Made by a program: the position numbers and the translations under genes. From Bryum argenteum (Eukaryota > Streptophyta > Bryopsida > Bryales > Bryaceae), in contig CM073321.1 in NCBI GenBank assembly GCA_037043015.1, positions 2,547,001 through 2,611,000 of the forward strand: DNA of 64,000 bases, in the 5' to 3' direction. Under the pieces are notes generated by a model. It was not told where the DNA came from, ran no database searches, and saw only the letters and a list, made by a program, of their open reading frames with translations. Shown here piece after piece: positions 1 through 64,000 of the stretch (positions are counted from its first letter, which is position 1; each line of letters starts with the position of its first letter).

Positions 1-522
1 CAAGCGCAAGGAGAAAGAGAGTCTCAGGTGCGTTTCAAATGTTCAAATACAAGAAATTGGTGTTAGGTATTTGCATACGTATTGAATACCTATTAGACGT
101 AATTCCATAGAATACAACATACATATACTCGATACTCTTAATCGTCAGCACAATGATTTGAAAGCACGTTACTTATAATACTCAAATAATCCGGACTGAC
201 ATAATTGCATTAAGTACATAGGATTTAAAATATAAGATCTGTCGATATAATAAGTAGGTGTAGAAGGTAAAGTGACGGCGGGCCGTCATTGTCAGAGATT
301 TAGTTGGATAATAGATGCGTTCAAAAGTTAGCTTATTTAGGATTGTCAGACAAGGCCATAATGGGATGTTAGGAAATACGTGGTGGCTGATTAGGGTTTC
401 CTAGCTGCATGGGGGAACTTATATACTGGAATTGAGACTCATAATTCGACCTCTTCATTTGCTTTGAGAAGAGGTTGACTCGTTAGGTTGGACGTGTCAT
501 AAGTAGTCTCATTGCAAGCAGC
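1..522. promoter_or_regulatory. Upstream region of copy A cargo, part of a likely divergent promoter
   Basis: About 190 bases at the window start align with 53859-54050 in copy B, where the region lies between the divergent transposase (minus) and cargo (plus) genes. Conserved stretches include GCATACGTATTGAA, ATACTCGATACT and GATTTGAAAGCACGT. The two copies diverge after the last of these, and A has about 330 extra bases before the ATG at 523. Conservation between diverged copies suggests function, but no specific promoter motif is clear. Confidence 0.45.
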
Positions 523-921
523 ATGGACGAAACCGCGGGCGGTAGTGAGAGAGGAAAGGAATTAGGTCAGAAGAAGAAAAAACGGAGGGGTGGTACGAAG
601 TTCACAAATTCCAAAGCACAGAGGCGTAGTGCTTTGCGAAAGCGCGATGGGAGAAGCTGTAGCGGCGATGATCGGGAATCAGACGGGTACGATATCTTGA
701 TCGACGACGATGTGCTACTGCCATTCACGCGGACTATCAAAATGCGATCGTTCAACCTCGATAGTGTCTCAGAGAGTGGCGGGACGGACGAAGTTGAAGA
801 AGGAGAGGAGGAAGAGCTTAGAAAGCACTTCAAGACGTCTAGCGATGTTGTTTGCGAGGATGGGGATGACGATGGTGGTGTAGACTCTACATATGAAGTA
901 TTGAAGTTCTGTATGTTATAA
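523..921 (+). CDS. Exon 1 of small basic MULE cargo protein
   Basis: The ATG at 523 opens MDETAGGSERGKELGQKKKKRRGG, followed by RRSALRKRDG, then an acidic glutamate/aspartate-rich half. The KKKKRR cluster would serve as a nuclear localisation signal. The homologous exon in copy B starts at 54053 (MDKTASSSERGKEIGQKKKKRRG) and stays colinear, which supports real coding. The frame stops at 921, but the true exon probably ends at an earlier GT, with the next exon after the CTTCAG at 991-996. I recognise no enzymatic domain. It could be a DNA-binding or chromatin-associated accessory protein (inference). Confidence 0.55.
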   Translation: MDETAGGSERGKELGQKKKKRRGGTKFTNSKAQRRSALRKRDGRSCSGDDRESDGYDILIDDDVLLPFTRTIKMRSFNLDSVSESGGTDEVEEGEEEELRKHFKTSSDVVCEDGDDDGGVDSTYEVLKFCML

Positions 922-996
922 ACCTGTCGATATTTGTAAAAGTTAAACTATTTCCGATTATGTATATGGATTAACATAAACATGTGATATCTTCAG

Positions 997-1257
997 GGCC
1001 GCAGAGGATCGGAAGAGGAGGACAATTGATCAGGTGATGAAACAAGAATGTTTGAGAAGAAAAGAGTGAATGATTCGTACGGGAGAGCAGAAGCTTATTT
1101 TCGACAGGAAACACAGGATGATACAACGGATGGATTTGAGACAAGTGCTGAAGAGTTAGAGGAGGTACATGAGAAACCTTACTTTTTGGTTTATTGGAAG
1201 GACTTAGGGTTGATTAAGTATACAATCAAGGAGAGTCCATTCATCGGTTCGATGTAG
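997..1257 (+). CDS. Putative exon 2 of the basic MULE cargo gene
   Basis: A CTTCAG acceptor precedes an open stretch reading GRRGSEEEDN, one stop, then MFEKKRVNDSYGRAEAYFRQ and an acidic segment ending at 1257. Charge composition resembles exon 1. No counterpart is visible in copy B, where a satellite occupies the equivalent region. The in-frame stop near 1029 implies either decay or a different splice site. Function unknown. Confidence 0.3.
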
Positions 1258-1496
1258 TTTGGATAGTTGATATAATATAGTCTGAAGATATATATGGACT
1301 CAATACTGAGTCCCAACATCGTACTTGCGGGTCTTAGATTCGTACTTATAGGTTACGTACATGCGGATCGTAATTTTGTACTTGTAGAATATGTTACTTA
1401 TGCAATTGATATTGAAGTTCATTCCACTTTATGCGTATATTTATTATTGCGTGAAAAAATGAGTGCTTCTTTCCTTAAATATGTACCTCAGTTTTG

Positions 1497-1760
1497 AAGG
1501 GCCGGATAGGTACGGGGTGGGTAAGGTTGGGCCGAGTAGGTATTGGGTGGGTAAAGTCGGGCCAGGTATGTTGTGGCTGGGAAAATTAGGCGATGGTATG
1601 ATGTGCCCGGGTATGGTCGGGACGGGTACTTGCGGGCTCGGTAACGTGCCCGGGTAGTATCGGGCCGGATATGCGCGGGCTGGGTAAGGACTGCGAGGGT
1701 AGCATTTGCCCGGGTATGTGCGGGCCGGGGATAAAACCAGGTATGGCCAGAACCGGTGAG
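1497..1760. repeat. GC-rich degenerate short tandem repeat
   Basis: A run of variants of CGGGCCGGRTATG and GGGTAAGGTYGGGCC, repeating every 10 to 20 bases, with much higher GC than its flanks. Overlapping open frames on both strands are a by-product of the repeat. It lies inside copy A between cargo exons. Confidence 0.55.
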
Positions 1761-2227
1761 CTCGGCGTTGCCGGCACGATGGCAGTCCCCAGCGTCTGCA
1801 TCTCCCCCCGATCGCAAGCCACGGATGGCAGTCCGCTTGGATCGCAAACCGCCCCGATGGCAGTCAGCAGACCTCAGACATCGTGCACTTACTTTTGCGG
1901 TGCGCTGATTCTGGTGCGCTAAAGAGGCGTTCCCTTCGGGGTTGTCGTTTGTGTGGCTGGCCGGAATAGGGTCGATCAGCCCAACTGGCACAGACGGATA
2001 TTACGACGTTCCACATTAATGAAACCCTAACTAGAGATTCCCGAACGCCGCCGCTTTGAAGAGTGGGAAGCTTGTAGCGTTGTATCTTTAAAATAGATGA
2101 GGGATCTGCGCTGACAAAAGTAGCTTCTAGATGGCTGTTAGTGTTGAATGTAGAATGCAGGACTTTCTTGAGAAATTGCTGAATTTCGTTACACACCCAT
2201 GCTTAGCACTGTGGTTGGTTCACTTGT

Positions 2228-2590
2228 GTGATTTTTGAATTGAAGGAGAGAGTTGTTCAGATCGAAGCAAAAGGAAAAATGGGAGACCGAGTCCGCGAAC
2301 AGATGACACTACTGGGAGGGGAGGCAGAAGTCGAAATGCAAGGAGAGAAGCAAGTCGTGCTGCCAAGAGAAGAACACGTCATGAAGGATCTGGAGAATGT
2401 GAGTTCTCAATCATCAGAATCGAGTTTGTTCTCTTTCATTTACAGGACACAACCATATTGGGGCGAAGCGATCAAGAATCGGGCCGGGTTGGAAATCTAC
2501 GACTCCAAGAACTTGAAGGTATGGAATACAGTAAACCCTACACCTAAAGTGAATTGCTTGCATCATCCCTCTTCTCGTAGGTTATGCTGA
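2228..2590 (+). other. Possible coding remnant in copy A
   Basis: An open stretch reads FELKERVVQIEAKGKMGDRVREQM, rich in glutamate, lysine and glutamine, and ends in VMKDLENV just before a GTGAGT donor-like site at about 2400. TTTACAG at about 2440 could be the acceptor. I recognise no family. It may be an exon of the basic cargo gene or unrelated captured sequence. Confidence 0.2.
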
Positions 2591-3577
2591 TTATCGCTTA
2601 TCGTGGTGTCGCCGAGAAAGCTGTGACTAAGCGCGCTCCAGGGCTGGTCGTTACTTTTGAGCTTAGCTTGTAAGTATCAAGATCAGTTGAAATGTTGGTA
2701 CTAGGCTCCAAGAAAGCATTGATGAGGACATCAACCTTTGAAGTGGGGGTGAATCACCACACTTGTGTATTCTTGGCCTAAGTTTTGTCTAGCATTTGGT
2801 GCAAATGACACATGTTGTAATACTTGGTTGACAATAAAGTTGCTGGCAAGTTCCTTGATTGCATGTTGGAAGTGAGATGAGTCTTAATCTCATTTTGGAT
2901 TGCTAGGTTGGTTAGAAGAGGTTGAAAGATACGCGAAGCCAATACTTGGAATGCTGCAAAACAGGGACCTTGGCTTAGGAGTTGTGAGTGGGTGAACCCC
3001 CACGACTCTTAAGGTTAGGACTTGCTCGGGCGGGAGCAAGGTAGTGGCACGGGCTCATAAAAGTGCCCTTTGCGGGTTGACCATCGTCAACGCATGGCTT
3101 GATCACCCATGTCTCGGTAGAGTGAAGCAAAGGCTAGGTCGGGCGGGACTTAGCATTACCCCTAGGCGAGCAAAGTTCACCACTTAAGAGCCTAAGTGTT
3201 TGAAAAGAGGGCTTGGTGTTGCGACCAAGAAAGTGTTGGTTAGCATTGAATTCAATCCTAAGTCATGTGAGTATGATGGGCTAGTTGAGCCTAACTTGGG
3301 GCCATTGGGGGCCTTCCAAGTGAGTCTCAAAGTGGATAGGTCTAGTTTATGTGGGTCCTTCCAAGGAAAGTCCTTGGGTGGAAAGGACCTTAGACCTATC
3401 GGGTGCCACCTTTGAGACTTAGCCATTTTCCAAGTAAAAAGGATGCTTGGAGCATTGGGAGGCTAGCTACCCTGGAACGCAATGCAAGTGCCAAGGAGGC
3501 GGCTACCTCAGGAACTTGGTACTGCCGACAAGAGAGATTATCGATGAGGGCATCGACGCTGTTTGAGTGGGGGTGAG
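2591..3577 (+). mobile_element. LTR-retrotransposon-derived internal sequence with two polypurine-like tracts
   Basis: No sustained coding. Two similar segments, near 2722-2764 and 3537-3577, share GATGAGGRCATCRACGC-like sequence followed by AGTGGGGGTGA, which looks like a polypurine tract. The second lies directly against the TGTCAC start of the LTR at 3578, as expected at the 3' end of a retrotransposon. The first may mark an older nested copy. Confidence 0.45.
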
Positions 3578-5142
3578 TGTCACATCCCTTTCCAAAGGAT
3601 GCCCGAACACCGTGGTGAGCCAAGAGGACCCCGGGAGTGACGTTCCGGGCTTGGCAAGAGACAAGGTGAAGTGACCAAGGGGAGTCCCGAGCAAACAGCA
3701 CGCAATGGCGTCATGCTTGGGACAAACTGGGTGGTGTGCTTTTCATGGTTGGTAACCTTGTTCAAGCACGCACCCATAGGTCCAAAGAACGCGCGATTTG
3801 GAGTTGTGAGTCATGAGATATGGCTCTCCAAAGTTGAAGCGCGTTCCGGGGCACTCCGGGACTTGGAGTGTTGCCTTTCGGGACTCAAAATGTCGTCCTT
3901 CTTGGATGGCGGCATGTTGCATGTCTTTGGAAAGCTCTAGACAAGACCTTTCCAAAATGCTAAGGCTCGTGAGGAGAAAAGCAATGCTTTGGGAGATATG
4001 GCTCTCCAAAGCATCGGGACTTCGGGACTCCGGGACTGCTGCCTCCAGGGACTCCCGAATGTTCAGAGGAGCATAGCTCCCACATGGAAGCTTTGATTGG
4101 GACAAGTGAGGAGTCCATCGACATCTACTCAAAGAGTAGATGTCGAAAATGGGCTTGCACGTCCCATTTGGATAACTGAGCTACAAGTTAGCCCGAGAAG
4201 AAGATACGGCCCGTTTTTGAGACTAAGGCAAAAACGGGTGGTCTTCCAAAACAAAAGTGTGTCACGGAAGGCCCCTCAACACAAGAGGGGGGGGGCCTAT
4301 CGAAGACTCCAGAGAGTACTATGAGGAGGGGTGGTCTCCCTCCTCACTTCCACATGGTGCCATGAGGAGCCACAATGGCTCCAAGGGGTGAGGCTTGGGA
4401 TGGGGCCTCACTCCCGCACCTTGTGGAAAATGGAGAGTGCTTTGGAGCATCTCTAAACATGGGGTTGGGAAGTGTCCCTCTCCAAGTTAGTCCCCGTGAT
4501 AAGTAGTGCCGGTTCTCGGGAGTAACCGGGAATGGCTCAAAAAGGTGAGGCATGGAAATGAAGCCTCACTCCCACACCTTGGGCATTGTGGGATGCTCTT
4601 GAGCATCCCGCAACATTGGGTTGGAAAGAGTCCCGCTCCAAACTAGTCCCCAGGAAAAGTGGAAAACTAGTGCCGGATTCTGGGAGGATTTCCGGCAATG
4701 TCCCAAATGAAGTGAGAGACAAGAGGGGAAGGGGGACTAGTGGGAAGTTGGACAATGGATAAGGGCGGTTAGCTCCGGGGGTGATTAGTAGCACCCTTGG
4801 GAGCTTGGACATTTGTTGAAGGCCGCCCCGTGCCACCAAGTGGCATGCCCATGTGTTGGTGGGAGTTCCGGGTTGGCATGCCCATGTGTTGGTGGGAGTT
4901 CCGGGTTGGCATGCCCATGTGTTGGTGGGATTTCCGGGTAATGAGTATCTGGTAATGAGTTATGGAGTCAAGGTGGGTTGGACACCTTGACTTAGAATGG
5001 TGCTAACATTCTGTGTGTGGGCACATGCAAGTGTTAGCAAAGTCGTGGCCGGTTGCTACCAACTAAGTGTGCCGGGATTCCGCTACCAAGTAACACTCAC
5101 TAAGAAAAAAAAAATTGAGTTGGAGTAATTAGGGTCGCGACA
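3578..5142 (+). mobile_element. Long terminal repeat (about 1.57 kb)
   Basis: Starts TGTCACATCC right after a polypurine tract and ends GGGTCGCGACA, giving matching TGTCRC...GYGACA ends. Internal motifs such as GGGACTCCCGAAT, TTCAGAGG and a GTAGATGTCGA stretch recur in the solo LTR of copy B (51757-53047), so both belong to one LTR family. Several short tandem duplications occur, including a GGCATGCCCATGTGTTGGTG unit near 4840-4925. No 5' LTR is identifiable, so this is a truncated 3' end. Confidence 0.6.
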
Positions 5143-6510
5143 GGCATGCTCAGATCTTCGAGGGCCGATGAAGCCTAGGCTGAGGCATGCTGAGATGAAG
5201 CTCGGTGGTGAGCTCGCCTCTGTGTCGCTCCCTTGCGGTGCGTTCGCGAGCAGCAGCTGAAAATGGCCGCAGGCTTTCGTCCACGAATGTCTGGGAGGTG
5301 TCGGAAGATTTTGCTTTTTTTTTTCGCTTTTGTTGCAAAATTTTGGAATTTGGTGGTCTCTGTTGTTTGGATTTTGGCTTGTCTGTGGGGATTCGTGGGC
5401 TGCTGGCGTAGCCAAGGCTCGGTACAGTCCTTCCTCGTGCTCGCCGATGAAGCCTGCGGGGGCCGATGAAGCCGAGGCTGAGGCATGCTGAGATGAAGCT
5501 CGGTGAAGAGCTCGCCCTTGTGTCAGTCTCTTGCGATGCGTTCACGAGCAGCAGCTGAAAATGGCTACAGGCTTTCGTCCACGAATGACTGGGAGGTGTC
5601 CGAAGATTTTGTTTTTTTTTTTTTTTCGCATTTGTTGCAAAATGATTGAATTTGGTGGTCCCCGTTGTTTGGATTTTGGCTTGTCTGTGGGGATTCGTGG
5701 GCTGCTGGCATAGCCAAGGCTCGGAACAGTCCTTCCTCGTGCTCGCCGATGAAGCCTGCGGGGGCCGATGAAGCCGAGGCTGAGGCATGCTCAGATCTTC
5801 GGGGACCGATGAAGCCTAGGTTGAGGCATGCTAAGATGAAGCTTGGTGGTGAGCTCGCCCCTGTGTCGCTCCCTTGCGGTGCATTCGCGAGCAGCAGCTG
5901 AAAATGGCCGTAGGCTTTCGTCCACGAATGTCTGGGAGGTGTGCGAAGATTTTGTTTTTTTTGCATTTGTTGCAAAATGTTTGAATTTGGTGGTCCCCGT
6001 TGTTTGGATTTTTGTTTGTCTGTGGGGATTTGTGGGCTGCTGGCGTAGCCAAGGCTCGGAACAGTCCTTCCTCGTGCTCGCCGATGAAGCCTGCGGGGGC
6101 CGATGAAGCCGAGGCTGAGGCATGCTGAGATCTTCGGGGCCGATGAAGCCGAGACTGAGGCATGCTGAGATCTTCGGGGCCGATGAAGCCGAGGCTAAGG
6201 CATGTTGAGATGAAGCTCAGTGGTGAGCTCGCCCCTGTGTTGGTCCCTTGCAGTGCGTTCGCGAGCAGCAGTTGAAAATGGCCAGAGGCTTTCGTCCACG
6301 AATGTCTGGGAGGTGTCGGAAGATTTTGCTTTTCTTTTACGCATTTGTTGCAAAATGATTGAATTTGGTGGTCTTGGTTGTTTGGATTTTGGCTTGTTTC
6401 TGGGGATTTGTGGGTAGTGCAAGCAGAAGCTGGGATAGCCCTATGACTTCCGTCCACGAATACTTGGGAGGAGTTGGACGGTTTTTTTTCCATTTTGAAC
6501 TCACTCTTTG
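5143..6510. repeat. Satellite of about 310-330 bp units, about four copies
   Basis: Units begin around 5150, 5460, 5770 and 6170. Each contains GGCCGATGAAGCC, TGAGATGAAGCTCGGTG, GCAGCAGCTGAAAATGGCC, TTTCGTCCACGAATG, a poly-T run and TTTGGTGGTC. Extra short duplications of the GGCATGCTGAGATCTTCGG piece occur near 6110-6200. Long open frames on both strands are side effects of the repeat. It sits in the intron-like gap before the next cargo exon. Copy B has a different satellite in the matching place. Confidence 0.75.
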
Positions 6511-6983
6511 AACTGGTGGTCATCGTAATTTGAAAGATGAAAGCTGATGTGTGTGGGGATTACGTGACGTTTACTCGTGGAACCACGCTTGCTTTTGTTT
6601 GTTTGATGATGTCGCCTTTAGTTTCGTGCTGCTCACAGGGTAGAATGCGGGGGAGGAACCTCCCCTGGCTTGTAAGGAACCTTGGTCTCCAAGCCGGTGA
6701 TTCGAATGTTAGCTCTTGTGTTGGGCTACCTGGGTCGCTTTTGATAGAGAGGGTGATGTTGTATTGGTTATCATTTTCTTGCTTGTATTTTGATGTATTT
6801 TGCGTGGGAATTGAAGCAAGTGTGAATGAATTTGTTAAATAATAATTTTATAGCAATGGGTGATCCTACTTTGCTAAATGGGAAGCTTAGTGGCATTTTT
6901 TTATAGAGATAGTTTCTAAATTCTGTATAGGTGTGCATGTTTGTTGATATTTAACCTACCATTGGTTTCATGTGATTTTGCAG

Positions 6984-7303
6984 GATCCTTCAAAGCGAAA
7001 ACAAAATTACCGCGAAGAGGAATCTGATGGTGATAGCGACCTGTTCACACTTAGAGACCATGTGTTGGCTGTAGTGGAGTCCCGTCGATTAAACATACCA
7101 TTGTCTGCGGCTCCGGAAACTCCGCCTTGTGTCTCACATGTCCGTCACACTTCCCGTGATGACGTTGATCGGGTTGCACGAGCGGTTAAACATTCGAATC
7201 AAAAAGAATGAGGCCAAATCTAGACGTATCGAAGAGAAAGCATTAGCTAGACTTGCACCCAGACGTTCACTGCGACTTGCCAAAAAGTTGCAATCATCAT
7301 AAT
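6984..7303 (+). CDS. Terminal exon of basic MULE cargo gene
   Basis: A TTTTGCAG acceptor precedes DPSKRKQNYREEESDGDSD. The first frame stops at 7211, while a neighbouring frame continues through RIEEKALARLAPRRSLRLAKK and stops at 7303. The RRSLRLAKK ending is a common C-terminus in nuclear proteins. The frame change implies a small indel or a missed splice. This would end the cargo gene begun at 523 and leave the methyltransferase-like gene as a separate downstream unit. Confidence 0.4.
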
Positions 7304-7437
7304 TGTATCGGGATATGATATTACGAGTTTATTATACACTTTAAAAGCCATTGTTTTTTATTAATTTTATGGCATTGTTAATTTGACATATTCGTATTTA
7401 TTCTGTGGTGTGTTGTATTTGGTTTCTAGAATGCCAG

Positions 7438-10400
7438 ATGAACTTAGCTCAAGTCCGTATTGATGAGGATGACGAAACCACCCGACAACTTCTTGCTTCT
7501 CCACCAACTCGTTCGACTGATGGAGATGAACAATTATGTGATAGTGTCGCAAATGCTGAAAACATTTGCATCGGAGTCCCGAAAGAAAGTCCTTCTGAAA
7601 CTCAGCGTCATCCTGAAGCCGTGCACGATCATGATCGACTTGACGCTCATTTAGAGGATGAAGTCACTCCTTTGCCTGGGAGTGTCAATGTTGGAAACGT
7701 CCATATGCCAACTCATCTTCAAGACAAGAACCCTGACTGGAGTGCGAATGAGATGCGAATGTTCCACAAGAGTGATTCGATTGCAATCATCAACAAGTTA
7801 CGCTACAAACCTGTTAAGAAGTCTCGTATGTTAATTCGACTTTGTCGTCTCGTCTGTTATCCGAAGGTTCGCCCGATATCAGAACAAGACGTTAGGAAAC
7901 TGGAGAATGAGTTCAACAAAGGATACCGTGAAGGCGATCGGGTGATGTACGTGTCTCCCTTTGAAAGAAAAGGCCGAGAGAAATTGGTTAATGCCGAAGA
8001 TGCTGTGTGGACGAATCCTCTCTGGAAATCAGCTAATGAAGAATTTGAGAGGACGCTGCAGTCTGATCCGGACCTACAACACCTCAGTGACAAGTATTTT
8101 TACGTTTACGAAGGTAATTACCGTGTTACGGCGTGGGTGCGTCAAATAGAAAGGTACCATAAGATGGAACCTTCGTTGACATCTCCGTAGACTGTATCGT
8201 TCTTGATGCACGAGGGGAGAGCAACCTCCTGCTCGACGCTATGAACGACATAAATTGGTGAGTATTTGTTCGGTTATTTCAATTCGTTCTATTTCTATTT
8301 TGATTAAGTTCAATGTTTCTCATGTCTGTTCCCGCTCTGCAGGTCTACTGAACATGACCATATCGAAGACGGTTTGTGTGCCAAATTGCAGCGAATGAGG
8401 CAATTCGGAAAATTGAAACTGGAGGATTTCAAGGACCTGATATCTCCAGAGGATTACAGAATATGCAAGAACGCTAAGGCAAAAAAAGATACTTGGTATC
8501 CTGTAACAATTGACGTTTTCGTAAAGTTCTTATATGCGGTAAGTTAGGTGGAATGTCTTTCAAATGTGAATTTCTGTATTTGGTTCTTTACACCTTACTA
8601 ATTCTTTTTGTATCTAACACAGAGGAGATTAGCAAAGGCATCTGATGACGCTGAAACGAATTACTACGCCACCGTCCCGAAGGAGAAACAAACAGGACCT
8701 GGAGTATGGAGTGCCATGGATAATGCGATCAAAGTTGAAATTAAGGCTATACGCGGCAAAAACTTCGACAAGATGGTCGTTGTTGCAAACAACAAACTCG
8801 GGAAAGTATTTGCGAATGAGGTAAAGAAAACACCCTTTTCATGTTTTATATGACTTATAATCATGTTTTATAACCTGATTATTACTAATGATTTTCCTGT
8901 GCAGATTTATTCTCATTACAGCAAGAACTTGAAACCCGATATGACAATTGATCGCTTACAAATGGTAGCTTCTACCAATGTTCACTTCGATTTTAAGAGA
9001 AAGTGGCTCCAATGGTGGAACTCATCAGATGAAGTTCGACGTTCTTTTCGCTTCTCAGAAGAGCGTCCAATGAAAGATAGAAATTTAATTGCATTCCTAC
9101 ATCGCGCTTCTCTTTGGGCACAAGTAACTTAATGTTTCGTTACGTGTTTTCAAAGTTAGAGTTCATATTGTATTTTGATGTTTAACATGTTTTCTTTTTT
9201 CACAGCTTCAGCAATCACTTCAAAGTGAATTGCAGAATCTGATCGACAACGAAAACCTCAACATTGAGTGGTCTAGTGTTGTCCTAAAGCCAACAGCGTA
9301 TGTGGAGAAATAGAGGTTGCTCTTATGGGAGAAGGCATTCAACAACTATCTTGGTCCTAATGCAAGCCCAAAGTTCAGCAAAGGCTCAAATATTCAAAAG
9401 CTAACCGGGGGCAAAGTTACAATTAAGCGGCCTTTATTCCGGTAAGTTTATAGTTTGTACTCAGTAATAATTAAAATCAATACAACTTCTTCAATTTTCA
9501 CAATCTAATTTGTTTACTTTTTTGTAGTTACTTAAAGCAAGAGCTCGTTGCGAAGGGAGCATTAGCTTCGTTTTCCATTCCAATGGAGTTCGAGGACGTT
9601 TCAGTCACGAATGATCCCCAAAGCTTTTTCTCCTTAGCCCAGCAAGAGCGGTTTACCAACTCCTAATTGACGACCGGTGGATGGTTTTTTGAGTGTGACG
9701 ACAACAATGTGCACAAGGAGGAAAAGCATCTTCTTTGACATCTCGCTTCAAACCCAGCTGACTCTGCATCGATGGAAATTGACGACGATGACAATGACGA
9801 CCTATCTATTTTACCAATTGCATCTGATCCAATCTCTTCTCCTTCTTCACCAGGTGCAGTGCCCAAGTCTCGTGCAAACAGGAAGCAACACAACGTTGTT
9901 GCGGAGCCTGTTGTTGAACTTGACGAGGATTCCGAAGATATTGCTCCTCCTCGTGAAGACATTGCAGGGCCAGAAGATGCTGATTTGACTCAGGCGTCAG
10001 AGGGAGCGACAAACAATGCAATTCGGCGCGGGGCAAGACTGACTCAACTTTCTACAGGTGGACTTACGAATGTTGGGTCTCCTCCTCAATTACTCACTGT
10101 TGACCACAACTCCCAACAGTCTCCGCATCGCCTCAGCCAGCCGGTATTTGCCAAACGCCCTCTTCCAAAACCCAATCACATTGGTAGCAGCTCGTCGTCA
10201 AAAATTACACTCACTCCGCCAATGTATCTCGAGAAGGGGAACATTGGAGATTTGGTTCATCTGTTGTCGAAGACTGCAAAATGGGATTCGCAAATCCTCG
10301 ATATCGTGGAGCACATCAAGAAGGTATTATTTCATACATTTGTCATTCATAATCTCCCTTATTACGTTCTGTACTTCTAAATCTATTAGCCACTATCTAA

Positions 10401-11691
10401 TTATTGACTTGTATCTCAGATTGGAAAAGACCGTAAGTACCCGTGTTCAGCGATGGAGTATGAACCCAAGCATCCAGGGATTGATGTTATTTTTGCAGTT
10501 GCTCCCGAGAACTTGCCTGTACCGGGTGTGTCTCCAACAGAAATTTCATCCTGGAACTGGCGTGACAAAACCTACTTTGAGATCCTCTTCGTGTTAGCCG
10601 CGTATCATTTGACAGTCGTTTGAGCCATTCTTCTGATGCATCCAAAATGTTGTAGAATCGAGCGTTCTCTCGATTCCGAGTCCCATACATATAGTTTTCG
10701 TCTTGTTCGAGACTGGTGGGGATATAATCCCCTTCTTATGGCCTCTACCGTACCTTAACCAAAAGAGGTACGAAGCAGATTCTAGTTTCCAATTTCTCAG
10801 TTTCTGATTATTGCCTTCTATGCATCTATATTAATGTAATCTATAGTTGTGTTTTGCTTCCATATTAAAGTGTATGTTCGCAAAGAGTATGTTTGGAAGT
10901 TCGAAACTCGGCAAGTCGCACACGCATATGCGGGTGTGTCAATCGTACCTGATGAGGAAGACCACCTCTGTAACTTTGCAGAGAAAGAAACCTTGCGTTA
11001 TCGTCCGAACGGTACGCCGTGGCGAGGCTTACGAGAGAAGGACCCCTCCTTCATACAATGTTTCGTCGATTGTCTCACGGACGAGGGGGTATAATCTTCG
11101 ACCGGAGCGCAAGTACAGCTAATGTTTTTGTAGACTCTACATTACAATTTGTTTATACATTTCGCATTTTTAACGTGGACCTCTGATTTTTTAGGTGCAT
11201 CTGTGATTGCTTGCGCGCGCTCCAATCGACACCTCATCACTATGGAACCTGACGAAGAGATCTTTGATGGTGTACTAGCAAATTACAACAATGGTCCTCT
11301 CGGTGATGAAGAAAGTGGAGAATCTCCCCTCCCCCGCAGATTATGACTCTGATGAACCGGTCATGAAGAAGCCACGAAAGTTCATTGGTGCGTAATACCA
11401 TCTTCTATTCTCTTTCTCGATTTTATATTACGCACTTACAAATCGGTAGTATTGACTTTCTTTGTACTTTTAGGATCGCAGGTCTGAAAGAGCAATTGAC
11501 TCGCAACGCTCATCTCTACAAGAGCCCTACCATTGTACGTTGAGCGTCTTGCTCAAGAGTTTGTTCAAGCTCCATCTCCCATTTTGTATGACACTCCACG
11601 TCGACGTTATAGCAATAGTGTGCTTAAGTTTATAGACTTTGAGGCTGATGAGTGTGATCAGCACTTTAACGGTACTACACCTTCAGCCTAG
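7438..11691 (+). pseudogene. ParB-like/methyltransferase-like MULE cargo gene, copy A (decayed)
   Basis: Multi-exon gene in about nine exons with clean GT..AG borders: 7438-8257, 8343-8538, 8623-8820, 8905-9123, 9206-9441, 9528-10323, 10420-10720, 10850-11100, 11195-11390 and a last exon to 11691. Early exons hold a ParB-like layout: YPKVRPISEQDVRKLE, GYREGDRVMYVSPFE, then DKYFYVYEGNYRVTAW with the EGNYR signature. Later exons are acidic and serine/proline-rich, then carry GIDVIFAVAPENLPVP (position of methyltransferase motif IV) and GASVIACARSNRHLITMEPD (motif I type). The motif order IV then I fits beta-class DNA amino-methyltransferases. Breaks: a frameshift near 8170, TAG in the exon at 9206, TGA near 10621, a frameshift near 11080. 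Domain calls are by eye. Confidence 0.6.
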
Positions 11692-12638
11692 TGTGTGATT
11701 TGTTTTCTGATAGGTACTGGACATGGTAGCGCCATACATTCGTAGTTTACCATGATCTATTACCTATATTCTATCTATATGTGTTTTTGAATATATACGG
11801 TTTTATATTTTTATTTATTGTGTTTATCGTTTATAGCTTAAGCTACACTAAGTGCTTCAAGTATTACTCTAAGTATCTCAATACAATGTAATCTAAAGCC
11901 ATGCTTGCCTTTAATGGTGACGTCAGCCCTAATTTTGATGTAACTTCTCCAACACCAATTTCAATGCATCGATGTATCTAAATGTTTAAGCTTAAAACTC
12001 AATGCGGACTAAAAGTTTCATGAGTTTTTTGATTTTTCATTGGGGTGATTAAATCTTGCCAATGTTGGTAGGGGCTATAGTCCAGTATTTGTATAACTCA
12101 GGATAGCGGCTTTAAGACGCAATGCAACGCTCAAACGAGGCCGAGGAGAATCGAACTTGGACCACTACAATGCCACGTGAATGTCTCTCTGTACACCTTA
12201 CAAGGAGAGACGGAAAGACGACCTCTAGTTATATATTTCAGATTATATAAACCAAAGCATTTACATATAATTTTGACAAGTGTAATAGGAAATTGATGAC
12301 GTCAGCCCTAATTAATCTCCAAATATTAAAATCGGTAAAATAAACTTATTGATTACCTAAAGGGCCATACCAAATTTTGGTTTAGATTTTGTATATGATT
12401 TGAATTGTATTGGTTACACATGATGATGCGAGCCCATAATTTAATTAACTTTTATTTAAACTTGCAAATGTGGATTATTTATGAAATAATGTAGGACCAC
12501 AATACCATGAAAATAAATGGATAAAGGACCTATATCCACGGTTTAGGGTACTTTTATGCCTAAACATAACTATTTCAAAATTTCAGAACCACACCTTCCA
12601 TGGTAATAGTGCCATTAACTTTTAATTTTTTTTTTTCT
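11692..12638. other. 3' noncoding and subterminal region of copy A
   Basis: About 1 kb of AT-rich noncoding sequence conserved in copies B (60515-61350) and C (61860-62818). It includes a tRNA T-arm-like stretch on the minus strand near 12150 (AGTTCGATTCTCC) and a conserved CCTATATCCACGG piece near the end. Its survival in all three copies suggests it belonged to the ancestral element. Confidence 0.6.
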
Positions 12639-12705
12639 TACCGCTCAAACTTTACCGCTCACCGCTCACCGCTCACCGCTGAACGCTCACACTAGTGGTT
12701 TCCCC
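12639..12705. repeat. Right terminal inverted repeat of copy A
   Basis: Contains several ACCGCTC and CACCGCT repeats, then GAACGCTCACACTAGTGG and TTTCCCC. Read from the outside it begins GGGGAAACCACTAGTGTGAG, matching GGGGAATGCACGGGTGTGAG of copy C and the ends of copy B. Flanking sequence GTTCCTCGTC should be the target duplication, but the left partner lies outside the window. Confidence 0.75.
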
Positions 12706-13734
12706 GTTCCTCGTCCTCTTTGTAGGCATGAATGGTATATATTATTTTGTATGATGTATATTTTAACAAGTCATATTGTGCCTAACCATTTATAATAAGC
12801 GATAAAATGTGAATTCATTTATGAAGCATCAACCTCTTCAATGCATGAAACACTTTAATGCACCTAACGATTCAATAGCTACAATCTTAGAATTTAATCC
12901 AGCCAGTCAATTTCTAGCATCTAGATAAGATATCATCTTTGCACCAAAACTGCACCTTATATTCTAACATCAGATTCAAGAACAATTTCTAGTTTCTTTT
13001 TGTATCAGTTGAGCCTTTAATAAATTATAAGATCTCCATATACAATATCCGAGTATATGTATGCTAATAGATTATCCTTGCAATGAGTTTATTGCCTCAG
13101 AACATTATAACATTGGTTAAATTGAGAGGGGGGAGGATTTTGAAAATTTTGGCAAGTCAAATAATAACGCCTTGAAATACAATTATGTGTAAGGGATTAG
13201 TGCATATAGCCTAGTAAGCACTGAGAGAAATAGTTGCTTACCAAATTAAAAGGTGATATATCATGACATATTATGTGTTTGGAGACAAAATGAGTGACCA
13301 CCATATGAAGGTTAATATTTGAAGTCAAGAAGACTAATCATTTGCGGACATTCTAATCAACCCATTACTGAGGGTATCTTTGAAACCAATATTTGATGAG
13401 AATTTTATGTTGAAAATTTTGAGAATGTTGAAGATTATATTTTAAAATTGTGATTAAACTTGTATCAATCTAAATCCATATTACACCACAAGAGTATCCA
13501 ATGAGCTTAAAATTACATTTTTCATCTATCATGGTCAGGGCTCTTGGCAGAATGCCCATGACCATGAGAATCATTTTCATTTGGGAATGAGAAATAGAAA
13601 GAACCGAGTGGAAATGAGAGGGAATGAGGGGGGATGAGGGGGATTCGATGGGGAATGGTGAAGATGCTTGAAGCGGTTAATTCAAAATTTAAATATTGCA
13701 TAAAGAGGATCCAAGAACAAGAGCGGGAGCTCTC
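12706..13734. other. AT-rich intergenic stretch, possible copia remnant
   Basis: No confident gene. Around 13220-13420 the plus strand weakly resembles the 3' end of a Ty1/copia polyprotein (an FADILINPL-like stretch), broken by stops. Near 13600 a short GGAATGAG/GGGGATGAGGGGG purine run occurs. Otherwise I see nothing in it. Confidence 0.3.
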
Positions 13735-13950
13735 GCGATGTCGCCCTCGCAAAGTCTTGGTCGCCCCAAACCGCTCCGCTGAGGATGAACCTCTTCTGAA
13801 GCTGCACCGCCGGTCGCCCCGGAGGTGTGGTGCAGTTGAACCGCCGATCGCTTCGGAGCGAGTCTTGCATGAAACACTGGACCGGCGGTCGTTCTAACGA
13901 TGTCGCCGTGACACCGCTGGTCGCCCTGCGACAAGAGGTTAAATACAATC
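13735..13950. repeat. GC-rich CGGTCGCC-type block
   Basis: Repeated CCGCCGGTCGCCC, GGTCGCCC and GCGATGTCGCCC motifs in a short high-GC island. Similar blocks occur at 16425-16690, 18110-18480 and 23735-24010, and the sequence just after each is related (CACGTGYTGTG, GCRTTGTCTRGTGT). They may be subterminal repeats of a transposon family. Confidence 0.5.
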
Positions 13951-14127
13951 GTTACTGGCCGTAGTCGTCACTTTTTAGTCCACGTGCTGTGTTGTTGCGC
14001 ATTGTCTGGTGTTGACTCAAAGTTGCCACTTGCTTGCTCGATTGGTCGGCCAACGTGGACTGCACTATTTTTGGTGTTTTGATTCAAACATCACATCATA
14101 GCCGCATTTCCGTGATCGGAGGTAACA

Positions 14128-15087
14128 ATGACTACATTTGCGGAACGTAAAATAGTACTCGGCGAACGACGCAATAGGAGAGGAAAAAAACACAAGAGGA
14201 ATCACTGTATTCTCCAAGATGCTACTCAACGTGCTTTTCCGGGGTGGGAGACCGAAGAGGGTGTGTAGAGTCAGACAACAGTGAAAAATTACATCGCCTG
14301 GTGCCACATCGGCAAGCTGTTTCCACACTTTCGACATGAGTCGCACTTGAAATTAAATGCTTCAAATCTGCACTATTGTAAGCATGATGAATTTGTGCAA
14401 CGATGTATTGAAGTGTGGAGGTTCCTTTATAAAGGCAAGAATGTCATCAAGAACAAGGTTTCATATTATATTGCTCAAATGGTGTATGTAGAGGTAATAT
14501 TGGAGAAAGTGGTGGAATGGAGCTCATTGAAAAAATCGCCTCAAATCTTCCTTCCAACCAAGCAAGACATTCCAAGAGCTCCATTGTCAGAAAACCCACG
14601 AGAAGGAGTTACGGCAGCAAGGCATCGGAAAGATGGGGATGCTGATGATGTGTATGTTTGGGAAAATCCTAATTCTGATGAAGAGGAGGTTCAAGAATGG
14701 GAGCATCATACTCCTTTCTTAGAAGGTTCTATTGGTGACATAGAACACTTTCATGTGGGTGAAACAAGCGTGCAGGATTCGGATATGATTGATGCACCTG
14801 TGAAGCACGTCGAGGACCTACGAACAGAAGGAGAAGCCGATGTCATTGAACACATGGAGGATGAAGGAATGTTTGGTGTTTGTACTTCGGGTCCACCCGA
14901 AGTTATAGTTGTGCCCACTATGAGCGCTCCTCCTCAAACAAATGTTAGCGTAGAGGAGGGGACTCAAGAATATCCAATGGAAACAACTGAACGGCCACAA
15001 AGAGAAGGAAATGAAGACGTAGAGCTGGAGAAGGAAGTTCAAGTAGTCTTCAAAGCGAAACGCCCGAAGGAAGTCGAAGATTTGTAG
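14128..15087 (+). pseudogene. Unrecognised gene with one in-frame TAG
   Basis: ATG at 14128 opens MTTFAERKIVLGERRNRRGKK, basic. The frame stays open to 15087 except for one TAG at 14266-14268. After it comes VKNYIAWCHIGKLFPHFRHE, then HDEFVQRCIEVWRFLYKGKN and a long acidic, proline-containing tail. About 319 codons. It lies 180 bp after a GC-rich CGGTCGCC block, as the putative hAT N-terminal frame at 18698 does, which hints at a transposon gene. I do not recognise the family. Confidence 0.45.
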
Positions 15088-15109
15088 ATAAAGGAGATGA
15101 AGAGGGCTT

Positions 15110-15709
15110 ATGAGTGTTATGAATATTTGTTTCATGCTTTGTCATCCGAATGGACAAAGTGTGTTGAAGTCCAACATGACATTCAAGAAATCAAGGATGC
15201 AAAAAAGAAGATTTAAGACGGGGCAACGAATGTTTTTTCCAGCTCTGGATGCAACGGATCAAGTCGATTATGAGAAAGAGCTCATAAAGTAGGAAAAACA
15301 TTTCGAAGATGTGCAAAGGAGATATAATGACGTCGACGAATGGTTTGTAGTCAATGATTGGGGTCGCGAGAAGGATATTATGGTTGAAGGAGCGAAGGAC
15401 CAAGGTCATTGTGAAAAGAAGCTAGAGGAATTCATTTCGGCATGCGATGCCTTGAGAGCTGAGATCGAAAGGGTGAACCTAGCATCAAGAAGATTGAAGG
15501 AGAACAAGGAAAAGCTAGTACTCAATACAATAGATGGAACCGTGGTTATTGCAGAAGAGGGTCAAAGTTCACAGCGCAATGAAACAACTGAGGAGTTGTT
15601 CAAAAAGCTACTTGTGTCTGCAGAAGAGGAGAGGTTCTTAAAAGCAAGGATCGAAGATCTATATATTGCAAATAAGACAAAGGAGAAATGTCGGAGCTGG
15701 TACCATTGA
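15110..15709 (+). pseudogene. Coiled-coil continuation of the preceding gene (frame-broken)
   Basis: Two frames carry the continuation. The first includes YEYLFHALSSEWTKCVEVQ and IQEIKDAKKK. The second, from 15311, includes EKKLEEFISACDALRAEIER, RRLKENKEKLV and SAEEERFLKARIEDLYIANK, a strong heptad-type coiled coil. It probably forms the C-terminal half of the protein starting at 14128, with a frameshift between. No catalytic motif seen. Confidence 0.4.
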
Positions 15710-16424
15710 TAAAAAATTGGAAGTACAATGGAAGAAGATTAGAGTAAGCGGAATCAAATTTTAGAAAGAAGTTCGTGTGTTGGTTATATCCATTTACTTT
15801 ATTTTATTTTTGAATTGAAAGTCGGGAGATATATGCAAGGCTGGATGTTATACAGTGTACCTTTTTGATTATATGATATGTTTGTACTAGTAAGATACCC
15901 CTTGAACGATGTTATGTTTAATATTTGTATATATGCCCACGATGTTAGTTTTATCATCGTGTTTATTCTATTTATTTATTTATTTTGTATTTTAAATGCA
16001 TGATTTAGAAATATGTAAAGTAAGGTTGGTAGAATGGTAGGTAGGTTGGTATTTATGTAAGTTGGTAGGTTTGTATGTTGGTAGGTTGGTGGATACTTTG
16101 GATGGTGGTATTTTAAAAAAGTATGTCGTCTATACCATTCCATATTTATATATATTGATATTGAATTTTGGAAAGCTTTGATTAGCCTTAATCCACGATT
16201 AAGTAATGATAAATAATTTGTAAAAATTTGGAATCGTAACTAAGTTGTTGAAGTTACCTATCAATATATGGTGGGATTTACTTGCAAGTATTTAGAGTCA
16301 ATGAATATTTTGACAAACCCCCCAAAACATCGAAATGTCATGATTCCGTATAATCGTACATGAATTCAAATATGAAGAAAAAGACTTGTAGCAAAAGCAA
16401 GGGAAGCAGAGGTTCGTGCTTATC
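15710..16424. other. AT-rich stretch with a GGTAGGTT minisatellite
   Basis: Noncoding. A degenerate GGTTGGTAGGTT run lies at about 16020-16110. I see nothing else. Confidence 0.5.
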
Positions 16425-16690
16425 ACGTAGACCGCCGGTCGCCCTCTCAGCGTCGTTCGCCCATCGGCTGGATTGGCGGTCGCCTTACTCACCGACGATC
16501 ACCCATCGGCTGTATCGGCGGTTGCCCCATCAAGAGGGGTGCGCAGAGGCTCGCAGACACTTTCACTTTGGTCATTGCCCATCACGTAGACCGCCGGTCG
16601 CCCTCTCAGCGACGTTCGCCCATCTTCTGGATCGGCGGTTGCCCCAGTGAGCGACGTTCGCCAGTCCGCTGTAACGGTGGTTGCGCGATC
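16425..16690. repeat. GC-rich CGGTCGCC block, two tandem units
   Basis: Two units, starting near 16425 and 16577, each read TCACGTAGACCGCCGGTCGC, CCTCTCAGCG and GTTCGCCCATC. The second unit is closely matched by 18112-18228. The two GC-rich blocks flank the AT-rich satellite at 16845-18070. Confidence 0.6.
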
Positions 16691-16844
16691 TGAAAGGATT
16701 AAATCAAATTAACACCAAGTATCCTATACCGTGCCAGGGTTGAATCAAATTAACACCAAGTATTTCCATGTAAATCCAAGTTTTATGTGGCTTCTTTCAT
16801 GATTCAATATATTTAATAGGGTTAGATAAAATAATAAAACCACC

Positions 16845-18070
16845 TCCTCCCCCCTTTAGTATAACTTCCTCTATTACTCAGCATCCTACAAAGTCAAAGT
16901 AAATCATGACATGTAGATACGTTTCTCTTACGGAAATTTTATTCTTCCATAATTTTTATAAGGTCTTTTTTAGTCAACACAAGTTTTAAAATCGTTATCC
17001 CTTTCCACAAATCTATTTTCCCTATATTATTCAATATTCTACTGATTCAAAAGACTTGCAAGTAAATGATGACCTATAATTGCGTTATCCCCACGATTTT
17101 CTAAATAACACCATCATTTCCATAGGGTCATAATTAGCTAGTCTAAGGGTTTAAATTGTCCCCTTACCCCCTTTATCTATTTTTTCTTATTTTTTGAAGT
17201 TCTGGTGTTTCTAAGTACTTGCAACCAAAATCCACCCTATAGATCCATTACTACTACGATTTTTTTTATAGCTCTATCATGCTCATAAGGTACTTATTAA
17301 CTAGTCCAAGATTTAAAATTATTTTTTCTCTCCATTTAACTATTTTTTGTCTATTATTTAAAACTGTAGTCACTTCAAACATTCTAGATTAATTTGGGAA
17401 AAATAGTTCAGGTTTTCCTGTAATATTTTTGATGGTTCCATCATTTTTATATAATCCATATTAGCTAGTCCAAATGTTCAAATTACATTCTCCACTTTGT
17501 TTTCGTATGCATCTGCGCACACCCTTACTTTCTCATGACTATTTAATTTTTAGAAATTTTTAGAAATACTTCCGTTCCTTCCGTGGCCCTAAGATTTTTA
17601 CCATATTTTTTATACTATATGAATCACCTAGGAAAATATCAACACCCCTTCCACTCCTTTTTTGCTTATATATTTACATATGCCCCCTTACTTCAAACCC
17701 TGCCGATTCAAATATCTCCATATAAATTCAAGCACATGATTTGCATTCTCCTATGGTTTTATGAACACTTCCATTACATTCATAAGGCCCTTATTACCTA
17801 ATTCAAGTGTTAGTATCACCTCCTCTACCCTTTTAATCTCTTTTCCCTTATCATTCAAAGTTCTGGTGGGTGCACCTAAATTATGACATATGAATGCGAT
17901 TTCCCTATGGTTTTTTTTATGATTCCATCATTTTCATAGGGTCATTGTTAGCAAGTCCAAGTATTAAAATCACATTATTGCCCCATTTATCTATTTTATC
18001 TCTTTTTTTTATAGTTTTGATGGTTCCATACACTTGCAACCAAAATCCATCATATTAATTCGTTACTCCT
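16845..18070. repeat. AT-rich satellite of about 164 bp, seven to eight diverged units
   Basis: The phrase CCATCATTTTCATAGGGTCA or a close variant, followed by TTAGCTAGTCCAAG and then a TTTATCTATTTT piece, recurs near 16945, 17111, 17275, 17436, 17600, 17763 and 17931, which gives a spacing of 161-168. Units are strongly diverged. No coding potential. The array is bounded on both sides by related GC-rich blocks. Confidence 0.65.
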
Positions 18071-18109
18071 TTGATAATTTTTAAAAACTCGCTGGGAGGA
18101 AGGTTAGTC

Positions 18110-18480
18110 CTTGCCCATCATCTATACCGCCCGTCGCCCTCTAACTTACGTTCGCCCACCAGCTGGATCAGCGGTTGCCCAGTGATCGACGTTCGCCTGT
18201 CCGCTGCATTGGAGGTCGCGCGATCTAGAGGTCGCGCCCCCAGACTTACGTCGCGCCTTCTCATCTGGAGGTCTCACCCTCTGACCAGGTGGATCGGCGG
18301 TCGCCCATCGGCTGGATCAGTAATGGCCCTGGTGAGCGACATTTGCCCATCGGCAGGATCGGCGGTCGCCCTAGCGACCGACGTTCGCCCATCCGTTGGA
18401 TCGGCGGTCGCCCCAGCACCAGGGGTACAAATACGCGCGCGGACACCAGCAGTCGCCATATTTCGCCTCCACGTGTCTGG
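18110..18480. repeat. GC-rich CGGTCGCC block upstream of hAT-like gene
   Basis: About ten copies of GGCGGTCGCCC or GCGACGTTCGCCCATC variants. The first 115 bases are a direct repeat of 16577-16690. It precedes the frame at 18698 by about 200 bases and could be promoter or subterminal sequence of the hAT-like element. Confidence 0.55.
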
Positions 18481-18697
18481 CCTTGCGTATTGTCTAGTGT
18501 CGACCTCTGGTTGCCGCCTGCTTGTTCGAGTGCTAGAGCGTGCGGTGATTGGCACACATGTGCCACACATTTACACTTTACACATACGTACCGGTCTTTT
18601 TTTGAGTTTTTCAAATTCTGTGTTAGTCCACGGTATAGATATAACTTTGTTTTGAGTTTTTTTAATAGTTTCTTTGTTGCTTAGCATTTGGGCGACA

Positions 18698-19081
18698 ATG
18701 ACGCCTAGCCAGGAGCGGAAGAAAAGCACAGTCTTTGTAAGGCAACGAGCATTTGCTCATTTCGAATATCCTCAGAATTTTCCATTACCCCGGTGTACGA
18801 GGTTAGCCCGTGGAGTTCTCGAGCTATTCCGTGACTGTGGAGGGATGGTTCCAAAGAAGGACATTCCTTATGTGGATGTTGTTCCTGAGTCAGAAGTGGA
18901 TGCAGGCATACCGTATGTGGCAAGGGAAAGTATAGGAAACATAGATTCCCCTCACATCAAGTTTGTACAAGTGCCGTCCCCTAACCTAAGGTCTGTGCAG
19001 GTGCCATACTCTAACAAGGGGAGTCATGGCAGCAATCACTACAAGGATATATGTGACCTGATTGACAAAACACTGACGTAA
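18698..19081 (+). pseudogene. Possible N-terminal part of hAT-like transposase gene
   Basis: ATG at 18698 gives about 127 residues: MTPSQERKKSTVFVRQRAFA, then FRDCGGMVPKKDIPYVDVVP and SHGSNHYKDICDLIDKTLT. No zinc-finger cysteines are visible. It lies in the same orientation 1.6 kb before the DUF659-like transposase region, and GAC|GTAATT at its end could be a donor with the acceptor CCTTGTAG near 20667. The link to the hAT gene is an inference from order only. Confidence 0.35.
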
Positions 19082-19254
19082 TTCGGTCAACTGTCCCGTC
19101 AATTAGGAGACCCTGATTCGGTCACTTATTAACAAAAACATGTCGATTCGGCTGTCAAATCGGACAAGACTACACGTCAGCAAGTTCTTATGGTGAGAGG
19201 AAAAAAAAATACATTTTTTCCGCTGCCCGAATTTTTCGGGCAATAGTTACTTTC

Positions 19255-19370
19255 AAAAAGATCTCCAGCGATTCCAGGCTGGTTACCGCTGAAGTCCCGC
19301 GCGTCGCCGGAACCGAACTCGGGACCCCGTACTTCCAAACCACTAGCTTACCAACCCGCCCTCCATTCAA
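19255..19370 (-). mobile_element. tRNA-like SINE head candidate
   Basis: On the minus strand GTTGGTAAGCTAGTGGTTTG resembles a polymerase III A box, and GGTCCCGAGTTCGGTTCC about 20 bases later resembles a T-arm B box. The spacing fits a tRNA-derived promoter. The body and tail of a SINE are not clearly delimited, and the foldback element begins about 50 bases away. Confidence 0.35.
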
Positions 19371-19423
19371 CTCGATGACTAATATGGAATTTGTTTCAAC
19401 TATATAGTCTTGTTGTTTTCAAA

Positions 19424-19779
19424 CTCAGCAGACTTTGGCGGCCATTTTGACATAGTAAAACAACTTTTTTCAAAAACCTTTAGACTAAGAAAAGCTGGTA
19501 AATCAAGTTATGTTTCATCTCCGAAAATCCTTTTGTCATTTAAAGCCTCCATTCAAAAGTTATAGACAAAATTCAAAGAGGGTGTTTGAAAATATCAAAA
19601 AAGAAAATTCCTTGCTACCCCTCTTTGAATTTTGTCTATAACTTTTGACTGGAGGCTTTAAATGACAAACGAATTTTTGGAGATGAAACTTTACTAGGTT
19701 TACTAGCTTTTTTTATCCTAACAATTTTTGAAAAAAACTATTCTACTATGACAAAATTCTTGCTAAAGTCTGCTGATTT
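19424..19779. mobile_element. Foldback (MITE-like) element with about 160 bp arms
   Basis: The left arm from about 19424 to 19582 (CAGCAGACTTTGGCGG ... CAAAATTCAAAGAGGG) is the approximate reverse complement of the right arm from 19616 to 19779 (CCCTCTTTGAATTTTG ... AAAGTCTGCTGA). The inner 60 bases are nearly perfect and the outer parts diverged. The spacer is about 35 bases. No coding. Transcribed, it would form a long hairpin. Confidence 0.7.
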
Positions 19780-20669
19780 TTTTAAAATCCCTAAATGACC
19801 TTCACGCCCCCATGCGGCTTCTAGAAGTAGGAAGTGAGAAAATTATGGTTCTTAGGCTGTGAATTATAGGATGACATGTAAAAGTTGGGTATTTTTCAAG
19901 TTTTGTTAACCCCAAACTGTCCATGTGTGTTTTTGGGAGCTCAAAACCTTGAAACTACGATTTTCTACCTCTATGCATTCCCAAGGTCAGAAACCAAAGT
20001 TATTTCTTTTTTTGAAACTTCCAACCGTAAGATCTTGTACTTAAGACTATTTTTAGTTACTGTTCAAAAAATGAACCGTTGGATGTTTACCATTTGCGAG
20101 ATCATAACATCCAAAATTTGTCTCCCAAGCTTTTTTGGGCATTGTCAAGATTGGTTTGGAAACTTTGGAGGCTGCCCTTGTAAAATTGGTAAACTTTTTG
20201 ACCAAGAGCCCTTAGGAACTTAAGTAGTACTTTGGTTATGAACATAATTCCAATTCTTTTTTGAGAACCTAAATTTAAACTGCCCGATCTTGGCTCGCAC
20301 ATCGAGAATTGCCCTAGAAGATTCAAAAATTGAAATTCCACTTTGCAAATTTTACCACACCCACTTTGCAGTATAAGGAGCGCCAAGTAAAAATATTAGA
20401 CAGAAAATATTACCTTCAACACCTTTATCTAGGTTGCCCGAAATTGCAAAAACCCATTTCGGGCTCCAAGGACGGTTAGGGGTTAAGTGCCCCCATTTTA
20501 GCAATTCCACGCTGGTCAAAAATAAAAAAGTTGACAAGAAGTTGACAAGGAGTTGACAAAAACATTTATAATTTCCAAAGTGACAGAAGTTGGGCTGCGA
20601 GCCTGCGACTTCGTCATTTTGGACATTTTCTTGTCAACTATTGGTCATATCGGGCCCTATTTCCTTGTA

Positions 20670-23395
20670 GTGAATCGACAAAGGATCTCTACACTCTCTA
20701 GCGGACGGCGACATGGACAAAGGAGTATGGAGGATAGTTTTGATCTTGCCACTAGGCAAGATGTAGATGCAAAGTGGGCTTCATTTTTCTATGAGGCAAA
20801 CATTGCATTCAATGTCGTACGACATCCAGCATTCATAAGTACCGTTGAAGAGAGACCAAAGGCCGGTATTGGTGGATATCAACCACCCTCGTATCATGCT
20901 ATTAGGACTACGATGCTCGATGCAAAGAAGGCAGTTGTGCAAAGGTTGGTTGAAGATCGAACAAAAATTTCTATCGAGAAGTACGGAGGAACAACATGCT
21001 CAGATGAGTGGTCAGATGTCACAAGTAGACCACTCATTAACATGATGTTGTTTGCCCAGTGGGGGAGGTGTTTCTGGAATCAGTGGATACTACAGGGAAG
21101 AAAAAGGACACCGCTTATGTGTCAAATGAAATGGCAAAGTACATAGAAGAGGTTGGACCAAAAACAATTGTTCAGATATGCACAGACAATGCAAGCTCCA
21201 TGTTAGGTGCTGTCAAGAAGTTGCAGATAGACTATCCTCACTTATATGGACAAGGTTGTGCGGCACATAGTCTAGACCTCCTTCTAGAAGATTGGAGGAA
21301 AGAGGCATGGGTTAAAGATTTGGTGGAGCAAGCCAAGAGAGTGTGCACATTTATTAAAGGGTCGCACGTCCCACTTGCTCTATTCAGGAAGTACTCGCCG
21401 AAGCTGCAGGTGAAGGTACCACCTCAAACTCAATTTGCAACAAACTACTTGATGATAGAGCGGTTGTTAAAGCTACAACAACCTCTGAACAACATGGTGA
21501 TCGATGCGGAGTGGCATGTGTTTGTCTAAACATTGTTCAACAGGCAAAACAGTCACCAGTTACAGACAAAGGCAAGTAATGTGCGGAATAGCATTAGGAG
21601 CAATGAGTTCTGGGAGAATTGTACGAAGTTTGTGAAAGTAGACAAACCAGTACTCATAGCTCTTCGGGAGATTGACGGGGAAGTACTAGCCATGCCTAGG
21701 GTATATGTGATCATGTCGGACCTTAAATAACACGTGTTCTCTTTGCGTGAACCTCCATTCGAACTATCCCTCGACATAGCTACAAAATATGAGGATTCAT
21801 TTCAAAAACGATAGGAAATGATGCTCACAGACCTCCACTATGCAGTAGCTTTGTTGAACCCTTATTTGACAAATATGGGAGCAATTCAAAACAATGGAGA
21901 AGCAAAAAGAGCTTTAAACTGGGCCATAAGGAAGCTTAGCGCCCCAATGGGATTAGTCTATGAAGAAGTGGTGCGGGAACTCATACAATATGAGGAGAGG
22001 ACGGGTCCATTTAACACCAATTCAGAGGCCTCTGATCCTGCTCAATGTGAGTTGTTACTACATCAATGCTGGCATCAAGTCGGGGGAATGCCTTGCCAGA
22101 AATTGCTAAGAGGATTTTGGCATTGACATGTTCAGCTTCATGATGTGAGAGGAATTGGAGCATGTACTCTTTCATGCACAAGAAAGTGAGGAATCAGTTG
22201 TCTACTACCAAAGCATAGGACCTTGTGTACATCTATGCAAACACCAAACTAGAGTGCGAGAAATGTACAAAATTGCCGAGAACATGGTATGAAAATTATT
22301 TAGAAGAAGAGGACTCTGACAAAGAACAGTATATACTGGACAATGAATGGAATGATGGTGTATTCATGGATAACCCGGAGGCGGATGACGACAATTATCT
22401 CAATGACGGTAGCGAACACGACGACCTACAGAATTGGAACAACAACGAAGGAAATATGACTATTCATATAAAGGACCCGTTTGAGTTCGATGACGACCAA
22501 GATGTTCCACAACAGCCTCGCCAGTTTGCTGTATTTGCCAATGACATTGAAGGAGAAGGAGTGGCAAATTTACAGCTCCAAGAGAGTACCTGCCAAGCGA
22601 AAGAAGACTTGGTAAACCGGATGGATGAAGAGAACATTGGTAACAATAAAGGCAGCCCACACTCTAACAATGACGATAAACTTGACAGTGTGAAGTGCAC
22701 GGTTACCACGGCAGGAGTTGAAATGGACCAAAGTAAAGTGGAACCTGACAATGTATCCAGTTCAGGTTGCATGGAAGTGGGGTCACTTAGAGTTTCAACC
22801 ATTCGATCAAGGAATTCAACTCATAACGGAGATGACTCCGATGTATATCTACAACAGTTGTTCCCAAGGGTTACCCAACCTAAAGGGCCCCATACAACTC
22901 GTATGGTATTGTCGAAGACGGAGGTCAAGATATAACCAACAAGTCCAACATGCACCCGAGCATTGGCAGTGTCAAGAGACGTGGGGCCATCTTCACAACC
23001 TCGCAATCGTATTACACGAGGCCAGAAGCGTTTGAGGAAGGCACACGATCGACGATGTCGGAAAGGAGCGCGCGTACATGAAGAATTCCATGCAGGGATG
23101 GCTTCATCCAATAATCCCAATACACGTACAATGCGACATCTACCACTGAACGCTAACGAGATTAATAATGCTTAACGGCCCTTAAAGCGCCTCGTTACAG
23201 TGAACAAGAAAACAACTACATACATGGAATTGCGCAATTTGGCGAGTGAGGTTGAGTGTGAAGTACGCAGTAAGATAAAGGATGAAGACAAGGATGGCGA
23301 CCAAAGCACTGATGACTCTCTAGGTGAAACTGATCCAAACGCAGATGAAGTATCAAGCGACGATACGTATACATTGAAGATACCTATAGAGTAAA
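20670..23395 (+). pseudogene. hAT-like transposase with DUF659-type core (decayed)
   Basis: Cut-and-paste DNA transposase of the hAT superfamily. A core of about 290 residues spans two frames: GGYQPPSYHAIRTTMLDAKK, TKISIEKYGGTTCSDEWSDV and RPLINMMLF, then after a frameshift GEVFLESVDTT, VQICTDNASSMLGAVKKLQI and YGQGCAAHSLDLLLEDW. The SDEWSD and TDNASS aspartates suit the catalytic positions. More pieces follow: WENCTKFVKVDKPVLIALRE, DLHYAVALLNPYL, and a dimerisation-type ending DLVYIYANTKLECE near 22235, then a long acidic tail. Stops and shifts near 21060, 21527, 21728 and 22126 make it nonfunctional. Confidence 0.75.
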
Positions 23396-23734
23396 GAAGT
23401 GTTATTAGAATTTTGTTATTTTGGATTGGAAGCACAAAGTTCGTTGTTAGTACTCAGTACAATACTACAATGTACTGCAAGTAGGGTAACTATTAACTTA
23501 GATTATTTTGGTATCCTAGTATGTTTCGGAGTATAATATATATAGTTCGGTATATGTAGTAGTTACATCATATATATGAATACTATGATTATAGACATGG
23601 ACAAATTTGTACTATGGAATGCACCATTGATCTTGTTTCGCAAAAAAAGGTATTCAAAAATTGCATTGGTGCTCAATTTGTACCAATATGAAATTATCTT
23701 GCTTGTTTTGTATTCAACCATGGTGCTGGTCGCC

Positions 23735-24010
23735 ACACAAGCGGTGGCCCAAGGCGACCACCCATGACCACATGAGCGCTACCCCTAGGGCGACCGCCGA
23801 TCGCTATAAGCTAATGACGATTGCCCAGGGCGATCGTCGGTATCTCACTGACGACTGGCGGTCGCCTAGAAGCGGTTGCCAGGGCGACTCCCGGTCTCCC
23901 TACCGGACCGCCGGTCGCCTACACGCGGCAGCCAGGGCGATTGGCGATCGCCGCAGGCGACCGACGTTTGTCCCTATGCTACAGTCGTCGCCTAGCGAGG
24001 TCCCCTATGT
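23735..24010. repeat. GC-rich CGACCGCCGGTCGCC block downstream of hAT-like gene
   Basis: Repeated GGCGACC, GCGACCGCCGATCGC, CAGGGCGAYC and GACCGCCGGTCGCC motifs, several self-complementary. With the block at 18110-18480 it brackets the hAT-like gene, so the two could be its subterminal repeats. Exact termini and target duplication were not found. Confidence 0.5.
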
Positions 24011-24375
24011 TGAAGATTAGATTGCTCGTAGTTACTAAGGGTAACTAGAGTTGATTAGAGTATGTAGAGAGGGTTGGATGAATAGAGTCTTATCGTATAT
24101 GGAGGGTGCTTGTCCACAAGAGCCTTATCGTGTGTAGAGAAGGATGGACCACTAGAGCCTTATTGTATGTAGAGAGAGAAGGTCCTCTAGTGGTCTATCC
24201 TTTGTAGAGTGATCTTGATCACTCAAACCTTATCATTGTTGTAGCACCTAGTGCCTTCACTTGGATATATAAGTAAGTACTTGGAATGAGTGAGTATCTC
24301 ATTCAAGCATTCTTTGGTCTACTACTTGTAAGCTTTGAGTGCGTTGTATTCTCTCTCTCCCTCTATTGAATCTCA
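24008..24375 (+). mobile_element. LTR-like sequence with TATA box
   Basis: Begins TGTTGAAGATTAGATTG, a common start for plant LTRs. It contains repeated CCTTATYGTRTGTAGAGA units, a GACCACTAGAG...CTCTAGTGGTC inverted pair near 24147-24200, a GGATATATAAGTAAG TATA-like site near 24262, and CT-rich sequence to CTATTGAATCTCA near 24375. No matching target duplication is visible, so the boundaries are tentative. Confidence 0.35.
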
Positions 24376-24649
24376 ATAGCCCACCCGCGGTCGCCTACTG
24401 TGACGTGTATCTTTATTTTTTACATCATTATCGACCCTACGCCACGTAGGAAAATAGCTCTTTCCCTCAATGTCAATCTCAACAAGTTTTTTACTATGCA
24501 ATTTTTGGTACGGTCGACATTCTCGTCGATCGGACGTCTAACAGATATGTCCAATACGACAATTCAGACAAACATTCCGAAAAGTGTGTTTAATAAGACA
24601 ACCCTGCTATGAAGGTGATTACTACATCTAGGCTTAGAAATTGTCACCC

Positions 24650-25060
24650 CACTCATGAATAATCTGTCGTCGTTGTATGATAAATTATGGCAAAATGACA
24701 GAATTATCCCTGGACTGGGGATAATTGCTACTTTTAGAGGTGAGATTTACGGCTATGTTCAGGAATTATCCCCGCCTCGGGGATAATTTGTCCTCGTCGT
24801 ATGATAAATCATGGCACAATTACATAATTATCCATGGGCCGGGGATAACTGTTACTTTTGAAGGTGATATTCACAGCTATGATTTAGAATTATCCTCGGC
24901 TCAGGGATAATCATTGACTTTGTATGATAAATCATGGCACAAGTACATAATTATCCTTGGGCCAGGGATAGTTCCTTTAAATGAAGGACACATATACCAC
25001 TATGCTCAAGATTTATCTCCAACTCAGAGGTATTATTGCGAGCCGGAGATAGAATTTCAT
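24650..25060. repeat. About 124 bp tandem repeat with internal hairpins
   Basis: TATGATAAATYATGGC recurs at 24676, 24800 and 24923 (spacing 123-124), with a degenerate fourth unit. Each unit has two inverted GGGGATAATT / AATTATCCC pairs. The cleanest, near 24763-24789, has 11-base arms AATTATCCCCG and CGGGGATAATT around CCT. Not coding. It may be subterminal sequence of a DNA transposon. Confidence 0.6.
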
Positions 25061-26300
25061 GCATTGACAGGCAAGAAATCATGTGCTACGTAGGTTGAGT
25101 CTACATGTGGCGTAGATTTTAGCTTACAACAGCAATTTCAATCTCATTAGATTGGTTGTGCATTCCAAGCAAAGCAAGTAGAAGTGAGAGCTCACCAAAG
25201 AGAAATGCCAAGTGAAGGCTTGATTTGCTTTAGCAAAATAAAACCTAAGTTGATGATGGCAACAGTTAAAAATTGGACTTGCAATGCCTAGATTGTAGTT
25301 TAGTTTTTTATTTTTAGCAAGTTTGTGTTCAAAATTTAGTATTCTAAGTCTAATGTTTTGAGTTAAGTTTTAAGTCTTCTTCCAAGTATTCCACGTCCTT
25401 ACTTTATTGCAAAGAATAGTACCCAAGTATAGTATTCTTGCTTTGATATGTAGTCTTGGTCACATATGAATACTAAGTTTAGTATTCTAAACTTGATTCA
25501 CTATTTTGATTACATTTTTTAATTAAGATTTCTTATACATTTCTTTTCAAATTAAGCTTTCACTGTCCAACTTTCGTACTAATATTAGTTTTGCCTCTAG
25601 GTTTAACTTTTGTAATAATTTGCTATTTTTCGCAGCCTATTTATACCCAGGTAACACATTTCCGTTAGCATTGTTGTAATAAATTTGTACATAAACAAAC
25701 TTAAATCGCAATCGTAGATTTCCACACTTAATAGACTCACTGGACGTGGTTTGCATTCAAATCCTAATCTAAACTTTTAATTCCCAAGACGGAATTAGAG
25801 CCTAGGAAGAGCAATTTTGGAAAGCGTCATTGTAGAAGTGTATATAGAAGTCCTCTCTATATTCCAACCGTACTATCTTGTAGAAGACTTGTTCAAGGTC
25901 ATGTGTATCTCTTGAGGCTTCATACATTTTGTGAATGTAACATGTAGGTACTCAAAAAATATAAGAAAATATCATCATTCTCACTTTGAAATAAAAATAA
26001 AGGCTATTAAAAAAGCTATTGGAATCTTTAACCATAAATTCATCAACTATGCAGTTGTTTATTCTCTTCTCAACAACATTCTCTTCTATTGTACAATAAT
26101 ATTCATTTTATAAAATTCTTCGCTAAAATAGTACATTGCAATGCTGGGAATAGCCACAAATTTACATAGGAAAAATGGTCCACACCTTGACCCTTTGAAA
26201 TCAAATTCTTGGCCAATATTTTGTTTCTTCGTTGGCATCAAAGTTCTCCGCCTGAGTGGCAAGTGCTCGGCGTCGCATTTCCAGGCTCTGTGCGTCTGGA
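25061..26300. other. AT-rich stretch without identifiable gene
   Basis: Low-complexity AT-rich sequence with several TAGTATTCTA-like repeats near 25330-25490. A short frame at 25931-26113 has no recognisable domain. I see nothing else. Confidence 0.5.
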
Positions 26301-26332
26301 TTGGTCGAATTGGTGTCAATCAAATTTCGGCA

Positions 26333-27526
26333 TCACTCACGGAGTTCGTCATCATGAGTTTCCAGGGACGTAATGTGCTTCTTCGCATTGTCCCTCTCCT
26401 TGCTAACCCCGTGAAGCTGCGCTGTCATGGCCTGCATGTCCATTCGACATGCCGCGAGCTGACTCTTAAGCATTTGGGCTGCGCGGTTTGCCTCATCCAT
26501 ACTCTGGTTTGCATGGCCTAAGTCTTCTTCCTTCTTGCGCAGGAGTGCTTGCACGTCGTGCGTGGTCTTTACGTACCGCGCATTGTCCTTGCTGAGTTGA
26601 CGCTATTGGTGCTCCGTGGACTACAACTGATGTACCACTTTCTAGACGCACGCTACCATGGCTGTGGAGTGGTTGCCTAGTTGTTCCGCCAGTGAGAGTT
26701 CGGTGTCCCCGGAGACAACCTCGTACTCTGTTCTTCATCGCTTGCTGGAACTTGGTGCCGCGGCGTCCTTGACCGGTTTCATCAGTGATGGGGTTTTACG
26801 ACGCTGGAGTTCCACGAAGTTGGCTAGCGGTGGCAACTTGTTATGTTCCTTGTGGTACTTCATGTATAACATGATTTAGGTCGATAGGAACGGGCCAATG
26901 GGGCTGGAATAATCGCACCAGCGCTAGTAGTTTTGGATTTCTACACGCACGCTGTTCTTGAGGAGCATACTCCAGTTGATCTTGGCTCCTGCATCCGCTA
27001 GCAGTAACAACTCTAACTGCATGGGCAATATGCTATTGCAGTTGCACCGGAAGTATATTTGACTAAGGATACCGCGGATTTGGACAACCTATGGCTCCTT
27101 CAACTGTGCTCCAACTGCAAAGACATTGTAACCGCGCTTGCTATCCGGCTCCAACCCCGGTAGCCTCTGCGCAATGTCGGGTTTTGAAAATCCACGGGTT
27201 TCCATCCACCGCGGGATACCGGCGCCGTCCCACCCGTATGGGTGGTACAGATATTCCGTTGAGAATTGAACTTGTACTCCCTCCACGGCGCCGGTGGGGT
27301 AACCTCCTCCACAGCTCTAGAACGCCATGGAATCCATGAACTGTCTGCAGTGGTCGACGTTGAGTCTCCAGCTCTTCATGTCCTCTCAAAAATGATCTAG
27401 TCCAGTGTTCTGCGTCTAAACTCCATGAACCCTTGTTTGCCACTTGAGTACCTGTTTTGGCATGTAGAACGGCAGCTCCGGTTTCTTCTGAGGTGCGAGA
27501 CTCCGAGAAGCCATGGTTTCCGTGGA
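26333..27526 (-). pseudogene. Retrotransposon gag-like protein (decayed)
   Basis: On the minus strand an ATG near 27517 opens SRSLAPQKKPELPFYMPKQV followed by LKWQTRVHGV. Frames then shift through GLEPDSKRGYNVFAVGAQ and KYHKEHNKLPPLANFVELQR to a C-terminal coiled coil: LRKKEEDLGHANQSMDEANR, QAMTAQLHGVSKERDNAKKH. A structural N-terminal protein with a long coiled coil suits a plant Ty3 gag, but no zinc knuckle is visible. Several stops. Assignment rests on layout and on the adjacent integrase-like piece. Confidence 0.35.
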
Positions 27527-27748
27527 ATGAGTTGAAGCGCAGAGTGCGAGGCGCGAAGGAAGAACCAAAGAGAGGGACAGAGAATAGAGATGGTGTAGTG
27601 AGTGAGAGCGAGGAGTCAGGCAGCTCGGTAGCAAGTGATGGCGTAAGTGAGGGCAGTGAGGCTGTGGCGGTACCTTTAAGTACGCCTTGGTATCCGCACC
27701 CTTGGAGTTTAAAGTCAGCGGTGTGGTTCTAATGACTGACAGAGGGGA

Positions 27749-28018
27749 CTAGCTGGAGTTTATTTTGGCGGCTCTGATAGGTCTTCGAGTGCCTATCATG
27801 GCTAGCGTCGGTAACACGATGAGGTCTCTCTCATCTGCCATGATGACCGCATTTCCGTGGTGATGATAGTTGGACTTGTTGTTTCGGCCCGTGTTGTGGG
27901 CTACTTGGATGTGAATTAAATATATCAGCGGAAGGCTAGTTTTCCTGGCATCCGCGGAGTCTGTGATGTCTGGCAAGGCTGGCTGTTCTTGTGCCTCTCT
28001 GGCTAGGAGGTTTTGCAA
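27749..28018 (-). other. Short minus-strand open frame of unknown nature
   Basis: Reads LLAREAQEQPALPDITDSAD, then a histidine-rich middle. It lies between the integrase-like and gag-like pieces and may be retrotransposon spacer or LTR. No family recognised. Confidence 0.2.
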
Positions 28019-28099
28019 TTATCATAAGCTTACTGTTGTATGTTGGTTGGGAGTATTCATATGATACTGCTTGAGCTTTGCCGTGTAGACGATGGTTGC

Positions 28100-28396
28100 C
28101 TAGGCATCATAGATGTTGTTGTTTACCAAGAGAACCATGTTGTTTGGCAAGGCTAATAGCTCCCTATATGGTCCATGCCATATCGTTCCCAATTTGGATT
28201 TCCGGATTTTCGGATTTCTTGGACACCATAATACTTGATCACCCTTTTGGAATATTTGAGGGGGTTTAGAGCCTTGGAAATATTTTGCACTGAGTTCGTG
28301 TCTACGTAAGATATTCATCTTTGCATCTAACCCCGTATTTGTTATATTTGGAACATTTTTATCTCCCAAATTAAAACAAGACAACGGATGAAGCAA
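28100..28396 (-). pseudogene. Ty3 integrase C-terminal fragment
   Basis: Minus strand reads AKYFQGSKPPQIFQKGDQVL, W, then a basic stretch ending KLGTIWHGPYREL. The FxxGDxVLW...KLGxxWxGPY pattern is typical of the SH3-like C-terminal domain of Ty3 integrases. Core catalytic residues are absent. It has the same strand as the Ty3 reverse transcriptase at 44.9-46.4 kb, whose integrase is cut after the zinc-binding domain, so the two may be parts of one element split by the 28.4-44.7 kb block (inference). Confidence 0.5.
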
Positions 28397-28857
28397 AAAC
28401 CAACATTTAGAGGGGTTTCCCCGTATGCATATGTACTCGAAATTTACTAATTTCCATTATATTTGGAGATGATATGAGACCTCTTGCATCTTAGAAAATA
28501 TGTTTATCTTAGAAAACGTTTCCTACTAACACATATTTGATACGGTACATGTCAAGATTAACATACCAACAAAAAATAATTTTCTTTCAATTGATAATAA
28601 TCATGGAGTGAACTTAAACAATCTTCTTATACAAAATAAGTATATTGAATATGGATAGTAAATAGTACAAAAATATAATACTCTATATACTAAATATCAA
28701 TGTAATATATATGTCAATACCAAGTTTAAGTACTAACACACCTACTTCCACAATAAATACTATATACTAGATGACTACTCTTGAGAAGATGAAGCAAGCT
28801 CCCGTAAAGAAGCCTTGATGATTTCAACCTGCTTCTTGGGTATCGTAATAATTGGGT
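28397..28857. other. AT-rich spacer, 3' flank of the DUF7869-like gene
   Basis: AT-rich and noncoding. GGGGTTTCCCC near 28411 is a short self-complementary motif of unknown meaning. This is the most likely place for the left end of the palindrome-bearing module, but I find no terminal repeat. Confidence 0.35.
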
Positions 28858-31637
28858 CTATACCTTCACTGCTTTCTTCGTCAGAATGCGTAATTCTTGA
28901 TTTCGAAGCAGTGAAAATAGCATCTGTAGGCTGTGAACACATTCTACACCTTTCTCAACAGTCCAACGAAGCTTTCTATTTGTATCCCAATCTGTGTAAT
29001 GCTTCAGAATTTCTTTGGAGCGTGACATTGGACGGAAGAACTGAATGTCAACCGTATTGGATAGGTCTGAGTTTGAATTTGGATCAGACATTGCTCGCCC
29101 GAGCCAGAAAGGTCGACCATCGGTGCCGCATGGACGTAGTGCAACAAAATAGCCCTTATAAAGGTCACGTCCAACTCGAAATGACGATGCAGGACGATCA
29201 CGTCTCGGGCCAACAAAATGATCATCGTCGTCGTACTCTTCGCGTACATTCCCTTCTAAAGTAAACTCATCTTCCATAGCATGTGCAAGTCGAGTTGATG
29301 GCCAAAATCCATGTTGTAACGGTAATGGTTCCTCAGAACTTGACGAAATCCCATATTGCGACGATGCAAGTACATCCATGGGTATACAAAGAGCATCTTT
29401 AACGCCGCTCCAGTAATATGAGAGAGGCTCGTACAATCTCCGTGATTCAATTGACTCACGTGATAATCGTTCCCAATGATCAACAAAGCCTGAAATCCCT
29501 TTCACCACTTCAGGCAAATGGCGCATCTCGTTTGGACGCATTGCATCCGGTTCACCACGTGGCCATAAGGATCTGCCTTGGGAATCCTCCTTCCACAATT
29601 TAATTCCAGCATGATCACCTCTAGGCAGCCATTCCTTATCGTGACAAAAAATCTTATACTTCATTACGGGGCATACACTTGGATCCATGTAAAACTTGAA
29701 TTGATGCGCCTTCGTATGCCCAACCAATGCTTCATCGCCGTCTAACATCCACTCTTTAATGAACTTCTTGAAGTTCGGAACCTCTTGAACGAGGTGTGGA
29801 ATAACTGGAAGTTTCTCAATCCTCATAAAAGATTTCATGAGAAGAGGGATGGTAGGATAATCCTCCTTTTGCAACGCCATGCTCCAACGCCCAAATAACG
29901 CATCAATGTCATCATGAGTGTGACCAACGAGCATAAAATTCACATAAATCTCTCGGAATACTCGTTTTGCTACCAAAAGAGACCAGAAACTGAAGACAAA
30001 TCTATTCTTGTTATCACTCACGGCATTATCCATTTGGACATTCAAAATCGGAGGCAAAGGCTTTGCTGGAACTAGGATGTCAGGAATAGGGCCTAACGGA
30101 TCCATACACACATCTGAACCTCTTAAAAGAGCAGTATACAATGGATGCGATGGGGGCTCTGTGAAGAGTAGTCTAGATGAGGACTTAGGTGCAGCTTCCA
30201 GATCCCGCAGTAGTTTTGCAAATGAGCCGACCGTATAATTGGCATCATGTCCATAATGAGCGTATCGCTGGTCTACATGACCATGAGCGAGAATTCCCGT
30301 AACTGCAAGAGGTAACTTCATGAGTCCGTCTAAGTTCTTCACCTTATGAGACAAGGCAGGTGACGCTGTTTTCGAGTGGTCCATCTTGTCATGCATAATG
30401 GTCAAAACATCTTGAGGGGACTCCTTAGACCTGAAGCGGTTGAGGTAGTACAAGTCTCGGTGCACATATGCAGAATCTAAGTGCACATTCAACTTCCTCG
30501 ACCATATAAGAGATGGTTGTGTTCCACTAAGAGTGAGCTTCATCAGTGATTGTAACTCATCGCACTTGGAGCAACGCGCAAAATTGTCCCCCGATCTTTT
30601 GGCATAGTACTCTGGATAGCTGAGGCGGCGAATCTTACTAAGGTTTGAAGTTGACACCGGCGGAAGTCCACACTCTTCAAGGTGATGATCAAGAACTTAA
30701 AACTTGAAGGAAGTACCTTGGCAACAACCTTCTCCCCTCATGGAAGGCTCCGGGACTTGTGAGGCATGTGATCGGCATGTCTATCAAGTATTGCCCCTAA
30801 AACGGCAGAAGCAACAATCGTATGCCTCCTAGGCTTTCGCAAGCTCGTGTTCCCGTGTAACTGGGCCTCATGACCATCTGCTGCATTCTGGGCGTTGCGA
30901 TAAAACGTACCGTTGCTCACGCCCATAATTTTCATCCACGCAATTTGACAAACATCAATACCCTCTAGAGTGACCACATTTCGCCTTTCGGCGTTTCTAT
31001 GGAACTGCCTGTGGACATCGAGTTTGACATGATTCTTGAACTGCACAGATGTCTTGTCGTACATGCGACATCTGAGAACCTTAATCTTCTCCCTTGGGTA
31101 TAGTTGCACACAATTGTGCCTACAGCAGGTATTACATGCGACCGCATTGATTGACTCCGCTGTCATCAGGAACTGTGCTTTGCGCGAAACTGGAGTAGAC
31201 TCATTCCTTGAAGAATTATCATAGGATCGAGTTCGAGATGACCCCTGTCGCCGACTACGTTCCCGGACCCATCTGTTGTAAACATCTTGCTGACTATGGT
31301 CAAAAAGACTAACACCGTTAAGGAGAACTTGCTGGATGGGCCAGGACTTGAAGGAGTATATCCAGTCGTCTGGATCCTCGACCGCAACAAACAACGTTGA
31401 AACTTGCACCACAACTAGAGAATCACCAAGTAAGCCATTACAATCAGGTACAACGCCAGATCGTAGATTTCTAAGTAAATCCTCAGCGATTCTCAGTCCT
31501 TCGGAATCAAGCATTGACACAGTCCTCCCTGTCCAGAGTCGTGGAGGGACAACTTGAGCAGCAAGTAAACCAGGATTCATAGGAGCATCGACGAAAGCGT
31601 CATCGTCTGTAGAAACATCCATCCTGAAAGATGTCAT
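28858..31637 (-). pseudogene. DUF7869-like transposon protein (one stop, one frameshift)
   Basis: Two abutting minus-strand frames. The N-terminal part starts at ATG 31637 (about 300 codons) and has a Cys/His-rich stretch, CNTCCRHNCVQLYPREKIKV, then VVTLEGIDVCQIAWMKIMGV and HADHMPHKSRSLP before a TGA at 30738. Translation past the TGA continues GEKVVAKVLPSSFK, then shifts frame into the second part (to 28858): YPEYYAKRSGDNFARCSKCD, ILNVQMDNAVSDNKNRFVF and FMLVGHTHDDIDALFGRWSM. The MDN...NKNR and GHTHDDID signatures match my recollection of the DUF7869-type domain, known mainly from repeat-rich eukaryote genomes and possibly a transposase (inference). The nearest palindrome lies 71 bases upstream of the ATG. 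Confidence 0.65.
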
Positions 31638-31707
31638 CGTAAGGTTAGAAACTAATTAGACAAAAACATGGTCACAACTCCAAGACTGTATAAGAAACGA
31701 ACAAGTG

Positions 31708-32035
31708 TAGTTTAGCTCGAGTCGAGCTAAACTGACTAAGAGAAATTCTTCTACAGTTTAGCTCGAGTCGAGCTAAACTGCATCAAGTAAATTATAAATC
31801 AGTTTAGCTCGACTCGAGCTAAACTGTCTCAGGGACAGTGCCATGAAGAAGTGGAAGCATAGGTCTGCGCTTTGGATTCGCATAACACCAGGTAAACAGA
31901 ATCGCTATATACAAACTCCAGTTTAGCTCGACTCGAGCTAAACTGTTAGAACGAACGCATAGAGCAGTTTAGCTCGATTCGAGCTAAACTGTATGTCACG
32001 CATGTGTGCAGTTTAGCTCGAGTCGAGCTAAACTG
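31708..32035. promoter_or_regulatory. Palindrome cluster 1 (six 27 bp palindromes) upstream of the DUF7869-like gene
   Basis: Starts at 31708, 31754, 31800, 31919, 31965 and 32009. Each has arms CAGTTTAGCTCGA and TCGAGCTAAACTG around one central base: G, G, C, C, T, G in order. The first has T instead of C at its outer base; the rest have perfect arms. Start spacings are 46, 46, 119, 46 and 44. They lie directly upstream of the ATG at 31637, so operator-like sites or transposase binding sites are natural explanations. As RNA or extruded DNA they would form hairpins. Confidence 0.9.
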
Positions 32036-32689
32036 CATGACAAAGTACAAGATTTGTTCCGGGTATTCCGGCGTATTTTACGGATTCAATTAGAACTCAA
32101 AGTGTCCGTTGCTATCAGCGCCCTCCCATTCTATCGACACAAGCAGGAATCAAAATATACTCCTGTACCAACGTAATCGTCAAATCAAAAGAAAATGTCA
32201 ACAATAACGACTCCGAATGCATAAAGGTTAAGTACAAACTATTACAATACAACCACTGAAGAGAAATTATCAACTACTACTACTCAAGATAAGGATAAAC
32301 GTATGAAGGATAATGAAAAAAACAATGCGAGAAGCTATGCAAATCAAATTGAACGACACACAATCATGCAGAAATGAAAGCGCGAAACACGTACGCGAAG
32401 ATAGAGGTTGAGCTGAAGAAAGCGCGGAGAACTGAAATACGTCAACTGATATCAGCACACTCGGAGATTGAGAAGAAAAGAATCATTCTGTCCTGGATTT
32501 CGAAGGTCATTGCGTAGCGCAATGTCGTTTACGCGGTATTCCAGAAATAATAAATGGAAGAGAATCGACGTGTGGATAATTGAAAATTGGCGGGAACCGA
32601 AGTCTCGACAACTGAAAATGGGCGCGAACTGAAGTGTCTACAGTTAAAAATGGGCGGGAATAAAAGGGTCGACATTTGAAAATTGGCGG

Positions 32690-32750
32690 GATTGGGGTTA
32701 TAGGGTTTAGGGTTTAGGGTTCAGGGTTTAGGGTTTAGGGTTTAGGATTT
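32690..32750 (+). repeat. Interstitial telomere-like TTTAGGG run
   Basis: About seven units of TTTAGGG with one TTCAGGG variant and a GGATTT end. This is the plant-type telomere repeat. It lies at the border between the palindrome-bearing promoter region and a 4 kb AT-rich block, which could mark a repaired break or an element junction. Confidence 0.8.
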
Positions 32751-35600
32751 CTGATTACAGGAGGGTTATAATTGTTATTGGTCAAAAAGATGTTAATCTT
32801 TATACACGTAGTTTGAGGTATACTATGTTAGCAAACACTCAGTAACAAGATAAATGTTTAGTTAAACTGCTTAGAAGCAATACAATGGATTCGACTTCTA
32901 ATTATTTTATCTTTCCGAATCGAATATCCTAAACCTCAGACCTTTATTTCTAAATAAAGTTTCTATACAATATATTCGATGCAATATTTACCTTAAGGTG
33001 AAGTCTTATTAAGTATTAAGCTATTATCTTATCTATAAGTTTAATAATACTACATTTTTTTTGTGTATGCTCTTGCTAACAATTCGTTATTGAATGTTAA
33101 TTATTATACAGTTCAAATTATTTCTATCCTTTGCAATTTCTCGTTTAAAATTGCTGATTAAACATAATTTTTATTAAACTGTGTTTGCTTATTTGTATAT
33201 ATTATAATTATAAATAATGTATTAAAATATACAATATTCATTGCATATTATATTATATACTATTTATCTATAAATGAAAAATTAATCTTTGAAACTGTAA
33301 GTTCATGCAATGTCAATGCAATCTTAGTATATTGTTTAGAGTATCAAATTGTTTGAGCTATAAATAGTAGTGATAAAATCAAATATTCTTACTTTAAATT
33401 TTAAGAGATATCTTTAAACTTATGTACGATTAAAAATTTATACAATTTGATAAGTAAATTTGTAAACCCTATTAAATACACTTTGGATTATTTAATGAAA
33501 TTCATTTGGATGTACATAAAAGTTTATACTTATGTTGAATGTCAACGTATACATGCTCAATGGTATATATCTAATTTAATATTTTTGTAACATAGAGCTT
33601 ATCAAAATAAGATTAGTTCTGAATGTTTTAATTTGATTTGTAGATGTTTAACATTACAATTAAATTTCCTATTGAAATGTTCAAAATCGATTGGAAATAT
33701 GCACATTTCGCGTTTCAAAAATGCATTTCTCAAATACAACCAATACAATCATTGATCTTTAATGTTGAAATTCTATTTTGCAAATTTTAGTCAATTCTAA
33801 ATTACCTTTACCTATCGACTCCCTACGCATTTCAATGTTTTTAAGCACAGTGTATAGTGTAAGAACTATTATAAACTTTGATCCTTCCAAAGCGATCGTT
33901 ATCTAGTGATTTGCATTATATTTAAGTACAAAGCATTTTGTACGATGTCAAATATAATAGGTCATTGTACTGTATGCATAAGTCCCGAATGTTTTTTTTA
34001 TCTAATGAAATGATTTTGTGTTTGAAATGAAAAGTTTTTTTGTAGATGTTGTCTTTATACACCGTCATATACATCTGTACAGGTGATTATAAACATTACT
34101 AGCACAGTAAAGTCAGATGTTGGTATTGATTATGCACATTTAATGTACATTAATTTTGCGTTTATTCAAAAAAATGAGCAGTGTGACTATTAGAAAACAA
34201 AAAACAACAATATTTGTTGAGTCTTTTTACAAATTTCTCCTTTCAACTCATATTTTACGTGATTCAAATTATCGAGATTCACAAATGTAAGAATTAAAAT
34301 TATTATTACATTTGAACAATCTTTTTGAGTGATGAAATTTAATGTCGTATTTCTGTTTTAAATGTGACTGTTCTTTAATAATTTATTCTACTACCTTATA
34401 AATATATTGAAACGCATACAAATGAACAAAAATGGTTTTAATTAAATGAACATGCAATAACAATAAATGTACAGAAATGATCGTTGTACAGTGCAAATAA
34501 CAATGTAAGCAACTCTGTAAACTAATAGATGCTTTCATATTTTTAAATTGTAATCATAGTCATTATATTATCAAAAATATTTATTTTTTGATGTATGTAA
34601 ATTGTAAAATTCTATAGAATAGGCAATATTTATAGCTTATAGTTTAAGAAATTTATTGAATCCCTCTATGCAATAGCATGTCTTTCAATTATAGTATTAC
34701 AGTACTTAATATCCTTAACTTATATTTGACATCAAGTAAATCCAAATTTGCATTTGTGCGAACTTTCACCATTCTTCCTAGTCTTATTTATGAATCTCTT
34801 ATCCTTATCTATTAATAGAAGTATTTCTCGTTTTTTTTTAAATGTTGGTACTTCTCTTAATATAATTTTTGAATTAATAATTCCGTTATTAACTTTTGTT
34901 GCCAAATACTCTATTTATAGAAATATCAGAATTTGAAAAAATATCATATCTCTCGAGAAAAAACTTTTAAGAGAAGGGGTTTATTGAGAACTTCTTCTGA
35001 ATATATGAGTTTCTCGATGACGTAAAAAAGGGAAATGATAGATTGGGTTTAAGCTTGACGTTTTGGTGACACTAAAACAGCCATTCGAAGAATGACCAGA
35101 GATTGATTGATGGGATCACTAAGATCACTAGCCGAGAAACATGTATCTTGAGCATTTTTAACCCAATTTCTACTTCGAAGGTGAAGACAAGGAGCTAACA
35201 CTAGCCAACATTGAATCAATAGTGTATGAATTTGACTTTGAACACAGCAATAGTGATCATAAAACACCGTCAACAAACTTCAATGATCGTACCTGAATCA
35301 ACCATCCCATTTTACTACTTCAATCTGCTGATTCTTAAATAACAAATGTATTCCATATGTATTAATACTTTATTCCTAACCTTCTCTCAAATAATCAATT
35401 ATGAAATAGTAAATTTATTAATTCTAATACCCAAATAACATCTATACAAAACTATATTTATTGGATTCCTTATTTATTAATCGTTTAATGTGAATAAAAA
35501 TAATAATTTAAATTTCCAAATAATCTATTTATTGACGTATTAATTCCAAATTCTATATTCATAAGAGCATGTATTTCTTGGCGTATCAGTTCTCTAAATT

Positions 35601-35635
<35 letters not shown>

Positions 35636-36720
35636 GATGTATTAATATATTTAATAAATAGTCTAATCAATAATCCTTGATTTCTATGTGTATTCAATAA
35701 TTTTTTTAAGAACAGTTATCTTTCAAAATACTGTATTTATAAGATACTTTATCTTCTGGTGACAAGTTTATTATATGTAATTTGTTTTATTTAATTATTT
35801 ACATTAACATATTTATGAAAAGTCCATAAAATATCCATAGATTCACAAATTTAATGTGTATTATATTATCTCTTCATCCAAATTTATATTTTCCAATAAA
35901 ATATTCATTAAAGATACTGTTTATTAACGAGTTATACCAAAATAACTTATTTACCAATAATTTTGATTTTTTTTTTTTTTTTTTTTTTTTTGTGACATAT
36001 AGAAGACTATAGTGTTATGACTATAGTGATCATTTTGATTCCTAATTTTTTTAAAAATCACATCAGTTTACTATTTGCAAGTCTTGCCTTTCGATAGGAA
36101 TCCCATAGATCTTTTCATACTTCACCGCCATGTGACTAGAGTACAAGAAAAATATTCACGTCTTTGAGTTCTTAGCATATGTACTTACGGTTATATATAT
36201 TTCTACCAACAAACTATTTTTTGTACTTGTAAATAATCATCATCTTAAGTTGTACATACTTTAGAAGTAGACAAATTAATATTTATAAGACAATATGTGG
36301 TACAAATATTTTTCTATTCGTTATACTGAAGATGATCAAAAAATACACAGTAGTTAGAAAGCCAACAACCTCATATATAGAATTTGTTTTACTCTAAATT
36401 GGTTTTTCATGGAGGTATTTTGCACGGGATAAAGATTAAACATGATAGATTTTTTTTTACAAAAGATAGGGAACAATGTACTCTATACGTATCGTGTTTG
36501 AACCTAAGAATTCGAAGTTCTTTACTGTACTAAATTTAGTCAAAATTTTGTTAAAAAACTTCCACTAAAATCCTTGTCATTTACTTAGTGAAAATTGGGA
36601 CAAAATTTGGACATAGTCAAATCTAAGTCAAAACTTAGCCAAGAATTAGTAAAAAAAAAAAATATTCAAAACATAGTTAAACTGTAACAAAATTGCGAAA
36701 AATAAATAATAAATTAATTA
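32751..36720. other. AT-rich noncoding block
   Basis: About 4 kb of very AT-rich sequence without credible coding frames on either strand. It holds a (TA)n microsatellite at about 35605-35632, a long poly-T tract near 35966-35992, and a purine run near 36650. Composition is unlike the flanking coding parts of the module. No repeat unit was recognised. Confidence 0.6.
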
Positions 36721-36727
36721 TTTTGTC

Positions 36728-36830
36728 ATGCCCATGATCATGTGCATGGGCATGGTCATGTACATGGTCATGCATGTATGTATGCATGACCATGTGCATG
36801 GCCATGTCCATGCACATCATTATACGCATG
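36728..36830. repeat. CATG-rich degenerate palindromic repeat
   Basis: Around fifteen CATG tetramers in about 100 bases, in units such as CATGYNCATG and GCATGACCATGTGCATGGCC. Because CATG is self-complementary the whole stretch is quasi-palindromic. Confidence 0.7.
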
Positions 36831-36839
36831 AAAAAGTTC

Positions 36840-37510
36840 TGGTGATGGGATTGGACGTCCCACCACCGCCGCCTTCTCCACGGAGGTCACATCCCACCCC
36901 CCTCACTTAGCCCACTTACCTGCGAGTGCGAGGGTCCCGTCCCCCTCACTTACCTGCCATTACGAGCAGGTTCTCCATTCGTTGTCTTCCTCGTTTCCCT
37001 GCTCAGCTGCGCTCCTCCTTTTCTCCAGCCGTTGTCTTCCTCGTTTGCCCTGCTTAGCTGCGCTCCCTCTTTTCCGGCGTTGTTCTGCTTTTCTGCAGTC
37101 TGCGCTCCTCCTTTTCCGGCGTTGTTCGCTTTTCTGCGGTCTGCGCTCCTGCTTTTCCGGCGTTGTCCTGCTTTTCTGCGGTCTCCTTCTGCTGGTTTTG
37201 CTGCGCTTATTTCCTCGGAGTGAGCGCCTGTGTCTGGCACTTGTCCTCTTGCGCGAGTCATCGGGGTTTTGTCGTTTTCATTGTAATTGTCGACGAGGAG
37301 GATCGGAGAGTTTTGGCGCCATTTCGCGCTGGGCACTGCGAGGTGGAGTTCTTCCCCGGAATTAGTTCGTGGAGAGCGGCAGTGCTGTTGCGAGTTCGCG
37401 GAGGTCGGCGGTGCTGCTGCGATTTCGCTCGGCGGCGCAGGTGCTGCTGCGAGTTTGATTGGCAGCGGTTTTCTGCTTCTGCTCTGCTACTGCATCTTAA
37501 AGGTTAGTAA
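36840..37510 (+). promoter_or_regulatory. GC-rich island with about 41 bp tandem repeat
   Basis: A sharp switch from AT-rich to GC-rich sequence. TTTTCCGGCGTTGT recurs at 37070, 37112 and 37153 in units of about 41 bases, preceded by two older GTTGTCTTCCTCGTTT units. Long open frames exist on both strands but are biased by the repeat. CTTAAAG|GTTAGTAAT near 37503 resembles a splice donor, so this could be a promoter and leader exon for the rightward gene at 39619, but that is speculative. Confidence 0.35.
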
Positions 37511-37576
37511 TGCTTTGCGCGTAGTTTAGGGTTTAGCGTAGTTTATTTTGTTTCAAGGCCCGTCTTCGTCATTTTC

Positions 37577-38056
37577 GAGCTCGTAGTTTCATTTTCGGTG
37601 GGGGGGAGCGGTCCGCTCCTTTGTGGGTGTGCACTGGTCCCACGCGACCTTGATTTTGCCGAGGACGCGCTCCTGTCCTTCGCTGGTCGGGACCCGGAGT
37701 CGGCGACGTTAGTATGAATCAATTAGAGTGCTTAAAGTCTGAATACATTAGCAAGGAATAACGCGCCAGGTGTCTTTGCATTTTGTGTTGGTCTTCGGAA
37801 TGTTAGTCTTCGGAATGTGTTGGTGCAATTCTTGGATTTTTGAAAGACGAACTTCTGCGAAAGCATTTGCCGATGATGTTTTCATTAATAAAGAACGAAA
37901 GTAGGGGGCTCGAAGACGATCAGATACCGTCCTGGTCGCAACCATAAACGATGCCGACTAGGGTTTCGGGGGTGTTGATTTGAAGACCCCGCCAGCACCT
38001 TATGAGAAATCAAAGTTTCTGGATTCCGGGGAGAGTATGGTCGCAAGTCTGAAACC

Positions 38057-38090
<34 letters not shown>
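37577..38090 (+). rRNA. 18S rRNA gene fragment (degenerate)
   Basis: Nuclear small-subunit rRNA sequence in sense orientation, truncated at both ends. Diagnostic conserved stretches in order: GAGCTCGTAGTTTC (37577), GAGCGGTCCGCTCC, GTGTGCACTGG, ATTAGAGTGCTTAAAG, AATTCTTGGATTTTTGAAAG, ACGAACTTCTGCGAAAGCAT, GGGGGCTCGAAGACGATCAG, CATAAACGATGCCGACTAGG, CACCTTATGAGAAATCAAAG, AGTATGGTCGCAAG, GGAATTGACGGAAGGGCACC and ACCAGGAGTG (ending 38090). This is roughly the central quarter of the gene. Substitutions at normally invariant sites (for example GAAGGG context kept but AAGTAGGGGG for AAGTTGGGGG) and the truncation mark it as a pseudogene fragment. Confidence 0.9.
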
Positions 38091-38820
38091 AGATTGTAGA
38101 TAGCTTCAATACTTCCTTGATTGACGAAATTTGTGAACTCTTACTTCTGAGAGTTAGGCTAGGAATAACAATTGCGCACTTGAAGTTAGAATTTGCAGTA
38201 ACTTGTATTTGAATTGCTTGTAGAAAATCTTGCGGGAGATATAGTCGGTGAAATCGGTTTCGAGATTCAATTGCTGGAACGTCGAGATAGTCGTATTTGG
38301 AGAAGAATATCGAGGTAAAGTGACAGAAACGTTTGTGTATGAGTCCGTCAAACTGGACTTCATTTTTCAGCTTTGATTTTTCGTAATTTTCTATTGCCGC
38401 TTTCATTGTTGTGCATTGTTCTTAGCACTTCATTTCAAGATTCAATGGTGATGCTTAGGCTCAAGCTCGTACATGTTTGAATTTCACGTAAGGTGCAGCA
38501 TGTTATGCTGGATTGCTTAATTTTGTTAAAAGAATGCCTACGCTTCCGCTTCGATGAAAGTATCATTAACATCTGATTCCAATTCCATATGTATTCATAG
38601 AACTCTGAATATTACACCACAAATGCTTCCAAGCAAACGTAGTTCCTCACTCACCTCCCTAATCCATGACCAATTGCATTCTTCTGCAGGGCAAGCCCAA
38701 GCGGAGTGCATCACAGAAGTCTATCCCAGAATATACAAAATCAATGGCAGACAGGTGATAATCATCAACAACAAAAATCCACTAACTCGCATGCAATATG
38801 CCCCTACATGGACGCGGCTA
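38091..38820. other. Stretch between 18S fragment and palindromes, possible leader exon
   Basis: Mostly noncoding. A CTTCTGCAG acceptor-like site near 38689 precedes GGCAAGCCCAAGCGG and a short open stretch including ECITEVYPRIYKINGRQVII. No family recognised. Confidence 0.3.
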
Positions 38821-39529
38821 CAGTTTAGCTCGAGTCGAGCTAAACTGTAGTGGAAAAGAGCCTCTACAGTTTAGCTCGACTCGAGCTAAACTGCGGAAAA
38901 AACTGTTAACTACAGTTTAGCTCGAGTCGAGCTAAACTGTAGTTGGCACGTTACTCTACAGTTTAGCTCGACTCGAGCTAAACTGTAGCTGGCACCAGCC
39001 TCTACAGTTTAGCTCGAGTCGAGCTAAACTGCTGCAATTGTAAACAGTCGATAGGTATTTGATAACGCAAAAATTAGATATGGGTATACGGTACCAAAAT
39101 GAATGAACACTAAAAATAACAAAAACAACAATTCAATATAGCAGACAGAAATCCGTAAAACTGTTTAGCTCGACTCGAGCTAAACTGAAGCATGCACCAG
39201 CCTCTACAGTTTAGCTCGAGTCGAGCTAAACTGTTGTAGCTGTTAACAATTGGTAGTTATTTAATAACGTAGAAAATAGATATGGGTATAAAGTTCGACA
39301 TACCAACATGTAAGAACTAAAACTAACAAGACAAAATTCAATTTAGGAGACAGACATCCGTCAACAGTTTAGCTCGACTCGAGCTAAACTGAAGGTGGCA
39401 TAAGCCTCTACAGTTTAGCTCGAGTCGAGCTAAACTGAAGCTGGTCCCAGCCTCTCCAGTTTGGCTCGACTCGAGCTAAACTGTTGCTGGCACCAGCCTC
39501 AACAGTTTAGCTCGAGTCGAGCTAAACTG
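38821..39529. promoter_or_regulatory. Palindrome cluster 2 (eleven 27 bp palindromes) upstream of the ParB-like/methyltransferase-like gene
   Basis: Starts at 38821, 38867, 38913, 38959, 39005, then 39161, 39207, then 39365, 39411, 39457, 39503. Spacing within each run is exactly 46 bases, and the central base alternates G, C, G, C, G; C, G; C, G, C, G without exception. Spacers are 19 bases and related (TAGCTGGCACCAGCCTCTA type). A higher-order duplication of about 203 bases (39005-39207 and 39207-39411) carries the longer spacers. Only 39161 and 39457 have single mismatches. The last palindrome ends 90 bases before the ATG at 39619. Confidence 0.95.
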
Positions 39530-41156
39530 TTGCAAGTAGTCAGTCAAAGTTTTCTAGCTATATGGACATGAAAACGTAATGTTCAGCTCAGTACAAGTAC
39601 TGAAAAGAACTATAATCTATGCTTCATGGCATTCCATCAACTAATTCAATGTCCATTCACAGTCAGGAAAAGGCACGAGTTCAGGAGGCGCTCCAACACT
39701 TCTTCAAGCTTAGGCCATCGGATATTGACGAGGACGATGGCGACGACACGAAGCAGTTGGACTGCTGGGAATTCAAGGACCCATCAAAAGTTGTGTCCTG
39801 GTCGGCCAGATGGATTCCGTATACAGCATTCCTTACACTCGTCGTGACCTACGAAGGAAATGTAGAAGACCCCATTTCCATCGACATGGATTCCAAGCTC
39901 ACGGACTTCGATCACGAAACGGAGAAAGAAATCATTGCTACATTAACAACCTTCAAGGAGAAGGACAAGGAGCAAGCATACAACTACACCATTCTGATCG
40001 ATATCAAGCAGACTGGTTTTGACTTGGGCCAGTTAGTAGAGAGTTTAGAGCCGTCCAGTTTCGACGAAATCAAAACCACACTGAAACAGGATATGCTTAT
40101 GAAAGCATGGCACACCAAACAGGGGGGAAGATCTGAAGGCCAAGCAGCTCGCCATCAAACTGCGATCCGTAGTCTCTGCTCTCACACACGCTGACATTAC
40201 GGCAAAGACTATACACCTGAAATGGAAAGCGCCACTGGAGGGATCTGGGCTGACTGCAACCGGGAGCGGCGTACAGAGCAGGACCCCAACGCGCCCGCAA
40301 CGTGCAACTAGGCCCATACAAACAACCACCACGACTACAGACTCGCCTCTAATAAGGAGAGAAGCTCCCGTGAAGAAGTCGACCGAGGCGAAGAAGAAAA
40401 AGAACATGCTCATCCCCGAGGAGGATGCTCTAACGGCTTTGAACGATGCTATTAAATGCATTCCAAAGAACGTTAATACCGTGGAGGAGATCGACTTCGA
40501 GAACGTCAACCTAATGTATCAGAAGTTCTTCACGGACTGTCAGGACTGTTTCGTATTTCTGAAACCTGACACAAAGATAGAGGTCGACTTGATGAGGATG
40601 ATCGAGTCCCCTCCCGAATAGACCATTCGGGCTTTCGAGAAGAAGGGCAAAACAGACTTCATGAATCATCTCATCAATATGCCTGACAGGTCGCAGAAGC
40701 AAACGCTCTTCGTCATGCCGAAACTGGATGTGAAGCCGAACGGCCTGGAAGATATGCAGGACTCCGAGTTCTGGATTATCAACGACCAACACAGCGTTGC
40801 CGCCTCGAAGCAGATGCTTGAGTCCAAAGTCCCTGAAACGATTCGCAAAGACTTCCGGGTATGGTCAGCTTTCGTAGTTTGGACAAAGGATGAAGCCAAG
40901 CTCCGCAAGATATCGGCGTTTTATAACAGAGTGAACCACTTCACTCCATTTAAGCCGACATGGGCATCGAACATCCTTGCCGCCCGCACTGTGTGGGAGA
41001 ACTACGGGCGCCCAGCGAACAGACATGCAGCAGCTGGGGTGGCGGATAAGCGCGTGCAAACAAAGCGAGTTGTGTCACAATTCGCAAATTTTGACGTAAG
41101 TGGTACCTCATGTCGCATCACACCTATTTTCTATCATAGCAAATTGTTCCCCGTAA

Positions 41157-41381
41157 CAGTTTCGCTAGGGTCGAGCTAAACTGTCGTTACAGTTTAGCTT
41201 GAGTCGAGCTAAACTGTCATTGCAGTTTAGGTCGTGTCGAGCTAAACAACAAAGACAGTTTAGCTCGAGTCGAGCTAAACTGTCATTGCAGTTTAGCTTG
41301 AGTCGAGCTAAACTGTCATTGCAGTTTAGGTCGTGTCGAGCTAAACTGCAATGACAGTTCAGCTCGACTCGAGCTAAACTC
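41157..41381. promoter_or_regulatory. Palindrome cluster 3: seven 27 bp palindromes on a 33 bp register inside intron 1
   Basis: Starts at 41157, 41190, 41223, 41256, 41289, 41322 and 41355, exactly 33 bases apart, with 6 base spacers (TCATTG, CAAAGA, CAATGA types). Only 41256 is perfect; 41190 and 41289 carry CTTGAG, and 41223 and 41322 carry GGTCGTG, suggesting a 66-base dimer was duplicated. All lie within the 397-base intron 41096-41492. Confidence 0.9.
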
Positions 41382-42892
41382 TCGTTTCTGCTTAATAAAC
41401 TAAAAATATTTACAGCTATTGAATTCCATATGCACGCGAAAGAAAAAGCTTCCGCTCTCTTCCACTCTGACATCTTACTTGTGGCATTGCAGAAATTCGT
41501 GGACTCCATTCGACATAGGTTCGCCATGATTGATGTTGCCAAGGCCCAAAGAGAGGTGAAGCACAAGGTCTTGTCCCTTACGAATGAGCTGAAGATTATC
41601 ACCTTTCCTGAAGATCTCTGGAACCTGTGGGCAGAGTTGATTGGAAGTGTCGCCCAGGGCACCCTTATCGACCCCTACTCTTTGAGGCAGTTGTGTGACA
41701 AGCCAGGGTTTAAACCAGACAGCGATCAAACCTTGTCGAGGGAATTTTTTAAGAACCTCGGTAACCTTTCGGAGTCAGACCATAGAAAACTCTGTTCACA
41801 TATGTTGAATAGGTCAGGTCCGTCACGGAAACTGGAATACCCGAAGGTTACTCTCAAACAACCGGTAACCCTTCTTGAAGATTGCTACTCCGTGAAGGAG
41901 TACGTTGAACGGTTGAAGCGTAAGGCAACCGCCCAGCTTCAGATCCACAAGATCAGACCTGAACTGGGAATCTTCAAGAACAACGAGTTCGACGTGGTTG
42001 CGTGGAAGAAATTCAAGAAAGACTTCCACGTCACGAAGGCCTCAAAGCGCGCACTCCTGGAATGGGGGATACCTGATAAGTACTACGCAGACCAAAGGCA
42101 AACCCAGCACAGGAACACCAGCTGCGAAGATCTCTCTCCCTAAGCGAAGAGGTTCTTCGAGGTGTTTCTGGAGAAGCGCGAAAAGTTTACTGGCCCTGTT
42201 GGTACTCTCATATTCCGTTCCTTCGAGCGCAAAACACCACAGAGGCTGAAAGATTGGCCTGAGAACAAATGGCCAGAACCTGCACCCGAGATGAACGTCG
42301 GAATCATCGACTTCAGATTGGTTCCGGGTAGTTGTAGTTCCTCAGCTGATTCCTCGCCTGATCACCCATTCTTCGAAATGTTCATGGCGATCCTGTCGTC
42401 CCAGAACAAGCCAGCTCTGAAAGATGTTCCCTGCTGGTAATTTATTTGCAGGGGTGAGAGTGAATATGCGCAAGTTGAGGCGTTCGCGACCAATCCTGAA
42501 TTCTTCCCAGGGAATTATAAGCTGATCCCGATGTACTATCCATCCCCGCACAAACGGCTCGCTGGATACAATGCGAAAGCGAAGCAAGCCTCAGAGCTTG
42601 TGCGTCTTCTCTTCATGATCAGGGGAAACGTGAACCTCGCGCGTATGCCTCAGGCCGAGTACCGCGCTCCAAAGCACGCGCTTTACGAGAAGCCACGGAA
42701 ATACAACGAGTCACGGTACCACATGTACCCGATCGAGTTACGGATGGATTTCTATTTGCAGGTCATCCAGCTATTCTGTCAAGAGCAAGAGAACATCTTT
42801 CTTGTCTACGCCGGCGAGAAAGCAGTCTGCGCAAGCATGGTAAGCTTCGCAGTAGTAAAACCCGATTATCTTTGCTCGCATAGGAACCCCTA

Positions 42893-42919
42893 CAGTTTAG
42901 CTCGACTTGAGCTAAACCG
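42893..42919. promoter_or_regulatory. Single degenerate palindrome in intron 2
   Basis: CAGTTTAGCTCGA, C, then TTGAGCTAAACCG: two mismatches to the arm. It lies in the 157-base intron 42840-42996. Confidence 0.8.
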
Positions 42920-43926
42920 TCTAGCTTGTTCCCAAACCATTTCCGCTTTACTTACAGATGATTTCAGTTCTTGATGCTGCACTGTTTTCGTTGTAGATGT
43001 TGTCTCTCGACGCCTATGCTATATTCGACGCCGAAGATAGAGAGGACATCGACCAGGCGTACGATGAAGGGCTTACTCTTGATCCTACTGACTTCTCTGT
43101 GAACGGGTATTTCGTCGACAAAGTCGAGTTCCCGGAGGTTGGAGCCATGCTCTTGAAAGGCAAGCGCAAAGCTGTTGCGTCTTTGGATGACGAGGCCCTC
43201 GACAATGAGGCGGACGTCCCCGACCAGGAGGACTCTGGGTCAAGTGGAAGGCAACTTCACGGTGAAGGCAGCACTTACAGCCTTGGTTCCGGAGGGGATG
43301 ACGAAGAGCATTTCATGGAAATCGACACGACCCCTCGGACACCGCAGGAGTCGCGTACCGCTCCCGGGCGAGGAGGAGGCAGAGGGAGTGCAAAGCGGAA
43401 ACGTAATCCCCTGTCGAGGGACTCACCCTCAAGTAGGTTCAAGGCCGAGGAGAGTGCTGAATTGGCAGCACTACAGCGCAAGGTTGAGGAGGAGATGGCA
43501 CACCGGAAAGAGTTGGAAGAGCTCCTTAAACAACAGAATATTGAGCAGCGAGAACGCGAAAAGAGGGAACAGGAACGCCATGACAGGTTGATGGAGATGA
43601 TGGAGAGTTTAACTGCCGGCCACGCATTAGCTCTGGCGAAGACAAAGGCCACCACTGCTACCCGTGCTGATCCTGCATCCCTGCAACCACTTCCGTCTCT
43701 GCCGCCTCCAACTACCGAGCCTTTCGCACCTACGCCTTCCTCTCCTATACCTGAAAGAGGACCAGTGGGTGACGAAGAAGAAGAATCTCCAGGTCCTCCT
43801 TCAACTTAGATTTTGGATCGAGTGTATAGTATTTAAGCTGTAAATGCCGGGAAACACATATACATGTGAAATTTTGTATCAAACTCAGACATTTTTTTGT
43901 AATTAATACAGGCCTTTACTATTCTG

Positions 43927-43953
43927 CAGTTTAGCTTGACTCGAGCTAAAATG
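43927..43953. promoter_or_regulatory. Single degenerate palindrome downstream of the gene
   Basis: CAGTTTAGCTTGA, C, then TCGAGCTAAAATG, two mismatches. It lies 118 bases after the stop codon and is the rightmost member, so it may lie near the module's right end. Confidence 0.8.
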
Positions 43954-44045
43954 TTGCCCTTTTTCCTATCTGCTTCTTGATGGCTCCCGTATTCTATATC
44001 CTCCATCTTATTGTTTCCTGATTCCATGAATTTGTATTGCTTGCC

Positions 44046-44660
44046 AGATGTTAATTTGGATGACGAAGCAATCGATGTTCCAGTCATGGATGATGTCACG
44101 CTTGAATGTTATCACCATGAGCGGGTTCCATGGGTGGAGGACACACTCAAATTGCATGATGTCTCACATACACAGAATGTTGTTGCTGTCCGTGATGAGA
44201 TAGATTGCACTGAGCAGTCACTCGGGTCAATGGGTGTCCAAGTTGACTTAGAGGAGAGCAATTATGATAATCGGGTATTTTCTGTTCCACAAACACTGCT
44301 CTCACCCATGCCTTCGTTGCGATGTGTTTTATGGTTCTGACCTTGAATTCATCGCACCAGTGACGAAAGCTCCCCAGTAATTTTGTCGTGGTGCGCCGTT
44401 TTCATTTCAGGTCAACGAAGCATCGGTCAATGATTTAATTTCTAGAGAAGACATAGGTGGGGTTCCAAGCAAATCCTCCGGTACTTGGTTAAATGTTGTT
44501 CTCGACCTCAATGGTATCCTCTGCAGTTGTTCCCCATTTTGGGAAGCTAAAGGATACAGAAATCGTGACTTCCGTATTCACTCAGCCACGTTGCCAACCG
44601 AGGTGGGGAAGAAGCTTGTATGGGTGAGGCCCAACTGTAAGGACTTCCTCTCTCGGGGGT
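44046..44660 (+). pseudogene. FCP1/NIF-like phosphatase domain fragment
   Basis: An acceptor-like GCTTGCCAG at about 44045 precedes an acidic exon (DVNLDDEAIDVPVMDDVTLE). After a second acceptor (TTTCATTTCAG, about 44410) comes GTWLNVVLDLNGILCSCSPF, WEAKGYRNRDFRIHS and GKKLVWVRPNCKDFLSR. The VVLDLNGILC plus VRPNCKDFL pattern matches the N-terminal half of HAD-type FCP1 phosphatase domains, with Asn in place of the usual second catalytic Asp. Similarity stops at about 44655, where retrotransposon sequence from the opposite strand begins. It is truncated and probably nonfunctional. Confidence 0.5.
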
Positions 44661-44880
44661 TTTGGGTTAAGGAACCAATCAGGTCTAAACTCTTGCGTTC
44701 CCTGATCCGGTACACTAGACCGTGTTGGTCGTTGTAGCGTCAACCCGGTGATCAATCCGGATCTCGTCTTGTCTTCACACTTCACAGAATCTCCGTGGAA
44801 TGTTACCCGGAAGGTGGACCATCTTGCTAGGTTGTAAGGGTAAATTGAGTTAATTTTGGTCTCCTCGGTTCGGTAACTCA

Positions 44881-46374
44881 CGATTTGGCAAGCGTGGCAA
44901 TTTTTTATATATGCGACTACATCCTTGTGTACTGTGGGCCACCAATATTTGGCAACAAGTATCTTCTTAACCGTAGTATCAAGTCCTTGGTGTCCGCCTG
45001 CGGGGCCAGCGTGGAGGCTAGGGATGATTTGTTGTTGCTCCTTTGTGGGTACACAGAGTCTGATCTCGAAATGGGCTCCTTTTTTATACAGTCTACTGTC
45101 AACCACGGTGTATGGCAACATAGTTCGCATGAAGTTGATTTTTTGTGTGTCCGCTAGTCCTCTTAGAATGATGCCCTGAACAAAGTAGGCCATGATATCC
45201 TGTCTCCAATCGTTTTGGGTTCTCATGGTGGCGATGCTGGCTTCCAGCGAGGCAGCTTGGATATAGGGTTCATTAAAAGAATCGTCTATGTCATCCTCAA
45301 TGGTATTGGTATCCCTGGATAGGTAATCTGCCACTATGTGCCTCTTCCCTGGTACAAAGACTACCTCAAAGTCATATTCCATGAGAATCATGATCCACCA
45401 AGCTACACGTCCGGTGATCAATGGTTGGTTCACTAAGAAAGATAAGCTATGGTGGTCAACCATGAAACGAAACTTGTTTCCTAGCGAGTAATGCCGAAAT
45501 TTCTTGACCGCGTAGACCATGGCTAGTGCTTCTCTTTCTTTGGTTGAGTGGTTGCATTCAGCCTGGTTCAGCAATCTGCTAGCGTAAGCCACCGATTGAT
45601 CGTGTTTGCCGTTGACGTTTTGTGCTAACATGACTCCAACGGCAATCTTGGAGGCATTTGTGTGGATGTGGAATGGCTTGGCCCAATTTGGGGCAAGTAG
45701 TATCGGGGCTTCTGAATAAGCCTGATTGATTTTGTCTAGAGCGTTTTGCGCGGCCGGTGTCCAATCCCTTGGGTATGAATATCCTACATGATTTAGGGCC
45801 GCTATCGGGGCAGTGAGATGTGTTAGCTTCTCGATGTACATCGTGTTGAATTGCGAAATGCCAAGCAGCCCTTGGACATCCTTTTGATCTGTGGGTGGGG
45901 TCATGTTAAAAATATCTTGGATCTTGGATGGGTCTAGGAGTTTCCCATACTTGCAAAAAATATATCCCAAAATGACCTCGGCGAAAAAGAAGAACATGCA
46001 TTTCTCTGCATTCAAACTTACTCCGTTTTCCCGGTAGGCCTCAAAAATTTGTCGTAACTGGCCAACATGGTCTTGCATATGGCCGTATACGGTTCCATCA
46101 TCTAGATAGATACAGAAGAACTTCTTCAAATATGGGCGAAAAATCACTTTCATGACGCGTTGAAATGTCCTGGTTGCATTTTTAGCCCCAAATTACATTC
46201 TTCCGAATTTAAGGGCCTCCACTCCGTAGAAAAAGCGGTTTTGTTCTTGTCTTGCTTTGCCATGGCCACTTGGTAGTACCCTGACAAACAGTCTAGGAAA
46301 GAGTACATTTCATGTCTAGCTACCTCATCAATAATTTCCTCCATGTAAGGTAAAGGATAGTAATCCTTTTTAGT
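44881..46374 (-). pseudogene. Ty3 retrotransposon polyprotein, 3' part of RT, RNase H and integrase zinc domain
   Basis: Minus strand. Reverse transcriptase palm from 46374: PLPYMEEIIDEVARHEMYSF, a frameshift near 46200, then FFCIYLDDGTVYGHM with the YLDD catalytic motif. RNase H: NKFRFMVDHHSLSFLVNQPL with VAYASRLLNQAE before it. Integrase zinc domain: LHAGPAGGHQGLD, YWWPTVHKDVVAYIKNCHAC. Similarity ends at about 44700-44880, before the integrase core. The 5' part lies at 61419-61789 beyond the giant MULE. The order RT, RNase H, integrase identifies Ty3. Nonfunctional because of the insertion, frameshift and stops. Confidence 0.9.
46365..46374. repeat. Left target site duplication of copy B (CCTTTTTAGT)
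   Basis: The 10 bases recur at 61409-61418. Reading the retrotransposon across a single copy gives an uninterrupted frame and a canonical RT motif order over the junction, which confirms the insertion point. Because of neighbouring C residues the length could be 9. MULE insertions typically duplicate 9-11 bases. Confidence 0.9.
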
Positions 46375-46420
46375 GGACGTTGTTAGCGTGTGAGCGTTGA
46401 GCGGTGAGCGGTGAGCAGTA
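46375..46420. repeat. Left terminal inverted repeat of copy B
   Basis: After a diverged outer 13 bases it reads GTGTGAGCGTTGAGCGGTGA with GCGGTGAGCAGTAAG following, mirroring the right end. Further in, CCGTGGATTTAG near 46548 matches the reverse complement of right-end subterminal sequence, so similarity extends beyond the core repeat. Confidence 0.8.
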
Positions 46421-48289
46421 AGATTTCAAAATTTTTAGGGCTCACTTTAAATTTTCAGTAAATAAATTTCTTAAAATAGTTTAATATTTTGTATTAGGGA
46501 ATAATTTCCAAATATTCTTGAGAATATTCGAATATTATTGACTTATTACCGTGGATTTAGTGACCCAAACCCGTGGAAATAAGGCTTAAGTTCCCTCAAT
46601 GTGGTTGGACTTGAGCTACAAAACTCGACAGTAAATTACAATTTGTAAATGTTAAGAGGTTTCTAAGGTAATATTTCTAAGTGATTAGTACTCCAAGTTA
46701 GAAACATTGGCAAGGTTTACCGTACATGTAGGTACTGGTATAATTATTTTTAATAAATTGTGAAAAAATATGACATACAGTGTGGAGCATCCAATAATAG
46801 GACTAATATATAGCGTATATAGATGAGGAGATTAAAGGCATTCTAGTCTGTAGCATGGTTTAGGATTCCTCCCTCCAGAATCTTCTTCACCTCATTGAAA
46901 CTAAGAGTGGCCGCTTGAATGAAGAGGTCGGCATCCGCATCAAATTTGCAAACCAATACTGTCATAAAGTATAGGTGCTTGCACGGTCGATATGGATCTC
47001 TCCGTCCTAACGCAAAAATTGTTTTCTAGAACGCTGGGCATGAGCAATCCGGGAATTTACTAGTTGAAAATCTATAAACTGCCTCCAAATCCGACTCCAA
47101 GTCTACGATACACCCAAAACCAGGCTGCGGGATCATGGTCACCTTCAGAATTCTAGCTTGCATTGAGGTGGCAGACTCAATATTCTTCATGTGCTTTGAA
47201 GTCATAGCTGGAATGCGTTTCATGTTCATCGATCTTCTTGACCTAGGGAACACGTCCGGCTTCTCCGGGACTGGAATATGCCTCAAGTCACTTCGTGGGC
47301 CAGCATTATTGAAAGTGCGGTTCATAGGAAGCTGTTCTTTTTGTGATAGTCAAAATCATGCCTTCTCTAATGCCTCCATTCATCACGTATAAGGTTAGTT
47401 CCTATCTTAACAGGCAATATTGAAGGAATAGGGGGTCTTTCCTGACTTAGAGAGAATGGCTCAATCCACTTGCGACGATGACCCTTCACACACCTTTGTA
47501 TATCATCCGCCCAAAAAAAGAACTGATCAATTCTTTTTTGAACCTTCTTGAGGGCGCTAACATACTCCGGTGTAAGTTGGAGCTGCGGTCGCCTTCCCCT
47601 TCTGAATAATACGTGAGTCACATCTATTTTTACTCTTTTGCATGATACTCCAACAAGCCTTGGCTGAATTCTCCCTCAAACGGGCAATGTGCCACAACCT
47701 CTTGTCTACTTTAGTCTCCTAAACAGCGGTCACACGTTCAATACTAGGTTCAGCAAAAGTGGATGGTAATGTCAGTGGCTCCTCAACTTCAACTTCTTTG
47801 TGGATAGTACTCAAAATTTCAGCACAAGCTCGGGTAACCCTTCTCCCAATTCGAGGACGTAAGTAGCTCACGGTGTCAGGTCTGTGCGTATCATCAACAG
47901 TTCCAATTGGAACATCAGCCTTACGTTTCTTGGATCCGAACACCTCCGCCCCCTCAAGGTGGGCGTCGCGGGAACATATCTTTTCAGCTCCTGTTTAGTC
48001 CGGAACTGCCTTTATGAGGCCTGATAGATCGCCGGTTCGTTGAGCTTTATGGGCAACACGAAGTAATAGTTCTTCGGATGTTGGTCCACTACCACCCTTG
48101 CCACCTCTATTGAAGTCGTGGTAACCCACAACTTGTAGGAAAGCACGAACATAATCATCAACAGCTGCAACGTACAAGTCCCCACCCTTGTTGCCGGACG
48201 CTTGCAACCATTTGTTATGGATAGATTCCGCAAGGTTACATGAAGACATCTCCGCCAGCTCCTCTTCAGAATATTTATTTTCCTGCAAG

Positions 48290-50349
48290 GTGCAAAGACA
48301 TTTGACTTAGTAACAGAAAAAATTGATCACGATATCTAGAGCGGGTTAAACTTGCGGCGCCGCATGTTTGATCTAAAAATACTTTGTTTTTTGTAAATAA
48401 ATTATATAGTTGTTAATGAAAAGTTTAAAAAAGTAGTATATTCTCTAGTAAAAAAGTAAATATATTTTACGGATTTACTAGTGTGAGCCCAAATCCCGGT
48501 GAACCGGTTTTTAAGCCACAAGGTTGGGCCGTGGGGGTGGAGTGCAACACAATTTGGCCTTCCAAGCAATGGGTCACCCGTTTTTTCTAATTGCAAGCAT
48601 GCAAGAACAATTAAAACAACTAAGGGATACAAACACTCAAACATCTTCAATGTTCCATGCAATCATACAATTTCAGCAGTAGATCAAAAGTCAAAACATT
48701 CAAAATAAATTAAGAAGAGCAAATATATGCCAATAGATTCAAATCTCAATCAATTAAGTAGGACCAGCAGTGAATTAAGGGTCAAAATCCACCAATTGTG
48801 AGATTGGGAGGCTCAAATTGCCTCCAATTAACCACTAGGGCCTTGGGCTCAATTATGGGGATCAAATGAGCCAAATAACAACCAAAAATCTCCAAATTGC
48901 ATCTATTCAAAGCACTACAGCACAAATTTAGCACATGAAAACTAGAATTGCAATACTAAACACCAACAAGCAAATTCAAACAAGCAAATTCAAACAAGCA
49001 AATTCAAACAAGCAAATCCAAACAAGCAAATTAATGCAAATTACACAATGTTTTTGGGTGACTAGAGCCACCAAATTTTAAAGTAATGATACGAGTCTAA
49101 CCACACACACCAAACCAATTGCAAAAAACACAAATATCAAGGAATTCAGAAGGGATGGGCTCCCTTCACGTTGTCTCCGACCACTGTTGGACCCTCTTTC
49201 ACTCCAGCTACCACCACGCCTCCATCCTTCATCCGCTGAGGACGAGCCTAGTATTGTTGGAAAGAGGGCTTGGAGACACTTCCATATCACCAAGGCTCGT
49301 CCCTCCAGTCTTCGTAGATCTCGAGTTGTCGCCCTTCAAAGTCAGCCTTCGACTCTACCGCCACAGCCGACCCTCCTTCGCTCCAACTGCCACCACGCCC
49401 CCGTCCTCGATCCGCTGAAGGCGAGCCTAGTGTTGCTGGAAAGAAGGTTTGGTGACGCTTCCGAATCACTGAGGCTCGTCCCTCCAATCTTTGTAGATCT
49501 CGAGTTGTCGCCCTTCAAAGTCGGCCTTTGAATCTGACGCTACAGCCGACCCTCCTTCACTCCAACGGCCACCACGCCTTTGCCTTGACCCTTCTACCTA
49601 CCCAAGAACACACACACATTCCTCTTTCCAAACCCCTACGGTTCTCCTTCACCAACAACCCCTTTCCAACAAAACATGCACACCAAACTAGATCTAAAAC
49701 CGATTGCTACAAAAAAGCACAAGCAAGAAGATTCAAAAACGGCCCTCAAAAACAAGATCTAGATCTTGGATCTCCCAAAAAACCTTCCACACACACACCC
49801 TCCATAACGTATTTTCTTCATCATGTAGTTCAAATCATGTCTCTTCCTACAAAAACACTCTCATCCTCCTTCCCACCTCACACACTCTTTTTTCTAGTCA
49901 CACACACTCCAAAAACATTCACACTCCTCTCCTTCCAAAAAATCACACACACACCAAAAAACTTCTAACCCTAACTCCCACCCTCTCTCCCTAGTTGGAG
50001 ACTTGGATGGAGTAATTTTCATCCATTCCGCATGGATGAAACTTGTTCATCCGGCAGTTCATCCGCAGGGTTTTACCAATTCCCTAGCTTATTAATTAGG
50101 GGGAAACTTGAGCAATTTATGAATAATGATAAAGTAGTAAAACATAACTAAAACATGTCATGAAACTTTGACGCAATTTAATATTACTAATTTAGAATAG
50201 AATAACAACCACCGGGCCATCTAAGTACACCCCTCCAATTATCCTAGAAATTCTGGTAACTAAAGGAATTAGCCTAAATGCCCCAATTGGGGATTTTAAA
50301 CGTAAAAATATTATACTAGCGCTTGTAGATAGTGTTTTCGAACAAGCGT
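48290..50349. other. About 2 kb interruption in the MULE transposase gene
   Basis: Lies between the pieces ending RQWGSFM and beginning ENKYSEEELAEMSS. AT-rich at both sides, no coding match to the transposase. It holds a 15-base tandem repeat (CAAACAAGCAAATTC, about five units, 48965-49035) and a 182-base duplication. It may be a large intron or an inserted element; I found no target duplication. Confidence 0.5.
49189..49585. repeat. About 182 bp tandem repeat, 2.2 units
   Basis: Units start at about 49189, 49371 and (partial) 49551. Shared text includes GACCCTCYTTC, CCACCACGCC, GGCTCGTCCCTCCA, GTAGATCTCGAGTTGTCGCC and CTTCAAAGTC. Open frames here result from the repeat. A pyrimidine-rich CACACAC/CTCC tract follows to about 49990. 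Confidence 0.7.
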
Positions 50350-51756
50350 GAACCGTTTCGGCGGTTCACAACTAGTCATAAAAGCACGTGTATATAATTG
50401 CTACAGTGATTGTGGACTCACTAGTTACATGAAGCTACCCCACTGCCTCTATCGAAAGTGCCCGAATGCAAGCCAGTGTTCGAGGAGACCTAATCCATCT
50501 TCGGAGGTGGCCTGCGCCGACACTCACCACGCTCGGATCGCCCAGTATCTTGTCTCTACCTCAGCCATGGTGCGTGCATCTTAGTATTGCTTACAAAGAT
50601 GTCGATGTTCATCCTGCAGCTCGTGCACGATGTATTGGTTGGTGTGTTTCTCTATGGATTGCGTCTAAAGGGAGTAGCAAGTGCACTCGCGGCCTTCCAT
50701 GGGCACTTTAGGGTCTTTGAAGCCGTAAATGATCCCCACAGCGTACAATTGGCTTGTGCACTGTCGGCCATGAACCCTTGAAACTGCGGCGCTTCCACTG
50801 CGTTCATGTCCATGACATGGTTGAGGTTCTTCCAGAACACAATTTGAGCTTCTCTGTCTTCAGACTGGAAATCACAGCATGCAATAGTTAGAATGCGTCA
50901 GATTTTTGAGTCATAAACATGGCACGCCATGGTGGTCCGATTCTTCACACGCTTGACGCGGTGGAACTTCGTCCACGCATGGGATAGATCGCCTTGGGGC
51001 TGCATACAGCGAAAAATGTCAACACCACTTCCGAGGCTGACCTCGGACATCTTGAAAATGAACACTTTGTCACTTTTATCTCGTTAGCCCAGGCACTGGT
51101 TACGTTGGATGTAAGCCTAGTTGCTGAGGCCTCAAAGCTTGGTGATCCCACCAAGAACACCGTATGTGCGCAAGTGCTTAAAAGTGGTAAAACGATTTTT
51201 GACACTCGAAGAGTTCAGCTCCTTACACTAATCAAAGATTGGTTCTAGCTCCTGGAACGTGAGCTTGGAGGTTACAGGGTCACCTTCTTCACGGAGAAGT
51301 AAGTTTCTGAGTAAGTCCTTGCTTGCCTCCACGACTATTTTCGACGTAGTAGCTTGTGGGTTACGTTCTATGTGCTCCTCTATTAACTTATCAATTATTT
51401 TACGTGCACATCTGTAGTCTCTGACCTTGACAACATGTTCGTGGGTACCAATATGCACACACACCCGCTCTTGACTCTCCTCTCCGGATACGTAAAATAT
51501 TTTAGAAGGGCATAGAGCAACACAGACGGGAGGTTCTTTGCAGATTTTACAATCTAATATTAAAGAAAGCGGAGACGCGTGTCCGATAGAGAAGAGGTGC
51601 TTGGTAAAGCCTTCAAACTCCACCTCATTCACTTGTGCTCTGCGGTGAGGTTGTAGCAAGAAGTCGCAGTTCTTATTGTGGCATTGAAGATGACCTACAC
51701 AGTTAGAGTAGCGGAATGACAAACCGAGGTTGTTACTGATGTTAGTAGTCATTGTT

Positions 51757-53047
51757 GTCGCGCACCTCTCCTTGAGGAGTGCCCGCAACACCAAGGGCCC
51801 AAGGGGGACACCGGAGTGACGCCCGGGCCTTGAGGTGCCAAGGTGAAGGGAACCTAAGTGGGCCTAGTGTGGGAGAGGACCCCGGGCGTTGGAGACGCCT
51901 CTCACCCACGGAGACTAGGAGCCACGACGGAATGGACATGAGATTATGGAAGCTCATGTTGCCACGATTCCGGGATGCTAAGGAGCACCTCATTTGGAGG
52001 TGTGAGCTAAAAGTTATGGGAGTTGGAAGATTGTGGGACTAAAGGGAGTGCTGTCCAGGGACAGTGCTGGACTGGGAAGCTGGCCCGGGACTCCCGAATC
52101 TTCAGAGGGGCATAACTCCCTCAATACTTGTCGGAATGAGGCAAGTAAGGTGTCTATCGGCATCTGCTTGACGAGTAGATGTCGATAGAGTGGTCGCTCG
52201 TCGCGTTTGGATGCGGGACGAGGTAGATACGAGCCCTGGAAGGTTCGGGAAGTCTCCGGGGCCTTCCAGCGGCTAAGGCATTGGGAGATTGGGTGGTCTT
52301 CCAAACTTTAGAGGTGTGAGGGTCCAGCCCTTCACCTAGGACCAGGGGCTGCCGAATCCCACAGAGTATACTATGGGGAGGGCTGGTCTCCTCCCCACTC
52401 CCATGGTGCCTTGGTGGTGACCAAGGTGGGAGTCCCGAGTGGTGTGGCTAGTGTTGGGGCCTCACCATGGGGACTCCCAAGCCAAGGTGAGTCCCAATGG
52501 GTGGAGCTAGTGTTGGGGCTCCACCATGGGGACTCAAAGTGCAAAATGAGGCACGGTGGGTGGAGCTAGTGTTGGGGCTTCACCACGGTGGCTCATAAGG
52601 ACAAGGTGAGTCCCGGTGGGGAGCTAGTGTTGGGGCTTCACCACGGGGACTCATATAGGCAAAATGAGGACCATGAGTGCTACCGATGTGGGGTGGTGTC
52701 TCACCGCCGGCGTTGTGATTACTTGGTGGCCTTGGGGTCACCATGGTAGTCATGGGCGGTGGTGAGGAGACACCACCAAGTGCGGTTAGGCCGCGTGGTA
52801 TGGGAGTGCCACCAAGTTGGGCCTTGGACATAAGTGGAAGTCCGCACCTAACCATTGGCTACCTACGATGGGGTTGAGTCCCGGTTGCATGAGTAGGAGG
52901 GATTGATAACCAAGCGGTGAGCTTGGTGGTTGGTATGGAGAGCTAACTTTGTGCATGTGGGGGATGTGCAGAGTTAGCGCTCGTGACACTTGCTAGAGTT
53001 GGGAAAAAGTTGGTGTAAGCTAAGGTGAGCTAGCAAGGGTTGCGACA
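51757..53047. mobile_element. Solo LTR (1,291 bp) in the MULE transposase gene
   Basis: Begins TGTCGCGCACCTC and ends GGGTTGCGACA, flanked by the 5 bp duplication ATTGT at 51752-51756 and 53048-53052. Ends and internal motifs match the LTR in copy A (3578-5142). Removing it rejoins the transposase frame without a shift. Internal short repeats of GGGAGCTAGTGTTGGGGC type occur near 52440-52660. It is the scar of LTR-LTR recombination. Confidence 0.9.
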
Positions 53048-53826
53048 ATTGTCCTAGTCTACACATAACCGTCGTATCTTTTGTCCATCCCTTCTATAGA
53101 TTTGGCTACCTTGACAGCAGTAGTTGGTAGAACAAGAGGGTGAATGTACAGGACATCACCACTGAAAGTGTTAGGCAGGTAAGAGCCGCTGTGAGTACGA
53201 ATGAAATGGAAATCAACTTTTTTGAGTATAATTTTGTTGCGAGACATGCTACCTAGTCTATGGAGCGAGGAAAGTATGTTTTTAGTTTTGACGACTTTGG
53301 ACGCGAGAAGGGAAACAGGGGTGGTTTTGAGATTGTGTTCAGAATCAGACGAGGAGGGAGGCAGATTCGATGGTAGTCGGCGGGACTGGATTGACGACTT
53401 CCTTTCATCGTCGGATGAATCAGAAATATCGATACTGACTTCGAGTCCGGGTTCGACCTTGACACGGGCAAGAACTAGAACAACTCTGGAGATGGTAGAA
53501 GAACTACAAGGAGTAAGGAGGATGGTGGACTCTGTCAAGCCGAACAATCGATATTGTTCGGGGCGTAGCTGATACATTTTACAGTTACTCTCTAGGGCGA
53601 CTAGTTTGACAAGGATAGAGTACTCGACAAGATTAGTGTTCGGATCTAAGACTTGATTCCCTAACCAGAGAGAAGACTCATCAAACCCGTAACGTATTGC
53701 TAGCCAAGACAGAGTGACTTCTGCCACTCCATCCACCCCCGGAGGAATGCAGATGGGAGGACTTAAGTCTTCATACCTAATGGCAATGACGTCTGTAGCG
53801 GGAGGCAGGGGAGCGGAGGATGGCAT

Positions 53827-54052
53827 GATAGACGCAGGAGATGAAGACAACCTCAACAAGTGCACGGAGAAAGAGAGTCTGAGGTGTATTTCAAATGTGC
53901 AAATAAAGAAAAATGGTGTAGGGTGTTTGCATACGTATTGAAATCTTATGAGACATAATTTCTTATAATAAAACGTACAGATACTCGATACTATTTATCG
54001 TGAGCATGATGATTTGAAAGCACGTGTGATAAGTTATCTCCATGCAATTAGC
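53827..54052. promoter_or_regulatory. Divergent intergenic region between MULE transposase and cargo
   Basis: 226 bases between the ATG of the minus-strand transposase and the ATG of the plus-strand cargo. Conserved with copy A (1-190), including GCATACGTATTGAA and ATACTCGATACT. Probably a bidirectional promoter. No clear TATA box is placed symmetrically. Confidence 0.5.
53863..53895. other. Conserved GGAGAAAGAGAGTCT box in divergent promoter
   Basis: GGAGAAAGAGAGTCTSAGGTG is nearly identical in copies A (positions 10-30) and B although surrounding coding sequence is diverged. It could be a regulatory site; the evidence is conservation only. Confidence 0.3.
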
Positions 54053-54514
54053 ATGGACAAAACCGCTAGCAGTAGTGAGAGAGGAAAGGAAATAGGTCAG
54101 AAAAAGAAGAAGCGGAGGGGTTGTATGATGTTCACTAATTCTGAAGCACTGAAGCGTAGTGCTTTGCGGAAGCAGGATGGGACAAGCTCTAGCGGCTATG
54201 ATCGGGAGCCTGACGGGTACAATATATTGATAGACGATGATGTGCTACTGCCATTTTGGCGGACTCTTAAGATGCAAACGCTTAACCTCCACTGTGTTCC
54301 GGAGTGTGTCGGGACGGACGAAGTTGAAGAAGAGAAGAAGGAAGGACGTAAAAGGCAGTTCAGGACGTCTAGTGAGAATGCTTGCGTGTACAGGAATGAC
54401 GATGGAGGTTCAACAGTTTGTTACAATGATTTGAATTTCCTCCCTTCAAGCTTGCGGCTGCGAATCATCAAGCCTGCGCGACAATTGTCTAGATTTTCGA
54501 TGAGCCCTCGGTGA
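54053..54514 (+). CDS. Exon 1 of small basic MULE cargo protein, copy B
   Basis: ATG at 54053: MDKTASSSERGKEIGQKKKKRRG, then SEALKRSALRKQDGTSSSGY, DREPDGYNILIDDDVLLPF and an acidic stretch ending about codon 125. Colinear with 523-921 in copy A. From about 54430 the frame runs into satellite sequence, so the C-terminus is not original. KKKKRR suggests nuclear localisation. The later exons seen in copy A (997-1257, 6984-7303) have no counterpart here. Confidence 0.55.
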   Translation: MDKTASSSERGKEIGQKKKKRRGCMMFTNSEALKRSALRKQDGTSSSGYDREPDGYNILIDDDVLLPFWRTLKMQTLNLHCVPECVGTDEVEEEKKEGRKRQFRTSSENACVYRNDDGGSTVCYNDLNFLPSSLRLRIIKPARQLSRFSMSPR

Positions 54515-55880
54515 TGGCCTCTGCTAGGAAGGGATCCGCAAGCCAGAGGAGGCATTTGAAGTGCCCGTATTCTGGTTTTTACACCTTGTTTCAAAGTTCT
54601 GAATTTCCTCCCCTCAATCTTGCGGCGGCAAATCAGAAAGCCTACCCAACGATTGTCTAGATTTTCTATGAGCCCTCGGTGATGGCCATAGCAGGGAAGG
54701 GATGTGCAACACGGAGAGGGCTTTAGAATTGTTGGTATTCTGCTTTTTACAGCTTTTGCGACGTTATTTTCCTCCCCTCAATCCTGCCGCAACGAATGAA
54801 AAAGTCTGCCCAACAATTCTCTAGATTTTTGATGAGCCCTCGGTGATGGCCTCTGCTCGGAAGGGATCCACAAGCCAGTGAGGTCATTTGAATTGTCCGT
54901 ATTCTAGTTATTACAGCTTGTTGAATAATTTTGAATTTCCTCCCCTCAATCTTGCGGCGGTGAATCATCAAGCCTCGCGACGATTGTCTAGATTTTCGAT
55001 GAGCCCTCTGTGATGGCCTCTACTGGAAAGGGATCCGCAAGCCAGAGAGGGCATTTGAATTGCTGGTATTCTGGTTTTTACAGCTTGTTGCGAAGTTTTG
55101 AATTTCCTCCCCTCAATCTTACGACAGCGAATTAGAAAGTCTGCCCGACGATTCTCTAGTTTCCGATAAGCCCTTGGTGATGGCCTTTGCTGAAAGGCAT
55201 CCGCAAGCCTGAGAGGGCTTCTGAAATGCATGAATTGAGGTTTTTAGAGATTGTTGCGACGTTTTTAATTTCCTCCCCTCAATCTTGCGGCGGCGAATTT
55301 GATAGCCTCCCTGATGACTCTGTAGATTTCCGGTGAGTCCTCTGTGATGGCCTGTGCTGGGAAGGGATCCGCAAGCTAGAGAGGGCTTTTGAATTGCTGG
55401 TATTCTGGTTGTACAGCTTGTTGCGAAGTTTTGAATTTCCTCCCGTCAATCTTGCGGCGGCGAATCATCAAGCCTCCGACGATTGTCTAGATTTTCGATG
55501 AGCCCTTGGTGATGGCCTCTGCTAGGAAGGGATCCGCAAGCCAGAGGAGGCATTTGAAGTGCACGTATTCTGGTTTTTACACCTTGTTTCAAAGTACTGA
55601 ATTTCCTCCCCTCAATCTTGCAGCAGTGAATCATCAAGCCTGCCCGACAATTCTCTAGATTTTCTATGAGCCCTCTGTGATGGCCTCTACTGGGAAGGGA
55701 TCCGCAAGCCAGAGAGGGCATTTGAATTGCTGGTATTCTGATTTTTACAGCTTGTTGCAAAGTTCTGAATTTTCTCCCCTCAATCTTGGGGCGGCGAATT
55801 AGGAGGCCTTCCAGACGAATAGTATAGATTTTTGATGAGCCCTCGGTGATGGCCGCTGCTGGGTAGGGATCTGCAAGCCT
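54430..55880. repeat. Satellite of about 165 bp, about nine units
   Basis: TTTCCTCCCCTCAATCTTGC or a close variant recurs near 54437, 54604, 54767, 54937, 55103, 55270, 55435, 55600 and 55768. Units also share GATTTTCGATGAGCCCT, GGTGATGGCCTCTGC and GGGATCCGCAAGCCAGAG. Long minus-strand frames are repeat effects. It occupies the same place in the element as the 310-330 bp satellite of copy A, but the unit is different. Confidence 0.85.
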
Positions 55881-56216
55881 GATGGGACTTATGATTTGTT
55901 GTTTTTGTGCTTTCTTTCTTGTTTCGAAATTTTCATCTATTTTTCTTTGATGATCAGTATGAGATTTGGAGTCAACGTGCTGCCCACCTTCTTCCAAAAT
56001 GTGTATATTGACTTGCTATAGGTATGTGCAGATTATATACATGGAGGAGAAGTGAAACGTTGAGGATGAATTGGATTGTGAAAGTTTCATCTTAGCTTTC
56101 TGCGCTCTTGTACCTAATGTAGTAGACAGTTGGCGTGTTGTAAGGGCATTCATTTCGATTTTATTGAGTACTTCTGCTCTTTCGGTTTCTCTCTCATGCG
56201 AAGCGGGTGTTTACAG

Positions 56217-59200
56217 ATGCGAGTTCCAGACGATTTTGAATTCAGTGAAGAGGCCACTCATAAAGCGTCATCGCCGACTGCACCATTTCTCCTCTCCCCC
56301 GACAATGAGGTGATGACACTCAAGAAACTCCCACTGGTGACAATGACTCCGGGGAATTTGAGCCATTGCTCATTCAGCGTCCTTCGTCTCAGGTGCGTAC
56401 TCAAGAGCGCTCACGAAACGAAGATACTACTGTTGAATGTGGTGATGGGGCTCCTCTGCCTGATTCAGATGACGTGGAGGGCTTCAAAATGTCGGACCAT
56501 CTTAAGGGCAAGGACTCCGGATGGATTGGAGAAGAGATGAGACAATTGCACAAAGGCGAGCATATCTATCTCATCAATCGGCTTCGGAACAAACCAGTAA
56601 ACAAATCCCGCTTCAACATTCCTTTGTGTCAATTAAAACCTCATCCGAAGGTCTGACTGATCATTGACCTTGAAGTCGAAAAACTCATGAAAGAGTTTAA
56701 CATGGGGTACCGGGAGGGTGATCAGGTGCTATACGTTTCCCTCCACTCTACCAAGGCGGAGCTGTGTCATCTAAACCCTACTGACGATTTTTTGATAAAT
56801 CCTCATTAAGAAGCGGATAATGACGGGTTTGAGGAGATCTTGATGGCTGATCTAGACCTCCATCAGTTCAGCGACAAATACTTCTACGTATATGAAGGAA
56901 ATCATCAAGTGACGGCATAGAGGAGGCCCATTGAGCGGTACCATCCTGATGAAAGGCCATGGTACATTTCTGTAGATTGAATTATTCTTGACGGTCGACA
57001 AGAAAGGAATGTTCTCTAAATGCGACCTCCGATATTAATTGGTGAGCTTCTCGAAGTTTCATATATTTTATTTAATCACTTTCACTAAATACAATGTTTG
57101 TTTCACTAAATGTTGTGAACAATGTTGTGAACAGGTTTACAGAAAATGCGCATGTCAAAGATAACTTTTGCTCTCAACTCCAACGCATGCGGAAATTCGC
57201 GAAACTGAAGCTCACAGATTTCAAAGACCTAATCAGCAAAGAGGATTACAAGATTTCCGAAAAAGTGAAAGAGAAGAAGAAGGAGAAATGGTACCCACTC
57301 GCGGTAGACGTGTTTGTGAAGTTCCTATACGCGGTAAATTTGTGATTCTTCCGTACCTTTCTCTTATCGTATTTCAATCGATTAGTATTTTGCTCAAATT
57401 TATTGTATATATTTGTTGTAGAGAAAAATTGCCAAGACATCAAACGAGGCAGAAGCAGAAAACAACGCCGAGACCCCCATTGACAAGCGCACTGCATCGG
57501 GAGTCTGGACTGCCGTGGACACTACCGGAAAATTAGATATAAGAAAAATTCGCTCGAAAGAATTCGATAAGATGTTGGGCGTTGCGAACAAAGACGTCGG
57601 GGGCAAATGGGTCAAAGAGGTATGTCATTGTAGTTTATTTGAAATCCAAAAATCTAATTATCTTTTTCTTACTCACATGCTTCATCGTCCATCTCCTTTG
57701 CAGATATACTCGCACTACAGCAAAAACCTGATTTCAGAATTCACGCTAGATCGCTTGTACTTGATAGCAACAACGAATTGCCACTAGGATTTTAAGACGC
57801 AATGGCTACGATGGTGGAATTCCTTGTTTGATGTTCGCGAGGCCAACCACTTCCTTGTGCCTGTCCAGAATAAACCTCTAAGTCTTTGGCTTAACCGCGC
57901 CTCTCTATGGGCACAGGTAACCACATCAACGTGCTTAAGTTAATGAATCCACATAAGTATTTTAAACTTGTATTCTAACATTTGTTATCCAATTGCAGTT
58001 GGCCAAATACTTGGAAGAAAAACTTGAAGAAAACCATAGCACTATAAAATTACGAAAAATTTTCCTCATTACTTAGAATGAGAACATTCTTAAGCCTTTA
58101 GACTACGTAGAGAAATGGAGGCTTATTGTCTGGGATAAGGCCTTCGAGAACTGCCTTCGGCCCAATGCGAGCCCAAAGTTCCTTAAAGGCTCTAAACTGG
58201 AGAAAGTTGCAGGTGGCATAGAGACGAGAAATCGATTGGTTTTCAGGTGTGTTCCCATTTCATAACCTTCTTCTCATGCATTCTTAAGTTTCATTTGGTT
58301 TCAAGCATTCAAAAGTTTATTTCCACGTGCTGGTACATCAAGTATGAGCTCGTGCCCAAGGGAGGCCTCGTCGCTGCGCAGATTTCCTCCGATTTCAAAG
58401 ACGTGGTAGTTGAGGAAGATCCAGACAAAATGTTTTTGGCTCACCTACAGAACCGTTTTACTAATACTCAATTGATGACAAGAGGTTGGTTTCTTGAGTG
58501 TGACGACAACTTTGTGCATCGGGACGAGAAGCATTTAGTTTTAGGACCTTCCACGGCCGTTGCTACGGAAGCAATGATTGAGGACAACGACGACTTCTCG
58601 ATCTTGTCTGGTGCATCCCCCCCTCCGCTAGTATCTGCAGTACCTGCTAAACCACCAATCGCAGCCCCTCTGCAACCTCAGGCAAAGGGAAAGAAAGGCA
58701 AGAATACGGCTGCCAACGGCTCTGCGAATCTGCAAGACAAATCACAATGTTATCATCTTATCACTAACTCTGATGTAGTTGTTGATGAGCCAAATTTGAC
58801 TCAACATTCTCATGGGACTATTGTCGATTGTCGAAGCCTCGCTGCAATATCGACTCAGGTCTCGACGGGTGGTGTTACAAATAATTCATCACCACCGCCT
58901 TCGAGCCCTTTCGACCTCAAGTCCGGAAAGAAGATCGCTTCACTCCCTTTTCTTGAAGCGAAGCATGTTGGAGACTGCTTGTCTTCTGAGATTACTATTC
59001 CTCTTCCAATGTACTTGGAAAAACGGGATACTGGAGCTTCTGTTCAAAAGACAGTTCATGAAACTAAAGACGGGGACACGGAATTCATAAACATCATCAA
59101 CCACATCAAAAAGATATTATATGTTTAATGTTTTATAACATTATTTTCTTTCTAAAATTTTAATTGGAACACATCGCTTGCAACATGTCTAACTTATTGT

Positions 59201-60514
59201 GATTTCCAAAGATTGGCAAGGATAGGAAGTACCGATGTAAGGAGATGGACATGAAACACCCGCATCCCCGTATTGATCTCATCTACGCAGACGTTCCCGA
59301 GCACTTACCCGTGCCGGACGTGTTGCTCGTTGAAATCCCTTCATGGAACAAGCGAGAGAAAAACTACTTCGACAGTGTGTTCTTTATTACTTTCTACAAC
59401 TTGACAAACGAGGATGCGATACATGTAATGCATCCCAAGGACCGTCGGGTCGAGAAAGCTCTGGATGCCGACTCAAAGGCTTTTGATTTCCAAATGGTGC
59501 GAGATTGGTGGGGATATAATTCGATGCCAATGGCCTCGATACTTCCTCACTTGAAAACGGTATGGCCTTCATTATGCATTCAAATCACCATTCATGATTA
59601 TTTACAATGTTTTAAAAATCTCTCTCATGAACTGAATTTCGCACAGTCTCAACTTCCACATTAAGGTCTTTGATTGGAAGTCTTTCGCCACCAGATTCAC
59701 CATCAGGCAGGTTGCGAAAGACTACGCAGGTGTTCCCATTCTTCCTAACGAGGAGGACCATGTTTTCAATTTTGCGAGCAAAGATTCCATTCGTAAGGAG
59801 GATGGTACCCCGTGGCGTGGCTGGCGAGAGAAAGATCCCTCCTTCATCCAATGTTTCATTGATTCTCTCACAGACGAGCGGGGAATCGTCTTTGACTGGA
59901 GGCCTAGTACAGGTTAGTTGTTGCTAATACCAATTCTCATTCAACTTATTCAAGATCGTAGTTCTGATGTAGGTTGCTGGTATGTAGGTGCTTCCGTGAT
60001 TGCCTGCGCGCCATCGAACTGTCATCTCATTGCTGTTGAAGCTGATGAAGAGATATTTGACGGACTTTTATCGGCATACATGGATGGTACCGCTTTTGAG
60101 GAAGAAAGCGGCAATTCGGTTCCCGATTATGACTACGACAGTGATAGTTCTAAACCGCTTCAGAAGAAGCAACGTCCTACATTTTGTGCGTAATTCTCTC
60201 TTACTTTCCTTCCTACTATTGTCAACTTCACTTGCTAGAAATTTATTGGTATTGAATTTTTCTGTACTTTTAGAGTCGCAGGTTCCAATCGACGTTTAAT
60301 TGGCGACGGAAGTCTCCACAGCAGTCCTCCGCAAACCTTCACCCTACCATCTTATGGGGAGGGGATAGCTCAAGATTTTGTTGCTGCCTCTTCTTCTGTC
60401 TTATCGGACAATAGTAGACGGCGACGCTTTAGCTCAAGAGTGCTTGCGTTTATAGACGATGAGGCTGATCAGTGTGACCAACACTTAAATGGTGGTTCAC
60501 CATCAGCATCCTAG
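56217..60514 (+). pseudogene. ParB-like/methyltransferase-like MULE cargo gene, copy B (decayed)
   Basis: Same exon plan as copy A: from ATG 56217 (after TTTACAG) through exons near 57135-57334, 57421-57619, 57704-57915, 57999-58246, about 58330-59120, 59213-59560, 59648-59912, 59988-60187 and 60274-60514. ParB-like part: GYREGDQVLYVSL, DKYFYVYEGNHQVTA. Methyltransferase-like part: RIDLIYADVPEHLPVP (motif IV position, ADVP instead of DPPY), VRDWWGYNSMPMASILPHLK, GTPWRGWREKDPSFIQCFID, GIVFDWRPSTG and ASVIACAPSNCHLIAVEADE (motif I). Last exon ends DEADQCDQHLNGG. Breaks: a shift near 56310, stops near 56656, 56807, 56921 and 57785, and a mutated donor after 59121. Confidence 0.65.
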
Positions 60515-61354
60515 GTGTTTTTATTTTCCTGGTTTGGTTTGGACTACGTAGGGTCATATATCTATAGTTGCGCTATGGCATTGGCCATACATGTGGTCTT
60601 GTTATACATTTTTATATCTGTCCATGACGTTTACCTATTAATCATGAACGTTTAATGATTTTTTAATTTGATCTAAATGTTTAAGTCTTAAACTCAATGC
60701 AAACTAAAAGTTTCAGAAGGTTTCTTTATCTTCCATTCGAGTGATTGAATCTTGCCAATATTGGTACGGGCTGTGGTCCAGAATTTGTATAGCTCAGGAT
60801 TGCTGCTTTAAGATGCAATACAACGCTCAAACGAGGCCGAGGAGAATCAAACCCGGACCACTACAATGCTAAGTGAATGTCTTTCTGTACACTTTACAAT
60901 GAGACACGGAAAGACGACTTGAAGTTATAAACTTCAGATTATATAAACCAAAGCATATACATATAATTCTGACAAGTGTAATAGGTAATTGATTACGTCA
61001 ACCCCAATTATACTCGAAATCTTAAAATCAGTAAAGTGAATTTATTGTTGTTCTACTAGGCCATCCTAAATTTTGGTTCAAGTTTTGTATTTGTGAGTGA
61101 ACGGGGCCAGTAGATGATTTGAATTGTATGGGTTACACATGATGATGTCAGCCAAAATTTAATTAGCTTTTATTTAAACTTATAAATGTGGATTATTCAT
61201 GAAATATTGTAGGACCCCAATACCATGAAAAGAAATGGATAAAGAACCTAAATCCACGATTTTTGCTACTTTTATGCCTAAATATAACCATTTCAAAATT
61301 TCAGAACTACCCATTCCATGCTAATAGGGCCATTAACTTTGAATTTTTTTTTTC
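60515..61354. other. 3' noncoding and subterminal region of copy B
   Basis: Homologous to 11692-12638 of copy A and to copy C. Contains the same T-arm-like stretch (minus strand, near 60845) and a CCTAAATCCACGA piece near the end. No gene. Confidence 0.6.
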
Positions 61355-61408
61355 TTACCGCTCAAACTTTACCGCTCACCGCTCAACGCTTTCACCGGTG
61401 GGTTCCCC
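61355..61408. repeat. Right terminal inverted repeat of copy B
   Basis: TTACCGCTCAAACTTTACCG, then CTCACCGCTCAACGCTTTCA and CCGGTGGGTTCCCC. Matches the left end inverted and the ends of copies A and C. Followed by the target duplication CCTTTTTAGT at 61409-61418. Confidence 0.85.
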
Positions 61409-61418
61409 CCTTTTTAGT

Positions 61419-61789
61419 TGCTGCATTTAGTTTGCGAAAGTCTAAACAGGTTCATAATGCGCCATTCTTTTTAGGGATGATCATCATCAGAGACAACCAT
61501 GGTGCCAAGTCTACCGAAGATATGAATTTGGCACTAACTAACTTGTCTAACTCCGTTATGACTGTGACAGCGCAGTGAAGATTCATTCGATAACTGAGTT
61601 GCTGTACCGAGTGCGCGTTTGGTATCAGGTCGATCGTATGTTCGGCTATAGTCCTCGAAATCCCTTTTAAGTCTTCATGCATTTACGCAAAGATATTTTG
61701 GTATTCTTTAAAAAGAGCTATGGCGGCTTGTTTGATAGCGCTGGGTGCGTCGGCGTTAATTTTTACATTCTTCGGCTCTTGTTTGGTAC
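61419..61789 (-). pseudogene. Ty3 retrotransposon polyprotein, N-terminal part of RT
   Basis: Minus strand, N-terminal continuation of the RT at 44881-46374. Reads AIALFKEYQNIFA, a TAA, MHEDLKGISRTIAEHTIDLI, then VTVITELDKLVSAKFISSVD and IIPKKNGAL, a TGA, and CLDFRKLNA up to the MULE insertion. The pattern fingers-RT 'EDLKG...AEHxIDL...PKKNG' is typical of plant Ty3. It is cut at 61790 by copy C. The TGA is consistent with an original CGA. Confidence 0.85.
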
Positions 61790-64000
61790 GGGGAATGCAC
61801 GGGTGTGAGCGGAGAGCGGTGAGCCGCAGAATGTTTTTTTTCATGAAAGATTAAAACCCTATTACCACTCATTGAAAAAAAAAATTAAAGTTAATAGCCC
61901 TATTACCATGAAATGGGTGGTTCTGAAATTTTGAAATGGTTATGTTTAGGCATAAAAGTACCCTAAACCGTGGATATAGGTCCTTTATCCATTTATTTTC
62001 ATGGTATTGTGGTCCTACATTATTTCATAAATAATCCACATTTGCAAGTTTAAATAAAAGTTAATTAAATTATGGGCTCGCATCATCATGTGTAACCAAT
62101 ACAATTCAAATCATATACAAAATCTAAACCAAAATTTGGTATGGCCCTTTAGGTAATCAATAAGTTTATTTTACCAATTTTAATATTTGGAGATTAATTA
62201 GGGCTGACGTCATCAATTTCCTATTACACTTGTCAAAATTATATGTAAATGCTTTGGTTTATATAATCTGAAATATATAACTAGAGGTCGTCTTTCCGTC
62301 TCTCCTTGTAAGGTGTACAGAGAGACATTCACGTGGCATTGTAGTGGTCCAAGTTCGATTCTCCTCGGCCTCGTTTGAGCGTTGCATTGCGTCTTAAAGC
62401 CGCTATCCTGAGTTATACAAATACTGGACTATAGCCCCTACCAACATTGGCAAGATTTAATCACCCCAATGAAAAATCAAAAAACCTACTGAAACTTTTA
62501 GTCCGCATTGAGTTTTAAGCTTAAACATTTAGATACATCGATGCATTGAAATTGGTGTTGGAGAAGTTACATCAAAATTAGGGCTGACGTCACCATTAAA
62601 GGCAAGCATGGCTTTAGATTACATTGTATTGAGATACTTAGAGTAATACTTGAAGCACTTAGTGTAGCTTAAGCTATAAACGATAAACACAATAAATAAA
62701 AATATAAAACCGTATATATTCAAAAACACATATAGATAGAATATAGGTAATAGATCATGGTAAACTACGAATGTATGGCGCTACCATGTCCAGTACCTAT
62801 CAGAAAACAAATCACACACTAGGCTGAAGGTGTAGTACCGTTAAAGTGCTGATCACACTCATCAGCCTCAAAGTCTATAAACTTAAGCACACTATTGCTA
62901 TAACGTCGACGTGGAGTGTCAGACAAAATGGGAGATGGAGCTTGAACAAACTCTTGAGCAAGACGCTCAACGTACAATGGTAGGGCTCTTGTAGAGATGA
63001 GCGTTGCGAGCCAATTGCTCTTTCAGACCTGCGATCCTAAAAGTACAAAGAAAATCAATACTACCGATTTGTAAGTGCGTAATATAAAATCGAGAAAGAG
63101 AATAGAAGATGGTATTACGCACCAATGAACTTTCGTGGCTTCTTCACGACCAGTACGTCAGAGTCATAATCTGCGAGAGGGGCAGATTCTCCACTTTCTT
63201 CATCACCGAGAGGACCATTCTTGTAATCTGCTAGTACACCATCAAAGATCTCTTCGTCAGGTTCCATAGTGATGAAGTGTCGATTGGAGCGCGCGCAAGC
63301 AATCACAGATGCACCTAAAAAATCAGAGGTCCACGTTAGAAATGCGAAATGTATAAACGAATTGTAATATAGTGTTTACGAAAACATTACCTGTACTTGC
63401 GCTCCAGTCGAAGACAACACCTTCATCGTCCGTGTGACAATCTACGAAACATTGAATGAATGAGGGGTCCCTCTCTCGTGAGCCTCGCCATGGCGTACCG
63501 TCCGGAGAATAAGGCAATGTCTCTTTGTCTACAAAGTTACAGAGGTGGTCTTCCACATCAGATACAATTGCCACACCCGCATATGCGTGAGCCACTTGCC
63601 AAGTTTGGGACTTCGGAAAAAAATCTTTACAAACATAAACTTTGATATGAAAGCAGTGAGTCTGCAAAACACAAGTATAGATACATTAACATACAAGCAT
63701 AGAAGGCAATAATCAGAAACTGAGAAATTGGAAACTAGAATCTGCTTCGTACTTCTTTTGGTTTAGGTACGGTTGAGGCCATAAGAAGGGGATTATATCC
63801 CCACCAGTCTCGAACAAGACGAAAACTATATGTATGGGACTCGGAATCGAGAGAACGCTCGATTCTACAACATTTTGGATGCATCAGAAGAATGGCTCAA
63901 ACGACTATCAAATGATACGCGGCTAACACGAAGAGGCTCTCAAAGTAGGTTTTGTCACGCCAGTTCCAGGATGAAATTTCTGTTGGAGACACACCCGGTA
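61790..64000 (-). mobile_element. Giant MULE-like transposon, copy C (inverted, runs off window)
   Basis: Starts at 61790 with GGGGAATGCACGGGTGTGAG and contains the same 3' noncoding region and cargo gene end as copy A, in reverse orientation. Alignable with 10520-12705, nearly identical over long stretches, including the in-frame TGA that breaks both genes near the VV* position. So A and C share a recent common ancestor that was already decayed. Confidence 0.85.
62819..64000 (-). pseudogene. ParB-like/methyltransferase-like cargo gene, copy C (3' part)
   Basis: Minus strand. Exons near 63392-63660 (WQVAHAYAGVAIVSDVEDHL, GTPWRGSRERDPSFIQCFVD, DEGVVFDWSASTG) and 63118-63316 (GASVIACARSNRHFITMEPD, EEIFDGVLADYKNG, KKPRKFIGA), then a last exon ending at 62819 with DECDQHFNGTTPSA. 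The VVFDWSASTG stretch is intact here but frameshifted in copy A. Upstream the shared TGA interrupts the exon containing DWWGYNP. Same family and role as the genes at 7438 and 56217. Confidence 0.65.

Follow-up and report, generated by a model that had tools for sequence, protein, structure and literature searches.

Many short repeats within a DNA transposon are familiar from En/Spm and Ac, where subterminal repeats are bound by the transposase (TNPA in En/Spm); classical transposase repeats of this kind lie close to the element ends. Internal motifs are found in the VANDAL elements of Arabidopsis. VANC proteins have an anti-silencing role for these elements, which encode them: they recognise the motif and take away DNA methylation. 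The VANC21 motifs form tandem repeats in the introns of VANC21 and VANB21 and upstream of VANA21 (PMC5735166), and VANC motifs diverge quickly between families (PMC5735166, PMC10398659).

The palindromes analyzed in this study were found in the moss Bryum argenteum, in a stretch of 64,000 nucleotides called here the window. They are part of a large moss jumping gene and not a stand-alone satellite: in the copies read they form small, gene-linked transposon clusters instead of the long stand-alone tandem arrays of satellite DNA. As in the VANC system, arrays of the motif occupy predicted introns of the element's own genes and regions upstream of them (stations A-E, Table 1). The motif does not, however, differ between related families as VANC motifs do, the same word being present in three families of the element and in other mosses.

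Palindrome stations and their link to the element genes

The array described in the earlier note, 11 palindromes in a 46-bp register with alternating G and C centres, is borne out. The region contains exactly 11 sites of the form CAGTTTAGCTCGA-N-TCGAGCTAAACTG, nine of them perfect and two with one mismatch (39161 and 39457). The intervals are, in order, 46, 46, 46, 46, 156, 46, 158, 46, 46 and 46 bp, that is, 46 bp in eight of ten cases, and the centres read G C G C G C G C G C G, alternating without exception. At equal base frequencies, a 64-kb stretch should contain only about 0.001 perfect odd palindromes with 13-bp arms, whatever their sequence, so that chance can be neglected as the origin of the array.

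Fifteen more sites, absent from the earlier list, bring the window's element to 26 at up to five mismatches. All belong to five fixed non-coding stations, named A-E, whose introns are predicted from splice motifs and reading frames (Table 1). The stations were found at matching places in every copy where the sequence covered them, including distant copies. Nine further palindrome clusters on contig C1 (E1-E9) were compared with the window copy (W), and the ten copies, several of them covered in part only, contain 308 sites at up to five mismatches (W 26, E8 34, E6 37, E1 13, E3 31, E4 8, E2 22, E5 53, E7 51, E9 33).

Table 1. Features of the element copy in the window (positions are those of the window)
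Feature	Positions	Strand	Remarks
Transposon copy, right part missing	28329..44657	.	left boundary 28328/9 common with E1, E6 and E8; alignment lost at 44657
Left TIR (AACCCC...)	28329..28348	+	base 28328 is flank
DUF7869 gene, probable transposase	28858..31637	-	ORFs 28858-30657 and 30738-31637
Station A, 6 sites	31708..32035	.	5' side of DUF7869 gene, beyond splice-acceptor-like TTTCAG; predicted intron
Small upstream exon, ParB-like gene	38690..38754	+	predicted from splice motifs and frame joining next exon
Station B (reported array), 11 sites	38821..39529	.	predicted intron 38755-39662
ParB-like exon b	39663..41095	+	frame change between 40103 and 40194; in-frame stop 40619-40621
Station C, 7 sites, 33-bp period	41157..41381	.	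predicted intron 41096-41492
ParB-like exon c	41493..42839	+	
Station D, one site, 2 mismatches	42893..42919	.	predicted intron 42840-42996
ParB-like exon d	42997..43809	+	open to stop 43807-43809
Station E, one site, 2 mismatches	43927..43953	.	before NIF phosphatase exons
NIF/FCP1 phosphatase exons	44048..44657	+	cut off at 44657

The whole assembly (258.8 Mb, 25 contigs) was scanned for the palindrome, as the earlier note had proposed. The exact 27-mer occurs at 1323 places, and at 5032 with up to three mismatches, while the same pattern read backwards occurs at none. The shorter 23-mer GTTTAGCTCGA-N-TCGAGCTAAAC was found exactly at 2295 places with a G or C centre and at 590 with an A or T centre; its control was likewise found nowhere in the assembly.

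The suspected link between the sites and the neighboring genes holds. The ParB-like gene was matched in all 13 clusters fetched for their palindromes (W, E1-E9, L059, L060 and L064), all located within roughly the first 2.6 Mb of C1; at least three other places listed there were left out (C1:1306052, to the left of the fetched part of E4, 1972447 and 2031349). Three other clusters, L061-L063, were picked by exon b and hence provide no independent test. The DUF7869 gene was also matched in seven of the ten copies (W, E1, E2, E5, E6, E7 and E8); the sequence of E4 and E9 stopped short of that region, and in E3 the region was compared and gave no match.

Ends, distribution and coding content of the element

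The element is a DNA transposon of mosses, about 16-21 kb long, with terminal inverted repeats (TIRs), as follows from the 20-bp inverted repeats and the 4-bp target duplications at its ends. The TIR AACCCCATATTCGTTATATT (20 bp) is present with at most two substitutions at both ends of 12 out of 12 copies, all chosen as TIR pairs except that E6 and E8 were included as such. An exact 4-bp target-site duplication (TSD) accompanies ten of these 12 full-length copies, namely eight of ten short-range end pairs (E1 being one) together with E8 and E6, and is missing from the other two. E3, E4, E6 and E8 share the same right end, and related copies continue to the right TIR. The window copy breaks off beside a Gypsy-type remnant, at a point where E1, E3, E4, E6 and E8 run on. 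This retroelement remnant (44582-46425, minus strand), at the broken right side, contains RVT_1, RT_RNaseH and Integrase_H2C2 domains.

Copies of the element were found on C1, C3, C4, C5, C7, C8 and C10. The sequence TAACCCCATATTCGTTATATT occurs genome-wide, at up to one mismatch, at 70 + 86 places, and its control at none. Contig C1, with 44.1 of the 258.8 Mb, contains 38 of the 50 exact TIR places; of 153 candidate matches to exon b, 40 were scored, and 27 of these are on C1. Further, 12 of the 16 named ParB-like homologues of Ceratodon bear UG or VG locus tags, which we take to denote the U and V sex chromosomes. Given these tags and the concentration of the element on C1, this contig may be a sex chromosome.

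The DUF7869 protein is probably the transposase. Full-length homologues are single proteins of about 945 aa, the modelled core resembles DDE transposases and integrases in topology, and there are invariant aspartates. Pfam searches of element pieces matched DUF7869 and NIF, and no MULE family was matched in the pieces scanned; DUF7869 is named in no paper of the literature searched. The second gene is called ParB-like after a motif only, the box INGQHSVAASK, which resembles the ParB/DGQHR box. No ParB family was found among the Pfam matches of 18 homologues at E ≤ 1 or the NCBIfam matches of two, and the predicted structure (mean pLDDT 37.8) is unusable. For the phosphatase part, PF03031 (NIF) was matched in copy E4 (E 8.1e-14), is precomputed for ten of the 18 ParB-like homologues and was obtained for 15 of the 18 with hmmscan at E ≤ 1. 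In the Ceratodon annotation the ParB-like part and the NIF/FCP1 phosphatase form one protein. In the window copy the start of the ParB-like gene was not found, and exon b is broken by a frame change and an in-frame stop. Among the protein matches listed (the best 120 of 259 in one search and, for the ParB-like protein, all 18, of which 17 are named), the named relatives belong to the mosses Ceratodon purpureus and Physcomitrium patens, in keeping with a moss genome.

Several other sequences lie within the element or elsewhere in the window. A 447-nt fragment of eukaryotic 18S rRNA (RF01960, 167.6 bits; 37578-38024, plus strand) is located between stations A and B; it is also present in E3 (80% identity), with no match in the other eight fetched copies. 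A plant-type telomere-like run (GGGTTTA) lies inside the element at 32695-32750, runs of at least three perfect units being found in E1, E3, E6 and E8 and, on the opposite strand, in E5 and E7; plant-type TTTAGGG repeats are present. Finally, the window contains minisatellites at 54413-55879 (periods of 168, 333 and 499 bp) and 5162-6211 (302 and 335 bp).

Spacing, centres and linkers of the arrays

As general rules, the strict alternation and the 46-bp register fail in most relatives. In the seven close copies the spacings are 46 bp (60 times), 33 bp (16), 45 bp (10) and others, and the centres G80 C89 T2; in the three distant copies they are 55 bp (18), 59 bp (17), 57 bp (12) and others, with the centres of the same tabulation A32 C33 G42 T30. 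Selection for phased protein binding had been suggested from the regularity of the array. The sites do look selected, and binding by a protein is their best reading; the phasing is unsupported, because the spacings of different stations and families (33, 35, 45-46, 51-52 and 55-59 bp) share no common helical phase.

Alternation is a real tendency, strongest in the window's own subgroup, and no rule. Counting only G/C neighbors in the station B arrays of the ten copies, there are 63 switches against 32 repeats (binomial p 0.002, under an assumption of independence that duplication violates); when all stations of the seven close copies are taken together, at distances of 40-52 bp, 50 switches stand against 30 repeats. 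It is strict in the window and E2, while E6 is mostly non-alternating, and close copies on C4, C8 and C5, with 11, 13 and 12 sites respectively (up to six mismatches), have other centre orders.

The alternating centres had been read as successive sites inverted relative to each other, possibly added by a mechanism that supplies inverted units. The linkers of the window do not support this. These 19-bp sequences (stations A and B, 31 pairs) match one another directly, with a mean identity of 0.57 versus 0.35 for the reverse complement, and the array itself contains a direct duplication (84% identity over 283 aligned bp, at a 202-bp shift). The linkers of E3, E4 and E6 are direct as in the window, those of E2 and E8 differ little between the two comparisons, and those of E1 slightly favour the reverse complement (0.60 direct versus 0.65, six pairs). 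Inversions do occur within the element family: in E8, part of the array reads, by eye, as an inverted half-array in which centres and linkers flip together. A given linker is, moreover, not tied to one pair of centres, which again speaks against inverted units in the window: TAGTTGGCACGTTACTCTA stands between a G and a C site in the window and E3 and between two C sites in L061, the second of which has three mismatches. Since the exchange of G and C at the centre outweighs, in close copies, the transitions that point mutation would favour, we infer that the centre base flips within intact arms. The 46-bp register and the alternation are best explained as by-products of the duplication of one- and two-site units, centre flips and some inversions.

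Conservation of the word and its possible roles

The most conserved part of the site is the inner word TTTAGCTCGA-N-TCGAGCTAAA. Of 174 sites in the seven close copies, 158-174 retain any given arm position, and of 146 sites in the three distant ones, 139-146; the next base on either side is retained in 158-159 and 124-129 sites, respectively. These figures are inflated by the selection of sites at up to five or six mismatches. Further out the distant group relaxes, and the flanks vary; the centre of the distant copies is free (A35 C35 G46 T30 across the 146 sites). Station E allows a comparison that avoids the mismatch limit: between six close copies and the distant E5 the site is 90% identical and its flanks 62%, although the conservation of a neighboring stretch of the same width (95%) matches that of the site. 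A block with TTTTTTTGTAATTAATACAGG just upstream of station E (about 43870-43912), past the ParB-like stop, is conserved like the palindrome when close copies are compared with distant ones.

The word is also kept at matching introns, with a 35-bp period, in a third family (L059, L060 and L064), although the exon c protein of L059 and L060 is only 29.9-30.7% identical to that of E4. Outside Bryum, the contig L065 (CADCWO010000071.1), the only match among prokaryotic genome contigs, carries a moss-type DUF7869 gene (69.9% identical to P0001, in a frame of 963 codons) with sites on its upstream side at 4191 (perfect), 3816 (one mismatch) and 4271 (four mismatches). It is filed under a cyanobacterial MAG though the transposon is of moss type, probably through misbinning. 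Further, the palindrome is read through as amino acids in four of 138 retrieved proteins (0.13 expected per shuffle, none among the reversed proteins), cases known from the protein sequences alone. The positions match the stations, namely A in P0039, B in P0131 (Ceratodon), C in P0138 and D in P0136 (Ceratodon); the last was first seen by eye and the pattern widened to hold it, so that three of 138 are left without it. As judged from these comparisons, the word is kept in other mosses while centre, linkers and spacing drift, which fits a symmetric protein-binding site under selection. Among changes in the arms, transitions affect 44 of 696 cells at the four CpG positions versus 22 of 2784 at other inner positions (transversions, 8 and 32 respectively), an excess that would be consistent with past methylation of the sites.

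On balance, and with somewhat more belief than doubt, we suggest that the palindrome serves as a cis-acting recognition site, which selection has kept at the five non-coding stations, and that, bound by a dimer, it marks the regulatory segments of the element against silencing. A homodimeric protein, either the element's own or recruited from the host, would bind each 21-23-bp site through half-sites of 10-11 bp around one free base; the two-fold symmetry, the free centre, the fixed half-sites and the free flanks point to such binding. Clusters of sites would mark regulatory segments, allowing the element genes to escape or resist silencing by DNA methylation, a role favoured because the positions of the sites reproduce the layout of the VANC21 motifs. 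We take the arrays to expand and contract through tandem duplication of units of one or two sites, which produces the local registers of 46, 33, 35 and 55/59 bp, and the free centre base to switch within intact arms.

The main rivals are binding by the transposase and an action of the sites as RNA. According to the former, the DUF7869 protein itself binds the palindromes as internal sites, which serve as an enhancer or for autoregulation in transposition and are not anti-silencing marks. In its favour, seven of ten copies (those covered) and another species have a station upstream of the DUF7869 gene. However, the two full copies that were read throughout, E8 and E6, have no repeats in the few hundred bp next to their ends, and the nearest site is about 2.5 kb from either; the TIR does not contain the word, and the richest arrays are often in the second (ParB-like/NIF) gene. 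We regard binding by the transposase as unlikely.

An RNA role, by which neighboring sites pair into long intron hairpins that feed small-RNA pathways or affect splicing, is distinctly improbable. Stations B-D do lie in predicted introns, and the RNA fold predicted for the array's first five sites, with neighboring sites paired into stems of about 30 bp, reaches -153.3 kcal/mol, where 200 shuffles average -65; so stable a fold follows from the self-complementarity of the sites. In the close copies, however, one-sided arm changes outnumber compensated ones by 164 to 4, so that the letters and not the base pairing are kept. The same is seen between families, where the fixed letters and not the pairing are conserved, and isolated single sites are kept as well (station E, and D in some copies).

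It is also distinctly improbable that the transposon lineage has a partition- or clustering-like system of its own, in which the ParB-like/NIF protein (or the DUF7869 protein) loads at the intron palindromes, spreads, gathers copies and displaces silent chromatin. If true, this would be a eukaryotic counterpart of ParB-parS that is at the same time an anti-silencing mark, its word having stayed frozen throughout deep moss evolution.

Functionless tandem repeats, that is, hairpin-prone DNA expanded by slippage and homogenised within and between copies, would account for arrays that clearly expand and duplicate and for station E, whose site shows no clear excess of conservation over its flanks among close copies alone (0.943 versus 0.933). 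They would hardly account for the retention of the same letters at matching stations, in other mosses and in a family whose protein is about 30% identical, next to linkers and a centre that drift, and we consider this explanation very improbable. Finally, an independent micro-element inserting into introns of the transposon, to which the high copy number and the non-coding positions might point, is scarcely credible, as all 13 clusters chosen by palindrome lie in ParB-like elements and the stations keep matching places in distant copies.

We now compare the dimer-bound, anti-silencing site that we favour, and the element carrying it, with the known systems. With DDE/D transposases and retroviral integrases the element appears to share the modelled topology of the DUF7869 core and the invariant aspartates; the TIR and a TSD fixed at 4 bp are further common features. 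The moss sites differ from the repeats of En/Spm TNPA and Ac by their position inside introns and upstream regions of genes, at least about 2.5 kb away from the element ends. Like bacterial ParB-parS, the element has clustered palindromic sites beside a gene with a ParB-resembling box, although here in a eukaryotic transposon and with no match to a ParB family in the homologues searched.

In the VANC/VANDAL (MULE) system too, a short motif is repeated densely inside the element, in introns and upstream regions, and its tandem repeats expand and contract (PMC5735166, PMC10398659). The genes of the moss element, DUF7869 and ParB-like/NIF, appear to differ from those of VANDAL elements. The VANC21 motif is the 9-base YAGTATTAY, arrayed in a single orientation, and other motifs occur in the targets of VANC6, whereas the moss word is a 21-23-bp palindrome common to three families and other mosses. 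A word so frozen suggests a slowly evolving reader, unlike VANC; it counts against a VANC-like scheme and in favour of a reader conserved in the host, or of a different role. Near letter-perfect in a selfish element whose proteins are about 30% identical, it would need a reader that hardly changes, and it offers a functional entry point to DUF7869, a domain of unknown function. Identifying the reader would reveal by what means a large transposon of a plant stays expressed, and whether it relies on a conserved host protein or on a fast arms race as described for VANC.
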